Shown in pieces: positions 1 through 64,000 of a DNA stretch of 64,000 bases; the stretch's first letter is position 1, and each line of letters opens with the position of its first letter. This stretch comes from Metaphire vulgaris (Eukaryota; Annelida; Clitellata; Crassiclitellata; Megascolecidae): contig JACLAT010000159.1 of the NCBI GenBank assembly GCA_018105865.1, positions 17,843-81,842 of the forward strand, given 5' to 3'. Position numbers and translations under genes: made by a program. The notes under the pieces are model-generated. The model had not been told where the DNA came from. It saw only the letters and a list, made by a program, of their open reading frames with translations, and did no database searches.

Positions 1-74
1 TCCCTAAAATTCGCATGCTTTACAATGTTTAACAGGCATTATGTACACGTTGGGGTGCATTTGCACCCCAAGGT

Positions 75-255
75 TCTAATGAGGGTTAAGGACTCGTTAA
101 GGACCAATTTGAAGTCCTTGTCCTTGTTCTCGTCCTTGGGGACTCAGTCCTCGTCCTTGTCCTCGTCCTTGGGGGCTCAGTCCTCGTCCTTATCCTCGTC
201 CTTGCAGATCGGTCCTTGTCCTGGTCCTTGTAACTTAGTCCTTGAAAAATCCTTA
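75..255. repeat. CCTTGTCC/CCTCGTCC minisatellite
   Basis: This is an imperfect short tandem repeat built on TCCTTGTCC and TCCTCGTCC. The same repeat recurs at about 770-915 and, inverted, at about 18270-18430. In both of those places it sits just inside a CAGTGATGTTAAC terminus, so it is probably the subterminal region of a hAT element. The long open frame through it is repeat-driven and not a gene. Confidence 0.8.
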
Positions 256-519
256 TAAGGACCAAATTACTTGCATACCATTTTCAATTGTTCTGATAAT
301 TATGTTCCAAGGTAAGAGTAGTATTTGAATTCATATTTACATACTTGCTTTGAGCTATTCTAAATGTGTAGTCATTGTTTCCTTTATAATACCAGTTGAG
401 CAGCTGAACTTCCATTTCCTGTTTGAAAGTGTATGAACCAGACGTATGCGTTTTTTAAATTTCTATTATTCTTTAGTTGTATCTTAAAATACTGGTGTCA
501 TTGTCTACAAACTTACAAA

Positions 520-672
520 GGAATGGAACAAAGCATGATCAGCAATGGAGATTGGCAGTTGAACGAGTTTTTTCGCAAAGTGGTGTCATAATATTAGGCC
601 TCATCGTGCGTGCATGACTTATCAGATGTTGGAAACACTTGTTTATTTGAAATACAACATTGCTATTGACTA
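520..672 (+). pseudogene. hAT transposase C-terminal (dimerisation domain) remnant
   Basis: The translation contains WRLAVERVFSQSGVII and, one base out of frame, RPHRACMTYQMLETLVYLKYN. This is the layout of the hAT-family C-terminal dimerisation domain (ERVFS.gG....phRarm....l..L.flk.N). The one-base shift between the two halves breaks the reading frame, so this is a dead 3' fragment of a transposase gene. It lies about 100 bp upstream of a repeat-rich tail and a CACTG terminus at 929, as expected for the end of a hAT element. Confidence 0.7.
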
Positions 673-754
673 AATTATGTTTTGCAACATTCTTTTTTTG
701 CTTTTATGATTTTGTGAATGGATTTGGAATTGTTTTTGCTTTTTTCCTTTCTGA

Positions 755-929
755 TTTTTGTTTAAAACAGAGATCGGTCTTTGTCCTTGTCCTTGATACT
801 TGTCCTTGGAGGTCAGTCCTTGTGGTCCTTGTGCTTGAGGGGTAAGTCCTGGTCCTTGTCCTCGTCCTTGGAGGGTCGGTCCTCGTCCTTATCCTCGTCC
901 TTGGGGGTCAGTCCTTGTTAACATCACTG
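755..929 (+). mobile_element. hAT 3' terminal region (CCTTGTCC repeats plus TIR end)
   Basis: The repeat-rich block ends in GTTAACATCACTG at 929. The reverse complement of this end (CAGTGATGTTAAC) starts the inverted relative at 18255. Together with the transposase remnant upstream this marks the right end of a hAT element. The left end is not identified and may lie outside the window. Confidence 0.6.
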
Positions 930-1009
930 GTTGAAAGTGTCGGCGATTTTTTTGACATATCCAATTCATAGTATTTTATGTGACATTTCCTTTCAAAGGC
1001 TAGTATTTG

Positions 1010-1400
1010 TCTTTCCAAGTCTTTGGTGATGGTCCCATCCATATGAAGGCCGCTGAAGATACAGGTTTCGAGTATTTTCGTTTTTGTTTCAGTACTTATT
1101 GCTTTGCATTCCAGATCTTGTCCATTGCCGTCAGTTGATCTAAAACCCTTGCTGTTCTTCTAGTGACCTCTTGTCTGTTGTCTAAGTTATGCATAATGTT
1201 GCTTCCAAGGTATATGAAGTTTTCTATGTTCTTTGTTTATCTTCCATTTACTTTAATTTGTCTTCTAATCTCGTTGTTACCAAACACCATTGTCTTTGTC
1301 TTCTTTGTCGACAGTCCATAGCGCATTGTCCGTTGCTCAGGTCATCCAGGTTACGGTTATCTTGATTTTCCTCTGAGGCGTCAACAGCATCAGCGAACTT
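1010..1400 (-). pseudogene. Non-LTR retrotransposon reverse transcriptase remnant (thumb region)
   Basis: On the minus strand the translation reads KKTKTMVFGNNEIRRQIKV, then FIYLGSNIMHNLDNRQEVTR and TARVLDQL. The YLGS motif and its setting are typical of the region after the catalytic palm of a LINE reverse transcriptase. In-frame stops and shifts show it is dead, and it is truncated at both ends. Confidence 0.65.
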
Positions 1401-1499
1401 AAGGCTTTTAAAGGAGAATCCCTGAACTGTTATACCTTAGTATGCATTTATGATATGCCTATTTATAATGAGAATACTATTTTATTGTATTTATTGTTC

Positions 1500-2015
1500 A
1501 TGACAATTTATATAGCGCCGTAACATAGCAAGGGCCAAAGTCAAGGGTGCTTTACAATAAACGAGGAAACGAGATGTTGAATAGGTGCGTCTTTAACTTG
1601 TTCGCAAACTCTCCGAAGGAAGTTACAGACGACACGCAGTCCGGCAGTGAATTCCACAGGAGAAGATTTCCGCGCGAGAAAGAGCGTTCTCCAAACTTGA
1701 CGGTCTTCGACGGAGGTGGAACATAGAGTTGAATTCGAGTTCTGGAACGAAGGTGGAGCCATTGATCTGTCCATGCCGGTCTCCGAACGAGCGTCGCAAG
1801 ATATTCCGGGCAGAATGGGTCGTGTAGAGCCCGAAACGTTAACCAGCAGCGCTTGAACACGATTCGCTCCGGGACACGTAGCCAGTGCAACTTGTCCCGG
1901 AGTAGTGAGGTCACGTGATCATGCCACCGCACCCTGAAGATCACCCGAGCGGAGGCATTGAGGATTGATTGGAGCCGGGCGAGCTGACGATCAGGAAGGC
2001 CCAATATGACCAATA
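1500..2015 (-). pseudogene. CR1/L2-like LINE 3' end (RT C-terminus plus 3' UTR)
   Basis: A minus-strand open stretch of about 150 codons reads LLRDKLHWLRVPERIVFKRC, later LYVPPPSKTVKFGERSFSRG and LLWNSLPDC. This HWL.V..RI.fK...LTfrAL ... FGeRsfs.gnpLLWNsLP layout is the C-terminus of CR1/L2-like non-LTR polymerases. It is 5'-truncated, starting inside the RT domain. The 3' UTR at 1500-1550 carries the GGCGCTATATAAAT motif shared with the copies at 12.0-14.0 kb and 42.9-43.4 kb. Confidence 0.8.
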
Positions 2016-2176
2016 CAATTTATTGTTAATATACATATGGCCTCAAAAGCGCTAATAGTAGTAGTCCTTGTTTCAAATTGGATACCTAAGGCAGACTATT
2101 ACAATTTTCCAGGTTTTTTCTAAGATAATTCATTCATATTTGAATCATAATGAATCAATTCATATTTGAATCATAC

Positions 2177-2264
2177 GTGGACAGTGCGCATCGATCAGTT
2201 GAATCAGAAGAACAGCCACAACGAGCATCTTTGGCCACTGACGAGCGATGGTTCCTTTGGCCAT
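2177..2264 (-). CDS. Orphan signal-peptide exon, homologous to exon 1 of the two cysteine-rich peptide genes
   Basis: The minus-strand exon starts at ATG (2264) and encodes 29 codons beginning MAKGTIARQWPKMLVVAVLL and ending in ...DAHCP, a classical signal peptide: polar start, basic residues, hydrophobic core, small residues before the cleavage region. It stops at C|GTATGA, a plausible splice donor, in phase 1. Exon 1 at 11095-11179 and at 20616-20700 has the same architecture, phase, final base and closely alignable DNA (TCT.CAATGG start, then gtggttgttcttctg-like core, then GTAAGATTCAA). I do not see its second exon; minus-strand DNA below 2176 is occupied by LINE debris, so the gene may be broken or continue outside the window. 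Confidence 0.55.
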
Positions 2265-2269
2265 TGTAG

Positions 2270-3030
2270 ATTGCTTTCACCGACACCAGATGACGAGCTG
2301 TCTGTTCAGAATAGCGAATACAATAGGACAGCCGGTAGCAAGAGCGGACTGTTTTTATACACAAATGGTAGGCTTCTATTTGAATTTCAAATTAACCGAC
2401 GTGAACGGCAACATCGCAGATGAAACTCATTTGGCCCACATGCGGTGAATTTCATCTTGAAACTCTTGAATAATATTTTTCAGAGAGCGAATCGAGATCT
2501 TGTCGAGCTAATCGCAACATTTAATGATTTAAAACACAAAGCATAAGAGAGAGAGAGAATAGCGGCGTAGCCACTGAGGGGACTGGGGAGGGGGACAAGT
2601 CGTAAGATTTGCGCAAAACCAGCATCGACATAAATCAGAGAAATGTTACGGGGGAGGCATGGGCGCCCACAGAAATCTCTCCAGGAGAAGCAAAACACAT
2701 CTTAGCACAATGATCACGGTTAATATTTTGCAAGGTTTTCAAATTTCAATGTTAAATATTGGTATTTGAAGTGCCCCTCTTGTCCTAATGTGCGGGCTCC
2801 TATGAGGAAGGGGTATAAAGGATGATCGGAACATTGTACACGAATGTACCAAGAAATCTTTGAATTCCTTTTTGTTCTCGTAGTATAGTTTCTTTACTCG
2901 AAATTGTCGATGTCCTCCCTCCCATCTTCTATTCCGGAACCCTGGCTGCTCCACTAGAACGGAGTGACTGAATGAAGATGATTTGTGGCAAACTGTTACA
3001 TTGTGTATAGTAATAGAGAATCGATCCTTT
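2270..3030. other. Unassigned DNA
   Basis: No gene or element boundary can be supported. The region contains scattered short open frames on both strands with no recognisable motif. Confidence 0.5.
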
Positions 3031-3415
3031 GGGGCTGTCCATTAATTACGTCAACAATTTAGGGGGAGGGGTTTAAAAGGTTTGACAGTTGTTGACAGGG
3101 GGTCAAGAGAAGTTGACGTCAACAATTTCACTTTTTACAAATAATAAAAAACTAGAAAATTTCATGGAATACTACTTATTATAATGGAAAAGAGCATGGC
3201 AAAAAATGTCACAACCATCACATTTTGACACTCGCGAGCAAAAAAGGGAAAACATGGTCAACATGGCAAAATATTAACCTTGTTATTATAACCTGTCATT
3301 GATCTGGGGTCGAAAGTTTTTGACGTAATTATGGGGGTAACTGAAAGTTGACAGTTGTTGACAAGGGGAGGAGAAAAATTGCCCAAAAGTTGTTGACATG
3401 ATTAATGGACATCTC
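3031..3415. mobile_element. MITE-like element with GTCCATTAAT ends
   Basis: The left end GGGGCTGTCCATTAATTACG and the inverted right end (TTGACATGATTAATGGACAT) form an imperfect terminal inverted repeat. The interior carries repeated TTGTTGACA. A related single end, GGGGCCGTCCATAAACGACG, is at about 27260. No clear target duplication was found, so the superfamily is left open. Confidence 0.5.
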
Positions 3416-3863
3416 TTTTGCCAAAAGAAGCTGACAAACAAGTGCATCTTAAAGCGGAACAATGGTAGCAGACTGTGTGACTGTCTGTTGAAACTAATGA
3501 TTTTAAAAACCAAAGATATGCTTCATTATGGATCGTGATACTCTGTATGTACGCGGTCGAATGATTTAAGCAAATGCTAATGAGTAACACATGTTTTTTG
3601 TCAGCAATACTACTTAATACGTGGTTTTACCGACAGCAAATGTAGACGTCGTTAGTTGAATATCAGCTGTCGACCCATCGATCAGACATCTGCCTAGTCA
3701 ACCAGCAAATTGAATTTTTAAAGAAACAATAAATTTAAACCGACAATTTGAAGTGTTTAAAAAATTAAAAGATCTTAGTAAAAATATTACTGATTTATTT
3801 TAATGCGTCTATTATAATAAATTATATATATTAGCCTATATATTTTAGGTGGGTCTATAATAG

Positions 3864-3865
<2 letters not shown>

Positions 3866-3920
<55 letters not shown>
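3866..3920. repeat. (AT)n microsatellite
   Basis: About 55 bp of AT dinucleotides, flanked on both sides by copies of TTAGGTGGGTC. Confidence 0.95.
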
Positions 3921-3923
<3 letters not shown>

Positions 3924-4400
3924 GTGGGTCGAAAACTATTTTTTGAAGTTGTGAAGTTGTAACATGTGTAGACAGTTGATCCTGAATATACTGATTGTGA
4001 GAGCGTTACTTTTTTCAATCGGTCAATGTTCCACTCCCAACTTTCACTTGAATAAGTAACACCCCTTCGTAAAATATAGAGATTTTATTCAATATTTAAA
4101 TTTAGAATAGGCCTACTTTAAAACAAGAAATTATTTTTTGCTAAATCACATATATTTTACTTATATTTCCGTGACTAAAATGTAGTCACATGTCGAGTAA
4201 ACTCAGCGGTGCAGCCATTATAGGGACATCGGGAGGGGTCTGGTCCTTATATAACATACCACGCGTGACTAAAAACTGGAAAAAGCGCAAGAAAGAGTCA
4301 TAATTAAAAAGCATACAGGCTATATTTAGAATGCCAGCATAGCAGACTGGAGAACAGTGTCACAAAAAGTCATCTTTGCTATCAATCCTAGGCAATTCCA
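3921..4400. other. Unassigned AT-rich DNA
   Basis: No open frame or element end is supported here. Confidence 0.5.
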
Positions 4401-4408
4401 GTTGCGAC

Positions 4409-4515
4409 AAAAATGTTATCGCTTTTGTTCCACCAGCTCTAGTTTTTTTTAGATACGGCTTAGTCGCCCTTGTATTTTGATCACACACATATTGCATTTA
4501 TTGAGGAATAAGCTT
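4409..4515. repeat. Duplicated segment A (also at about 15340-15440)
   Basis: About 100 bp containing CAGCTCTAG, GATACGGCTTAGTCGCCCTT and TTTATTGAGGAAT recurs at 15340-15440. It is one of several blocks linking the 4.4-5.3 kb region to the peptide-gene duplication units. Confidence 0.7.
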
Positions 4516-4589
4516 ATGTGCAATTTGGAAATGCTCTTTGTTGAGTTGTGAACAAAAATTGATCACCGTCGTTTTTCATTGTTGCATTT

Positions 4590-5229
4590 GATTCATTCAT
4601 TCATTCATTAGTTCACATGGACGACAGAGGTCCGTTGTGCCAATCTCGTGTTGCGCGAGTTGTGACCGCGACCGATGGCTGAGTGCCATTCATGATGAAT
4701 TGTGGAAGGAAGACCATCGCCGATCTGCTGGGGCCATGTACGGCGTGGTCTGCCAGGAGGTCTTCTCCAGCTCGGAGGAGGACGCGTCTCGGTGCGTCGA
4801 GCAATGGCGCAGGTGAGAGCGCGGTGGGCCGAAATGTTCTTGTCCTGGCGAGCCACATGACCGAAGAGAGACAGACGGCGTCGCGTGATAATTTCTGTCA
4901 CTGGCAGGAGGGCAGTCTGTTTGGAAACTGCTTCATTGGTCACGAATTCAAACCAGCGAATGCAGAGAAGCTGTCTCTGACAGCGCATATGGAACGCCTG
5001 TAGTCTTTGAAAGTCTCGTGTAAGCAGAGTCCAAGTCTCAGAACCATATAGGAGAATAGGCAGGACGCAGGACTGATAAATACGGATCTTCGTACCGAGC
5101 TGTATCTGTCTTTGGCGCCATAGATTTTGAAGAGATCTCATGGCAGATGCAGCTATGCCGATTCTGCGAGTAATGTCCCGCTGACACCTGCCATCAGAAC
5201 TCTGGACACTGCCCAGGTAAGTTGCAATT
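4590..5229 (-). pseudogene. RTE-like LINE 3' end with (TGAA)n tail
   Basis: A minus-strand open frame of about 210 codons carries YLGSVQSSDGRCQRDITRRI, VLPILLYGSETWTL and RRRLSLFGHVARQD, then a GRPRRTW stretch. This is the C-terminal part of RTE-like non-LTR reverse transcriptases. The element is 5'-truncated and ends in a short ATTC/TGAA tandem tail at about 4590-4612. It interrupts sequence that is continuous in the paralogous DNA at 26540-26570 (GTTGCATTTG joined to the GCAAGGGCAAAAG-like flank), so it is a separate later insertion. Confidence 0.8.
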
Positions 5230-5302
5230 GCCAAGAGCAAAACGGGCGCATTCCTGATTTGTCTATTCGTTTAATAGAAAAGGGAAATGGAGAACTCTGA
5301 AA

Positions 5303-5307
5303 ATGGC
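5303..5307. repeat. Target site duplication ATGGC (left copy)
   Basis: ATGGC immediately precedes the 5' LTR and is repeated at 11015-11019 after the 3' LTR. The uninterrupted site, with a single ATGGC, is present in the paralogous copy at about 26634. Confidence 0.9.
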
Positions 5308-5981
5308 TGTTATGACACTTTGAGAAGGCCAACAAATAATAAGCGACACGAACATATAATTAACATATGTTCTCACTCGGAGAGATCATTAGGATCATTA
5401 GGATTATTGTAATAATAATAATTTTTAATAGAAGGTGACTTTATAGTTAAAATCTATTAAGCAGTAAATAGCAAACAATATAACACTATATATTAAGAAA
5501 GACTGTTAGATTGGTGGATATCTGCGAATCAGGAGAAGCCAGTTGAAAGGCGAAACTTGATTGACAGATAGCCGCTGGATATAAGCTAGGGAAGAGGGCG
5601 AGGCAGGACTCTCGCCCGGGAACAGTGAAACGAAAGACTGAAATTAAAACCCGGAGAGGCGAGAAGTCGAAAATATAGTGTGAAGAATCGTAACGTATAT
5701 CTAGAGAAATGTTGTCGGAAATTAAGAACTGTTTTAGACGAAAGATATGTTAATATCTGCTAGGAGAAGAAACAACTGCGTGTAATGATCTGTCTCGGTT
5801 ATTCATTAAATCTTGCGAAAATCCAGTTGAACGGTGTTTGTTCGGTGACGTCGTACGAACTCATCGCGTGCCCCCGAAGAGCGCGATTTTGAGCCAGGCC
5901 ACTCGGACAAGCTGATTCAATAGCACCGCTACCACCATAATGTCGAAAAGGAGTGTACGACAACAAACTTTTCACATTACA
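5308..5981 (+). repeat. 5' LTR (674 bp)
   Basis: Starts TG and ends CA, and matches 10341-11014 base for base as far as I can read. It contains a TATA-like GGATATAAGC near 5576-5585 and an ATTAAA near 5804, candidates for promoter and polyadenylation signals. Confidence 0.95.
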
Positions 5982-6513
5982 TCGTGACCAGCGAAAAAGG
6001 AAACTTCACGAACAACATCCGGACTGGAGAGGAAACTACGAAGCAGACGTTGACGCCGACAACAAGGAAGGATAAACAACAAGGAGAAAGGAAGAAGCAT
6101 CAAGACGGATCGCGCTGAACGGAGGGCAGAGCTCTGAAGAAACTCGTGAGACAAAGGGCTGGATGCGAGAACCGAAAGAAGGCGACGCACAGCAAAAGAG
6201 AAAATTGTCCCGGGTGAGCGGCTTCCAGTTTACTCGATTGTTTGATGATTTCTGTATGCTTGAGACTGTATATTATTGTTTCATCCTGTTTTCTCTGTGA
6301 AAGAGATTTGTTGAAAACCTCGTGATTAATTAATTATTTGATTATGGTAATAATTTGTGAGTCGACTGTTTAGACGAGGGGCAGAATCGGACTACAAACT
6401 ACAAGACTGACAGCCGAAGATTATTTGTTGAATTTGTCGGTTGAGTTATATGATTTGTGTGTTTACTAGAGAGTTTTATGTTTATTTTGTGATCAAATCA
6501 ATTTTGTTTTAAA

Positions 6514-9500
6514 ATGTTTGACACAATGACGAAGAGGCAGCTAGAAGAAGAATGCCTAGCTCGAGCCATAGACACGACAGGTTTGACCAAAAAGGAACTG
6601 GTCAAAAGACTGAAAGGTCATGAAAGGAGAGTCCAGACTCAGAGAGAAGACTGCTTGGAGGCTGATGTGGAACAGGCTGGAGAGGAAAGCGAGGAAGAGA
6701 CAATTCCCACTGATGTAAATGGAAGGCGAATGCAGTTAGCTCTGATTCAGGCAGAAGAACGGCGATTTGCAGCAGAAGCAGACGCAGCGAAAGGGAAAGA
6801 GCTAACGGCCAGGGCGGAAATGGAAATGATGATGGCAAAAGCAACCGCAGCCAGAGAGGAGGCGGCTGCCGAGGAAAGAAAGTCAAGATCAGAGAGGGAG
6901 AAATTGGAGGTTGAAGCAGAAGTTGCAAAAAGAAAGGAGCTAACTGCACGGGCTGAAGCTGATGCAGATGAAAGACGAGCAAAATCAGAAAGAGAGAGGT
7001 TGGAAGCCGACAAACAGAGATTTGAAATGGAATTAACGCTGTTAAGAGAAAAAGCTAAAATGGGTCTAGTTCAGCAAAATTTGACAGCTGGAGACGCCGA
7101 GACTGTTGAGACAAATCGTAATTCAATTGTAAAGTTACCCACAATGCATGAAAATGAAGATGTCATTTCATACTTTCATTCATTCGAGAAGATTGCGTGT
7201 TTAAATAATGTAGATGAAACACATTGGTCAAAAATGCTACCGGCTTTGTTAAACAGCACGATGAGGGCGCACTATAACCGTTTGTCATATGAAATATGTA
7301 ATGATTATCGAAGGCTTAAATGTGAACTGTTAAAGTCATGTCGAATGAATTCAAAATATTATTGGGATAAGTTTAAACAGATGCATCGTTCGGGGAAAGA
7401 ATCGTATGCACAATTTTTAACACGACTGAGCGATATGCAGGAATATTATTTCCAATCAAAAGAAATAAACACTTTTGAAGAACTGAAAGATGATATTTTA
7501 GTAGAACGATTTAAGGAATCGTTGCCAAGCGATACTAGATATTTTGTAGATGCTAGAAACCCAGTGAATGCGGTGGAAGTAGCAAAATTGGCGGATCTTC
7601 ATTATGAATGCACGCTGGAAGCTAAGAAGGACAATAGATTTAATAAAGGCAATGGATCATGGAAAAAATTTAATGACCCAGAGCAAAATTTCGACAGAAA
7701 TCAAACAAAACCGGTCGAAAACTTTGTTAATCGGGGAGAAGGGCAAAAACCAAACAATGGCAATAATTTTAACAGGCAGGGCCACTCCCAAGTCGATGAG
7801 AGCGGAGCCAGAACAAAAGGATGCTTCAATTGCCAAGCAAGCTCACATAAAATAGCCCAATGTCCTTTGTTGTCAAGGCCACAAGTTAATTACATCTCGC
7901 GAAAGGGTCCAAACGACACTTTATTACAAGAATACAAAAGAAAATTTAGTATACAAGTAAGTGTAAATGATAAAAATGCATATGGCCTGAGGGACACTGC
8001 AAGCGATATAACTTTAATAAGTTCTGATTTAGCAAGAGGAAAACCTCTGATACGAGATAGAAAACTCAATGTCCAGTCGACATTTGGTCAAATAAAATGG
8101 TTAGATGCGTGTGAAATTCAAATAGCTTCGCCTCATTTCGGATCAAACAGCCCAGTCACAATAATAGCTGGCATAGTCAAAACCTTGAAAACACAAATCA
8201 TAATTGGTAATGATCTTTTCATTCAAAACCCTGAATTAAAAGACACAGTGAGTGCCTGTGATCACAGTTCAAAGGCGAGCCCTGAAGCTAAAAACTCGGA
8301 ACCAAAGAAACCTACATCTGAAGATGGTAGGGAGGAGGGAAAGGATCGGACACTCGATCATGATCCCGTGAAACCTGATCACATGGCCGAAGTCATGATA
8401 GTGACCAGAAGCGGCGTGAATGGGCAGGGTTCAAACACTTCAGAAGTTCCCCGAGTTCCTCGACCGACAGGCGAGGGTGATCATACGAAATTAACCACCT
8501 GTCCCGAATTGAATTCGATGAACAGGGAGGGTGAGGGTGAAATTAAAGACAGTTCATCGGTAATGATAGAATTCGACGAAGAGACTCGATCACAAAAGCC
8601 AGTGCCGGCCGACGCAGATGCCTGGAGCGTGACTAATGGCTTTAAAATGATCTACACTAGAACCGAGGAATCTTTGAACTCCGAAGACTCGCCACTGGAA
8701 GCAAAGGAATTCCAGAAAACTCAAAGGTCAGATGAGAGTCTGACAGTTTATCAGAGAAGCACAGAAGATAATGAATCTGGCTACGAAGAGAATAAGAGAT
8801 TCTTGTACAAAGATAAGACCGAAGGAAAGGAGCCGACAAATCGCTTATCGGTAATTAAAGAGACAGACTTCGAGAACCCAATGCAAACGGCAGAACTTCT
8901 CGACGAGAACGCCTATAGCGAAACAAATGAACTCGCTACGATGGACACTAACGCAGATGGACACAGAACACAGGAGCCTTTGAAATTTAATAGCCTCCCG
9001 TTAGAGACAGAACAACCACAGAAGACGCAAAGAGACCTGTCGCAAGGCAAAGCAGGTCTAACTAAAGGAACAGACGCTCGAAGACAGAACGAAAATAACG
9101 AAAAATGCAGTCGAGAAACTTTGAGTGGAAGCAATATCGATGATACAGAGAAGAGAAATATAGAAACTTCATCAAATATAATCAACAAAGAATACACTGA
9201 CATAGCTATAAACATTGAAAGTCACTTATCACCAGAATTACAAAAGAATCTTAGAGAACTGCCAGCAGAATTTGAAACAAAAATTATCAATAAAACAGGC
9301 GAACCATTCGAAATAAAATTATCAATGCATTCAACTAAAAACGAAAAGACGGCACCCAAGTCCCAAAAGATATCTGAGAGTTGTAGAGGATGGAATTATC
9401 CGTTGAAAAATATGATAGAAGATAAACAGACTAATATATCAAATAGGACCACGCAGTTTAAGAAATCTTCAGAATTATTATCAGCTTCACCAGAATTAAA

Positions 9501-9543
9501 TAAATTATTTAGGTCATGTAGTGAGGCGACTGGAATGGGATAG
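6514..9543 (+). CDS. Gag-protease polyprotein of the LTR element (1009 aa)
   Basis: The N-terminus (about 5-38) resembles a SAP-type helix pair (TKRQLEEECLARAIDTTGLT). Residues about 60-190 are a charged coiled coil rich in Glu, Arg and Ala. Residues about 205-370 (starting VKLPTMHENEDVISYFHSFE) resemble SCAN-like/Gmr1-type gag capsid domains. A CCHC zinc knuckle follows at C437, C440, H445 and C450. A retropepsin-like segment has the active-site triplet as D494-T-A with S497-D498 (the usual form is DTG) and a later IIIGND at 562-567. The remaining 430 residues are acidic, polar and unrecognised. No RT, RNase H or integrase motif appears before the stop. The frame is intact with no internal stops. 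The first ATG follows about 530 nt of leader after the LTR. Confidence is high for gag and zinc knuckle, moderate for a working protease. Confidence 0.9.
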   Translation: MFDTMTKRQLEEECLARAIDTTGLTKKELVKRLKGHERRVQTQREDCLEADVEQAGEESEEETIPTDVNGRRMQLALIQAEERRFAAEADAAKGKELTARAEMEMMMAKATAAREEAAAEERKSRSEREKLEVEAEVAKRKELTARAEADADERRAKSERERLEADKQRFEMELTLLREKAKMGLVQQNLTAGDAETVETNRNSIVKLPTMHENEDVISYFHSFEKIACLNNVDETHWSKMLPALLNSTMRAHYNRLSYEICNDYRRLKCELLKSCRMNSKYYWDKFKQMHRSGKESYAQFLTRLSDMQEYYFQSKEINTFEELKDDILVERFKESLPSDTRYFVDARNPVNAVEVAKLADLHYECTLEAKKDNRFNKGNGSWKKFNDPEQNFDRNQTKPVENFVNRGEGQKPNNGNNFNRQGHSQVDESGARTKGCFNCQASSHKIAQCPLLSRPQVNYISRKGPNDTLLQEYKRKFSIQVSVNDKNAYGLRDTASDITLISSDLARGKPLIRDRKLNVQSTFGQIKWLDACEIQIASPHFGSNSPVTIIAGIVKTLKTQIIIGNDLFIQNPELKDTVSACDHSSKASPEAKNSEPKKPTSEDGREEGKDRTLDHDPVKPDHMAEVMIVTRSGVNGQGSNTSEVPRVPRPTGEGDHTKLTTCPELNSMNREGEGEIKDSSSVMIEFDEETRSQKPVPADADAWSVTNGFKMIYTRTEESLNSEDSPLEAKEFQKTQRSDESLTVYQRSTEDNESGYEENKRFLYKDKTEGKEPTNRLSVIKETDFENPMQTAELLDENAYSETNELATMDTNADGHRTQEPLKFNSLPLETEQPQKTQRDLSQGKAGLTKGTDARRQNENNEKCSRETLSGSNIDDTEKRNIETSSNIINKEYTDIAINIESHLSPELQKNLRELPAEFETKIINKTGEPFEIKLSMHSTKNEKTAPKSQKISESCRGWNYPLKNMIEDKQTNISNRTTQFKKSSELLSASPELNKLFRSCSEATGMG

Positions 9544-10340
9544 AAAACCTATCGGGAGATTATCTCAGGCATACTTAGAGACATAAACGCCTACATTTGC
9601 TATGCTGTAAATATATACACTGCTTAACTACATACGAAAATTGATAATACGTATAAAGAAATCTTTATGGATCAAGAGATCATACGAGAAGCTAATTTTG
9701 TACTATGTTTATTATTCTGTTTTGTTTTATATTAATGTTTAATTTGAATCATGCATTCTATTGTTAAACGTGACCATCAGCTCACATTGATTTTTTAACA
9801 TGGATTGTCAGACAGCTTATCCTGAGCCTATTCAGAGCTATAAAAGGCGTATATTGCTGTACAGAAATTACTCATTGCATACAGATGAAAACTGTTGTTA
9901 AAATCTGTGTTGATCATATATTGATCTAGAAATCTAGTTTTTTTTTGTGTTTGAGCGAAATTAAGCTTGTAAATAAATTTATCAGTGTCTATTACCATAT
10001 TATAGTAACATAAGAAGTAGCATATGAATGTTACATTTCAGCTCACATTAAGCGTTTTTTTCTTATATGTTTTTGTTTTAAATGAGTATTAGCATTATAG
10101 AGTGCATTTTTCTCTTTTGTTCCTTTGTTTCTTTTAATATGGGTTTACATAGAGGCTTTTATAAGTGCGATACAAGTTGTTCGAATTATATGTTTTAGAT
10201 GCGCTGTATAACGATGTATGAATTTACTCTTGTACATCTCATCCGAGGAGAACTGAAGTCGCTATAGAACTCTTACTAGACAACGGCCATCTCCATCATT
10301 GAAGCCCGACCTATCATCCGTCAGCTTCGAGGGCGAATGG
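9544..10340 (+). other. Non-coding 3' interior of the LTR element
   Basis: About 800 bp between the gag-protease stop and the 3' LTR. No open frame of useful length exists where pol would be expected. It ends in GAGGGCGAATGG next to the LTR, a weak polypurine tract candidate. Confidence 0.8.
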
Positions 10341-11014
10341 TGTTATGACACTTTGAGAAGGCCAACAAATAATAAGCGACACGAACATATAATTAACATA
10401 TGTTCTCACTCGGAGAGATCATTAGGATCATTAGGATTATTGTAATAATAATAATTTTTAATAGAAGGTGACTTTATAGTTAAAATCTATTAAGCAGTAA
10501 ATAGCAAACAATATAACACTATATATTAAGAAAGACTGTTAGATTGGTGGATATCTGCGAATCAGGAGAAGCCAGTTGAAAGGCGAAACTTGATTGACAG
10601 ATAGCCGCTGGATATAAGCTAGGGAAGAGGGCGAGGCAGGACTCTCGCCCGGGAACAGTGAAACGAAAGACTGAAATTAAAACCCGGAGAGGCGAGAAGT
10701 CGAAAATATAGTGTGAAGAATCGTAACGTATATCTAGAGAAATGTTGTCGGAAATTAAGAACTGTTTTAGACGAAAGATATGTTAATATCTGCTAGGAGA
10801 AGAAACAACTGCGTGTAATGATCTGTCTCGGTTATTCATTAAATCTTGCGAAAATCCAGTTGAACGGTGTTTGTTCGGTGACGTCGTACGAACTCATCGC
10901 GTGCCCCCGAAGAGCGCGATTTTGAGCCAGGCCACTCGGACAAGCTGATTCAATAGCACCGCTACCACCATAATGTCGAAAAGGAGTGTACGACAACAAA
11001 CTTTTCACATTACA
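10341..11014 (+). repeat. 3' LTR (674 bp)
   Basis: No difference from the 5' LTR (5308-5981) was seen on reading both through. It is followed by ATGGC at 11015-11019, the right target duplication. Confidence 0.95.
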
Positions 11015-11094
11015 ATGGCAATCTTATAACACACTCACTCTCAAATACCACCATGTCATCTTCAGAAGAGCGCCTAACGTGTCTCGTGTCTGCA

Positions 11095-11179
11095 ATGGAG
11101 ACCGGAATCCTCATTCGTTTCTGGCTGAAGATTTTCTTCGTGGTTGTTCTTCTGTTTCATCTGGTCGAAATGTGCAAAC
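11095..11179 (+). CDS. Peptide gene 1, exon 1 (signal peptide)
   Basis: 28 codons plus one base, starting METGILIRFWLKIFF and continuing VVVLLFHLVEMCK. Basic residues precede a strongly hydrophobic core. The donor is C|GTAAGATTC. Compared with 20616-20700 several of the few base changes are silent (ATT/ATC, CTG/CTA), with one V/I and changes in the last codons. Confidence 0.65.
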
Positions 11180-11563
11180 GTAAGATTCAATATCCTAATT
11201 TCAATCAAATACGGTACAATGATCCGATTTTTGGCTTTGCTTACGAGTACGGAATAAACTACTGACCAGCTTCCTATTATTTTGCATGCTATCAGCATTA
11301 CATACAGACATATAGTTTCCTAGCGTCTGCCTGTCTGTTCCGTAAAGCCGCCTTCATTGGATGATGACGTGCTGCTGTTATTTTATAATTCGATGCTAAG
11401 GAACGTATATTTTAATATTGCGCGGAAATTGAGGATTGCGACGTAATTCTGTTAGTTGTCTGGCTGTACGCTGCTCTCTCTGTATCTTAAAGATTATAGG
11501 CATTTTCAAACTTTGTGTGTGTGTTCCCTCATTTTTCCAATCCATCTATTCTTTATCCCTTTC

Positions 11564-11613
<50 letters not shown>

Positions 11614-13964
11614 ACTGAAAATAGTGAATAAAAGACCAGGGCTCGAATATGTTGTTTTAAAAATCTAGGGATTTTAGGTTTTCAGAACCGTTTGCACTGT
11701 TGAGAGTCAGTCTCTCCAACTTTTGCATACGTGGAATGAATTTGTTTTCATTTACACTGTTTATAACGAATTTATATAATAGGATGTTTGTCGTTTGGTA
11801 ATTTAGGCGGATGCAACGTAGACTCAGACTGCTCACCGCTCCAATTCTGCACCCTTGTAAAATGTTGCAAGTAAGATTTGCCAGCCAAACTGATGCATTA
11901 CAACTGTTTTTGATTAGTTCAAATATTAGTTGTCTGGCTGTATACGCTGCTCTCTGAATCTTATAGATTACAGGCATTATAGATTATAATTATAGAAGTC
12001 GTAGCGAGTGTCAGATCGTCACCCAACAAGCAGTGCTCCATCTGACCCACTGCCTATTAAGTGGCTTCTTAAGGATGTGATCCTCACGTTGGCTCCGTTT
12101 CTGACGGCCATAATGACTGCTTCCCTCGTTAATGGCGAGTTTCCGTTGCCGTGGAAGCATGCCGTTACCCGCCCGAACCTTAAGCGGGCAGGCCTTGATC
12201 CCACCGACCTAGCCAGTTTCAGACCAATAGCCAACCTTCCATTCCTGTCGAAGCTGCTCGAGAGACTGGTGAACACGCAACTCGTCAGGCACCTGGCCTG
12301 TAACGGTCTCAAGCCGCGTCATCAGTCTGCCTATCGAGCGGGCCATTCCACTGAGACAGCCCTGCTCAGGATTTTCAACGACATTGTTGACGCGACTACC
12401 AATGGCGATCAGGCGCTTCTGTGTATGCTTGACCTCTCCGCAGCGTTCGATACCGTACACCACTCTCAGTGGCGTATTTACCATTGGGCCATTTGGGCCA
12501 TGCCCTCCCCCTTTGGTCTTGGCCTAGCCTGTCCCCAGACCCCCATTATAGGCGAGCGCGAAGCGCGAGCCATGGGCTGGCCCCTTACCAAAATTCTAAA
12601 TACGCCACTGACCACTCTATCCTCATTCGCCGCCCCGAGCTATCCTTCGGGATTAAAGACCAAGCGCTACTCTGGCTGTACGACTACCTCTCCGAGAGGA
12701 CGCAGTCTGTCACCTGGGAGGGCCGCACCTCAGCTAAATGTCCTGTACGCTGCGGAGTACCACAAGGGTCAATCCTAGGCCCACCTCTGTTTATCTTATA
12801 CGTCGCGGATGTGGGACGTAGACTCGCATGGGCTTGCCTGGCATGCTTATGCTGATGGCGGGCAGGTGTACTCCTCCTGCCCACCCCTGGAGACGGATCA
12901 TCTGCGAGCTCGCCTACAAGACTGCATCTGCGAGATAATGCAGTGGACAGCGACAAACCGCCTTGCGTTAAACCCCAAAAAACTGAACTGTTGTGGATTA
13001 ACAATCCTCGAAGGGTCCACCAGATCAGTCGAACGCCGTTTACGATCGGAGAGGCTGTCGTCGCTCCGTCTACCGAAGTGCGCCTCCTCGGTGTTCTCCT
13101 TGACGACTCCCTATCGTTCGTCGGCCAAGTGAACTTCGTAACCCGCGCTTGTTACTTTCAGCTCCGAAAGATTAGGGAGATTCGTCGTTACATCTCAACA
13201 TCAGCTGCGATACATCTAGTCCGTGCCTTGGTGTTATCTAGGTTGAATTATTGTAATAGCCTCCTCCTCGGTCTTCCCGACTATCAGCTGGGCCGACTGC
13301 AATCGGTCCTGAACGTTGCCGCCCGGATGATTTTCGGTGCCAGGTGGCATGACCATGTTACCCCGTTATTGAAGAATAAGCTCCATTGGCTCAAGATCCC
13401 AAAGCGTATCGTTTTTAAACGATGCTCGCTGACCTTCCGAGCCTTGTATGACCATTTCTGCCCGGAATATCTTTCGCCGTTGATACGCAGGCCGGTGATG
13501 ACAGACTGTCGCAAACAGCTTCGTTCTAGCAAACGATCTCACCTCTACGTTCCCCCTCCGTCCAAGACCGTGAAGCTTGGAGAAAGATCCGTGACTCGGG
13601 GCAATCCTCTCCTTTGGAACGCACTTCCAGTTTCAGTGACCATGACAACCAACTTCGAGTCGTTCTTATCGAATCTTTAAACGCATTTATTTCGTATATC
13701 GTATGACTGCCTTTTGTAAAACGCTCTTGTCTTTAGCCTTGGCCATGCTATAGTGCTACATATATAAGGGGTTACAGTTTTCCTTGAAGGACCGCTTCTA
13801 GAGGACTTTGCGCCGGACTTCTTCACGGCAGCAAAGTTTTTTCCATCATCTCAGTGGATTTTAACATCGCCACCTTCTGAACTTCATTGACATGTCAGCG
13901 GTGTCAAAGCGCTTTTGATTTTGGATTTTAAACCATGCGTACAGCGCTATATAAATTGTCCTGG

Positions 13965-14037
<73 letters not shown>

Positions 14038-15009
14038 GTAGAATAGAATAGAATTAGATTGTACATGAAGTACGACCCTTTTATGCGGAGCATGTATCTT
14101 TTTCGAGTAAATATCAAATAACAAGACACTTAAGCAGCAGAGGGTTTGCAGTTTATCTTAATAGAGAGGAAACACACTATTTTACTGTAACATTACCATG
14201 CAGCAGTTTGGAATCTCTTGAAACAGCTGGTCATACAACTGTAAGCCGATACCGAAGATAACGGATAACTAGACGACGGATAACTGGACGACGGAATGTG
14301 GTATTAGGATCAAAACCTAAATTAGTAATAGTGATGATTACGGGAAATAAATGCTTCGTCATATTTCTTCGCATTTTAATGCATTACGTTAAATTTTTCT
14401 TAGAATTTAATATCGATGCCACAACGTCATTATAGTAACTGTTACGTAGTCTTTTAAAATTTTCGAACAGGACAAAGGGACATCCAGAATAAGTGACCCA
14501 CCATTGGATAGTTAAGAAACAGCGTAGGTCAAATTATCAAGCAACAGGATCATCAGCAGTACAGTAAGTAAAGTGTTTTTCTGAAATTCCAGCATCATTA
14601 TGTAATTTACAATCGAATTGCAGTTGGTCTAATTTGGTATCATTACGAAGCACTTCGAAGTCCAAATATTATAGCCATTCTCACAACTGTGAAATCTTGC
14701 ATTTTGCCTACGCAGTATTTCATTCAGGCCAGTCAGAGGACCAGTATTTTATCCAGGCCTGTTAGGGGGAGCAGTATTATATCCAGGTCTGGTTTGAGAG
14801 ATCTCCCCACCCAAAAAGCCTCAAAAGTCGCCCACCCAACAATTGTCAGCACTGGTTGACATTTTTTCGTTGAACAATGTCTCGGTTCTCGCTGTAATAA
14901 TTATTGTTTTTGCAGATGTCTTAGGGATGAAGAAAAGGAATTTCAGTCACCCTCTTCATTAACTTTAACTTATTTCAAATTGAAATTTTCACTGTGTAGG
15001 TTATATTAA
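11095..15009 (+). CDS. Small secreted cysteine-rich peptide gene 1 (three exons, family not recognised)
   Basis: Predicted exons are 11095-11179, 11807-11870 and 14916-15009, about 80 aa in all. Exon 1 is a signal peptide and ends in phase 1 (C|GTAAGA). Exon 2 starts after a TTTAG acceptor and carries C-x5-C-x5-C-x4-CC, ending before GTAAGATTTG. Exon 3 starts after TTTTTGCAG and runs to TAA. Compared with paralog 20616-26808, exon 2 is one base shorter and exon 3 is two bases shorter before the shared SPSS segment, so the frame is restored; this is good evidence for coding. Intron 2 is swollen by a LINE (about 12000-14037) carrying a MITE. Sequence upstream of exon 1 matches what is intron 2 in the paralog, so the promoter may be lost. 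Role unknown; a secreted disulfide-rich peptide is the inference. Confidence 0.6.
11567..11610. repeat. (CT)n microsatellite
   Basis: About 44 bp of CT dinucleotides in intron 1 of peptide gene 1. The equivalent position in gene 2 (about 24975-25018) is also CT-rich. Confidence 0.95.
11807..11870 (+). CDS. Peptide gene 1, exon 2 (cysteine-rich)
   Basis: The acceptor is GGTAATTTAG and the donor is AA|GTAAGATTTG. In phase with exon 1 it reads RGCNVDSDCSPLQFC, then TLVKCC. The spacing C-x5-C-x5-C-x4-CC is identical in the paralog (25474-25538) although most residues between the cysteines differ. That pattern is what selection on a disulfide fold leaves. Confidence 0.65.
11925..11985. repeat. 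Local direct duplication of 11449-11505
   Basis: The segment AGTTGTCTGGCTGTA..CGCTGCTCTCT..ATCTTA..GATTA.AGGCAT occurs twice about 475 bp apart in peptide gene 1 and once in the paralog (about 24847-24900). Confidence 0.7.
12008..13680 (+). pseudogene. LINE reverse transcriptase, frame-shifted, split by a MITE, altered catalytic box
   Basis: Domains in order: SFRPIANLPFLSKLLERLV; HQSAYRAGHSTETALLRI; LDLSAAFDTVHH; then a 144-bp MITE; then GIKDQALLWLYDYLSERTQS; VRCGVPQGSILGPPLFILYV; HAYADGGQVY; and after a frame change RLLGVLLDDSLSF, LVLSRLNYCNSLLLGLPDYQ and the C-terminal GERSVTRGNPLLWNALP. The catalytic box reads YADG where active enzymes have YADD. With at least two frame changes and the MITE this copy cannot make active enzyme. 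Assignment to CR1/L2-like clades rests on the C-terminal layout. Confidence 0.85.
12467..12610. mobile_element. 144-bp hAT MITE inserted in the LINE RT
   Basis: Perfect 14-bp terminal inverted repeat CAGTGGCGTATTTA, with 8-bp target duplication ACCACTCT at 12459-12466 and 12611-12618. Removing it and one duplication restores LINE sequence between AFDTVHH and the next RT segment. Confidence 0.95.
13965..14037. repeat. (TAA)n tail of the LINE
   Basis: About 73 bp of TAA repeats directly after the LINE 3' UTR, consistent with a target-primed 3' tail. Confidence 0.9.
14713..14875. mobile_element. Remnant of CAGTGTTTTATCCAGG-type hAT MITE
   Basis: Sequence from CAGTATTTCATTCAGGCC onward matches the left part of the MITE at 26199-26422. 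The right end and the following intron block are deleted here relative to the paralog. Confidence 0.65.
14916..15009 (+). CDS. Peptide gene 1, exon 3 (tail)
   Basis: Acceptor ATTGTTTTTGCAG. In phase with exon 2 it reads CLRDEEKEFQSPSSLTLTY and on to TAA at 15007-15009. The SPSS(L/I)TLTYFKLK part is shared with the paralog, but DNA identity there is nearly complete, so it does not by itself prove coding. Confidence 0.5.
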
Positions 15010-15339
15010 TTTATTGTTAAGTTTCTTTTGTTAAAGAACAGCCTTTACTAGATTGGTATCAAAATTAAATTAACTCGATATGCAATTGTTTTGTATATGT
15101 GTGATAGCCCACTAGGCAGCCAATGGCATTGCATATCATACAAAATATGAAAATACTACAAAACTGTAGGTATAAGGCTGTATGAAGGCTAGATCTAAAG
15201 TTGTTCCCATACTGCAATCAAAACGTTTTCAGAGTTAGTCCCCGGATTCTAGGATAATTGACCACACTGGTCAACACACAATTTGGTGCCTAAATGTTAG
15301 ACATTTTCGTTAGTAATTTTGGTTCCCTGATTTTAAAAA

Positions 15340-15440
15340 TGTTATCACTTTTGTCCCATCAGCTCTAGTTTTTGAGATACGGCTTAGTCGCCCTTGTATT
15401 TTGGTCCAACACATATTGCGTTTATTGAGGAATCTTTAAT
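15340..15440. repeat. Duplicated segment A (second copy)
   Basis: Matches 4409-4515, with GATACGGCTTAGTCGCCCTT in the centre. It lies downstream of peptide gene 1. Confidence 0.7.
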
Positions 15441-15849
15441 CAGTTTGAAATTCTATGTTTTAGCAAAATAAATAGCTTAAAGTAGCTCATATACTAAATG
15501 TTCGGTTAATTTCACACATAGACACATAATATGCCATATGAAATTAATATATTAGTCAGTCCACTGTCGTTTGTAAGACTTCCAAGAGTAGAGTCTGTCT
15601 GGAGTGTCTCGCTGAAGGTTCCAACAGTAATCTGCAGTTACATCATGTGAGTTTCCCGCCTTCCCTGAATGACTCTGATGTCTCTCTTCCTTGACTTTTA
15701 TGTTTTGGTGAAACCTTTCACTTTGCTCTTCATTCATATCACCTAAGTTATCTGGAAATCGATCTAAGTGGTTGTGCTGATAATGGATCTTCATGCTCAT
15801 ATTGCAGCCAAGCTTATTAAAATGTGTGCGCATAGCATGAATTAGATTA

Positions 15850-16312
15850 AAATAATTGTCTGACTTATTTAATTTAATTTAATTAGCTATTTATATTGCG
15901 TCTAATCAATTAATGTTAGCAAGCGCATTACAATTAATGTCAATTATGTCAATTATTATAAGCACAATTAAACAGATGTGTCTTCAACTGTTTACGGAAA
16001 GCGACGGGCGACTTTATGCTCCGTAGCGCTGGTGGAAGGGCGTTCCAGGCATTGGGGTCCAGCGTACGAGAAGGCTCGTTGCCCCATGACTGTCCGAAGA
16101 CGAGGTTTCTGGTATTGACTGGTAGAGGCTGATCGTAGGCCTGGTCTACCAATGGCGGTTGATGTTGGCTGGAGCAGATCGGCCAGATAGGTCGGACAAA
16201 GACCATTCCGTGCACAGAACATCAGCGTGCATTGTTTGTGTTGTATCCGTGACTGGACTGGAAGCCAATGAAGTTCACGAAGCGCCGGAGTGACGCGGTC
16301 TCGAGGTTTCAT
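15850..16312 (-). pseudogene. LINE 3' end (CR1-like RT C-terminus)
   Basis: The minus strand reads RDRVTPALRELHWLPVQSRI, CPTYLADLLQPTSTAIGRPG, GQRAFSYAGP and, after a frame change near 16070, WNALPPALRSIKSPVAFRKQ then LKTHLF. This is the usual C-terminus of CR1-like polymerases. A related copy is at 56770-57275. Confidence 0.75.
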
Positions 16313-16344
16313 ACATGCGGCAGCATTTTATACGCGCTGCAGGT

Positions 16345-16720
16345 CGACTTTCAGAAATCTATTCTCAGTCAAATGTCGAAAAAATCAATCGAGAGATAAG
16401 ACGGCGCTTAAGAGAGCTAGTTTCTTTTATTACAGGTTTTATAGGCCACATAAATATTATAAAATTGAAACTCTGTTTGTGCTACTATAGGCTACAGATA
16501 TGCAAAAATTTAGAAGAGTGATGAAACGAATTTTAAAACCACATATTCGTGTGTCCCCATCTTTGTTCTGTCAAACCGTACTAGAATTGTCAATATATTC
16601 TGTCTCAATTTTTTTCTAGAGCTTTCGAAATGCCACGAAAAATAATGAGCCATTTGAAACGACACTATACAAAGTCTGACAGAAATCTATTCTCTGTCAA
16701 ATGTCTAAAAATAACGTTGA
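16345..16720. repeat. Dispersed copy of the 330-bp satellite
   Basis: About one monomer of the unit that is tandemly repeated at 53930-56300, including GATGAAACGAATT, CAATATATTCTGTCTC and GAGCCATTTGAAACGACACT. Flanking parts of a second monomer are seen on both sides. Confidence 0.8.
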
Positions 16721-17985
16721 GAAACATTGGGCTAGAAACTTATTGTCCTCGGTATCACACACAGCATGCTGTATTTGCACACAATTTTATTTAAAGCTTT
16801 GAAGTCTCGAATTACGGAAGGCATTAAGACCAAAACTAAACGCAGACTTCAATCTGCTGCTTTTCATTTAAATTGAGATCGATTGCAAAGTTATATTTAG
16901 CACAAGTGCCATGTCTGCTATAGAGACATGTTGCTTGATATCCTTTTGAAAGCTCATCTTGTTTCTTCAGCGGCTACAATAGAGTCACGAGAATTAAACA
17001 CCGGAAAGGTTGCCGAGGAAATAACCACAGCGCTTGTAACAAGATTCGACCGTACATATCATATGTGTTTTGGTTTTTTTCAATCATGAAATACGTATAA
17101 ATACGCGTACGGTAAAAGTTCCGTACGTCGGAGCCCGACGCTACTGGCAACGTATTTTTACGTCTAAAATACGCGTATAATATATTTAAATAAGTGGACT
17201 TCTATAGCGCCTTGGAAATCAGGTCCAAACGCTTCGAATCGCTGTGATTTATTAATGTGTTCATTTTAAATTCATGATCACTGGAAGTGCATTTGCATAG
17301 CAATCTATTAGTATTCATGGTTTGTTTTGACCACACACGAAGTTCCTGCACGATCGGCCTCTTCTTTGATCTGAAAGTCAAATGGTTGCAGTTCATTTTT
17401 CAACTTCAGCCACAATAATATTTTCCAATACCAATTATAAATAAATATACGTTTGACCTTCTATCGTGCATTTAAACGAGTGCTAATACACTTTTTCAAA
17501 GAACGAAAAGTTCTTACTGGCGAATTTTCATTCACGTCTTCTATTTAATGAGTCAAGATAAACTGTAGAGTACAAGTTCTGTAATGTATCTGTCATCGAT
17601 CGAAATTAAATTTTCTTAGAAAAACAGGGATATATGGAAATAGAGAACTTTGAAGTTTTGGATCTAGCGTTTGATAAATGAATTTTGCTTGTCAAAAGTG
17701 ACAATCGCGATAACATATAATTGCATGATTTATTGGTCCAAGGCACGATTTAATAATTAGTTAAATTTAGAACATCGGGCTTCAACAGTATTTTAATAGA
17801 ATAGTGAAAGATTAGTCAGATTCGCTTTGAGAGTTATCTCTCGTATAATTAGTTGTCCATCGATCATTGTCTGATGTGTCCTTGAAGGTCCTGGAAATAT
17901 CGAATCCAGGGACCTCAAATATTTTCATGGGAAAAGTTTGTTTATAAACCTGTCATTTTAAGATAAGGCCAGACGAGAATCTATG
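16721..17985. other. Unassigned DNA with a palindromic patch
   Basis: No gene is supported. At 17090-17178 there are inverted ATACG/CGTAT and ATACGCGTA motifs, possibly a small MITE. TTCTATAGCGCCTTGG at about 17200 resembles a minus-strand LINE 3' end. Confidence 0.4.
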
Positions 17986-18254
17986 CAGTGTTGTATCAGT
18001 TATTGATTATTTTCAGTTACAGTTACAGTTAAAGTTATTGAAATTATTTTCCAGTTATAATTACAGTTAAAGTTATTATAATTTTTCAATTACAGTTTCA
18101 GTTACTGTTAATTTTATTTTTCAGTTATTTTCAGTTAATCGCCACCGAACTCATTAATGAAATTTTGATGCGTTTTCTTAATACTCTATTCTCTCTAATT
18201 GATTGAAAACTCTACTTATATGTGCATATATCACATGCATGTCCATCAAAACAT

Positions 18255-18480
18255 CAGTGATGTTAACAAGGTTGACCCCCAAGGACGAGGGCGAGGACCG
18301 ACCCTCCAAGGACGAGGATAAGGACGAGGACCACCCCCAAAAACAAGGATAAGGACGAGGACCCCTTCCCAAGCGCAAGTACCAAAAGGACTGACCGACA
18401 AGGACAAGGATCAAGAACAAGGACAGACCTCTGTAAAGCAGAAAAAGACAGAAAGGGAAAACCAAAAAAATTCAATTTGA
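18255..18480 (-). mobile_element. Inverted CCTTGTCC-type hAT terminus
   Basis: Starts CAGTGATGTTAACAAGG and continues with AAGGACGAGG repeats, the reverse complement of 755-929. The opposite end is not identified. Confidence 0.6.
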
Positions 18481-19433
18481 ATCACAAAATTTAAAAAAGC
18501 AAAAAAGAGAATGCTGTAAAACAAAATCAACTATAGAATTTTGATATATCGAAGCTCAAGGGACTGTGATAAAAATTTATATATATCCGAGTTTCATGGT
18601 ATCTAATTCCGGGTCATTTAAAGCCAAAATTTCATTTTGTGCAAATGTGAATTTCCCGCTATTATACCCTCTAAAATATCGATTTTATGTCAAAATATTA
18701 AGATCTACATCAACAAATGTTAATAAGTAATAAGGTATATCACTATATAAAGAAATCAAATGAAAAATGATAAACAAACCTTTAAAATTAAGAAAATCAC
18801 TTTCTTTAAAATCCCAATGTTTTTGTTTATCGGTGGCAGCTGACCATTGATTGACCTTGTGGACAAAGTAGGCTACAGTCATTAAAGTTTCCAAATCACT
18901 GAGAGCGGAGGTCTTGAGGGGAGGGGAGCAAAACCTCTCCGCCGGCTTGGTCTATTTGTCGGGCTGTTTATTCAGCCATAGTACACCTAGAAAAAGTGGG
19001 GGACACAACCCCAATGTTTCCCCCTCTTTACCCTACCCTAACCTTTCAAATCGGAGAGGGAGCTCGACCCTTGAGGCCTGATAGATGTAGGCTATTGTTG
19101 GCCCCGACTGCAAAGTTTAAAGCCGAGGAGACAATAACCGGCTATACAAAGATTTCCCGAGACGGCCGACCAAAGTCAGATATATTTACATTAACATAAT
19201 TATCAGTACAATTGAAAATGACATGCAGATTATTTGGTCCATAAACATGACATAAATAATTTCGGAAGATAGAGAGTTTCAATGTGTTCAATCGAAGATC
19301 TTTTTGTGTGGTGTTTGACTTCTTAAGTTTTTCAATTTTCAGTTATTTTAACTATTTCAGTTATTTATTTTTCAGTTACAGTTATATTTACAGTTATTGG
19401 GATTTTTCAGTTATAGTTACAGTTACAGTTAAC

Positions 19434-19608
19434 CAGTGGCGGCTCCACCGGGGGGCAGGGGGCCCGTGCCCCCTATTGAGTGCCAGTGCCCCCCCAGTTG
19501 GGACCCTATACTTAATGCTACATACATTAAACAACAAATGGTTGGCCCCCATGATTAGAAGTTGCCACCCCAACGGCCCCCACTTGCCAAATCCTAGAGC
19601 CGCCACTG
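19434..19608. mobile_element. hAT MITE, CAGTGGCGGCTC family (175 bp)
   Basis: TIR CAGTGGCGGCTC / GAGCCGCCACTG with perfect 8-bp duplication CAGTTAAC at 19426-19433 and 19609-19616. Related copies are at about 28583, 44337, 47366 and, at the ends, 63525. Confidence 0.95.
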
Positions 19609-19825
19609 CAGTTAACTGATTTGTTATTTTTCAGTTAACTGATATTTCAGTTACAGTTACAGTTAACTGATACAACACTAAATCTCTGTACTTAAAATCT
19701 CTGTACTTTGTACTTAAATCTATATGACTAGTAATGTCAGTAGAAGACTCTGTGACTAGTAGTCTTAGAGACAACTCATTTCTTAATAGTTGTTCATCTA
19801 TACCAATGCTATAAGATATCAAACA

Positions 19826-19960
19826 TCAGAGGTGTAGTACTTGGTACTTGTACTTGTACTCGAGTTGCATTCGAGTACAAATTTTTAGTACTTGTACTTG
19901 TACTTGTACTTGGAGGCCAGGTACTTGTACTTAAAGCATTGTGTAGTTGCGACATCTCTG
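19826..19960. mobile_element. hAT MITE-like remnant with GTACTT repeats
   Basis: Starts CAGAGGTGTAGTACTTGG, carries many GTACTTGTACTTG repeats, and ends GACATCTCTG. No target duplication was found. Confidence 0.5.
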
Positions 19961-20604
19961 ACACTAAGCATTAAGCAGACAGCTGCTAGGTTGCTGAAGA
20001 ACTATGTGGCCGTGTTCGTTGATCAGGCAGAGCATTGAAAATAAACACAGCCTATTAAATATTCTGTGGCAAAGGCAAACAATAACAAGATCAACATGGC
20101 TGAAGATAAAGCATTTTAGTGCTAAGTTCCTCGTGTCGTTAAGTTCATTTTCATATCAGCCTAAAATTATTCACGGTCTGTTATGACATTTAATCAACAT
20201 TCCGTCTGATGTGAAATAATGAAAGTCAAATCGGTGCATTTTACTTAAGTTTACTCAACTTCGACGATAAGGTTTTCTGCAAGAATCCAGTCTACCGTAT
20301 CCTATATAGACCAATAAATCTGCCGGTTTAATGCGATTATATGATCGCATATTTAACGGGAAGGAGGGCTTGGGAGAGGAGGCGTTGGCAAGCGCCTGGG
20401 AGGGCGAGAGAGAGAGAGAGAGGGGAGAGGGAGAGTCCGCCGTTCGCAGTGGCTTACGCAGGAGGAGATCCGAGTCTGGCGACAGCGACACGTGACCGGG
20501 AACCGCTAGTAAATTAATGCGAATTAAAGAACGCCCGACGCTGTCGCTTCAAACGCTTATCGTATGGTGAATAGATAGCATTTATCCTTGTGAAGAAGGT
20601 AGGA
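19961..20604. other. Upstream region of peptide gene 2, unassigned
   Basis: About 640 bp with no element boundary. It contains a GA-rich run at 20407-20432. Because it lies just upstream of exon 1 at 20616 it would be the promoter and 5' UTR if the gene is real. I see no clear TATA box. Confidence 0.4.
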
Positions 20605-20615
20605 GGCAGTCTGCA

Positions 20616-20700
20616 ATGGAGACCGGAATCCTCATTCGTTTCTGGCTGAAGATCTTCTTCGTGGTTATCCTTCTATTTCATCTGGTCGAAATGTGTGCAC
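20616..20700 (+). CDS. Peptide gene 2, exon 1 (signal peptide)
   Basis: 28 codons plus one base: METGILIRFWLKIFF then VVILLFHLVEMCA, donor C|GTAAGATTC. It aligns with 11095-11179 without gaps. Confidence 0.65.
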
Positions 20701-21791
20701 GTAAGATTCAACTTCCTAATTTCAATTAAAACGGTACAATGATCCGATTTTTGGCTTAGCTTACGAGTACGGAATAAACTACTGACCAGCTTCCTAATAT
20801 GTTGCATGCTATCAGCATTGCATACATAGGCATATAGTTTCCTAGCGTCTGCCTGTCTGTTCCGTAAAGCCGCCTTCATTGGATGATGATGTGCTGCTGT
20901 CATTTTACAATCGTTGCTAAGGAACGTATCTTATTATATAATTCTCGATGTCTGTCCGTCCGTCCGTCCGCAACACGGCGGGTATTGCAAGACGCTGTTG
21001 TCATTGACAACCAAATATTGTTTAATCAAAATGTATTAAAACCAACGGAGCGTTTAACGAAGCGTCTTAATTGCAGCAAGCCCCGTCCCCTTCCCTCACC
21101 ACTCCCTCTCCCAATCGTCCAGGCCCCAACCCATTCCCGCCCGCCCCAAATCCCTTTCCCCTTCCCTTGCCCATCCTCCTTCCCCTCTCCCCATCCCCTT
21201 CCCTCTCCTCATCCCCCTCCCAATCGCTCCAACCCATTCCTGGCCCCAAACCCCGTTCCCCTTCCTCTCCCCGTCCCTTTTCCTCTCCCCATCTCTTTTC
21301 CCTCTCCCCATCCCTTTCCCAAGCGCCCTGGCCCCAATCCATTCCTGCCCCGGTCCCAAACTCCCGTTCCCCTTCCCCTCTCCCCATCCCTTCCTCTCAC
21401 CACCCCTCTCCCAATCGCCCTGGCCCCAACCTATTCCCGCCCCGGCCCCAACCCATTCCCGCCCCGACCCCAAACCCACGTTCCCCTTCCCTCTCCCCAT
21501 CCCTTCCCTCTCACCACCCCCTCTCCCAATCGCCCAGGCCCCAACCCATACCTGCCCGCCCTGTCCGACAGGCCCCAAACCCCTGTTCCCTCTCTCTCCC
21601 CCCCTCTCCCAACCCCCGTACCTCTCTCCATCCCTCTCTCAATCGCCCTGACCCCAACCCATCACCACTCCGCCCTACCCCACCGGCCCCAAACCCCGTT
21701 CCCAAACCTATACAACGCTGCTCCGAAAACCCGTACAACACACTTTCCTTCTCCCAAACCTCACTTCCCTCTTCCAATGCCCTGCCTCCGT

Positions 21792-21839
<48 letters not shown>

Positions 21840-24800
21840 CTTCCTAGCCTCAATACCTATTTTTTTAAATGTAACCCCTCAAGAGGAGATTAAATTTTCA
21901 GACGCCGTCACCGTACTGGGGATTTAATTTTTGGAAAAGCGTTCTTCAGAAATGATTGCTGTAACGTGTTAAATTTGCTATATCTCAGGCTGTATAGAAG
22001 CTAAAAAGATGAGGTTTGCACCATTGTTTAGATTGTTTATTCCTCTTTCTAACCGTCCGTGCAAAACAAAAAAATTTGGGGTAGAGTCCACTTTACGGCC
22101 TAAAATATCATCCTCTCCCCGAAAAATGTTTAAAGCCCCTAGCAAAATATTTTCAGCGGTAACCCCACTTTGTCAGCGGCAAAGTTCTAAAGGGATGTCA
22201 GAGGAACAAAATAAACCAAAAGTTTGAAAATCGGTTGACATTTGGCAAAGATCTATCAATTCTAACCTGATGACCCCAATGTTTGAACATAAGTATTATC
22301 GGCGAATTTCGCGAAAGTTTTGAATTCTGAGAAAGTTTCCAAATTTTTTTGAATTTGCTACATCTCAGGCTATATAAGAGATAAGAAGATGAGGTTTGCA
22401 CCATTGTTTAGCTATTTTATTCCTCTTTCTAACCCTCTGTGCAAAACAAAAAGTTCAGCGTTCACGAGCTTTCCGACAATCAAGTGAGAATGAGGAGCAG
22501 GCTGTTGCTTGGCGTGCAAAAGCAGCACAGCAAACAAGAGAATCAAGCACTGCATGTCGTTCGACACTGCCAAATCAGTACACCTTCCTTGACTATCAAG
22601 GTTCAGAAAATTCCTGCGAATGGGCGTTAACTCGGTTGAAGGAAAAGGCGGCGAGTGAAGGACAACTAATTGCGCAAAATGCTATTGTATTTGCGCAAAA
22701 TCGGAGGTAAAACAGCCAATCTCCCCGTCATATAATGCTATTTCATTTGCGCAAAATCGGGTGGTAAAACAGCCAATGTCCCCCGTCATTTTTGACGGGT
22801 AAACACCTAGTCTTATTATATAATTCTCGATGTCCGTCCGCCCGTCCGACGGCAACACGGCGGGTATTGCAAGACGCTGTTGTCATTGACAACCAAATAT
22901 TGTTTAATCAAACCGGAGCGTTTAACGAAGCGTCTTAATTGCAGCTTAAACCCCCGTCCCCTTCCTCACCCCATACCTCTCCTAATCGCCCAGGCCCAAC
23001 CCATTCCCCCCGGCCCCAAACCCCTTTTCCCTTCCCTATCCCATCTCCTTCCCTCTCCCATCCCCTCCCAAACGCCCCCTGCCCAAACCCCCGTTCCCCT
23101 TCCGTCTCCCCCAACCCTTTTCCCTCTCCCCATCCCTCTCCCAATCGCCCCCCAAACCCCGTTCTCCTTCCGTCTCCCCAACCCTTTTCCCTCTCCCCAT
23201 CCCTCTCCCAATCGCCCCGGCCCCAACCCATTCGGGCCCAGGCCCCAAACCCCCGTTCCCCTTTCCTCTCCCCATCTCTTTTCCCTCTCCTCATCCCTCT
23301 CCCAATCACCCCGGCCCCAACATATTCCGGCCCCGGCCCCAACACATTCCGGCCTCCGGCCCCAAACCCCGTTTCCTTCCCTCTCCCCATCCCTTTTCCC
23401 TCTCCCCATCCCTCTTCCAATCACCTCGAGCCCAACCCATTCCAGCCCCAACCCATTCCCGCCCCGGCCCTAAACTCCCGTTCCTTTTCCCTCTCCTTAT
23501 CCCCTTCCAACTACCCATCCTTCTCCCAATCGCCCAGGCCCCAACCCATCAGCGCTCCGCCCTACCCCACCGGCCCCAAACCCCGTTTCCAAACCTACAC
23601 AACGCTGCTCCGAAAACCCGTACAACCCACTTTCCTCCTCCCAAATCTCCCTTCCCTCTCCCAATGCCCTACCCCCCCGTTATTATATATATTTACTCTT
23701 TCCTAACCTCAAACCCTATTTTTTTAAATTTTACCCCTCAAGTGTGGATTAAATTTTCAGACGCTGTCACCGTACTGGGGATTTAATTTTTGGAAAAGCG
23801 TTCTTCAGAAATGATTGCTGTAACGTTTTAAATTTGCTATATCTCAGGCTATATAGGAGCTAAAAAGATGAGGTTTGCACCATTGTTTAGATTGTTTATT
23901 TTTCTTTCTAACCGTCCGTGCAAAACAAAAAAATATGGGGGTAGAGTTCACTTTACGGCCTAAAATATCACCCTCTCCCCCGAAAATTTTTTTAAAGCCC
24001 GCTAGCAAAATATTTTCAGCGGTAACCCCACTTTGGTCAGCGGCAAAATTGTAAAGGGATGTCAGAGGAACAAAATAAACCAAAAATTTTGAAAATCGGT
24101 TGACATTTGGTAAAGATCTATCCGTTCTAACCCGATGACCCCGATGTTTGAACATAAGTATTATCGGTGAATTTCGTGAAAGTTTTGAATTCTGAGAAAG
24201 TTTCCAATTTTTTTGAATTTGCTATATCTCAGGCTATATAAGAGCTAAGAAGATGAGATTTGCACCATTGTTTAGCTTTTTTATTCCTCTTTCTAACCGT
24301 CCGTGCAAAACAAAAAAGTCCAGCGTTCACGAGCTTTTCGACAATCAAGTGAGAATGAGGAGCAGGCTGTTGCTCGGCGTGAAAAGCAGCACAGCAAACA
24401 AGAGAATCAAGCACTGCATGTCGTTCGACACTGCCAAATCAGTACACTTACCTTGACTATCAAGTTTCAGCAAATTCCTGCGAATGGGCGTTAACTCGGT
24501 TGAAGGAAAAGGCGGCGATTTAAGGAAATTAATTGCGCAAAATCCTATTGCATTCAGGGTCGGCGCTAGAGGGGATTGTCCGCGGATCCGGATCCACCCA
24601 GCAAATCGTTCAAATACGCAGAAAAATGTTGATTGGGGGGTGAGGGGTAGTCTGAGCCGGCGGGTCCTGGCTGTGTAGATTGCATTAGACCCACCCAGTC
24701 AACAAATTACAAAACCCAGCGCCGCCCCTGATTGCATTTGCACAAAATTGGGTGGTAAAACAGCCAATCTCTCCCGTTATTTTTGACGGGTAAACACCTA

Positions 24801-26808
24801 GTATTTTAATATTGCGCGGAAATTGATAGCGACGTAATATTAATATTATTAGTTGTTTTGCTGTGCGCTGTTCTCTGTATCATATAGGTTATCATTATAG
24901 ACAGTTTTCTAACTTTGCGTGTGTTCCCTCATTTTTCCAATCCTTATCTACTCCGTCCCTCTCCTTAACCTCTGTCTCTGTCTCTGTCTTTCTCTCCGTG
25001 TCTCTTTCTCTCTCTCTCGTCGCTGTACATGGTCAACAAAAGACCAGGTCTGGAATATGTGGTTTTTAAAATCTATGTTTTTTAGGTTTTTAAAACTCTG
25101 TGATAGAGAATTTTCTACAGTTTTAGGTGTTTTTAAGTCGAAAAATTAAAGAAAATTGTATATCAGGTTTCCTTACACTCTGCATACAGCAGCAAACTTA
25201 GGTGACAGGAATACAGAGAGGGAATGATTTATGGCATGAATACACAGAAGGGCTATGGTTGTTGACACGCCAAGCATTAAAATCTCAAAATCTAAATTTT
25301 ATTTCTAGAAAACCTTGGTTTTCCATCCATGTAAAGGAGTAAATTCGTACTTTACACGATGGTTAGTCAGTCTCTCCAACCATTGCATGCGTGCAGTGAA
25401 TTTCATTTCGTTTACACTGTCTATAACGATTTTATAGGCCATACATGAGGATGTGTGTCGTTTGGTAATTTAGGAGGATGCAGTGTACACGAGGACTGCG
25501 GGGTTTTCCAATACTGCGACATGTGGAAATGTTGCGAAGTAAGATTTGCCAGCGAAACTGATGCACTACAAATGTTTTTGATTAGATCATTAAATTTCAC
25601 ATGAAGAACAACCGTTTTCTGTGGAGTATACATCTCCTTCGAGTAAATATCAAATAACAAAACACTTAAGTAGCAGAGTGTTTATACACTGTAGCTTATA
25701 TCTTAATAATGTTTATAGTTCAGCTTAATAGAGACGAAACGCACTATTTTTACGGTAGCATTGCCATGCAGCAGTTTGAAACCACTTCAAATAGTTAGTC
25801 ATACAATTCACTGTCCACCTTCTATAAGTCGATACCGAAGAAGCTGGCCAGCTACGGATAACTAGACGACGGAATTTGGTATTAGGATCAAATAGTAAAT
25901 TAGTAATAGTGATGATTACGGAAAATAAATGCTTCGTCATGCATATTTTGTCACATTTTAATGCATTACGTTACATTTTTCTTAGAGTTTTTATGCAAGC
26001 CCCCACATCAAACAGTAAAATCATCAAGGAAAAGGATCATTGACAGTAAATGGGTAGAGTATTTCTCTGAAATTTCAGGATCATTATGTAATTTACTATC
26101 GAATTGTAGTTGATCTAATTTGGTACATTTACGAAGCACTTCGAAGTCCAAATATTTTGGACATTCTCGCAACTCTGAAATCTTGGGTTTTGCGTACGCA
26201 GTATTTTATCCAGACCTGTTAGGAGAGCAGTATTTTATCCAAGCCTGCTTGGGGATCCGTATTATATCCATGTCTGTTAGGGAGATCTCTCCACCCAAAA
26301 CCCTCAAAAGTCCCCCCCCCCCAATAGCTCTGACATAAATTTTTGCATTGAACTATGTCTCTTCCCCTCTAGCAAAGTCGATTTACTCCTCACCAAATAC
26401 CTGGGGTCTGGATAAAACACTGCGCACGAAATTTCCATACTAAGCTTCGCGTTTGAATTTTAACCAGTTCCTTGGAATAAGTGCAATTTGTAAGTGTTCT
26501 TTGTCGAGTTATGAACAAAAACATTGATGATCGTCGTTTTTCATTGTTGCATTTGGCAAGGGCAAAAGGGACGCCTTCCGGGTCACTGATTTGTCCATTT
26601 GTTTAATAGAAAAGAGAAATGGAGAACTCTGAAAATGGCAGTCTTTTAAACCACTCACTCTCAAATACCACCATGTCATCTTCAGAAGAGCGCCTAACGT
26701 GTCTCGCTGTATTAATTATTGTTTTTGCAGATGTCGTACGGAAGAAGAAAAGGGATTTCAAGTTCACCCTCTTCAATAACTTTAACTTATTTCAAATTGA
26801 AATTGTGA
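20616..26808 (+). CDS. Small secreted cysteine-rich peptide gene 2 (three exons, paralog of gene 1)
   Basis: Predicted exons are 20616-20700, 25474-25538 and 26731-26808, about 75 aa in all. Exon 1 is a signal peptide ending in phase 1, exon 2 carries C-x5-C-x5-C-x4-CC and ends in phase 0, and exon 3 runs to TGA. Splice sites match those of gene 1 (C|GTAAGATTC; GGTAATTTAG; GAA|GTAAGATTTG; TTTTTGCAG). Intron 1 is expanded from about 0.6 kb to 4.8 kb by two tandem Helitrons. Intron 2 contains a hAT MITE and, just before exon 3, the block that also flanks the LTR element. The tail after the cysteines differs in sequence from gene 1 but ends with the same SPSS(I/L)TLTYFKLK. The family is unknown and I do not assign a function. 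Confidence 0.6.
21075..21720. repeat. C-rich minisatellite inside Helitron A
   Basis: Degenerate units of the form CCCCAACCCATTCCC..CCCCGGCCCCAAACCCC. The minus strand is rich in G-runs. The long open frames across it come from the repeat and are not genes. Confidence 0.9.
21795..21838. repeat. (AT)n microsatellite in Helitron A
   Basis: About 44 bp of TA repeats after the C-rich block. Helitron B has only a short TATATAT at the same place. Confidence 0.95.
22782..22799 (+). other. Helitron A 3' hairpin
   Basis: CCCGTCA / TGACGGG, 7-bp perfect stem with a TTTT loop, then TAAACAC and the CTAG terminus. Confidence 0.9.
22960..23660. repeat. C-rich minisatellite inside Helitron B
   Basis: The same degenerate C-rich units as in Helitron A, about 700 bp. 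Open frames through it are repeat artefacts. Confidence 0.9.
24555..24730. mobile_element. 176-bp hAT MITE nested in Helitron B
   Basis: Ends CAGGGTCGGCGCT and AGCGCCGCCCCTG, with perfect 8-bp duplication ATTGCATT at 24547-24554 and 24731-24738. Helitron A shows the empty site (GCTATTGTATTTGCGC at about 22680). A relative lies at 60605-60796. Confidence 0.93.
24773..24790 (+). other. Helitron B 3' hairpin
   Basis: CCCGTTA / TGACGGG, the same stem as in copy A with one G-T pair, then TAAACACCTAG. Confidence 0.85.
25474..25538 (+). CDS. Peptide gene 2, exon 2 (cysteine-rich)
   Basis: Acceptor GGTAATTTAG, donor GAA|GTAAGATTTG. In phase it reads RGCSVHEDCGVFQYC then DMWKCCE. Cysteine spacing is identical to gene 1, and G, V, D and Q at matching places are also kept. 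Confidence 0.65.
26199..26422. mobile_element. hAT MITE, CAGTGTTTTATCCAGG family, in intron 2
   Basis: Starts CAGTATTTTATCCAG, repeats that end internally, and ends GGGTCTGGATAAAACACTG. Flanks do not give a clean 8-bp duplication. Cleaner relatives are at 35175 and 57465. Confidence 0.7.
26602..26706 (+). other. Empty-site paralog of the LTR insertion
   Basis: GGAGAACTCTGAAAATGGC is followed directly by AGTCTTTTAAACCACTCACT and continues to CGCCTAACGTGTCTCG. The same sequence at 5271-5307 and 11015-11080 is split by the LTR element after ATGGC. Here it lies in intron 2 of peptide gene 2, just before exon 3. The short open frame starting at 26619 is probably intronic. Confidence 0.9.
26731..26808 (+). 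CDS. Peptide gene 2, exon 3 (tail)
   Basis: Acceptor ATTGTTTTTGCAG, then 25 codons in phase with exon 2: MSYGRRKGISSSPSSITLTY and on to TGA at 26806-26808. Basic residues near the start suggest a possible processing site, which is inference only. Confidence 0.5.
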   Translation: MSYGRRKGISSSPSSITLTYFKLKL

Positions 26809-27059
26809 ACATATGATATGTTAAGTTATTATTAAGTTTAATTATTTTGAAGAGCAGCCCATATTAATTTTGTCTTCAGAATTAAAACAACTCTCTGTGC
26901 AATTGTTTTGCAATGTGTAATATTTCACTTGATATGGTATGCTTATAGTATGCATGGCACGTTAGACATTAAAATTCTCTAGCACTGGAGGTATATGTGA
27001 AAGATTATAGAATATAGAATTAAAGTTGTTCCTATATTAGAATCAACGCGTTTTGGCAG

Positions 27060-27849
27060 CTGGGCGCCGGCATTATGGCTCCATATTAAGACATTCACTT
27101 ATTCTGGTAATAAGTCGCTTTCAATGCTAATTGACTTTAGTATCCTCGTGGGGATCTGTTTCACAGCGCCAAGCATAGTGCTGCATAGCACATAAGGCTA
27201 ATATAGTACCAAATGCTCATCTGTTCAGTGATGCGCTGCCTGTTTAGTCTATGACATAGGGGCCGTCCATAAACGACGTCACGCTATTTTGGCAGCTTTT
27301 CTACTCCCTCTCCCCCTCGTCGCACATCACAAAAAGTCAGACCCCTCAAATATGACGTCACAACGCATTAACCCGCTCGTCATCTTTCCAATGTCAAAAT
27401 TAACGTTTCAAAACACTTATTTCGTGAACAAAGCAGATATTGAAACGAATTCGTTTTAAAATGTTTATTATAATTGCTATAGTCAAAACGATACTCAGAA
27501 ACGTATTCAAATTCTTTTTTAATGAAATATAATAATCATAAGTGCAAATACGTTCAACTTTGCATTTTCATAACATTGAGGTATCAATAACAATATTTAG
27601 CATCATTTTACGGTACATTTCTAAAAAACCTTTCTTTATTCGGCCGAGCATTTGACTGTTTATTATTTGGTTAAGTCAGTGTTTCTCAACCCTTTTCCCT
27701 CACGCCCCACTGGCTGTGTACCGAAGAAGCGTACGCTCCACCAAGAACCGTCCACTATGATTGTAACGCGTAGCACTGGACAATTCACTTTTCTTGGCGG
27801 CATGTTACATCACAGGACTAACAAAGATATTAAGATATTTTAAAAGATA
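27060..27849. other. Unassigned DNA with one MITE-like end
   Basis: GGGGCCGTCCATAAACGACG at about 27260 resembles the left end of the element at 3031. No partner end is seen. The rest is AT-rich and featureless. Confidence 0.4.
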
Positions 27850-28195
27850 TTAATGATTCTTAAGATATGGTGGGGAATGAAAATCACGAATGAAGAAGTA
27901 AGGAGAAGAATCAGAATCGACAGTGATGTGATAAACACAATCAAAGAAAGGAAGCTCCAGATGTTTGGTCATGTCAGTCGCATGGAGGAGAAGAGAATTC
28001 TGAACGTTGCAATGGAGGGAACAATGGAGGGAACACGCCCTCCGGGAAGGCCCAGAAGACGATGGTTCGACGACATCAGAGAGTGGACGGGATTGAATCT
28101 TGAGAGGCAATACATGCGGCACAAGGGGACCGCGAAAATTGGAAAAGAATCGTTCAGCATGCTACTGGTCTCGACGGTTCCTGGGGACTATGAGC

Positions 28196-28258
<63 letters not shown>
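27850..28258 (+). pseudogene. RTE-like LINE 3' end with (ATG)n tail
   Basis: The plus strand reads ITNEEVRRRIRIDSDVINTI, RKLQMFGHVSRMEEKRIL and TRPPGRPRRRWFDDIREWTG. This is the C-terminus of RTE-like polymerases. It is 5'-truncated and ends in an ATG trinucleotide tail (28196-28258). Confidence 0.8.
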
Positions 28259-28582
28259 CTAACAAAGACCTGCATGTACAAGCTTCACAGGCTCCGGAAA
28301 GTCATTCAAACACTCTACCTCTGGCCACCTTACTGTGTGTCCTCGCTATACAGTGGTCTGCGCCGTCGACTACTGCATTTATGGTGTTCCTGACTACATA
28401 ATATAATATATCCAAAATCCAGACCATCCTAAACGTCTCTGCTACCTGATCTGCCGCCAGGATCGTCGGGCGAGCGTAACAGTTCTTTTGAGAGACAAGC
28501 TCCACTGGATTCGAGTTCGGGGAGCTAATTACCTTCAAGAGATGCCTAATAATCCATGGCAAGCCAGTTATGAGCACCTGGA

Positions 28583-28765
28583 GAAGTGGCGGCTTCATAT
28601 GCGGGTCCGGGGGCCCGTGCACCCCTATTGAATGCCTGACCCCCCAGTGGCCCTCTGTTGCGACCCTATACATACTACTACATACTTATCAACAACTGGT
28701 TGGCCCCATGCTTAGAAGTTGCCACCCCATTGGCCCCCCACTTGCCAAATCCTGGATCCGCCAGT
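28583..28765. mobile_element. Diverged hAT MITE, CAGTGGCGGCTC family
   Basis: Matches the family from AGTGGCGGCTTC to GGATCCGCCAGT, including CCCGTGCACCCCTATTGA and CCACTTGCCAAATCCT. The right end is interrupted by the next MITE. Confidence 0.75.
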
Positions 28766-29018
28766 CAGAGCCATAGCTAGAGGGCGGGGGGGGGGCAAGC
28801 CGTCCCGGGCGCCGACCGGTAGGGGACGCATTTTCGATGAGAAAAATTACAAAAATAGCTGCGCAGAATAATAAAGATAAAGCAAAATAGGTCTCTTGTG
28901 CTTTTGTGCGTGCTTGTGACATTGTGACGACTAAAAAGTTCATCAGCCCAAAATGGGAAAATGGATATGAAAATATAAATCTTGCCCCGGGCGCCGAAAA
29001 ACCCTAGCTACGGCTCTG
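28766..29018. mobile_element. hAT MITE with CAGAGCCATAGCTAG ends (253 bp)
   Basis: Ends CAGAGCCATAGCTAG and CTAGCTACGGCTCTG. Flanking 8-mers CCGCCAGT (28758-28765) and CTGCCAGT (29019-29026) match 7 of 8. It is inserted into the right end of the preceding MITE. Confidence 0.85.
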
Positions 29019-29126
29019 CTGCCAGTGAACTGCATGAACGACTCCGAACCACCCGCCAGCGATACGCTCAGACGTACGACACTGCGATCATCGTCCTCTC
29101 TCTCTACCTTGCCGTCCCGAGGCCGC

Positions 29127-29206
29127 TTAACCCCTTAACTGGAGATCCCGGATATATCCGTCCATTTTACATTGAGTTACAGTTAAATACACGGTCAAGG
29201 GGTTAA
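29127..29206. mobile_element. 80-bp TTAA-flanked MITE (piggyBac-like), copy 1
   Basis: TTAA at both edges, inner ends CCCCTTAACTGG and GTCAAGGGG. An inverted near-copy with cleaner ends is at 59134-59209. TTAA targets with CCC/GGG ends are typical of piggyBac-type elements. Confidence 0.75.
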
Positions 29207-29299
29207 AATTCCTACTCTTGGTGATCGCACTTTCTCTCGAAGTGCGAAGTGAACCACTGCTGTGGAATAGGCTTTCGATCCCTCCTGAAATAAGGAGGA

Positions 29300-29730
29300 T
29301 GCAATGCTCGGTCCCTCTTGCAAGTAAATTAATATTTTACATAGTAATTGATTTAAGTAATGCAAGATGGTTGACAAAATAACCATATACAGCAAGTCAA
29401 TATTGGAAAGCTGCAAAGAAGCCTTAAAGTTTTACAGGTACATCAAACTAATTTGGTAAATTAGGTGACCAGTATAACAGACATTCTTTAATTAATGTGT
29501 TCCCAAAGTGGTAATTTGCTGAAACAGCATCAACGGTCTGATGGACACTTTCTACGCATGCGACATTTCTTTCCAATCGAGAACGCAGCTTTTAATTAAA
29601 ACGCACGTCAACACCCCACTTGCAACAGTCCTACTGTCGTCCGCCATCTTTACAATAGGCGTGACTCCCTTGTATCCTAGGGTCCATCCGCCTACTGTCC
29701 AGGGGACAACGTAATGTAATCGTAGACGGC
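29300..29730. other. Unassigned DNA downstream of the TNF-ligand gene
   Basis: No open frame or element end is supported. Confidence 0.4.
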
Positions 29731-29736
29731 TTTATT
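29731..29736 (-). terminator. Polyadenylation signal of the TNF-ligand gene
   Basis: AATAAA on the minus strand, about 265 nt after the stop codon at 30002-30004. It is the first such hexamer I see downstream. Confidence 0.55.
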
Positions 29737-30001
29737 CCGGTAAAATGTCCCACCAAGGAGCCGCAGCGTTATCGAGAAGCTAAGCGCTATAAAACATTAT
29801 ATTACAGGACATAGCATCGTCCTATTTGTGTGTGTGTGTGTTGTGTTTGTCTAAAGTTGCATCCGTATCAAAGACGACGACGCGTCCTATTCGCGGTAAC
29901 AGTCCGTAAAACCCTGGGGTCTCATGCGTTCGAGTATAAAACCCCCGTAAACAGTATACTGTACACATCGCTCCAGAGGGTATCGGTACGCCTTCCCCTC
30001 T

Positions 30002-30262
30002 CTAGTCGGCCAATTTGACGATTCCCCAGAAGTTGGCCGCCGGATCGTTGTAGATGCGATGGGGATAGAGATTGGCGACGGCAACGACCTGGTTCTGACG
30101 GAGAACCAGGGCGGACGCCGAATAGCACGGCTTCAGACGGGAGTTTTCCGTCGACGTCAGCGACCGGTTGAAGAAGTCGAGACTCTGGAAGCATTTCATG
30201 ACGAACGCGCCGTCCACCTTGACGGCAAAGGCGTTGCGAGCTCTCGCATTCTCGAAATGAAT
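30002..30262 (-). CDS. TNF-ligand terminal exon (C-terminal half of the TNF domain)
   Basis: Acceptor TTCTTTTCAG|ATT at 30262, phase 0, 86 codons plus TAG. It begins IHFENARARNAFAV, has cysteines in VMKCFQ and LKPCYS (positions matching the conserved loop disulfide in TNF proteins), and ends with LVLRQNQVVAVANLY ... NFWGIVKLAD, equivalent to the family's C-terminal FFG(L/I)..L strand. Confidence 0.88.
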   Translation of the reverse strand: MHFENARARNAFAVKVDGAFVMKCFQSLDFFNRSLTSTENSRLKPCYSASALVLRQNQVVAVANLYPHRIYNDPAANFWGIVKLAD

Positions 30263-33200
30263 CTGAAAAGAACGAGGAATATAGTTAACGTACACATGAA
30301 TGGTTGGGTGCAGGGCCACCTTAACCGTTAGGCAGTTTAGGCACTGCCTAGGGCGAAAAAATAATTTGCAGGGCGAAATAAAACGGGATGAAAATTTTTT
30401 GTGAGCGAATAACCTTTTTGCTTGTCAGGCTATTTCGTAGAGCTGACAACTTTTTTTGCTCGTCAGACTTTTTCCGTATGTGATGTGAATGGCCGAAAAT
30501 TTCCGAAAATGAAAATCTGCCTAGGCGCCCAAAATTCTAAAGATGGCCTGGTTGGGTGGAATAAGGATTTAAATGCAGTTACCGCCTTAATGGTGAGGTT
30601 GTCAATTGAAGGGCCCAGAGGAATAAGGAAGTAAATCCAGTTACCCCATTAGTGGTGAAAATATCAGTTGAAGGGTCCGGTGAAATATGAAGTAAATGCA
30701 GTTACCCCTCTTATTGTTATTGATACTCAAACCATTGGGGTCGAAACCGTTACCTCCTTATCCCACCCAGTCATTCGTATATTTTCAACTCAGAAATGTT
30801 CATGAGTTGGGTTAACCCATGGGTTGGGTTCTGACAGACTTTTCCTATTTTTAATGGTGGGTTGGGTTGGGTCAGAAATAAGTCATGGTTTATGGTTTAG
30901 GAAATTGTAATGCATTGCGGTGGATTGGGTCAAGTAACCCTATTACCGGTATGGGTTGGATTGTGTTGGAGATTCGATGGGTTGAGTTGGAATAGGCTCT
31001 AAAAATGGACCCATAGACATCTGTGGTTAAACTAGTCTGCGCGAAACTTCAGCAACTCAGCAGAAACGATACCAAATAGCTTCATTGGTTGCCAGTCATG
31101 CAACGAATAGACTTTGAAATCTGCCTAATGATCTACAGGGTGCTACTTTCAAACCAGCCAACAATCATATCACCGCTCCTTGTTCATTGTTCATGCTTTT
31201 GTAGAGACACTTAACTATATGTTCGAATTCACTATTTTTGCATGTAACGCACATTGGTTCCCAAACGTTTTCGATCAATCTAATCTAATATAATCTTAAA
31301 CTTCTATAGCGCCACTTCATAATGCACAGGAGCATCAAACGATGGCACACCAAATCCAAATAATTAAAGGTCCAGGTCAAATCCAGAGTATCCGGCGCCA
31401 TGCAAACGGGTGACAGTCTATGGTGAATAGGCCAGGTCAAAAAAGATGGGGTTTTAATCTTTTTCTTAAAATCTTTAATGATCTATTGCTTCCTTGCTAA
31501 GTCCAGATTTTCCCAACCCCCGTGTCAAATTTGAACAAAGTGCACTCCGCGAAATAGTATTTTCTGTGTAATAATTTATTGGCACCAAACTCCCTAAAAG
31601 TCTTGATAAGCAATAAAGGAAAACTATGTTTAATTTTTATTAACTCCCGCTCTCTGGAAGGACGCCCCGGCTTCCCAGGGAGCCGCGGTTCACACTTTGG
31701 GAATCCCACTGGCGTATACAAATCAAGTGAATATTATTACCTGGGCGTATACGAAATAGAGTCCAGTCTCGTCTATTGTTACTTTTGTTCTATCTTCGGA
31801 CAAACGAAGAGCGTTGTTCAACAAATATTTCGACCTTTGAGTGTCCACAGATGCCGCTGCCGGAGTCTTCCACTTCAATATCTCTGCTGTACTTTCTTCC
31901 ACTGAAACAGAGCATTCACATATTCAGTAATTATTTATTCTATTTCAATAAACCATTGCGGAATAATTAGGAGCAAACGATTATTTATTCTGTGTAAAGT
32001 TTTGCGTTTTCAAAAGACAATGCAATATGAATCTTCAATTTTTGTAAATTGCAGCATAACGTTCTGTTGCGAGACTCAATATGCCTATGTCAGATTTTCC
32101 GGGGTCTGTGAGTGAAGTCCCAAGCTGGTAGAGATCACTTGAGGAATCCCCCCCCCAACAACATCACAAGACACATGTTTTCATGGACCTAACAAAGAAA
32201 TCGAAAGAGCTTCAATAGACCTCCTGCTCCTTAATCACAAATTTGAGTTTGTCAGACCAAAACATGATCTACCCTACAACTACAATTCAGAGATGGACAT
32301 GGGTTGGGTTAACCCATGGGTTGGGTTGGGTTGGGTTGGGTTGGATTGGGTTGGGTCATAAATTTAGGCAGTTGTGGTGGGTTGGGTTGGGTTGGGTTGC
32401 AAAACGCTGATTTGCACGTGGCACAGTGCACACACCATACATTCATCATCATCATGTGTCATCTTCATATCTGAAGGTTGACGGTCATGAGTTGTTTCCA
32501 CTTCGTTCTGTCTTCAGCAATCCTTTTTAGTCTTCCGTAGTTCTTTTCCTGTATGTGTTCCTTAACGTCGTCCAGCCAGTCTCTTCTAGGTCTTCCTCTG
32601 GCCCTGTTTCCCTCATATCTGCCCTCTAATAGGACTTTTGCTTGTTCTGTGCTTGAACCCGCATTATGTGTCCAGCATACTGAGTTTTCCTGTTTCACCA
32701 TACATTGGTTATAAAAATGGTTATCGTTTTCCGCATTTTCATGTAACAAATTTCCGCCGAACTGTCGCTGGCAATACTGGCTTATGACGGCTCTTAGTTA
32801 AGCGATTGGCGGGTGGGGTTATATTCGGGACTGTCTTGAGCCCTGGTTCTATTGATCCAAACACAGTTGTTCCTATATAATAAAGCATTAAAGGCATAAG
32901 TCTATCTCCTTTGATACATAAAACCCCCTTCGCTGTTGTGGCCGTTGCTTTCTCGATATTGTGCAGCGTCATATGCCTATAGGTAAATGTTGATCCGTAG
33001 CCACGAGATATTTGCATAAGACCGATGGAAGTAAATAATTCAAGGCATTGGAATCGAGAGTCGAAATTGATGAAAGAAAGAAGTAACTTTCTTTGAACCA
33101 TCCACTGTAAATCCATCTTAATCCCCTTATTGACTCCAATAACATTTATGAGCTACTGCGTGGGAGTGCGTGCGAACTTGCTAAGCAAATGCTATAATGG

Positions 33201-33888
33201 CTCTATGGTTCCTTATTCGTTAGTCTTTCAACATTTGAAGCTGAATTTTAGATAGTATAAGTACAAATTATAACACGGACGTCTACCTTCCTTTGCACGC
33301 CAATGATAATTATAATGGCGGAAAACATAGGCCCTACAGCGACATATGAGAGGTAATTTTTAAAAATGATTTGTATGCAGTAATTGACAAATTGTTGCTT
33401 AGCAATAAATTTGCTGAATATGTTTACTTGAAGCTTGGGTGGGTTGGATTGGGTTGGGTGAATACTTGCAATTGCCGGCATGGGTTGGGTTGGGTTGGGT
33501 TGGAGATTTGATGGGTCGGGTTGGGTTGGGTTCTAAAAAATGGACCCATGTCCATCTCTGCTACAATTTCCATTTCTATTTCGTTATTACGCTAAGTGGC
33601 TTTGAAACAGCGTTTTTACAATTGAAATTAATATGGCCTTCTGAATATTATTCGATCCATGTTTAAAACTATTTCATGACTCTGTTCTTTATAAGAATTA
33701 TTTTTATGTGTTTTTTCTCTTGCTCACCATCAAGTTGCAGATGAAGGGCTCGTATTCCCTGAAACACGCAAACATATTATCAGAATGACGACGTAATGCC
33801 ATCGTGAAATTCATGAACCCCTTTATTGACATAGATAGTTGGATAATATTGATATAACTGCCTAGCTCAGATGAATTTTTAATATCGA

Positions 33889-33958
<70 letters not shown>

Positions 33959-34896
33959 GAAAAACTTTTACTCGAGCTGTATTTCTTAAACTGTTGAATG
34001 TTGCCAGTGGCGATTCGAAGAATTCTTGGTGTGAGGATGCAATGAATTTTCAGAACGTTGGTGGGGATGAAATGAAATCTCGAAAAAGGAAAAGATCAAC
34101 AAGTATAAAGGTCATTAACAGTGTTTTGCCAATAAATAAATAAAACTTTTAATAAAACGCTGTAAATAAAATTTGCCGAAAAACGTTGACAAACAAGAAA
34201 CTGGTCATCAGCTCTGTCTTGCGTTTTGCACACAAATACCCCCCGGGGGACGTTGACAAGCAACAAAGCAAAGCTTTGTGGGGGATGCATCCCCAGTTAT
34301 CCCCAACGTGGAACCGCCCATGAACGTTGCTTCGTAGACACGATATCACCTAGGCCTCGCCGACCTCGATTGAAAGACACCGACATTGTTCGAATAACTT
34401 CACTAATGTCACTACTCTTTTTTAATAAAGGAACCTCACGCACACACACACAGAGAGGCACACGAATTCAAGACGCGAGATAAACAAGGTCGTCTGAAAA
34501 GTCTCTGTTCACGCAATATCGTCTGTCTGTAAGGCCTATTGGTCTATGGACTACCAAACAAACGGGCTTCTGTTGTATCGGTCTGCAAATAGATTTAGAA
34601 AGACCGTGAGAGTCCAGCATAAATCTCCTTTCAGTTTCCACAACGCTTTGCTGTCTTTATTATCTTCTGCGCATGCTCGAGAGAGCACACGAGGCCGGCA
34701 AAATGAGTCATGTTTTATTAAGAGACGATGCTGCATTTTCAAACTGAAGAAAACCCACTTTGGTTGAGTACAAAAATCAACTGTCTCTTCCTGTCTCCGT
34801 CTCTCTGTCTCTGTCTGTCTCACTCTGTCTCTGTCTCTCCTGTTTATATCTCCATGTCTCTGTCTCCGTCTGTTTGTCAGTCTGTCTCTCTCTCTC

Positions 34897-34934
<38 letters not shown>

Positions 34935-35779
34935 CAACCAACACTTAGCCATATAAAGCAAATATCGGCTTGGACCGGATCCATAAGATTCGAAGTGTGG
35001 ATTGGCACTCGTCGCACTCACACAGTTGGGCGCTGGCTTTTTGCATGTTATGATGAGAGAAATCAAGAGGAAATCAGGATGATCAGGTCGTGAGAACGAA
35101 AGAACGGAAGCAGTAGATCACAAAAAATAGAAAGATGAAATAGTTTTATGAGCCTATCGGAGTTTGATCCCACTCAGTGTTTTATACAGGCCTGTTGGGA
35201 GAGAGATCCCCAAAGCTTCAACACCCCCCCAAACAAAATCCCAGCACTTACACAAATTTTGCATTGAACTGCGTGTCTTCCTCCAGCCAAGTCAATTACC
35301 CCAAGGCTTCAACCCCTTTCAAAGGCCTGGAGTCTGGATAAAACACCGATCCCACCCATATCAAATGGCACCTTGTTTACGAGCTACATATACTTGACTC
35401 TTTATTGTTAAAAAGATCAACTAAATTAATGATGCGGAATATGTGAGTTTATGTCATCCTGGCATATCATGCATTATATAGCAATAAAGTGATGCAGAAA
35501 AGGAAATAGCCTGACTGACCTTCCTCTGTTTATGATCCCCGTTCCGTGTCGAGCGCCTCATTCGGCTACTGCGCAGCGGTGGCAATGCGTCGTGGCTTCT
35601 ATCGGGTGACTCGTTCAAGTCTCCTTTGCCTAGAATCAAGCAAGTAGACCTATGCAACGATGTAGTAACAGCAGTAATAATAGTAACAATAAAAGTAGTA
35701 ATAGTAGCAGTAGTAGTAATAATAGTAATAGATTAGTAATAATAGTAATTAAAGTAATGGTAGTAGTATCAGCAGTGCA

Positions 35780-35842
<63 letters not shown>

Positions 35843-35843
35843 C

Positions 35844-35877
<34 letters not shown>

Positions 35878-36018
35878 AGTAGTTGCAGCAGCAACAACAA
35901 CAGCAGGAGTAGTTGCAGCAGAGGTACAGCAGTATTAGACCTATAGTAAGTTTGTAACGATAGTAGTAGTATCAGCAGTATTAGTACACGTAGGACTAGT
36001 AGTAGTGTGGTGGTGGTG

Positions 36019-36058
<40 letters not shown>

Positions 36059-37855
36059 GGGTGGTAGTAGTAATAGCAATACTGTCGTAATTACGCACTT
36101 ATATAACACCATTTGTATTAATTGAAAAGTATCAATCTATGACACTTCAAATCCATCCGTAAAAAATTCTATGCAATCATCGTATTATTGTCTATGAATA
36201 ATATTATTATCTATGCTCTATATGACACGATCTAAAGAGCAAGACACAATATAAAGAGTTCTCTACGGCGTGTCAGTCAATAGGATTGCCTTGAAATTCT
36301 ATGTTACGTGAAAGCAAAATATCCCACGAATGGAATAATAATGTTAACGTAGAGAATTACGAATATAAAATTTCAAGTCAAAATGATCTCTCCTGGTAAC
36401 AATGCATATTGGCCATTGTTGCAAGATGTCTTCGCTCATTCCTTCTGTCCTGCTCTCTTCACTCTGATAATGTTATTCTTCTACCATTCCAATATCCGTC
36501 GAAATTCGATCCAGCGCTTTAGACTAAGCAGCTGCTACGGGTTCTATCTTCGAACGCGTTCTACTGTATGCATTCAGAGACATATATCTTTCTTATTTAT
36601 TAGCATAGTGCCTAGTACACGAGTACTTCAATATAATTTGCCCTGTGAGAAATTATGAAAACAAAATACTCGACCTAGTAACAAGAGTAGAAGCCTAACC
36701 GCCGGCTATAGCCTTTCAAGCACATATGTTACGTATGAGACCAGGTCGTTTTCTGTCTGGCAATAATAGGCCCACTACAGTATAGTGCTATTAAATCTAG
36801 AGTCAAATCACATCTCTTTCTGTTTCTTTTTTAACAATACAGTATGCCTTGCTGCTTCCCCACTCCCACTCTGACTGATCTCTGAAATTGTCCTTATCCA
36901 GCTGACCACTAAACTTCGGCTATAGCTATTTCGGCGGTAGTTTGAGCGCCTAGAAATAGACAGCTACATTGGCGTCAATCTGTAGCAAAAGTTGTGGGGG
37001 TCCACACCTGTTGTTTTGCCTAACTCTAACCCCAGTGCTTTTTTCTAGAAAAAAAGGTCTGGGAACTCATCCTTTTTTACTCATCAACAAAAACAGGCGT
37101 GTGAACGCCGTAACTGTACGTTCCCAAACGCATTATTACATATCCATAATTATATATACAATCTGGCAAAAGGTGTGTGAACGTCGTTACCGTGCGTTCT
37201 GTATAATTAGCATAATTCTTATTACTTATTAATGTTCCAAAATACCATTTTTGCTGATAATATCTACGTGTATTATCTATCCAGCACAACAATTTAATAA
37301 ATAATCGTACAACGGTACAATATAGATTTATTCGGATTTTTGTGAGGGTCCAATGCCTTATGGACCCTACGACCAAATTTCCGAATTAGTCCAATCTATT
37401 GTGTCTTGCTCTTTAGATCGTGTCGAATTAGTAACCAAATTAGTCCCGACCCCAGGACCCTCACGAGATTGACGCCTATTAACAGATACAACGGTACATG
37501 CTTACGAAAGCGCTATATAAAGAAATTAACGAGACTTTACTTACAGTCGGTCTACTTTAAGCTCCACCCATCCAAACTCATATCAGACTCAAGATCTTAG
37601 AATCCGACCTGATTAAAAAACGTTTGTCCTTTGATTAATTAACCGTGAGCAACATTGGTACTGTCGCCTTTACTTCCAATCTCTCGACAGGTAGTTGACT
37701 TCAATGGAATTTGTATTAAAAATTAGGTTAATTCATCAAGATGCCACTCAACAGGCCTGCTGGCCTAGCATTGAGCACCTGTTTAATTATTCAGCTCGAA
37801 TCAGTTTCTATAGAGGCCAGGTGTAGCCTCAATACGAGCCTGGTCTAGACAAACA

Positions 37856-37910
<55 letters not shown>

Positions 37911-39470
37911 TCGTAAACCCGGCGCTGGGCAAAATGCCGAGAAAACACTTCCATGGACTTTAATGCGCATTCGAATCAGAACAGTACGCAAATGCACACC
38001 CAAGTATTTTAAGTATGTGTGCACGCGGGCGTTTGTATGCACATCGTCTGGTTCTACGTGCTCTAAGAGTTCAGCAAAAAGTGTTGTTGTTGCTATATGC
38101 TAATCATGATTGATTGTGTGCAATAACCCGTTCGGAATAGAAGATATTTACAACGCGTTCTAAGATTACATCGTTTCTATTTATGAAAGCAACTTTAAGA
38201 ATCTACAGAAGCAATTAGAAATATTATTATACAGTATAAATATAGGCTAACTTTATGAAGCTCAGAGCCAAGCTTGGATACCGTATGTCCTTTATTCTGG
38301 GATGCTATATCGTGGCTGGCGAGCTTACTTCACACAAACCAAGATGGTCAATAATAATGATTGATAAAGTGACACCATATACCAGCGGTTCTCAACCTGG
38401 GTCGCGACCCCAAAGGGGTCGAATGACGATTTGCCAGGGGTCGCCGGAGACCTTCAGAAATATAGAGTTGTCTCTTTTATTGATATTGCGCAAAATTTAC
38501 TCATTTTAACATGTAAAAAGGCTGACAAGCAAAAAAGAAAAAAAGGTCGTCAAGAAATTTTATTCTGCAGGGGCCCGAATTTCTCTCGGCGGGCCTGGTT
38601 GGGGGTCGTCACATCATGGGAATTGAATTAAAAGGGTCGCGGCACTATAAAGGTTGAGAACCGCTGCCATATACAGTATGCATATCAACATGATTGACAA
38701 ATAAGGCTACACATACGATGAGTGTAGGGCTAAGTCCAAGCTAGGTCTAGCTATAAAAGGTAAAGTTAGTCTCGTACTACGAGACTATCTTTTAAAAAAT
38801 CCGAATAAATCTATATTGTACCGTTGTACGATTATTTATTAAATTGTTGTGCTGGATAGATAATACACGTAGATATTATCAGCAAATGGTATTTTTGAAC
38901 ATTAATAAGTTATAAGAATTATTATGCTTGATTTTGATTTGGTGTGCCATCCTTTGTAAAACGCTCGTGACTTTGGCTATAGGCGCACAAATCATCCACG
39001 AGAATAGAATAGAATCAGGTGATGCTTCTATGCATTATGAAGGGGCGCTATAGAAGTTTAAGATTAGATTAAAACAGCTTGCATATATAGGGACCTATAC
39101 GAAATGATGCACGAAAACAGTGCTCTAGAAGACCACTGTTATAGAAAAGTTCAGGACAGGAGGATCGCACCTTCGTCAGTTCTTTGTGCACGGCGTCTAC
39201 CCTCGATGCGAGAACCAGGACGCTGTCTTTCAGCGCTCTGTTCTCCAGCTCGAGTCTCACCTGAGTCCGGAAGCAAACCGCCGCCGCCACCGCCAACAGC
39301 AACAACATCGTCAGCACGACCGTCGTTACAGCGATCAAGCCCGTCACCGTCGAACGGCGAACGCTCCTCTCGGTAGTGACGACCGTCGTTCGACGTTCTC
39401 CTCTCGCCGCCTTCACTCCACCCAGGCTCCGGTAGCCGGTGGCCATTTCAAGACCCCTGAAATCTGCCAT
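30002..39470 (-). CDS. TNF-superfamily ligand (type II membrane protein)
   Basis: Minus-strand gene. Exon 1 (39171-39470) gives a cytoplasmic tail, a transmembrane helix (about residues 43-67) and the start of a stalk. Then come a stalk exon with a furin-type RMRR site (35520-35629), a 31-nt exon (33728-33758), the TNF core exon (31741-31901, GLYFVYAQ) and the terminal exon (30002-30262). The last four join in one frame (phases 1-0, 0-1, 1-0, 0-stop). Exon 1 ends in phase 0 while the furin exon needs phase 1, so one exon of 3n+1 nt is missing or a splice site differs. TNF ligands are trimeric cytokines that bind cell-surface receptors; a furin site suggests shedding. Introns hold several MITEs and a 1.3-kb hAT. 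Subfamily is not assigned. Confidence 0.85.
30311..30550. mobile_element. 240-bp hAT MITE in the last TNF-ligand intron
   Basis: Starts CAGGGCCACCTTAACC and ends AAAGATGGCCTG, with perfect duplication GTTGGGTG at 30303-30310 and 30551-30558. An inverted relative is at 41004-41273. Confidence 0.95.
30797..31021. mobile_element. Degraded copy of the GGGTT-rich hAT
   Basis: Runs from TCAGAAATGTTCATGAGTTG through GGGTTGGGTT repeats to GGACCCATAGACATCTG. It resembles the ends of the intact copy at 32288-33560. Confidence 0.65.
31050..31200 (+). pseudogene. LINE RT C-terminal fragment
   Basis: The plus strand reads SFHWLPVMQRIDFEICLMIY, then QPTIISPLL, the HWLPV..RI.fk motif of CR1-like polymerases. 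It is short, truncated, and lies inside a TNF-ligand intron. Confidence 0.6.
31280..31400 (-). repeat. LINE/SINE 3' tail, inverted relative of 38940-39072
   Basis: CTTCTATAGCGCCACTTCATAATGC... and GATGGCACACCAAATC match the reverse complement of 38940-39072 in blocks. The GGCGCTATAGAAGTTTAAGATTAGAT end looks like a retroelement 3' terminus. Confidence 0.6.
31741..31901 (-). CDS. TNF-ligand core exon
   Basis: Acceptor CTCTGTTTCAG|TG and donor CAG|GTAATA. The 161 nt (2 + 53 codons) encode EESTAEILKWKTPAAASV, then LRLSEDRTKVTIDETGLYFV and YAQ. TIDETGLYFVYAQ fits the TNF-family signature (V.. .GLYFVY.Q), and the W upstream matches the family's first-strand tryptophan. It joins in frame to the terminal exon. 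Confidence 0.9.
32288..33560. mobile_element. 1273-bp hAT element with GGGTT repeats
   Basis: TIR CAGAGATGGACATGGGTT at the left; ACCCATGTCCATCTCTG at the right. Perfect 8-bp duplication CTACAATT at 32280-32287 and 33561-33568. GGGTT arrays lie inside both ends. No transposase is seen; the interior includes a LINE fragment (32450-32680). Confidence 0.93.
32450..32680 (-). pseudogene. RTE-like LINE 3' end nested in the hAT element
   Basis: The minus strand reads ARGRPRRDWLDDVKEHIQEK and RLKRIAEDRTKWKQLM, the polymerase C-terminus, followed by a short ATG tail at about 32440-32455. Confidence 0.75.
33728..33758 (-). CDS. TNF-ligand 31-nt micro-exon (stalk)
   Basis: Acceptor GCGTGTTTCAG|GGA and donor GATG|GTGAGCA. 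In phase 0 it reads GIRALHLQLD plus one base, and that base (G) completes GTG with the core exon. The length of 31 nt gives exactly the phase change that the core exon needs. No homology is claimed; the case rests on splice sites and phase. Confidence 0.65.
33890..33959. repeat. (ATT)n microsatellite
   Basis: About 70 bp of ATT repeats in a TNF-ligand intron. Confidence 0.95.
34005..34322. mobile_element. hAT-type MITE, 318 bp
   Basis: Starts CAGTGGCGATTCGAAG and ends GGAACCGCCCATG, flanked by AATGTTGC (33997-34004) and AACGTTGC (34323-34330), 7 of 8 matching. Confidence 0.75.
34790..34935. repeat. (CT)n/(GTCT)n low-complexity tract
   Basis: Mixed TCTG and TC repeats. Apparent open frames here are repeat-driven. 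Confidence 0.9.
35175..35348. mobile_element. hAT MITE, CAGTGTTTTATACAGG family (174 bp)
   Basis: Starts CAGTGTTTTATACAGGCC and ends GAGTCTGGATAAAACACCG, with ATCCCACT and ATCCCACC flanks (7 of 8). Confidence 0.88.
35520..35629 (-). CDS. TNF-ligand stalk exon with furin-type site
   Basis: Acceptor TTGATTCTAG|GC and donor AGGAAG|GTCAGT. The 110 nt (2 + 36 codons) start in phase 1 and end in phase 0. They encode KGDLNESPDRSHDALPPL, then RSSRMRRSTRN. RMRR fits the furin consensus R-x-x-R, as seen in the stalks of shed TNF ligands such as EDA, APRIL and BAFF. An earlier acceptor at GCATAG (about 35646) is an alternative that would change the entry phase. Confidence 0.6.
35655..36060. repeat. (GTA)n-rich microsatellite cluster
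   Basis: Long GTA/TAG trinucleotide runs at about 35781-35877 and 36030-36056, with mixed GTA, GCA and GTG units between. Serine and threonine open frames here are artefacts. Confidence 0.95.
36223..36250. repeat. 27-bp inverted repeat partner of 37398-37424
   Basis: GACACGATCTAAAGAGCAAG and the following ACACAAT are the exact reverse complement of 37398-37424. Confidence 0.8.
37207..37345. repeat. Inverted repeat arm, partner of 38793-38940
   Basis: About 135 bp (AATACCATTTTTGCTGATAA ... GGTACAATATAGATTTATTC) recurs in inverted orientation about 1.5 kb away with only a few differences. Confidence 0.85.
37858..37906. repeat. (CT)n microsatellite
   Basis: About 48 bp of CT repeats. Confidence 0.95.
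38383..38666. mobile_element. hAT MITE with CAGCGGTTCTCAACCT ends (284 bp)
   Basis: TIR CAGCGGTTCTCAACCT / AGGTTGAGAACCGCTG with perfect duplication CCATATAC at 38375-38382 and 38667-38674. This end sequence is a familiar Charlie-like hAT type. A diverged left end is at 46232. Confidence 0.95.
38793..38940. repeat. Inverted repeat arm, partner of 37207-37345
   Basis: Reverse complement of 37207-37345 over about 135 bp. It is adjacent to the LINE/SINE-like tail at 38940-39072. Confidence 0.85.
39171..39470 (-). CDS. TNF-ligand exon 1 (cytoplasmic tail, membrane anchor, stalk start)
   Basis: 100 codons from ATG at 39470. The tail (residues 1-42) is basic near the membrane (ERSVRRS). A hydrophobic helix (about 43-67: TGLIAVTTVVLTMLLLLAVA) has no preceding signal peptide, giving a type II topology. 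A heptad-like stalk follows (LELENRALKDSVLVLASRV ... HKELTK). The exon probably ends at AAG|GTGCGA (39170). Reading on past this gives a short unrelated tail and a stop. Confidence 0.75.
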
Positions 39471-39591
39471 CGTCTTTCCAACTCTACCTGAGGTGTGTTT
39501 TCGAGCTCAGAACGACGAAGCAGCAGCTGCGGGGGGCCGCGCACAAGCGTGTCATTTTGCGAGCACTCTGTCCAGGGCTCTGGACGGCCGC

Positions 39592-39600
39592 CTTATATAA
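39592..39600 (-). promoter_or_regulatory. TATA box of the TNF-ligand gene
   Basis: TTTATATAAGG on the minus strand, about 125 nt upstream of the ATG. A start site about 30 nt downstream would leave a 5' UTR of about 95-100 nt with no upstream ATG in a good context that I can see. Confidence 0.6.
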
Positions 39601-39657
39601 AGACGCTCTACTTGCTTCGTAACCTAGATATGGCGGCCTCTAGCAACGACTATAGGC

Positions 39658-39702
39658 GTTTCCCTCTGTCTCTCTCTGTCTTTCTGTCTCTGTCTCTGTC
39701 TT

Positions 39703-39738
<36 letters not shown>

Positions 39739-39879
39739 TGCTACTGTAGATTCAGTGCCTAAAACTATTTCGAAATGCGCCGAAAAAACGGACGCAACGC
39801 CGCAAGTACAAGTGTCAATGCTACAATAAATTGCCACACGCAGACAACGTGACGATGTGAGTGAGTGAGAGAGAGAGCG

Positions 39880-39910
<31 letters not shown>

Positions 39911-39935
39911 GGGGGAGAGACAGAGGGAGAGAGAG
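39658..39935. repeat. CTCTGT and GACA/GAGA low-complexity tracts
   Basis: TC/GT-rich repeats at 39658-39735 and GACAGACA/GAGA repeats at 39868-39938. Confidence 0.9.
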
Positions 39936-39939
39936 AGTT

Positions 39940-41003
39940 CACTAAGGCTGCGTAGAAATATATCAATCAGCGAGTACAAGAGATCTATTTACAAAATCGC
40001 TTGTCAGATGTCAGATGTTGGGGGTACAATTCTTATTCGGTTGATGGCACGTGCAGCATGTATTTTCGCCCTCCCTGACCTATTTCATTTTAAACCAGCC
40101 TTTTGCACCGGAGATATGGATCGAACAGAGATAGTCATGTTCACGTGGGTTTACCAAGTGGATCGCATGCCCAAATATAGCGGTGCCTCCAGCAAATCTC
40201 TCTCCGCGCTATAGAAATTCATTCCAATTACTGTTTCCTCGTAATTGTTTAAAGTTCGTGATGTAATGTGGCAGAATATTTGCATGGTGCCTCTTCTGGA
40301 GAATCACTCAGAAGCGTCGCTCTGCGATTACTGCATGTTGATAGAAAGACGAGAGTTCTACGTCGTTCGTTTCAAAGCGAGTGTCATAGAATTAGCAGCG
40401 GTTAGATTATGTACGCTGTATGCAGGGGTCAAGAACTTTCCGGAGGTCTGACCCAAAACCTCGTTTCTAGAATAGGGAGGTAAAGTTTGTAAACAATTAC
40501 ATAGTCTTAGAAATAGCAATGAGCAGCAGTGAAAATTATAAAAGTGCATAATTCATAGGATCTATCAAGTATGAGGTCAAAAATGGTTTGGTCTTTTTTC
40601 TAAAAAAATGGCAACCATTTTCAGAGCGAGACTTTTTGTTTAAAATGAAACTTCTGAGCTTTTCATAATTGTTTTGTGCGCATCATTATATCATTAAAAT
40701 GGTGCTATAGAAGCTCTTTAGCTAGTTGTTTGTTTGTCTGGTTGGTTGGGTATTTTGGTTTGGGTATTTTGGGTATTTTCAGTCCTCAGGGGTTGGTCAG
40801 TGTCCATGGGTTCGTGTTCATAATTATTTTTCTGTCATGAATTGACATTACGTTTTAACTATTCAGTCTGAGTTGAGCTCTTCAATCGTTGGATGAAAAT
40901 TGAAAAGTCTTGCATTAATCACTTGCAATGAAGTTGTTAGGATATTATCTTCACCATTTGTGATTGTAGTAACTTCATATCTCGCTAATAGTTAGTCTGC
41001 ATT
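39940..41003. other. Unassigned DNA
   Basis: No gene or element boundary is supported. A GTTTGTCTGGTTGGTT patch near 40725 is low complexity. Confidence 0.4.
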
Positions 41004-41273
41004 CAGGGCCATCTTTAGAATTTTGGGCGCCCTAGGCAGATTTTCATTTTCGGAGATTTTCGCCCATTCACACACACACACACACACACACATCACATCA
41101 CATACGGAAAAAGTCTGACGAGTAAAATAAAAGCTTCTCAGCTCCCCGAAATAACCTGACGAGCAAAAAACGTTATTAGCTCATAAAAAATTTCATCCAC
41201 GTTTTATTTCGCCCCTACAAAATTTTTCGCCCCTAGGCAGTGCCTGAACTGCCTAATGGTTAAGGTGGCCCTG
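41004..41273. mobile_element. hAT MITE, CAGGGCCAC family (270 bp, inverted relative of 30311)
   Basis: Starts CAGGGCCATCTTTAGAAT and ends GGTTAAGGTGGCCCTG, flanks TCTGCATT and TCTGCGTT (7 of 8). A CA microsatellite lies inside. Confidence 0.9.
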
Positions 41274-42879
41274 TCTGCGTTGTGCCTATTGAGCCTAATA
41301 ATCGGCATGGGCATCCACAGAAATGTTTCCAGGGGGTGCAAAATAGGGTCATGTGACGAAAGAAATGAATAGTAATGTACAAGATTGCCAAGATCTATTG
41401 AATTAATAATTTTAAATAATTTACCGCTACAAGATAATTTCGCTGAATTCTTGGATAATTTCATATTTTAACCTAGTACTATAGTACACTTATTACAACT
41501 AATTGTTACTTTGTAGGTCTTAATAATAATTTTACTTTTTTCAAGCTGAATTAACAATAGATCGAAATGTCAACGACGCAATAAGGTATATTAATATCCT
41601 AAAGGCACATCGGTCTTCGCTTTAAGCTGGTAGTCAAGATGTTATTGTATTCGAGGTGGGTCATTCGTCCAACGCACGGTGTAGGAATTATTGTTTCGCT
41701 ATTGTATCGTAAAAAGATGAATGCGCCACTTCAATGGCTTTGAGTCAAAAAAAGTATTCAGGGCTCTTTTCAAGACTATTTTCTCTGCTTTATGCATCCA
41801 GCGTCCTTGATTTTCAACAACCAGTGTTCGTGTGGGTGGGTTATTAGGGGTTAACTCCCCACTATAGTCGAGCCAGAACCCCCGATAGCGAGACTAAGTT
41901 TCTCGATGTTTTTGTGAAAAACTGTGACGACAATGGCTAGAGAATTCACGTCAGGCAGCAGAAGATTGTGACAATTTTCACACAGCTTGGGTTACGGTTA
42001 GGTTTAGTTTGGTTGGTCTGGGTTAGATTTAGGTTTGTTTGTTTGATTCGTTTTGATAGTGTCAGTTTCAAAAGCTCTGTGGATATTAGCAAAAGAGTCG
42101 AACATCAGTCCGGATTTAGGCGATATTGAATCCCTGTAGAGTCAGTAAGTAGGGGGCCTACACTGGTAGTTTTCGAAATGTTTAAAAACGTCTACAAATA
42201 CGTGCTTAATTTCAAATACACGTGATTGAGTGTAGTCATGAGAAAAGCCTTGGAGCAGTCAACCAGGAAGAAAGCGCAGTCTAGTCCATTTAGCGACCGA
42301 CAACGAATCAAAACAGCGTTTCGTCTTTTGGGGGACCTTCTCAAGAGACAAAATAGATTCATTCAGTCATTTTTATTCACACTCATTCAGTCATTTTTAC
42401 TCACGAACACATCTTCTGTTTGGGTAGTTATTTATGGCTTTGCAATATCAGTTTGAAAGCTACCACGATACACGCGGCAGCTTTTAAACTGGTGAAAAGC
42501 AGTCATACAATAAAAGCTCTGCACTGACTGCTACAGGAGTAGAACTTGTAGAGGTCTACACAGAGGCTCTCTCTTTATAAGCACAAGTTAACGGCATGAA
42601 GAGCTTATTATAATGTAATGTTAGTTTGCTTTTCTTAGTTGATGAAAGAAGTCTACAGTAGTGTGAAATGAAGAGAACCTTATACCCTCAAGAACCACAA
42701 ATGACATCTGAAAATGTTGACAATACTTAGAAATTAACTGAAATAATGAAAATCAGGATTTTATTCCTGTATATTATGGCCTGACATGTTCCGATACTCT
42801 GAAATCGCTAATAGGCCTACTCAGATCTCTATATGTATGTATTCATATATCCAGCGTATTTATATCTAGTATTTATATC
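41274..42879. other. Unassigned DNA
   Basis: About 1.6 kb with no recognisable gene, element terminus or long repeat. Confidence 0.4.
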
Positions 42880-43455
42880 TTTCGAGACTGGATTACTGTA
42901 ACAGTGTCCTTCTCGGACTTCCTGGGAACCAGCTTAGCAGACTCCAGGCGGTCATCAATGCCTCTGCGCGGATTATTTTCGGCCTGAGGCGGCACGAGCA
43001 TGTGACACCTGTGCTAAGGGACAAGCTCCATTGGCTTCGGGTCCCGGAGCGCATAGTCTACAAGCGGTGTTGGCTGACTTTCCGCGCGCTTTCGGGACCC
43101 TGCCTGCCCCAATTACTTGTCACGCCTGGTACGGAAACAAACGACGACCGGGTGCTGTCTCCAGCTGAGATCCAGCAGTCGCCACCGGCTTTACGTTCCT
43201 CCTCCGGCCAGGACTCGGAAGTTTGGCGAGCGCTCCATGACTCACGGCAACCCACTTCTGTGGAATGCGCTCCCCGATTCGCTGGCCGGGACTATTTCTC
43301 CTGAAACGTTCGCCAAAGAACTAAAAACGTACTTGTTCACCAGATCGTACAGTTATTAGCTGTGTGTTGATTGTACAGCGCTTTTGGTTTTGGCCGATGG
43401 CCATGTTACGGCGCTTCATAAATAGTCGAATTATAATAATAATAATAATAATATA
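42880..43455 (+). pseudogene. LINE 3' end (CR1/L2-like RT C-terminus, 3' UTR, (TAA)n)
   Basis: The plus strand reads LDYCNSVLLGLPGNQLSRLQ, HVTPVLRDKLHWLRVPERIV, and after a frame change LYVPPPARTRKFGERSMTHG then LLWNALPDSLAG and ELKTYLFTRSY. The 3' UTR has GTTACGGCGCTTCATAAATA followed by ATAATAATA. It belongs to the same family as 1.5 kb and 12.0 kb. Confidence 0.85.
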
Positions 43456-44057
43456 ATGTGTCACAGTACACTGTAGATAGAATGAATGATATGTTTGGCG
43501 ACATAGTTGAGCGATGAGTGATTGTTAGCACTGAATGTACAAAAACTACTAGTGTTGCTCAAGATCGTCTTGAAGTTTATTTTACCTATAGTAGGCTAGT
43601 CTACGCCTTAGCAACACAAGAGGCTTAACAGAGATTATATTTACCTATTGGCCTAATGCACTGCGTGCAATTCAAATGAATGCCGTATACTCTGCCTTTG
43701 TACTTAGACCCTGTCACTGACTTGAGCTTATAGTTGTAGGTTCTCAATACAGTCCACAAGCCTAGATTAACGCGCGCGAAGCACTGTTTGCGTCAATGTT
43801 GTTGACGTAACGCATTGAAAACGAAAATGCAAAACGTGTTGAATAGAATACCATACGCCAAAAACACAAAGTCATTGAAATCGAAAGTGAAGCCACTGAG
43901 CTCAGGCTGAATATTTCAAACTTAATACCAACTCACGATAGAATTATAATAATTATTCCTAGATGTTAGTTATATCAATCAATCAATCAATCAATCAACC
44001 AGCCAACCATTCATAAACTTCTGTGGTGCCACAATCATAATGCCTAGGGTCGTTGAC
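43456..44057. other. Unassigned DNA
   Basis: No gene seen. A short (ATCA)n tract lies at 43975-43998. Confidence 0.4.
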
Positions 44058-44257
44058 TAGAGGTGGATCTAGGGGGGCAGGGGTACATATGTCACCGGGC
44101 GCCGAGGCGAGAGGGCGCCAAAATCGGATATTTGAATAAGTGAAAAATGCACAACAAAGAAGAAGAAACACGTGTGACGACCTTTTTGCCTGTCAGTTAT
44201 GTTAGGGCGCCAACGTACACTTTGTCCCCGGGCGCCGAATACCTAGATCCGCCTCTG
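44058..44257. mobile_element. hAT MITE, AGAGGTGGATCTAGG family (200 bp)
   Basis: Left TAGAGGTGGATCTAGG (first base changed from C), right CCTAGATCCGCCTCTG, flanks TCGTTGAC and TTGTTGAC (7 of 8). An inverted-content relative is at 53613. Confidence 0.85.
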
Positions 44258-44336
44258 TTGTTGACGCACCAAATCCAGTCGAATTAGAGCCGGGTCAAGC
44301 TGGAAATGTAAGTCAGATGGGAGGGAGGGGAGGGAC

Positions 44337-44516
44337 CAGTGGCGGCTCCACCGGGGCCAGGGGCCCGTGCCCCTATTGAGAGCCTGGCCCCCAGTGGCCC
44401 CCTAGTTGGGACCCTATACTTAATGATACATACATTAAAACAACAAATGGTTGGCCCCCATGATTAGGAAGTCCTCCTCAACGGCCCCCACTTGCCAAAT
44501 TCTAGAATCGCCACTG
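44337..44516. mobile_element. hAT MITE, CAGTGGCGGCTC family (180 bp)
   Basis: Left CAGTGGCGGCTCCACC, right TAGAATCGCCACTG, perfect duplication GGAGGGAC at 44329-44336 and 44517-44524. Confidence 0.95.
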
Positions 44517-44524
44517 GGAGGGAC

Positions 44525-45287
44525 AATCGGAGAAAGGATATACTGTATCTAGTTATACTGCATTGCACCAGGGTATACTGACCAATGTGACCACTGACCA
44601 TGTATAGTGACACGGGCAATTCCATGGTCCTTAAGGGCAAATAAGCTTTATGGACCACTAAATCGCATATATAGGCTACTACAATGTAGGTAATTTGTTG
44701 TAATAGTTTGTCTAATGAAGTCTATCAAAACTGGAGCACAGTTTAATCAGCTTAAGCGGTAACGATGACTGATGGGTCCCCGAGGCCAACACATTCTGGC
44801 GCCCCATTTTCTGGCCCAGCGCGCCACCACATTCCAAAACCGCATTATAGTGCGTATTCGTCAGCCTGGTTGACGTAACTCATTGGCAACCTACTTGATA
44901 ACTCAAATCAGAGAAAGGCTATAGAGATAGAGACAAAGATACGATACATTGCATTCTGTCAACTGAAGCTTGAGATTTGTTTACCGCGGATCAGAGTGCA
45001 GTAGGCCCTGTATACAGCCTACATTGTTTTCACTGTTGCTTCAGTAACAGGAGAGATCTTGCAGCAACACAAACATGTCGGCATTAAATTCGATATTGTA
45101 TATGCCACATCATGTGCGCTTAAAATGAAACAAATGTCATAAATTTCGTGTTCCAATGAGCTTCTGATTTACTTCAAGTTGCTTTCGTTTTTAACGGTGC
45201 TGGTGAGAGGCTGAACTAACCTGATTTATATCAGAAGCCTTCCATTTGCAAAAATAAGACAAAACACAGACCTTATTACCCTCTAGG
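44525..45287. other. Unassigned DNA
   Basis: Nothing recognisable. Confidence 0.4.
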
Positions 45288-46218
45288 CAGTGCTTCCCAG
45301 CCTGTGTGCCGTGGTACACAACCGCAGCAGCAGTAGAAGTGTGCCGTGGCAAAATGTTGGAAAATAGCAAAAATAATAATGGTGCTGTATTAGTTGGTAA
45401 TTATAAGTTGAATTTTATCTCTTCGATGACTTTAAGCATGAAACTAGAAAGATGCTCGCTTTGCTCGCGCTCGCTTCGCTCGCAGTGCAGGAAAATACTA
45501 ATCCAATACCTATACCTAATACCCAATCATTGAATTCATGCTGAACAACATTTCAATGATCGCCACCCAGCCAAGCTCTGCGCCACGTAATAATTAGGCC
45601 TATGTATGTTAAAATCACGCAACTGTGACCATTTGTGACGCTGTACACGTATTTTTTTGTGTACGTTAAAATGTACATTGCAACTACCTCAGGCTGCGAA
45701 CAATTGTTACCAATAGCAACGTCGTCGCACGCCCAGCCTCTGACGCTGCAATGACTCGACTAAACCGGTTCTACGAACAATTGTTACCAATAGCAACGTC
45801 GTCTTCGAACATCGCCCTCCAACGCATCGCGACGTAAGCGACTAAACGGTCTACCAATAGTCAACGCTCGCCCACCAACGCATCGCGACGTAAGGACTAA
45901 ACGGTCTAAACCGTCTACCAATAGTCAACCAATCAGAACGCTTGAAGGTAACAGACAAACTGGACAAACAGAGCAAGAATCTTAATATTATAAATAGTGA
46001 TACAGATTTAAAAGAAAATATGTACTTTTGAAGAACGTAGTCGATATTATAGGCCTACTGTATACTAGACTAGAGTATAATAGGCCTATATATTACTAGC
46101 ATGCCTATGCAAATGCATCATTTAAGAATGAAATGCGTGCATTTCTGACTGCAGTGTGCCGTAGACTGTATGCTTCTTGGATAGTGTGCCGTGGTTGGAA
46201 AAAGTGTGGAAAGCATTG
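45288..46218. mobile_element. hAT-like element of about 930 bp
   Basis: Left CAGTGCTTCCCAGCCTGTGT, right (inverted) CAATGCTTTCCACAC, and both ends carry GTGTGCCGTGG motifs. Flanks CTCTAGG and CTCTATA give an imperfect duplication. Inside are repeated patches (GAACAATTGTTACCAATAGC at about 45698 and 45776). No transposase is seen. Confidence 0.65.
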
Positions 46219-46231
46219 CTCTATACTCTAT

Positions 46232-46340
46232 AGCAGCGATTCTCAACCTTTATAGTGCCGCGACCCTTTTAATTCAATTACCCATGTTATGGCGGGCCCT
46301 CAACGGTTAAATTATTTTCGTTCACAATGTAAACTGCTAA
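46232..46340. mobile_element. Single end of a CAGCGGTTCTCAACC-type hAT
   Basis: CAGCGATTCTCAACCTTTAT and GCCGCGACCCTTTTAATT match the element at 38383-38666 in inverted orientation. The far end is not found. Confidence 0.55.
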
Positions 46341-46697
46341 AAATAATAATGCTAGCATGCCTATTTGACATTTAATATCTCGGTCGCGTGTAGATCAGTT
46401 TCAAAATAATTTATGGGTCATGTACCTGAGAATGTTTCTGATGTAATTGCCACATTTCATGCTGATATCTTTAGAGTTTGCTAAAATATGGCCAAAAACT
46501 AAAGATACCCAAATTTATGTATTTTTAACTGCAAGCGTCCTGAAGCTGTCATAAAGCTCAGCAATAAACACTTTACGAACACATAGATTAAAACAATCGC
46601 CATGTCAAAGATACACAGGCCGTCTTTTAAGTGTTAAAAATCTGGCACAGTACCTGGGGCCCCACTTGCATCTTAGAGGCCCCGCTGCGCGCAAACT

Positions 46698-46850
46698 ACT
46701 TTTTTGCTTGTCAACATTCAAAAACGTTTTGGAGATGACCTTTTTTGCTTGTCAACATTCAAAAACGTTTAGAAGATGAGCTTTTTTGCTTGTCAACATT
46801 CAAAAACGTTTTGGAGATGACCTTTTTTTTTTGCTTGTCAACATTTGATC
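46698..46850. repeat. Short tandem array, about 42-50 bp unit, four copies
   Basis: Units of TTTTTTGCTTGTCAACATTC followed by AAAAACGTTT and GGAGATGACC. GGGGCCCC-rich patches flank it, suggesting the core of a MITE whose ends I did not resolve. Confidence 0.8.
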
Positions 46851-46909
46851 TTCACATCTATGGCCCCGCAGGCTGCCAGGTGCCCTGGGCCCCACACAGG
46901 TATATGAGG

Positions 46910-47357
46910 GGCCTGAAGAGACAGACCTCAACTCAACAACGACTGACAGACACATCTATCTACAGACAAATCTTCGTAAGACACATGCATGTGGTGTGCT
47001 AACTATAGTGGTAATAACCTGCACTTGCGTGCGCAGGGTCTCGAGAGCCAGCGACACCTGTTGTGTTCTGTTGATATCAACCAAGGCTTCAATTGAAATT
47101 CGTACTTCATCGTCAGGTCTTTATGCTTGACCTTTTACTTGTCGTACCACAGAGCAGTGGTTCCCCAGGCCCTTCAAGTAAGCAAGTAAGTAAGTAAAAT
47201 CTCGTGAATTTCCTATCGCGCTTTCAAAAAGTATAGTCCCGAAATAGCTCCTTATTTATAGTCGCTAAACTTACTATGAAATAGATTTAGCGTATAGGCC
47301 TATAGCCAAAGGTGGGGTCATTTATGCACGGTCATTTAATCTAAAGTGGTCATTGTG
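46910..47357. other. Unassigned DNA
   Basis: No gene or element supported. Confidence 0.4.
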
Positions 47358-47525
47358 GTTGGGGAATTAGTAGGCTCCACTGGGGACAGGGGCCCGTGCC
47401 CTCCCTATTGAGTGCATGGCTCCCCAGTGGCCCCCTGTTGGGAACCTATACTTAATGCTACATACATTAAACAACAAATGGTTGGCCACCATGATTAGAA
47501 GTTGCCACCCCAACGGCCCCCAGTC

Positions 47526-48981
47526 CAATGTTCCTCTAAAGGTATATGTGAGGCGCGCGCGCACGAATTTATGGTAGCGCGTACAACATTTCTTTGTTTG
47601 CGCAGACAATTTATTTTGCTCAACGAGTATTACGTACGTTTCCAAAAAAGTATGATTTCGGTAGGTTCATTTGACTGAGGTGATTTATTTATTTAGGCAT
47701 GAGCAGAGTTAGTCGTGGTTGTTTATTTATCCCTAGACGCCAACGCGTTTGTTTTGCCCAATCAGTGTCGTTTATATCTGCTGATATTTGTGCGCATGCG
47801 CAGCCTGCAGGCTGCAGCCAAAATTTGCATAATAGGCGCCATTATATGAACAGCGCCCATTGTGATTTGGGTTACACATGTCATACGTGAGTCAATTTAT
47901 CAAGGACACCGGGATTATTAGTACACATTTATGACATTTTGCTTGATAATTAATTTGACTAAAGACAGACGTGAACAAATCTAGTATATATTAGTTTTAT
48001 CAAATCGCTTTACTTTAATTAGGTTTTGAACAACTTTCATTTTCGCCAACGATATATTGAATTTGAAATATATTGATATAAGTACTATTTTAATTTCTAA
48101 CATTTATTGTTGGTATACATCAGTGGTGCACAACGTCCGGCCCGCGGGCCACATCCGCCCGCGACGACTCGCCATGTGGCCCATGAGAACTAAATGAAAA
48201 TACCAATATGTCACGCCTTCTCTCAATGCCGTTTGTGACGGTTTTAGAGCCCAGGATGTTGTTAAAAATTAAATCTATAGTGTTCATATCTCTAAATTTT
48301 GCTGCGGTCATGACGAGTAGACTGGGTCACTGTTTGTTTAGCTGCAGAAAAACGTTGTATGACTGCTATGCCAATCGATATCTGTAAGCTGGTTGCAGAG
48401 GTGCAACAGCCATCACACTGACTTCCTGGTTTCAATCTTTCAAACTGCTAGTGACAAAGTTAAAACTGCTAGTGACAGATACAATGGTCCAATGTGTTTT
48501 GGTTTATTGTACACTAAGTTTGGGACTATAACGTTAGATTATGAACTGTTTCTATAAGTCTTATAAGACTAGTATAAGAATACTTTAGATTCTGCTAAAT
48601 ATGATTAACTTTAACATATAGCGTATAACTATAAACTTTATGTTTAGAAACTTATATAAAGGCACAACCATGCCTTTACTGTACTGATATTGTATAAGAC
48701 ACTTTACAGTAGTGTACAATGTATCTCAACTTAAAAAGTGATTTTGTACTAAATTGTAATAAACTTGAAGCAAAGACATAAATGGCAGTCGTCAGTTGAG
48801 TCTGGCCCTGAAGGATTTCAGAAATATAACTGTGGCCCGCGGCCGAAAAGGTTGTGCACCACTGGTATACAAAAATATAGCATTGATTGATTGATATTGA
48901 TGTAAGCGCTCATGACGAAACTATTTCCGCTCACGAAAAATCTGGTGCGCTCACGGTCTCGAAAAATTAGAGGGAACATTG
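47526..48981. mobile_element. hAT element with CAATGTTCC ends, nested
   Basis: Ends CAATGTTCCTCTAA and TTAGAGGGAACATTG, an end type known from Zaphod-like hAT elements. Flanks CCCCCAGT and CCCCCACT match 7 of 8 and come from the outer MITE. It is itself interrupted at 48121-48864. Confidence 0.88.
48121..48864. mobile_element. 744-bp hAT with CAGTGGTGCACAAC ends, innermost
   Basis: TIR CAGTGGTGCACAAC / GTTGTGCACCACTG followed inside by GGCCCGCGG. Flanks GTATACAT (48113-48120) and GTATACAA (48865-48872) match 7 of 8. No transposase is visible. Confidence 0.92.
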
Positions 48982-49021
48982 CCCCCACTTGCCAAATCCT
49001 AGAGCCGCCACTGGTTGGGAT

Positions 49022-50930
<1,909 letters not shown>

Positions 50931-51084
50931 ATATTAAACATGACCACTTGAGCATTGCCTCTTGGGAAAATTTGCTTGATAAAATTTCTGTGGGCGTCCG
51001 TGGCTGTGTTGCTAAAATTCTGTTAAACATCAAATGAAATATTTAAAAACAAATGCGGACAGAAGAGCAGACATTAACTTGGGT

Positions 51085-51325
51085 ATATTTTTAAAAATCC
51101 AATCCAACCCAAACCAAACCATCCTGATTTAGATCCAACACAACTCACGAAAGAAACAGGGTTACTTGACCAAGTCCAACCCAACTCACTGTAATACGTT
51201 ACAATTTCTTAAACCATTACTTATTTTTCCTACCCAACCCACCGTAAGCATGTAACTGTTGACCCAATCCAACCCAATCCAAAACCAATTCATGAGTGGA
51301 CTAACCCATATCCATGTCTGCAGGA
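51085..51325. mobile_element. Degraded, inverted GGGTT-rich hAT copy
   Basis: AACCCA-rich sequence ending CATATCCATGTCTG, the inverse of the family at 32288-33560. Confidence 0.6.
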
Positions 51326-52254
51326 GAGCAGTCGTGATGATGATTCCGATAATTGTAGGCACTTTTTGTGTTGCACTTCGCAACTCCCAGTCGAAAACTG
51401 TGGGCCAGTAAGTACAGTGTAGTGTCTATTCAATTTTCCCACTGGACCGTGAAGTTTCGAGCGGAGCTTTTGATATCTTCTTTCTTTTTCGACTTTGACG
51501 GTATACTTTCAATATTTGCAGTTAGAGTCATGTTTAATTTAATTCAAATTCATAGTCTATAAATCTTGCTATATCTTACTATCCATCCGTGATGTATATG
51601 GATGATAGAGCTCCTATCGAAAACCTTCAAGCTTGTATAGTGAAATACAACATAAGGCGAGATACAGAAATATAAGCTTATAATATAAAATAGATATAGG
51701 CCTAGACATGGAATATTTGATATCTTTTGAATGAGTAGCAGTTATTATAATAAAATAAATATAAATAGTGGAACAACATTTATATGACATCTATCTCTAT
51801 GTTTCTATTACTAATTTTAATTTTTATTATTTGATATATCTTTAAAAATTAGAATTAGACTCTATTATTAGAGTTTCGATAAATCATCTCCTAAACATGC
51901 TTTCTTCCACAACATTCTGGCGAACTTTTTGCTAGGCATTCTGAAATATGGTAAATCGCAGCCTTCGGCAACTTTTAACGTGACAGTGGAAATAAGAAAC
52001 ATACAAACATACGTATATATACATATACATATATATATATGCATACATATATGCGCATGTATATATACACCTGTACACTACATGCATTCAATTTACGTAG
52101 GCCTATTTTTCAATAGGCTTTACAAAAATGATAGCATATAATGAACCTCAGCAAGCAGTCATTATATAAATAAGTCATATATTTCACAAATACCTAACTC
52201 ATTAAGATGAGAAGGTGTAAAATTTAGAAATAGGGCCTATGTATATCTATACTT
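51326..52254. other. AT-rich unassigned DNA
   Basis: No gene or element boundary supported. Contains ATATAC repeats near 52010-52070. Confidence 0.4.
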
Positions 52255-52293
<39 letters not shown>

Positions 52294-52382
52294 TTGAGCA
52301 TGAGCATGATTGCATGCATGAGCATGATTGCATAGGCCTATATATATATATATATATATATATATACTATATATATATATAT
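52255..52382. repeat. Interrupted (AT)n with two GAGCATGATTGCAT units
   Basis: AT dinucleotide runs at 52256-52290 and 52339-52382 flank a small direct duplication. Confidence 0.9.
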
Positions 52383-52419
52383 GTGCAGAATACTAATTAC
52401 TGTCTACCTTTAGATCACT

Positions 52420-52990
52420 ATTAACTCCCTCAGCCTCCTCGACCCACACGTTCATCATCTTACCTCACTCTGTCACGCCCACTCAATCAGTCATCCCTGA
52501 AAATTTGTAACCGTGCCTTCTCATACGCTGGCCCTGAACTTTGGAACTCGATCCCAGCTTCCTCGCAGACTTGGATAATTTTCAAACAATAAAATCTAAA
52601 TCCTCCCTTTCCTATAATTCCTGCATTATCTCCTCAAGTCTTCAGGTCTAAGCTCAAATCATTCCTTTTCTAAAATCATATCCTCCATAGCTGTAACAAC
52701 AATCCTTAGCCTGACTGCCCTTTGATGTTGACTATTGCCTGGCTGATAACATACCTTTCCTATGCAGCTATTTTAAGAGAGGCTGAGCCGCCACAAGAAT
52801 AAGCATCTACTGTTGTTCTGCCCTCCAAGGCCCTATAGAAATCACCAGATTTTACTTTATTCTACTCACTTTACTTTACTGGTGAACATCTTCCGTTCCT
52901 CATTGACGTGTCAGCGTTGTCGACAGCGCCTTGACTTTGGCCTCGCCTGCTACAGCGCTATATAAAAGCTGTTCCGTATTTATATGTTTA
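52420..52990 (+). pseudogene. Degraded LINE 3' end
   Basis: Fragments read RAFSYAGPELWNSIPA and SQTW in the C-terminal layout of CR1-like polymerases, followed by a 3' UTR with TACAGCGCTATATAAAAGC. Many frame changes are present. Confidence 0.6.
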
Positions 52991-53612
52991 CATGACTTGC
53001 TTTTTAAAGCGTGGTCAGGTATGCCTATATGAGCGAAGCATAGCGCATTATAAATAAATAAATAAATAAATAAATAATATATATATATATATATATATGT
53101 TCAGATATACCTGAATTTCCGCTAATGTAAACATGAGTAGTATAGTTATATAGCCCTATTTTAGACCTTGGCTATTTTAGGCCGATCTTGTAGATCCGTA
53201 TAGGCCAACTTTGTCTAACCCAGCATAACTCTCAACACTTGCTCTCAAGCAATGTAAAGACATTAAAAACGGGGAATTAGTGAGATCAAATCAATTATTC
53301 ACGGAACTCACCTACGAACGCCTTCTCTAAAAATTAACTTAATTCAAGATGGACTTCTTTTCGAATTCTGAAGTGAATCGCTTCGCCCAATCAGGGAGCG
53401 AATAATCGTCGAAGGCGGGTTTTCCTCGGAAACTCGCTGTTAAGCCAAATTTCAACCAATCACGATAGATCGGCAGATCTTGACTTAATACGAGATTATC
53501 ACGAGATCTTGGAATTAACCTGATAAAAAAATTGCAAGTTGAAACATGGATGGCAATAGGTTCATAATTGTTCATGCCATATTAAGGCGTTTCTGGACTT
53601 TGTACTTTTAAC
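52991..53612. other. Unassigned DNA with short repeats
   Basis: (AAAT)n and (AT)n at 53054-53098. A minus-strand open frame of 78 codons at 53339-53575 has no recognisable feature and is not called. Confidence 0.4.
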
Positions 53613-53818
53613 CAGAGGTGGATCTAGGGGTGTTTATGCCCGGGGACAAAGTGTACTTTTTGGAGCCCCTAACGTTAAATTGGTGACGAGCAAAAACGTC
53701 ATCACATGTGTTTCTTCTTCTTTTATTTTTGCATTTCACTTACCCAAATACCCACTCCTTATGCTTCTCACCACGGCGCCTGGGGACATATGTCCTCCTG
53801 CCCCTCGGTCCGCCTCAG
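53613..53818. mobile_element. hAT MITE, CAGAGGTGGATCTAGG family
   Basis: Left CAGAGGTGGATCTAGG, right GGTCCGCCTCAG, with TTTTAAC on both sides. The interior is inverted relative to 44058-44257. Confidence 0.75.
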
Positions 53819-53929
53819 TTTTAACTTCATGGCCGGTTGAAGCATTCATATTCTTCATTGTAGTTGGTGTGACTCATTATAGGCTGTGATCCAGTTTTGA
53901 TGTGCATTTATCAGAGAACTTATGATATG

Positions 53930-56300
53930 CAAATCCAGAAGAATGATGAAACGAATTAAACCCACATATTCTTGTGTCCCCATCTTTGCTGTGCCAAACC
54001 GTACTAGAATTGTCAATATATTCTGTCCTCAATTTTTTTTCTAGATCTTTCGAAATGCCACAGAAAAATAACGAGCCATTTGAAACGACACTATACAAAG
54101 TCTTTCAGAAATCTATTCTCTGTCAAATGTCAAAAATCAAACGAGAGTTAAGATGGCGCTTAAGAGAGCTGGTCTTCTAATACAGGTTTTTTAGAAAAAC
54201 AAAAATATTATAAAATTGATAATTTGTTTGTGCTACAGTAGGCTATAGATATGCCAAAAATTCAGAAGAGTGATGAAACGAATTAAAAGCACATATTCTT
54301 GTGTCCCCATCTTTGCTGTGCCAAACCGTACTAGAATTGTCAATATATTCTGTCCCAATTTTTTTTTCTAGATCTTTCGAAATGCCACAAAAATAATGAG
54401 CCATTTGAAACGACACTCATACAAAATGTCTTTCAGAAATCCATTCTCTGTCAAAATGTCTAAAAAACAATCAAGAGATAAAAGATGGCGCTTTAAGAAA
54501 GCTGGTTTCTTATATTACAGGTTTTAAAGACCACAAAAATATTATAAAATTGATACCCTGTATGAAATTGGACAATGCTAGTGCTACAGTAGGCTATAGA
54601 TATGCAAAAATTCAGAAGAGTGAGAAACGAATTAAAACCACATGTTCTTTTGTCCCCATCTTTGCTGTGCCAAAACTGGTACTAGAATTGTCAATATATT
54701 CTGTCTCAATTTTTTCTAGAGCTTTCTGAAATGCCACGAAAAATAAGGAGCCATTTGAAACGACACTTTATACATAGTATACAAAGTCTTTCAGAAATCC
54801 ATTCTTTTGAAATGTCTAAAAAATCAATCGAGAGATAAGATGGCGCTTAAGAGAGCTGGTTTTCTATTGCAGGTTTATAGACACAAAATATTATAAAATT
54901 GATACCCTGTTTCCAGAAATTGACAAAGCAAAGGTCTAGTGCTACAGTAGGCTATAGATATGCGAAAATTCAGAAGAGTGATGAAACGAATTAAAAACCA
55001 CATATTGGCTTGTTTGCGCCATATAATTTTAAAACAGATACGCTGATGATATTCAGGCCTATTCATTTCCGCCCCCACTAACGCACTGCAGATCACTCGT
55101 GAATTTTTAAGCCTGACTTACTTCATTCATGGATGCACTCAAATCGTCTTTTACTTAATCCAGCTAAAACTCAGCTCATCTGGTTTGGTACTCGAGGTCA
55201 GCTTCAAAAAATTGATAATCTGTCTGCGCAGTCTGCCTCCCCTGGCCTCTCTTTCTCTCTTCTGTCCGTGATCTTAGTATAATTCTTGACTCTGAGTTAA
55301 CCTTTATGGATCATATTAACTCACTTTGTCGCAGTTGCTTCTATCATCTCCGCCAACTTAGAGTGATTCTGACGTACACTAGACATGCCATCTGCTTCTA
55401 CTTTTGATTCATGCATTTTATTTGCCTGGCTTGACTATTGTGGTTCGGTTCACTGCTAGTCTTCCATTGGTCGACTCTGATAAACTCCAGATGGTTCTTC
55501 GTTCAGCAGCCAGGGTGATTGCTGGTGTCACAAGACGTGATCACATTAGTGATTATATGACGTCTATTTTACACTGGCTGCCTCCTATCCCTGCTCGAGT
55601 TGAGTTTTCGTATGTGGAGAGTGGTTGCACTCTCTCTTTATGGTGCCACTCCATCTTACCTTTCAGAGCTACTCCATCCCTTAGCTCTATCCCTGGTCAG
55701 CCATGTCTTCGGTCCACAACCAACGGTCTTCTCAGTGTGCCCCAAGCACGAACTTCCATGTTCCTGAAGGAGGTTTTGAACCAGTTGGCCCTATCCTTTG
55801 AATGCCTGACGCCAGTATGCGTGGCTTAGCAACTCCTAATTTATGGCCCTTTGAAACGACTTAAAACTTGTCTCTTTGTCAATATACAGTAATTTGCTGT
55901 GGGAGCGCATCTGGAGTGATTTTTTCAGAAGAGACGCTTATACAAATATTTTTATATTACATGACATTACATATTCTTGTGTCCTCATCTTTGCTGTGTC
56001 AAACTGTACTAAAATTGTCAATATATTCTGTCTCAATTATTTTCTAGAGCTTGAAATGCCAAAAAATAATGAGCCATTTGAAACGACACTATACAAATTT
56101 TTCTTAGAAATCTATTCTCTGTCAAATGTCTAAAAATCAATCCAGAGATAAGATGGCGCTTAAGAGACCAGGTTTTCTATTACAGGTTTTATACACACAA
56201 AAATATTATAAAATTGATAACCTGTTTGAAATTGACAATGCTATAGTGCTACAGTAGGCTATGGATATGCAAAAATTCAGAAGAGTGATGAAACGAATTA
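53930..56300. repeat. Tandem satellite, about 330-350 bp unit, interrupted by a LINE
   Basis: CAGAAGAGTGATGAAACGAA-type unit starts occur near 53937, 54264, 54613, 54970 and 56277. Each unit holds CAATATATTCTGTC, GAGCCATTTGAAACGACACT and TAAGATGGCGCTTAAGAGA. The array is broken between about 55010 and 55967 by a LINE remnant. One dispersed copy lies at 16345-16720. Confidence 0.9.
55010..55967 (+). pseudogene. LINE RT remnant inserted in the satellite
   Basis: The plus strand reads WMHSNRLLLNPAKTQLIWFG, ILDSELTFMDHINSLCRSCF, LQMVLRSAARVIAGVTRRDH and ILHWLPPIPARVEF, then LKTCLFVN. Order and motifs are the thumb and C-terminus of CR1/L2-like polymerases, with several frame changes. Confidence 0.8.
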
Positions 56301-56769
56301 AAACCGGCTGAGGTCAGCACAAGCCAAATATTGGGTGGGTCAACATGGCCAGTATATTTGTGAGTCAAGACAGCGCATTGAGAAATTATTGCCGTTACGA
56401 CCAATCGATCATTGAAAAACAGTTGCATGGTTATATAAATATAATAATTTTGAATGGTCTCTCACATCTGTGACACCTGAATTATATATGGCAATATTAT
56501 GCCAATATATTGTGGGATTTGGGGGTTAGTTCCACAAAACATTGTAATTTGCCAATTGAAATTGAGGCTAAACACATTGTGGCCCATTGGGTTTAAATAT
56601 TGGGTGGGGCCATGTGGCCCACCTGACTCCACCCTGTTGGTGCCCCCCATGACTTGTGTGAAGGTGGCTGCTTTCTTACTGTAGAACTGTGATCCAATGA
56701 ACTGATAGCTGAAGAATCAAAGAAAGGAAATGGAGATGGCTAGACATACTTAGAAAACTGATTGAAAGC
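56300..56769. other. Unassigned DNA
   Basis: ATTGGGTGGGTCAACATGGC and TATTGGGTGGGGCCATGTGG look like imperfect repeats 260 bp apart. Nothing else is recognised. Confidence 0.4.
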
Positions 56770-57275
56770 ATTCATTCATTCATTCATTCATTCCTTGGCA
56801 TTTATAGTGCGCCTGTGTCAAATAATGTTTTGCAGGAGCATTGCAAAGTCAATCGTAGGCACAGTTAAAGAGGTATAGGTCTTCAGCCGTTTCCGGAAAG
56901 CCGTAATTGTCGCCAGGTTCTGTATTTCCTGTGGTAGGTATTATAGCAAGGGTCCTGAGTAAGAGAACTCTTCTTCCCATTGTTGTACGGAGGCGAGTAA
57001 GCTGTATCGACTGGTATCTGCCGATCGTAGGCCTTTTCCGGCTTGCAAGCCGCTTTGTGGTATGAATGGGTATGAATGTGGTATGAATGGTATGAATGTG
57101 GTATGAATGTGGTATGAATGTGGTAATGAATGTGGTATGAATGTGGTCTGATAAGTACGTCGGACTGAGACCATTCAGCCCCCATACTGGTACAGCGAGC
57201 ACGGACAGTTTATACTGAATCCGAACTTGTACAGGAGCCAAAGGGAAGTCACGCGCAGCGCGGGAGGACATGGTC
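56770..57275 (-). pseudogene. LINE 3' end (CR1-like) with internal minisatellite and (TGAA)n tail
   Basis: The minus strand reads APVQVRIQYKLSVLAV, GLSPTYLSDHI and, after a repeat, IQLTRLRTTMGRR, related to 15850-16312. An ATTC/TGAA tail is at 56770-56793. A GTATGAATGTG minisatellite (about 57058-57150) has expanded inside the coding remnant. Confidence 0.75.
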
Positions 57276-57464
57276 CGTAGGTCTCAAGTCCAGGACTAGA
57301 CAACGAGCAGCGGCAATTTTGCATCACAAGACAAATGCTGACATGGAGCTGCCAAGGAGGAAGAAAAAAGAGGAAGACCGAAGCACATGGAAAAGATCAT
57401 TAGAAAAGGAAACATACAGAAATGGATGCACCTGGAGTGAACTAATACCTGACAGCAGATCGAG

Positions 57465-57650
57465 CAGCGTTTTATACAGGCCTGTTAGGAGGGAAGATTC
57501 CCCACAATACTCTAAATTTTTCCCTCAAAAAATCCCCAGCACTTACACAAATCTTGTACTGAACTGTGTCTTTTCCTCCAACCAAGTTTCTCTCTGATCC
57601 CCTGAAAGCCTCACCCACCCCCCAAAGGCCTGGAGTCTGATAAAACACTG
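57465..57650. mobile_element. hAT MITE, CAGTGTTTTATACAGG family (186 bp)
   Basis: Left CAGCGTTTTATACAGGCC, right GAGTCTGATAAAACACTG, perfect duplication AGATCGAG at 57457-57464 and 57651-57658. Confidence 0.95.
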
Positions 57651-57760
57651 AGATCGAGTGAAATGGAATGATCTTGTTCAGGCCTATGCTCCTGTACTGG
57701 GAGTGCAAAAAGGCAAAGAATAAGAAGAATAAGAAGTACTTTACTTGGTTTGTGTTTCAC

Positions 57761-57945
57761 CAGGGGCGTAGCCAGGAATGTTATTTTGGGAGGGTATAAA
57801 TATTTTGGTTGGGTATAAAATCTTAACTATAAACCACACAAACCATAAAACCACATATAATCACATGTCTGTAAAATCACATAAAAACTTTAAGGTAGAC
57901 TGATTTGGGTATATATACCGATATACCCTGTCGCTACTGCCCCTG
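57761..57945. mobile_element. MITE with CAGGGGCGTAGCCAG ends, copy 1
   Basis: Left CAGGGGCGTAGCCAGGAAT, right GTATATATACCGATATACCC then CGCTACTGCCCCTG. Inverted-content relatives are at 62088 and 62494. No clean target duplication here. Confidence 0.7.
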
Positions 57946-58268
57946 CAGCCTACATATAGATACACAAAGTACTGTTGCTTTGTGTGAGTGGGGATAGCCA
58001 GAAGCACGTGATAGAGAGGAGTATGACTTCTGGAGTCTGGATTTAGGCCTGGCGGTCAGCACGGCCTATCATAAGGGCGTTTTTTTTATGCAGCTACATC
58101 CCTCACATTCTTTCGGTCCGTAGAGGTCTGATTATTTATCTTATGGGATGGGGGGGGGCAGGGCTAGCACCGGCTATAACTATGGGTGTGTCTAAATGAT
58201 TTTCAAATCAGGTTTAAATATAAACATTAAGTTCTAAACTAAATGAGGCTATTAATTCGTTCTAAAAG

Positions 58269-58320
<52 letters not shown>

Positions 58321-59133
58321 TGCGAAAATTTATAATGCAGTAAAACATAACTGGGGCTAAAATCGAGAACGCTTTTGCATAAGGAGTTACCTATAGGATA
58401 TGTTAAATGAGTGTGACTTTAGAGTTTCTCTTATTATTAGATGCCAAAGGATATTTCAGGTACCTCGAGAGATCCAGTTTCATTTTGTATTTTCAAGATT
58501 TAAGAATAAACAGTTAAAATCGGTGACTGTCAAAATTTACTATTTCGCTATGCAGAACTCCATTTCATCTTTTTCGTTAACTAACGCAACATCAATAAAG
58601 GTTAGCCTCGCAGAAGCTGCGATATACATTATGAATAATATCCGGTATTCTCAAGCCATTCAATATTACTGGCGTTGTACTATGACTCAGAATTAGCGAT
58701 TGCAGCAGATCTACAACAATAGGCCTACATAGTTGCGTTGGATCTATTCATTTCATTTTACTATTTCGAAAAATTTCCATTAAAAACATGGGCATATTTA
58801 ACCGATTCTTGGAAACGATCATTAGTATAAACAGCTAATTGGAGAGGTAATCGGTAGGTTGATCCTAAACATCACTACATTTGCTTCCTCCACGCATATA
58901 TTATTTTGCCACCAGCCGCTCTAGGAGCGCCTACTTAAATTGCACTATAACCCGTACTTACAGTACAACCTAGCGGTATACTACAGGTCCACTGTACATA
59001 GCCTCAATTACTGTATAATGATATAATTTGACAACTGCAGACCTCACTGAATTTTCTGGAAAAATCGATGCAAGTCTTGTTTTTTCAAACATACGCGAAT
59101 CAGATATCAGAAAAAGACCAAGTACACAACCTC
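57946..59133. other. Unassigned DNA with (ATT)n
   Basis: An ATT microsatellite is at 58269-58320. A 98-codon plus-strand open frame at 58400-58696 shows no recognisable motif and is not called. Confidence 0.4.
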
Positions 59134-59209
59134 TTAACCCCTTAACCGTATTTAACTGTAACTCAATGTAAAATGGACGGATATATGGGATCCCCAGTTA
59201 AGGGGTTAA
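59134..59209. mobile_element. TTAA-flanked MITE (piggyBac-like), copy 2
   Basis: TTAACCCCTTAACCGTATTT at the left and CCCAGTTAAGGGGTTAA at the right. It is inverted relative to 29127-29206 and has nearly the same interior (CAATGTAAAATGGACGGATA). Confidence 0.8.
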
Positions 59210-59760
59210 TCAACCACAGAAATTACAGTGTTATGACTTTTGCAATGTTTCCCTAACAACCTTGGTAATATTATGGTTGGTTAACAGTTCGTTAACTGGT
59301 TTTATTATATAGGCCTAAGCCTATTTAAGATCCATTGTATTAATTAACATATAATAATTTATATATCATTCAACGTGAGTTCCAACACGCCTGTAAAAAT
59401 ATTGGTGGGCATTTCAGTCAATAGATCAGATACAAATCTGTGTACGAACAATCCTAAAACAGCTCAGATATAATTACATTTGTATATACAAACCAAACAA
59501 CACGGTGGCTGCTTTTTGAGGCAGGCATTTGTCGCGTTTATCCCATACTGTATATTTAGTTGCTGAACAACCAGGCACAGAACAATATTGGCAAAAGATC
59601 TTATTGTATTGTGACATGGCATTTCAACATATGGCGTCGAAGTATGCTAAACTTGTCGTCACGTTTGAAGTTTCAAAGTACTGTATTATGCCACTTTCAG
59701 AAGTTTGTGTGGACGACAAATTATACTGAAAATATTACCTTCTGGCTGTATCTTTTGCCA

Positions 59761-59799
<39 letters not shown>

Positions 59800-60208
59800 C
59801 TCTCTTTCAGTCCGTTTTATTTTGATGAATTTTTATATATCTGGATTAGACGTGTCCGTATCAGCTTCTAGTATAATCGTATAATCGCCGCATGAAATTT
59901 CATATATAGGCTACATGTAACCGTTTACATGTATTTGATAGCATGTATTACATGTGTAACAGGTGCATGTTATGTGCATATTATGTGTCGGAAAATATTT
60001 TTCCCAAAAAGTAATGAATGTCAGGCAGTTTTCGCTTTATCGCTAAAACTACGAATTTCCCCTTTTCTATAGTACGTGCTAAAGGAGCAATTATTATAAT
60101 TTATACAGGGCTTCGTTTTGGCACAGTACCCAAGTGACTGTTTATTCTTAGTCGGTAGTCATTCGATCATTCCAGATTTGGGATTAGCTCTCAAACAATT
60201 GACATGTG
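59210..60208. other. Unassigned DNA with a (GTCT)n tract
   Basis: TCTG repeats at 59760-59805. No gene supported. Confidence 0.4.
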
Positions 60209-60210
60209 CA

Positions 60211-60450
60211 CAGTGGCGTAGCGTGACTTTCGGGGTCCGGTGCATCCGTTATATGGGGTCCTATAGGACATGAGGGCCCCTATAGGCTAACATATAGGTT
60301 ACACCGTTCTAAAAAAAGGTTTACTTCCTAGTTCACACTACTTACTTTGTGACAGTAATATTGAAATAGTAGTAAATGTAGAAATAAATCATTGTTTTGT
60401 AAGTTGCTTCCACTCTCGGGGGCCCCTTAATTCTTCGGGGCCCGGGAGGT
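60211..60450. mobile_element. hAT-like left end, CAGTGGCGTAGCG
   Basis: CAGTGGCGTAGCGTGACTTT then GGGGTCC and GGGCCCC-rich sequence. A matching right end was not resolved. Confidence 0.45.
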
Positions 60451-60454
60451 TTTT

Positions 60455-60600
60455 CAGGAATTGCTCTCGTAGCCTGCCCCACCCACGCAACGCCAGTTGT
60501 CAGCATTTGTGTCAAACAAGCATCCAAGGTGTAAGAATTCTTCTACCTGTTCTCTTTCCATCCCATCAATGATTAGTTTCATTTCTCCGCTTAGTAGGTA
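60455..60600 (-). pseudogene. LINE RT thumb fragment
   Basis: The minus strand reads LLSGEMKLIIDGMEREQVEE, then FLHLGCLFDTNADN, equivalent to the IDG..(L/V)e.V..F.YLGs.fd region of RTE-like polymerases. It is cut off by the MITE at 60605. Confidence 0.65.
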
Positions 60601-60604
60601 GGTG

Positions 60605-60796
60605 CAGGGGGGGCGGCGCTGGGGTGGGTCCGCGGGTCCGATTCGACCCACCCAGTCTCGGGCAGGGACACCCGAGCAAATCGTGAAAATCTGCATTAGA
60701 ATTTTGATTTGGGGGGGGAGATAGGGAGGGTAGTCTGAGCCGGGTCCTGTTGTGTAGATTGCACAGACCACCCTAGCCAACAAAACCCAGCCCCTG
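60605..60796. mobile_element. MITE, CAGGGTCGGCGCT family (192 bp)
   Basis: Related to the copy in Helitron B: GGGTCCGCGG, GACCCACCCAG, GTAGTCTGAGCCGG and CAGCCCCTG end. The flanks do not give a clean duplication. Confidence 0.75.
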
Positions 60797-60936
60797 CAGG
60801 CAGGCAGGCAGGCAGCAGGCAGCAGTGAGCAGTAGTAGTAGTAGTAGCAGTAGCAGTAGCAGTGCAGTAGCAGAGGCAGCAGTAGCAGCAGCAGCAGTAG
60901 CAGCAGCAGTAGCAGCAGGTAGCAGCAGCAGCAGTG

Positions 60937-60974
<38 letters not shown>

Positions 60975-60975
60975 C
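60797..60975. repeat. (CAGG)n then (AGC/AGT)n microsatellite
   Basis: Mixed GCAGGCAG, GTA and GCA trinucleotide runs. Cys- and Leu-rich open frames here are artefacts. Confidence 0.95.
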
Positions 60976-61727
60976 ATGCACCAACAACTAGCGTTTGGAG
61001 ACGCTGACACCATTACTCAACTAATGCGACTAACCTTAGACGTTTGTCGCCATTTGACAGCATGCGTTGACTGCGCCTTCGTGATTTGTGCAACAGTGAC
61101 GCCAGATGTCAGCACGCATTCCTATTGTTCAGCTGCAACACGGACATCGAAACCTAATAATTATTAATACGCTCTCAGCTTTTCCTGATGAAGTTGTTGA
61201 AGTGCGTTGACGTAAACTTGAATAGAACTGTAAAGGCCCAGAGTATAGACCGTCTCCTCTCCTACGTTACTTCCAAAAAGTTGGGGCGGGCTTTGGTGCC
61301 CACAGACCATAATAGGAATTTCGCCTATGCTTGAGATTATTATTATCATCACGACGATTTATATAGCGCTGTTATATGGTTAAAAACAAAATCAAAAGAG
61401 ATGTTACATAATAACTATTTCTATTTGCCGGTGGCTGCTGAGGGACCCAGAAAATTCTTGTTTTCAGTTGCCCTGCCTCACTGATCGTCAGACGTCATTT
61501 GGGGGCAGGGAGGCATTTGCCCTCCTGATTTTGAGGGAAAATTTTTTTGCCAATGTTTGTGTTATTTAGATTTTTACACGCCCTAACGGAGTGCTTGATG
61601 ATGTCGAGTAATTTGAAGCAACTACTTTAAAAAAAAAGGTCGTCAGCTTTTTGGCAAACTTGTAACTTGTCAGGCTGAAAGTGTTTTGCCCTGAAAAAAC
61701 AGTGAAATGACGTCTCTGCTGATCGTA

Positions 61728-61774
<47 letters not shown>

Positions 61775-62080
61775 TCATCTCCTGTTAACGATGTTTATTT
61801 TTTGTTATGAAACCTATTTTAGGTAAAAGTCCACTTGGATATACTTACTGAAAAATAGGCTGGACAGAAAATAAAAAAGGTCATTTGCTACCAATTTTAT
61901 TAAACTTTACCAAAAATAGGCTTCAAGCAAAAAGGAAGTCCGAAGTCCGATGGGGGTATGCAACCCCACTCATCCCCACGTGGAATACCACCATCACGCG
62001 AGAAGATGTCATATGACCCTCCACAAAGATGGCGTATAGCTCTATCGTTAGAAAATCTGAGATTTGAGAATAAATGTCTG
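60976..62080. other. Mostly unassigned; LINE tail and (ATT)n
   Basis: GATTTATATAGCGCTGTTATATGG at about 61358-61382 is a minus-strand LINE 3' end of the family seen at 13.9 kb. An ATT run lies at 61728-61772. Sequence at 61935-61990 (ATGCAACCCCACTCATCCCC) resembles the right part of the MITE at 34005. Confidence 0.5.
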
Positions 62081-62087
62081 GTATAGC

Positions 62088-62241
62088 CAGGACAGCAGCG
62101 ACGGGGGTATATCGGTATATACCCCAAATATCAGACCCTTTCAAATTTTAATGTGTTTTAAAGATTGTCAAAGCTTTACCACATTTATGCCCCATAAATC
62201 ACATTATACCCTCCCCCAAATCAATTGCTGGCTACGCCCTG
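62088..62241. mobile_element. MITE, CAGGGGCGTAGCCAG family, copy 2
   Basis: Left CAGGACAGCAGCGACGGGGG, right GCTGGCTACGCCCTG, with GTATAGCC on both sides (62081-62088 and 62242-62249). The interior carries ATCGGTATATACCCC. Confidence 0.8.
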
Positions 62242-62493
62242 GTATAGCCCGAATTCGACTGTTTTAAAATCGAACACTGTTACGTGGGACTATTTGTCAG
62301 ATGTTGAATTTCATCTATGAAACCATAGGCGCAAACTTGGATGAAAGTGGGGCTAATCCTATATCTCTCCACTCCTCCTCTTCCGGAGCCTGACATCTCA
62401 AAAAAGTGGAGTTGGGGAGGCCTGAGCCTATATGGGCTCAATATAAGTTTACACACTTGAGACTAAATAACAATTGGGTCGATTGGTCTTCCA

Positions 62494-62638
62494 CAGGATG
62501 CAGTGACGGTGATATCGTATATATACCCCCACAAAAATCAGACTATTTTAAAATTTGTAATGATTTTTAAGATTTTCAAGATTTATACCTCCCCAAATCA
62601 CATTATGTCTCCCAAATCAAGTTCTTGGTGATGCCCTT
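62494..62638. mobile_element. MITE, CAGGGGCGTAGCCAG family, copy 3 (degraded)
   Basis: CAGGATGCAGTGACGGTGAT, ATATATACCCCCAC and a degraded right end TTCTTGGTGATGCCCTTTC match copy 2 in order and orientation. Confidence 0.65.
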
Positions 62639-62640
62639 TC

Positions 62641-62916
62641 CTACCTAGGGCTTTTCTGTGCCGGAACAGGCGAAACGGTCTCAATCGCCTGCTGGTTATA
62701 TTGACTATTTATGGCCTCAGAGTCCTTCTGGCCTCTAACCAATTCAATAAGATTCAAAACGCTGTTTAGCAATAGAGACAAGAATGAAAGAAATGCGTTG
62801 GGAAATATCGACATCTTACCGACATCTAATCTTGAATCTTGAAGAGCCGGGTGTTGTCGAGAAAATTCCAGAAGCTCTTCAATAGTTCGATAAAATTTTT
62901 CCGATATCATAATCAT
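62641..62916 (-). CDS. Unrecognised short open frame (hypothetical)
   Basis: A 91-codon minus-strand frame starts MIMISEKFYRTIEELLEFSR, includes a leucine-rich hydrophobic patch (LSFLSLLLNSVLNLIEL) and ends at a MITE boundary. It is free of simple repeats, unlike most open frames around it. A GTAAGA after codon 32 could be a splice donor, in which case only 62820-62916 would be exonic. There is no homology that I can name; it may be chance. Confidence 0.2.
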   Translation of the reverse strand: MIMISEKFYRTIEELLEFSRQHPALQDSRLDVGKMSIFPNAFLSFLSLLLNSVLNLIELVRGQKDSEAINSQYNQQAIETVSPVPAQKSPR

Positions 62917-63524
62917 TATTATTATCCTATAGAGAACAGAACCTAATCAGATTATTGCAGTAAATGCTTCTTCCCGAGTAAGTAAGTAAGGTATTCAACT
63001 AACGCGAAACAATGGCGCATTACTTTTCTCGCAAGAACGCTTCGGAAACAATTCATTTCATTCTTCATTGGCATTGAACGCATTTGAACCGCGTCCGTAC
63101 AATGTAACATCCATAATTTAGACGCAGTCACCGTGAACTGACTGAACCTCTGAGCATTGTATGCTTACAAGGCGTGCTACGTGAACCCTTTTATCTCCGT
63201 TTGCAACGGCGCTAATAATTGCATCGCATTTCTAATAAGCAATTACTCGAAGCTTTCGAAGCAAGCCGACGATTGCGAACGCGGGCTGACGTGGTATGCT
63301 TTCATAAGAACAACGGGACTGAACGCAGGCTTTAGGAGACGTTGAAAGATTACGCTTATAAGGCTTTTAGGCAAAAGATCGACGCGGTAAGTATTTGCCG
63401 CCTAGCAACGCTTGGCAGTCTATATTGGTCCAAGGGGGTTTGCTGCCCAGTGGATTTCTAGAAATGGTATCCGCAGAGATATTGGAAGCATTGGTGACAG
63501 AATTCTCTATATTTTGGGTGTCAG
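62917..63524. other. Unassigned DNA
   Basis: No element boundary. A 62-codon plus-strand frame at 63157-63345 has no recognised motif. Confidence 0.4.
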
Positions 63525-63896
63525 CAGTGGCGGCTCCAGGATTTGGGCAGTTGGGGTTGGTGGGGTATGTTGGGGCAGGGTTAACGAGCCGTTTCCCCGT
63601 GGAGAAAATTGTCCTTCCCCGGAAATTCTAAAAATTCCCCACCTGTAAATTTTGCATATTACATCAACTAACAGCAGCCTCAGCTGACTTTCTTCTTCTC
63701 TGGTCTTGCTGCCAGTTCTCCCCGGAGTCCAGAATCTGTGATTAAACACTGGGCGTTTGGGGGTGGGCAAACTTCAATCATGGGGGCAACCGTTTGTTGA
63801 TAGGTACAGCAGTAGCATAGGTCCCGTCAGGGGCTACTGGAAGTCAGGCATTCAATAGGGCACGTACCTCTCGGCCTCCCCATGGAGCCGCCACTG
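63525..63896. mobile_element. hAT MITE, CAGTGGCGGCTCCA ends (372 bp)
   Basis: TIR CAGTGGCGGCTCCA / TGGAGCCGCCACTG. Flanks GGTGTCAG (63517-63524) and GGTGTCGG (63897-63904) match 7 of 8. Its left end resembles the right end of the 19434 family; the interior is different. Confidence 0.92.
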
Positions 63897-64000
63897 GGTG
63901 TCGGATACGATTTTCTTAACCGATGGTAGTATTAATAAAGACAATTATTATTATTAATAAAGACAAAAATAACTGCTACTAGTATTTTAAAATTAAATTG

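Follow-up and report, generated by a model that had tools for sequence, protein, structure and literature searches.

A large clustered family of predicted secreted cysteine-rich peptide genes with a constrained signal exon and an accelerated second exon

Described systems with a conserved signal and a variable cysteine core

In the conotoxin superfamilies covered by PMC3862624, most genes comprise three short exons separated by long introns, with a conserved signal exon and a mature exon in which dN and dS are both raised. According to the same source, intron 1 is in phase 1 in all of the superfamilies studied but I2, intron 2 is in phase 2 in all but I2 and T, and conserved intron ends are reported for most or several superfamilies. 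Framework XXIII of the conotoxin K superfamily has the cysteine order C-C-C-CC-C (PMC4278219). The CRP-I peptides of mussels (Mytilus), as described in PMC10138031, are many secreted six-cysteine peptides with a conserved signal and a positively selected mature region; their cysteines follow the order C-C-CC-C-C, their propeptide carries a dibasic site, and the array is contained in a single exon.

The genes analysed here, two of which lie in the window (the whole stretch of 64,000 nucleotides that was analysed, part of the 81.8-kb contig C159 in a 728-Mb, 246-contig genome), resemble the conotoxins of PMC3862624 in that introns of phase 1 and then phase 2 (23 of 24 copies for exon 1, 18 of 22 for exon 2) accompany a constant signal and a hypervariable cysteine exon. 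The high synonymous divergence of one group of copies (group A) is also as in the table of that source. The cysteine order C-C-C-CC-C is the same as in framework XXIII as given in PMC4278219, a likeness that concerns order only. Unlike in conotoxins, however, no propeptide lies between the signal and the mature cysteines, exon 2 here being the mature core; furthermore, the mature cysteines come from both exon 2 and exon 3, the latter contributing the last one, and protein searches gave no sequence match. We do not file the family among the conotoxins, given the absent propeptide and the distribution of the cysteines over two exons. With CRP-I, as far as PMC10138031 describes it, the family shares the conserved signal and the fast mature region, whereas the array here is C-C-C-CC (with a further -C from exon 3 where that exon was found) and a dibasic site is exceptional: KR stands at the exon 1/2 junction in three of 20 copies (locus 1, L011 and L011b) and is absent from the other 17, and RR occurs nowhere.

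Profile searches were carried out with models of locus 1, L013 and L018. Late nodulins and nodule-specific cysteine-rich peptides likewise have a conserved signal followed by a fast-evolving cysteine core. One of the three models, that of locus 1, matched the late nodulin family PF07127 at E 0.17 (12.7 bits against a cut-off of 30.4), with no PF07127 match for the L013 and L018 models; PF07127 is a plant family, whereas the repeats suggest that the host here is an animal. The locus 1 model was also the only one of the three to match the carboxypeptidase A inhibitor family PF02977 (E 0.006, 16.8 bits against a cut-off of 25), L013 and L018 again giving no match, and a profile of the present family aligned over a 14-residue stretch with seven chains among the solved structures at E 0.41-1.6, six of them at 0.41-0.5. 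What is shared with these knottins is a C-x5-DC-x5-C stretch, and the weak matches to both PF02977 and PF07127 follow this spacing. Last loops of zero and one residue do not fit the usual spacing of the inhibitor cystine knot.

Protein searches, in which three shared 5-residue words were required so that distant relatives would escape, returned no candidate homologue. No Pfam family was found above its cut-off, and the matches in Pfam, NCBIfam and solved structures were all sub-threshold. Those to MRAP (E 0.025, locus 1), to Ndufs5 (E 0.089, L018) and, each for one of 14 exon-2 peptides, to Myxo_Cys_RPT (E 0.0011) and a methyltransferase model (E 0.13) were taken as chance. No description in print was found in the open-access literature, where absence is weak evidence. 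On these database and literature searches, the family is apparently undescribed, as the preliminary description had proposed; its claim of a secreted cysteine-rich family finds its main support in a signal-type exon present in dozens of copies, a fast exon 2 and the lack of a homologue candidate.

Gene anatomy in the window and across the genome

Both plus-strand loci have the three-exon layout first proposed for them, with coordinates that we confirmed from the sequence, and a third signal exon does lie on the minus strand, where it reads from 2264 to 2177 (Table 1). In locus 1 the highest 10-residue hydropathy mean of exon 1 is 3.06. Downstream of the minus-strand signal exon, candidate exon-2 cassettes are found beyond the window (L024 7952- and 5748-).

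Table 1. Positions of the gene parts and neighbouring segments in the window (a slash in a donor marks the splice site)
Feature	Position	Strand	Remarks
Locus 1 exon 1, signal-peptide exon METGILIRFWLKIFFVVVLLFHLVEMCK	11095..11179	+	85 nt, donor C/GTAAG, phase 1
Locus 1 exon 2, GCNVDSDCSPLQFCTLVKCC core	11807..11870	+	64 nt, donor AA/GTAAG, phase 2
Locus 1 exon 3, sixth cysteine (CC-K-C-LRDEEK) and tail up to stop	14916..15009	+	
Locus 2 exon 1 (METGILIRFWLKIFFVVILLFHLVEMCA)	20616..20700	+	phase 1
Locus 2 exon 2, GCSVHEDCGVFQYCDMWKCCE	25474..25538	+	65 nt, donor GAA/GTAAG, phase 0
Locus 2 exon 3, phase-0 reading (MSYGRRKG), sixth cysteine out of frame	26731..26808	+	
Third signal exon MAKGTIARQWPKMLVVAVLLIQLIDAHCP	2177..2264	-	reads from 2264 to 2177
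Upstream region of locus 2	20301..20615	+	matched in 9 of 9 other copies tested, not in locus 1
Segment between 3' LTR and locus 1 exon 1	11015..11094	+	intron-2-like, usual upstream region missing
Repeat insertion in intron 1 of locus 2	20940..24802	.	two copies of ~1.86 kb

An acceptor followed by an open frame with C-x5-8-C-x5-7-C-x3-5-CC and a donor occurs twice in the window and in none of 60 first-order random 64-kb sequences. Exon 1 also recurs genome-wide, and the layout in the window is not a product of chance. The cysteine spacing had been called invariant, and between the two window copies it is; across 22 exon-2 sequences the successive gaps range over 5-8, 5-7, 3-5 and 0 residues. 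All 22 have five cysteines, a count that is partly built in, as the cysteine pattern was used to find most copies; exon 2 of L033 and L034, located by flank similarity instead, also contains five. Two to five residues, the junction residue included, precede the first cysteine in all 20 copies examined. In 24 of 25 copies the frame of exon 1 runs on to a cysteine just ahead of the donor, where the signal peptide ends in E-M-C; L023 has a frameshifted exon 1 with EMC in another frame. A peptide would have seven cysteines if the signal were cut before the exon-1 cysteine and six if it were cut after.

The single copy in which exon 1 does not exit in phase 1 is L032, and the four of 22 in which exon 2 exits in phase 0 are locus 2, L011, L012 and L014. 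Since the other 18 leave exon 2 in phase 2, this phase is probably ancestral. A phase-2 exon 3 begins x-C in the group-A copies, the L013 candidate and the plus-strand copy of L023/L024, and the sixth cysteine (CC-x-C) can come from exon 3 where that exon was located. Locus 1 runs into exon 3 in phase 2 and gains the cysteine, whereas locus 2 enters it in phase 0 (CC-E-MSYGRRK) and loses it, the two readings converging only in the tail. The statement that both copies keep frame is thus formally right, with the difference that exon 3 is entered in different phases. Exon 3 is alike in eight group-A copies (both window loci, L010, L011, L012, L014, L017 and L018), opening with ATGT after TTTTTGCAG (TATTTGCAG in L011). 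The candidate exon 3 of L013, an apparently intact copy, is preceded by the same 13 letters, and L024 contains a 31-nt match to exon 3 downstream of the plus-strand exons of L023. Within the genome pieces examined, no exon 3 was found for L015, L016, L019 or groups C and D.

We considered whether exon 2 might be the last exon, the TAA inside GTAAG serving as stop, and rejected this because L026, L033 and L034 have a GTACG donor, four copies read NNN/GTAAG with no in-frame TAA, and the frame continues past exon 2 where exon 3 was found. A transposon protein was likewise rejected: exon 2 matched no family, and the LTR and reverse-transcriptase pieces are confined to introns and upstream sequence.

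Exon 1 used as a DNA query gave 40 scored matches among 66 candidates in the genome, 15 at 90-100% (C29 and C159) and 25 at 80-83% (C61, C24, C45, C43 and C4). Used as a protein query in its C4/C43 version, it produced 125 scored candidates, of which 73 matched at E<0.001 and 101 at E<=0.1; none has an internal stop, and the majority lie on C29, C24 and C61. The weak entries in this list may include non-members, and its count is a lower bound, the minus-strand copy of the window being absent from it. The L-labelled copies come from 26 genome pieces, 20 around exon-1 matches or upstream on C159 and six more. An open exon 2 lies downstream on the same strand in 21 of the 26 exon-1 sites for which the pieces extend more than ~2.5 kb downstream; among these 21 are L017, a near-allele of locus 2, and L023, in which the plus-strand exon 1 is frameshifted. 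The five sites where no open exon 2 was found are L010, L025, L027, L028 and L032, the last with an exon 2 split by ~1.4 kb and a shifted exon 1 donor. Four exon-1 sites stand outside the 26 (window 2264-, L016 9810+, L023 2166- and L029 1272-), being near the edge of a piece or having exon 2 in another piece, and L032 9475-, a 73% DNA match to exon 1 with no match at the protein level, was kept out of the exon-1 sites. The 22 exon-2 sequences exclude L017, as a near-allele of locus 2, and L023, which lacks a GTA[AC] donor.

The genome-wide recurrence of exon 1 leads us to reject a lone two-copy duplicate, and the window genes belong to a large clustered family. That it has scores of members and that the window pair is atypical of it are points that the preliminary description had missed. 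The term degenerate duplication used there is largely supported by signs of decay in both window copies, which look worn. Locus 1 is without the upstream region that locus 2 shares, over 69 to 314 nt, with all nine other copies tested. In its place, 73 nt next to exon 1 (11014-11086) match the end of locus 2 intron 2 (26634-26706) at 94.5%, and beyond an LTR element the intron-2 match continues at 5221-5307 and 4515-4590. This element has LTRs identical over 674 nt and is bounded by the 5-nt repeat ATGGC. Intron-2 fragments on both sides of an element with identical LTRs suggest an exchange between tandem copies followed by a recent insertion, and locus 1 could be inactive or transcribed from the LTR. 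Locus 2 has kept its upstream region, carries in intron 1 a repeat insertion that is absent from L017, and has the minority exon-3 frame. It is a mosaic, about 91% identical to L017 (on C29) on the exon-1 side and 99% identical from 24802 on, with an identical exon 2.

Divergence of the exons and their flanking introns

Within groups, exon 1 diverges by 5-6%. The corresponding values for its upstream and downstream 100-nt flanks are 30% and 19% in group A, 17% and 6% in B, 4% and 18% in C, and 15% and 19% in D. Constraint on exon 1 is clear in groups A and D and one-sided in B and C, where exon 1 is no more conserved than the downstream and the upstream flank, respectively.

Of 28 within-group pairs, 20 have an exon 2 that is more diverged than either 150-nt intron flank, in L015-L016 only marginally so. 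The eight pairs with no excess are locus 1 against locus 2, L011 and L014, L013 against L015, L016 and L019, and L024a against L018b and L024b; in these, one or both flanks are 39-61% different, i.e. hardly alignable. Fisher tests were applied to nine pairs that we chose from the 28. The clearest was L020-L022, with 16 of 64 differing sites in exon 2 and 4 of 293 in the introns (p=6e-10), and an excess was also found for L014-L018 (p=4e-7), L026-L034 (p=1e-5), L016-L019 (p=5e-5), L020-L021 (p=0.0007) and locus 2-L011 (p=0.003). Three of the nine gave no significant excess, namely L018b-L024b (p=0.12), L015-L016 (p=0.42) and locus 1-locus 2 (p=0.46). When the last pair was compared with only the 52 nt after exon 2, a comparison chosen afterwards, 22 of 64 sites differed in the exon and 5 of 52 beside it (p=0.001).

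The extent of the acceleration differs between groups. In the C29 trio of L020, L021 and L022, divergence is 21% in exon 2 and 0-5% in each of the twelve 100-nt intron bins around it. Group A reaches 46% in exon 2, against 11-30% in the eight bins closest to the exon and as much as 49% in the outer ones. Group D, with 32% in exon 2 and 30-51% in the intron bins farther out, shows an excess only near the exon, divergence in its intron 2 beyond 100 nt being on a par with exon 2. The whole-codon differences between L020 and L021 comprise seven nonsynonymous and no synonymous changes. Among pairs with an identical residue, the codon differs in 193 of 1059 cases for Cys and in 130 of 364 for other two-fold codons; because the pairs lack independence and the alignment of the third cysteine is faulty in some groups, the conservation of Cys codons is suggestive only. 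Since exon 1 is constrained while exon 2 outpaces the flanking introns in most pairs, the pattern points to exon 2 being a real reading frame under diversifying selection.

Possible roles and implications

We consider it probable, judging from the sequence, that both window genes are worn copies from a large clustered family whose products are secreted, disulfide-rich peptides with loops under positive selection, likely outward-facing effectors. In the predicted transcripts, exon 1 would be spliced to exon 2 and exon 2 to exon 3, to encode respectively the signal peptide, most of the mature peptide with its five cysteines, and the last cysteine with the tail. Once the signal is removed, three disulfides (C-C-C-CC-C) would form the centre of the folded peptide. 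The loops would then diversify under positive selection with the signal, the intron phases and the cysteine order fixed, each copy presenting one scaffold with a new surface. Working members would be secreted, their diversifying loops selected to bind changing targets; together they would form an outward-facing arsenal of venom, mucus or immune peptides, engaged in an arms race whose other side is prey, parasites or microbes.

Such an effector arsenal is the most likely role, with venom and defence about equally likely within it. As immune or mucosal defence peptides, the genes would form a hypervariable family acting, like mussel CRP-I, against microbes or eukaryotic parasites. The likeness to the CRP-I of PMC10138031, in the conservation of the signal and the positive selection on a six-cysteine mature region, makes this a possible role, short of a probable one, but the cysteine order here is unlike that of CRP-I. 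The net charge of the exon-2 cores, counted without the junction residue and exon 3, runs from -4 to +3, with 15 of 22 negative, four neutral and three positive. Typical membrane-active peptides are cationic, and the mostly acidic or neutral cores (19 of 22, exon 3 not counted) speak against simple membrane-lytic antimicrobial peptides. Venom or other peptides directed at prey or predators, convergent with conotoxins, can be proposed just as tentatively: a conserved signal exon, a hypervariable cysteine exon, phases 1 and 2 and conserved intron ends are all features of the superfamilies in PMC3862624, whereas here the propeptide exon is absent, the cysteines extend over exons 2 and 3 and no sequence match was obtained. 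In addition, the molluscan haemocyanin family PF14830 had no match in the genome, in a search whose control was also silent. A COX1 search gave a single weak place in the genome, and a gag search gave 17 proteins, of which one had a source name and none was near.

Two further explanations appear unlikely. Reproductive or self-recognition ligands also diversify under positive selection and would fit the sequence pattern taken by itself, but such numbers of copies, each with loops of its own, are more commonly seen in effector arsenals. We give as little weight to exon 2 being a local hotspot of mutation or gene conversion in a largely non-functional family. High synonymous divergence in group A would agree with this, as would the broken copies (L010 with no exon 2 found, L032 with its split exon 2 and shifted donor, the frameshift of L023) and the worn state of both window copies, locus 2 being a mosaic. 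Against it, the acceleration in the C29 trio ends at the splice sites, the whole-codon changes of one pair are all nonsynonymous, and elsewhere the frames are open and exon 1 is conserved.

A secreted effector family with diversifying loops would have several implications. It would be a large, apparently undescribed family of fast-evolving mini-proteins, predicted to be secreted, and would offer a fresh set of disulfide-rich scaffolds. The near-identical introns around the strongly diverged exons of the tandem copies L020, L021 and L022 provide a clean natural test of selection versus mutation. It is conceivable, although we would not call it probable, that an animal lineage for which no such peptide arsenal has been described has independently built a conotoxin-like system of about 100 genes, with a fixed signal exon, phases 1 then 2, a six-cysteine scaffold spread over two exons, a mature exon evolving several times faster than its own introns and possibly alternative exon-2 cassettes sharing one signal exon. 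If the host is not a relative of cone snails, the shared exon-phase layout would represent a striking convergence.

Repeats and open frames around the two loci

The element lying upstream of locus 1 is a very recent insertion; its LTRs (5308-5981 and 10341-11014) show no difference over 674 nt, it is bounded by the 5-nt target repeat ATGGC, and the gag-like ORF within it (6493-9543) has SAP and SCAN matches. Pieces resembling the ~1.86-kb tandem repeat were found in the introns of three family copies on contig C29 (L020, L021 and L022), and also in the fetched pieces L023 and L024. The minus-strand open frame gave zero Pfam matches at E 0.001.

Features of the window and of the C159 piece L024
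Feature	Position	Strand	Remarks
LTR retrotransposon	window 5308-11014		paired LTRs, target repeat, gag-like ORF
Tandem repeat, unit ~1.86 kb	window 20940-24802		one strand very C-rich; TATATA tract
Open frame with single long hydrophobic stretch	window 39069-39506	minus	resembles type II membrane protein by eye
Two exon-2 cassettes, mutually related	L024 7952 and 5748	minus	2.2 kb between them

Relation of the locus 2 region to C29

Window 24802-33471 is 99% identical over 8.7 kb to L017 (C29:1369434-1379433), and this stretch ends within the first intron of locus 2. Contig C159 might represent either a haplotig of the C29 cluster or a copy of it that has recombined.

Additional exon-2 sequences

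In L012, a second copy of the 3' part of exon 2 (near 8272, minus strand), together with its donor, is found in the intron ~190 nt downstream. Since no exon 1 was detected within the L024 piece for its two cassettes, these are possibly alternative exons sharing one signal exon, with exon 1 at window 2264-2177.
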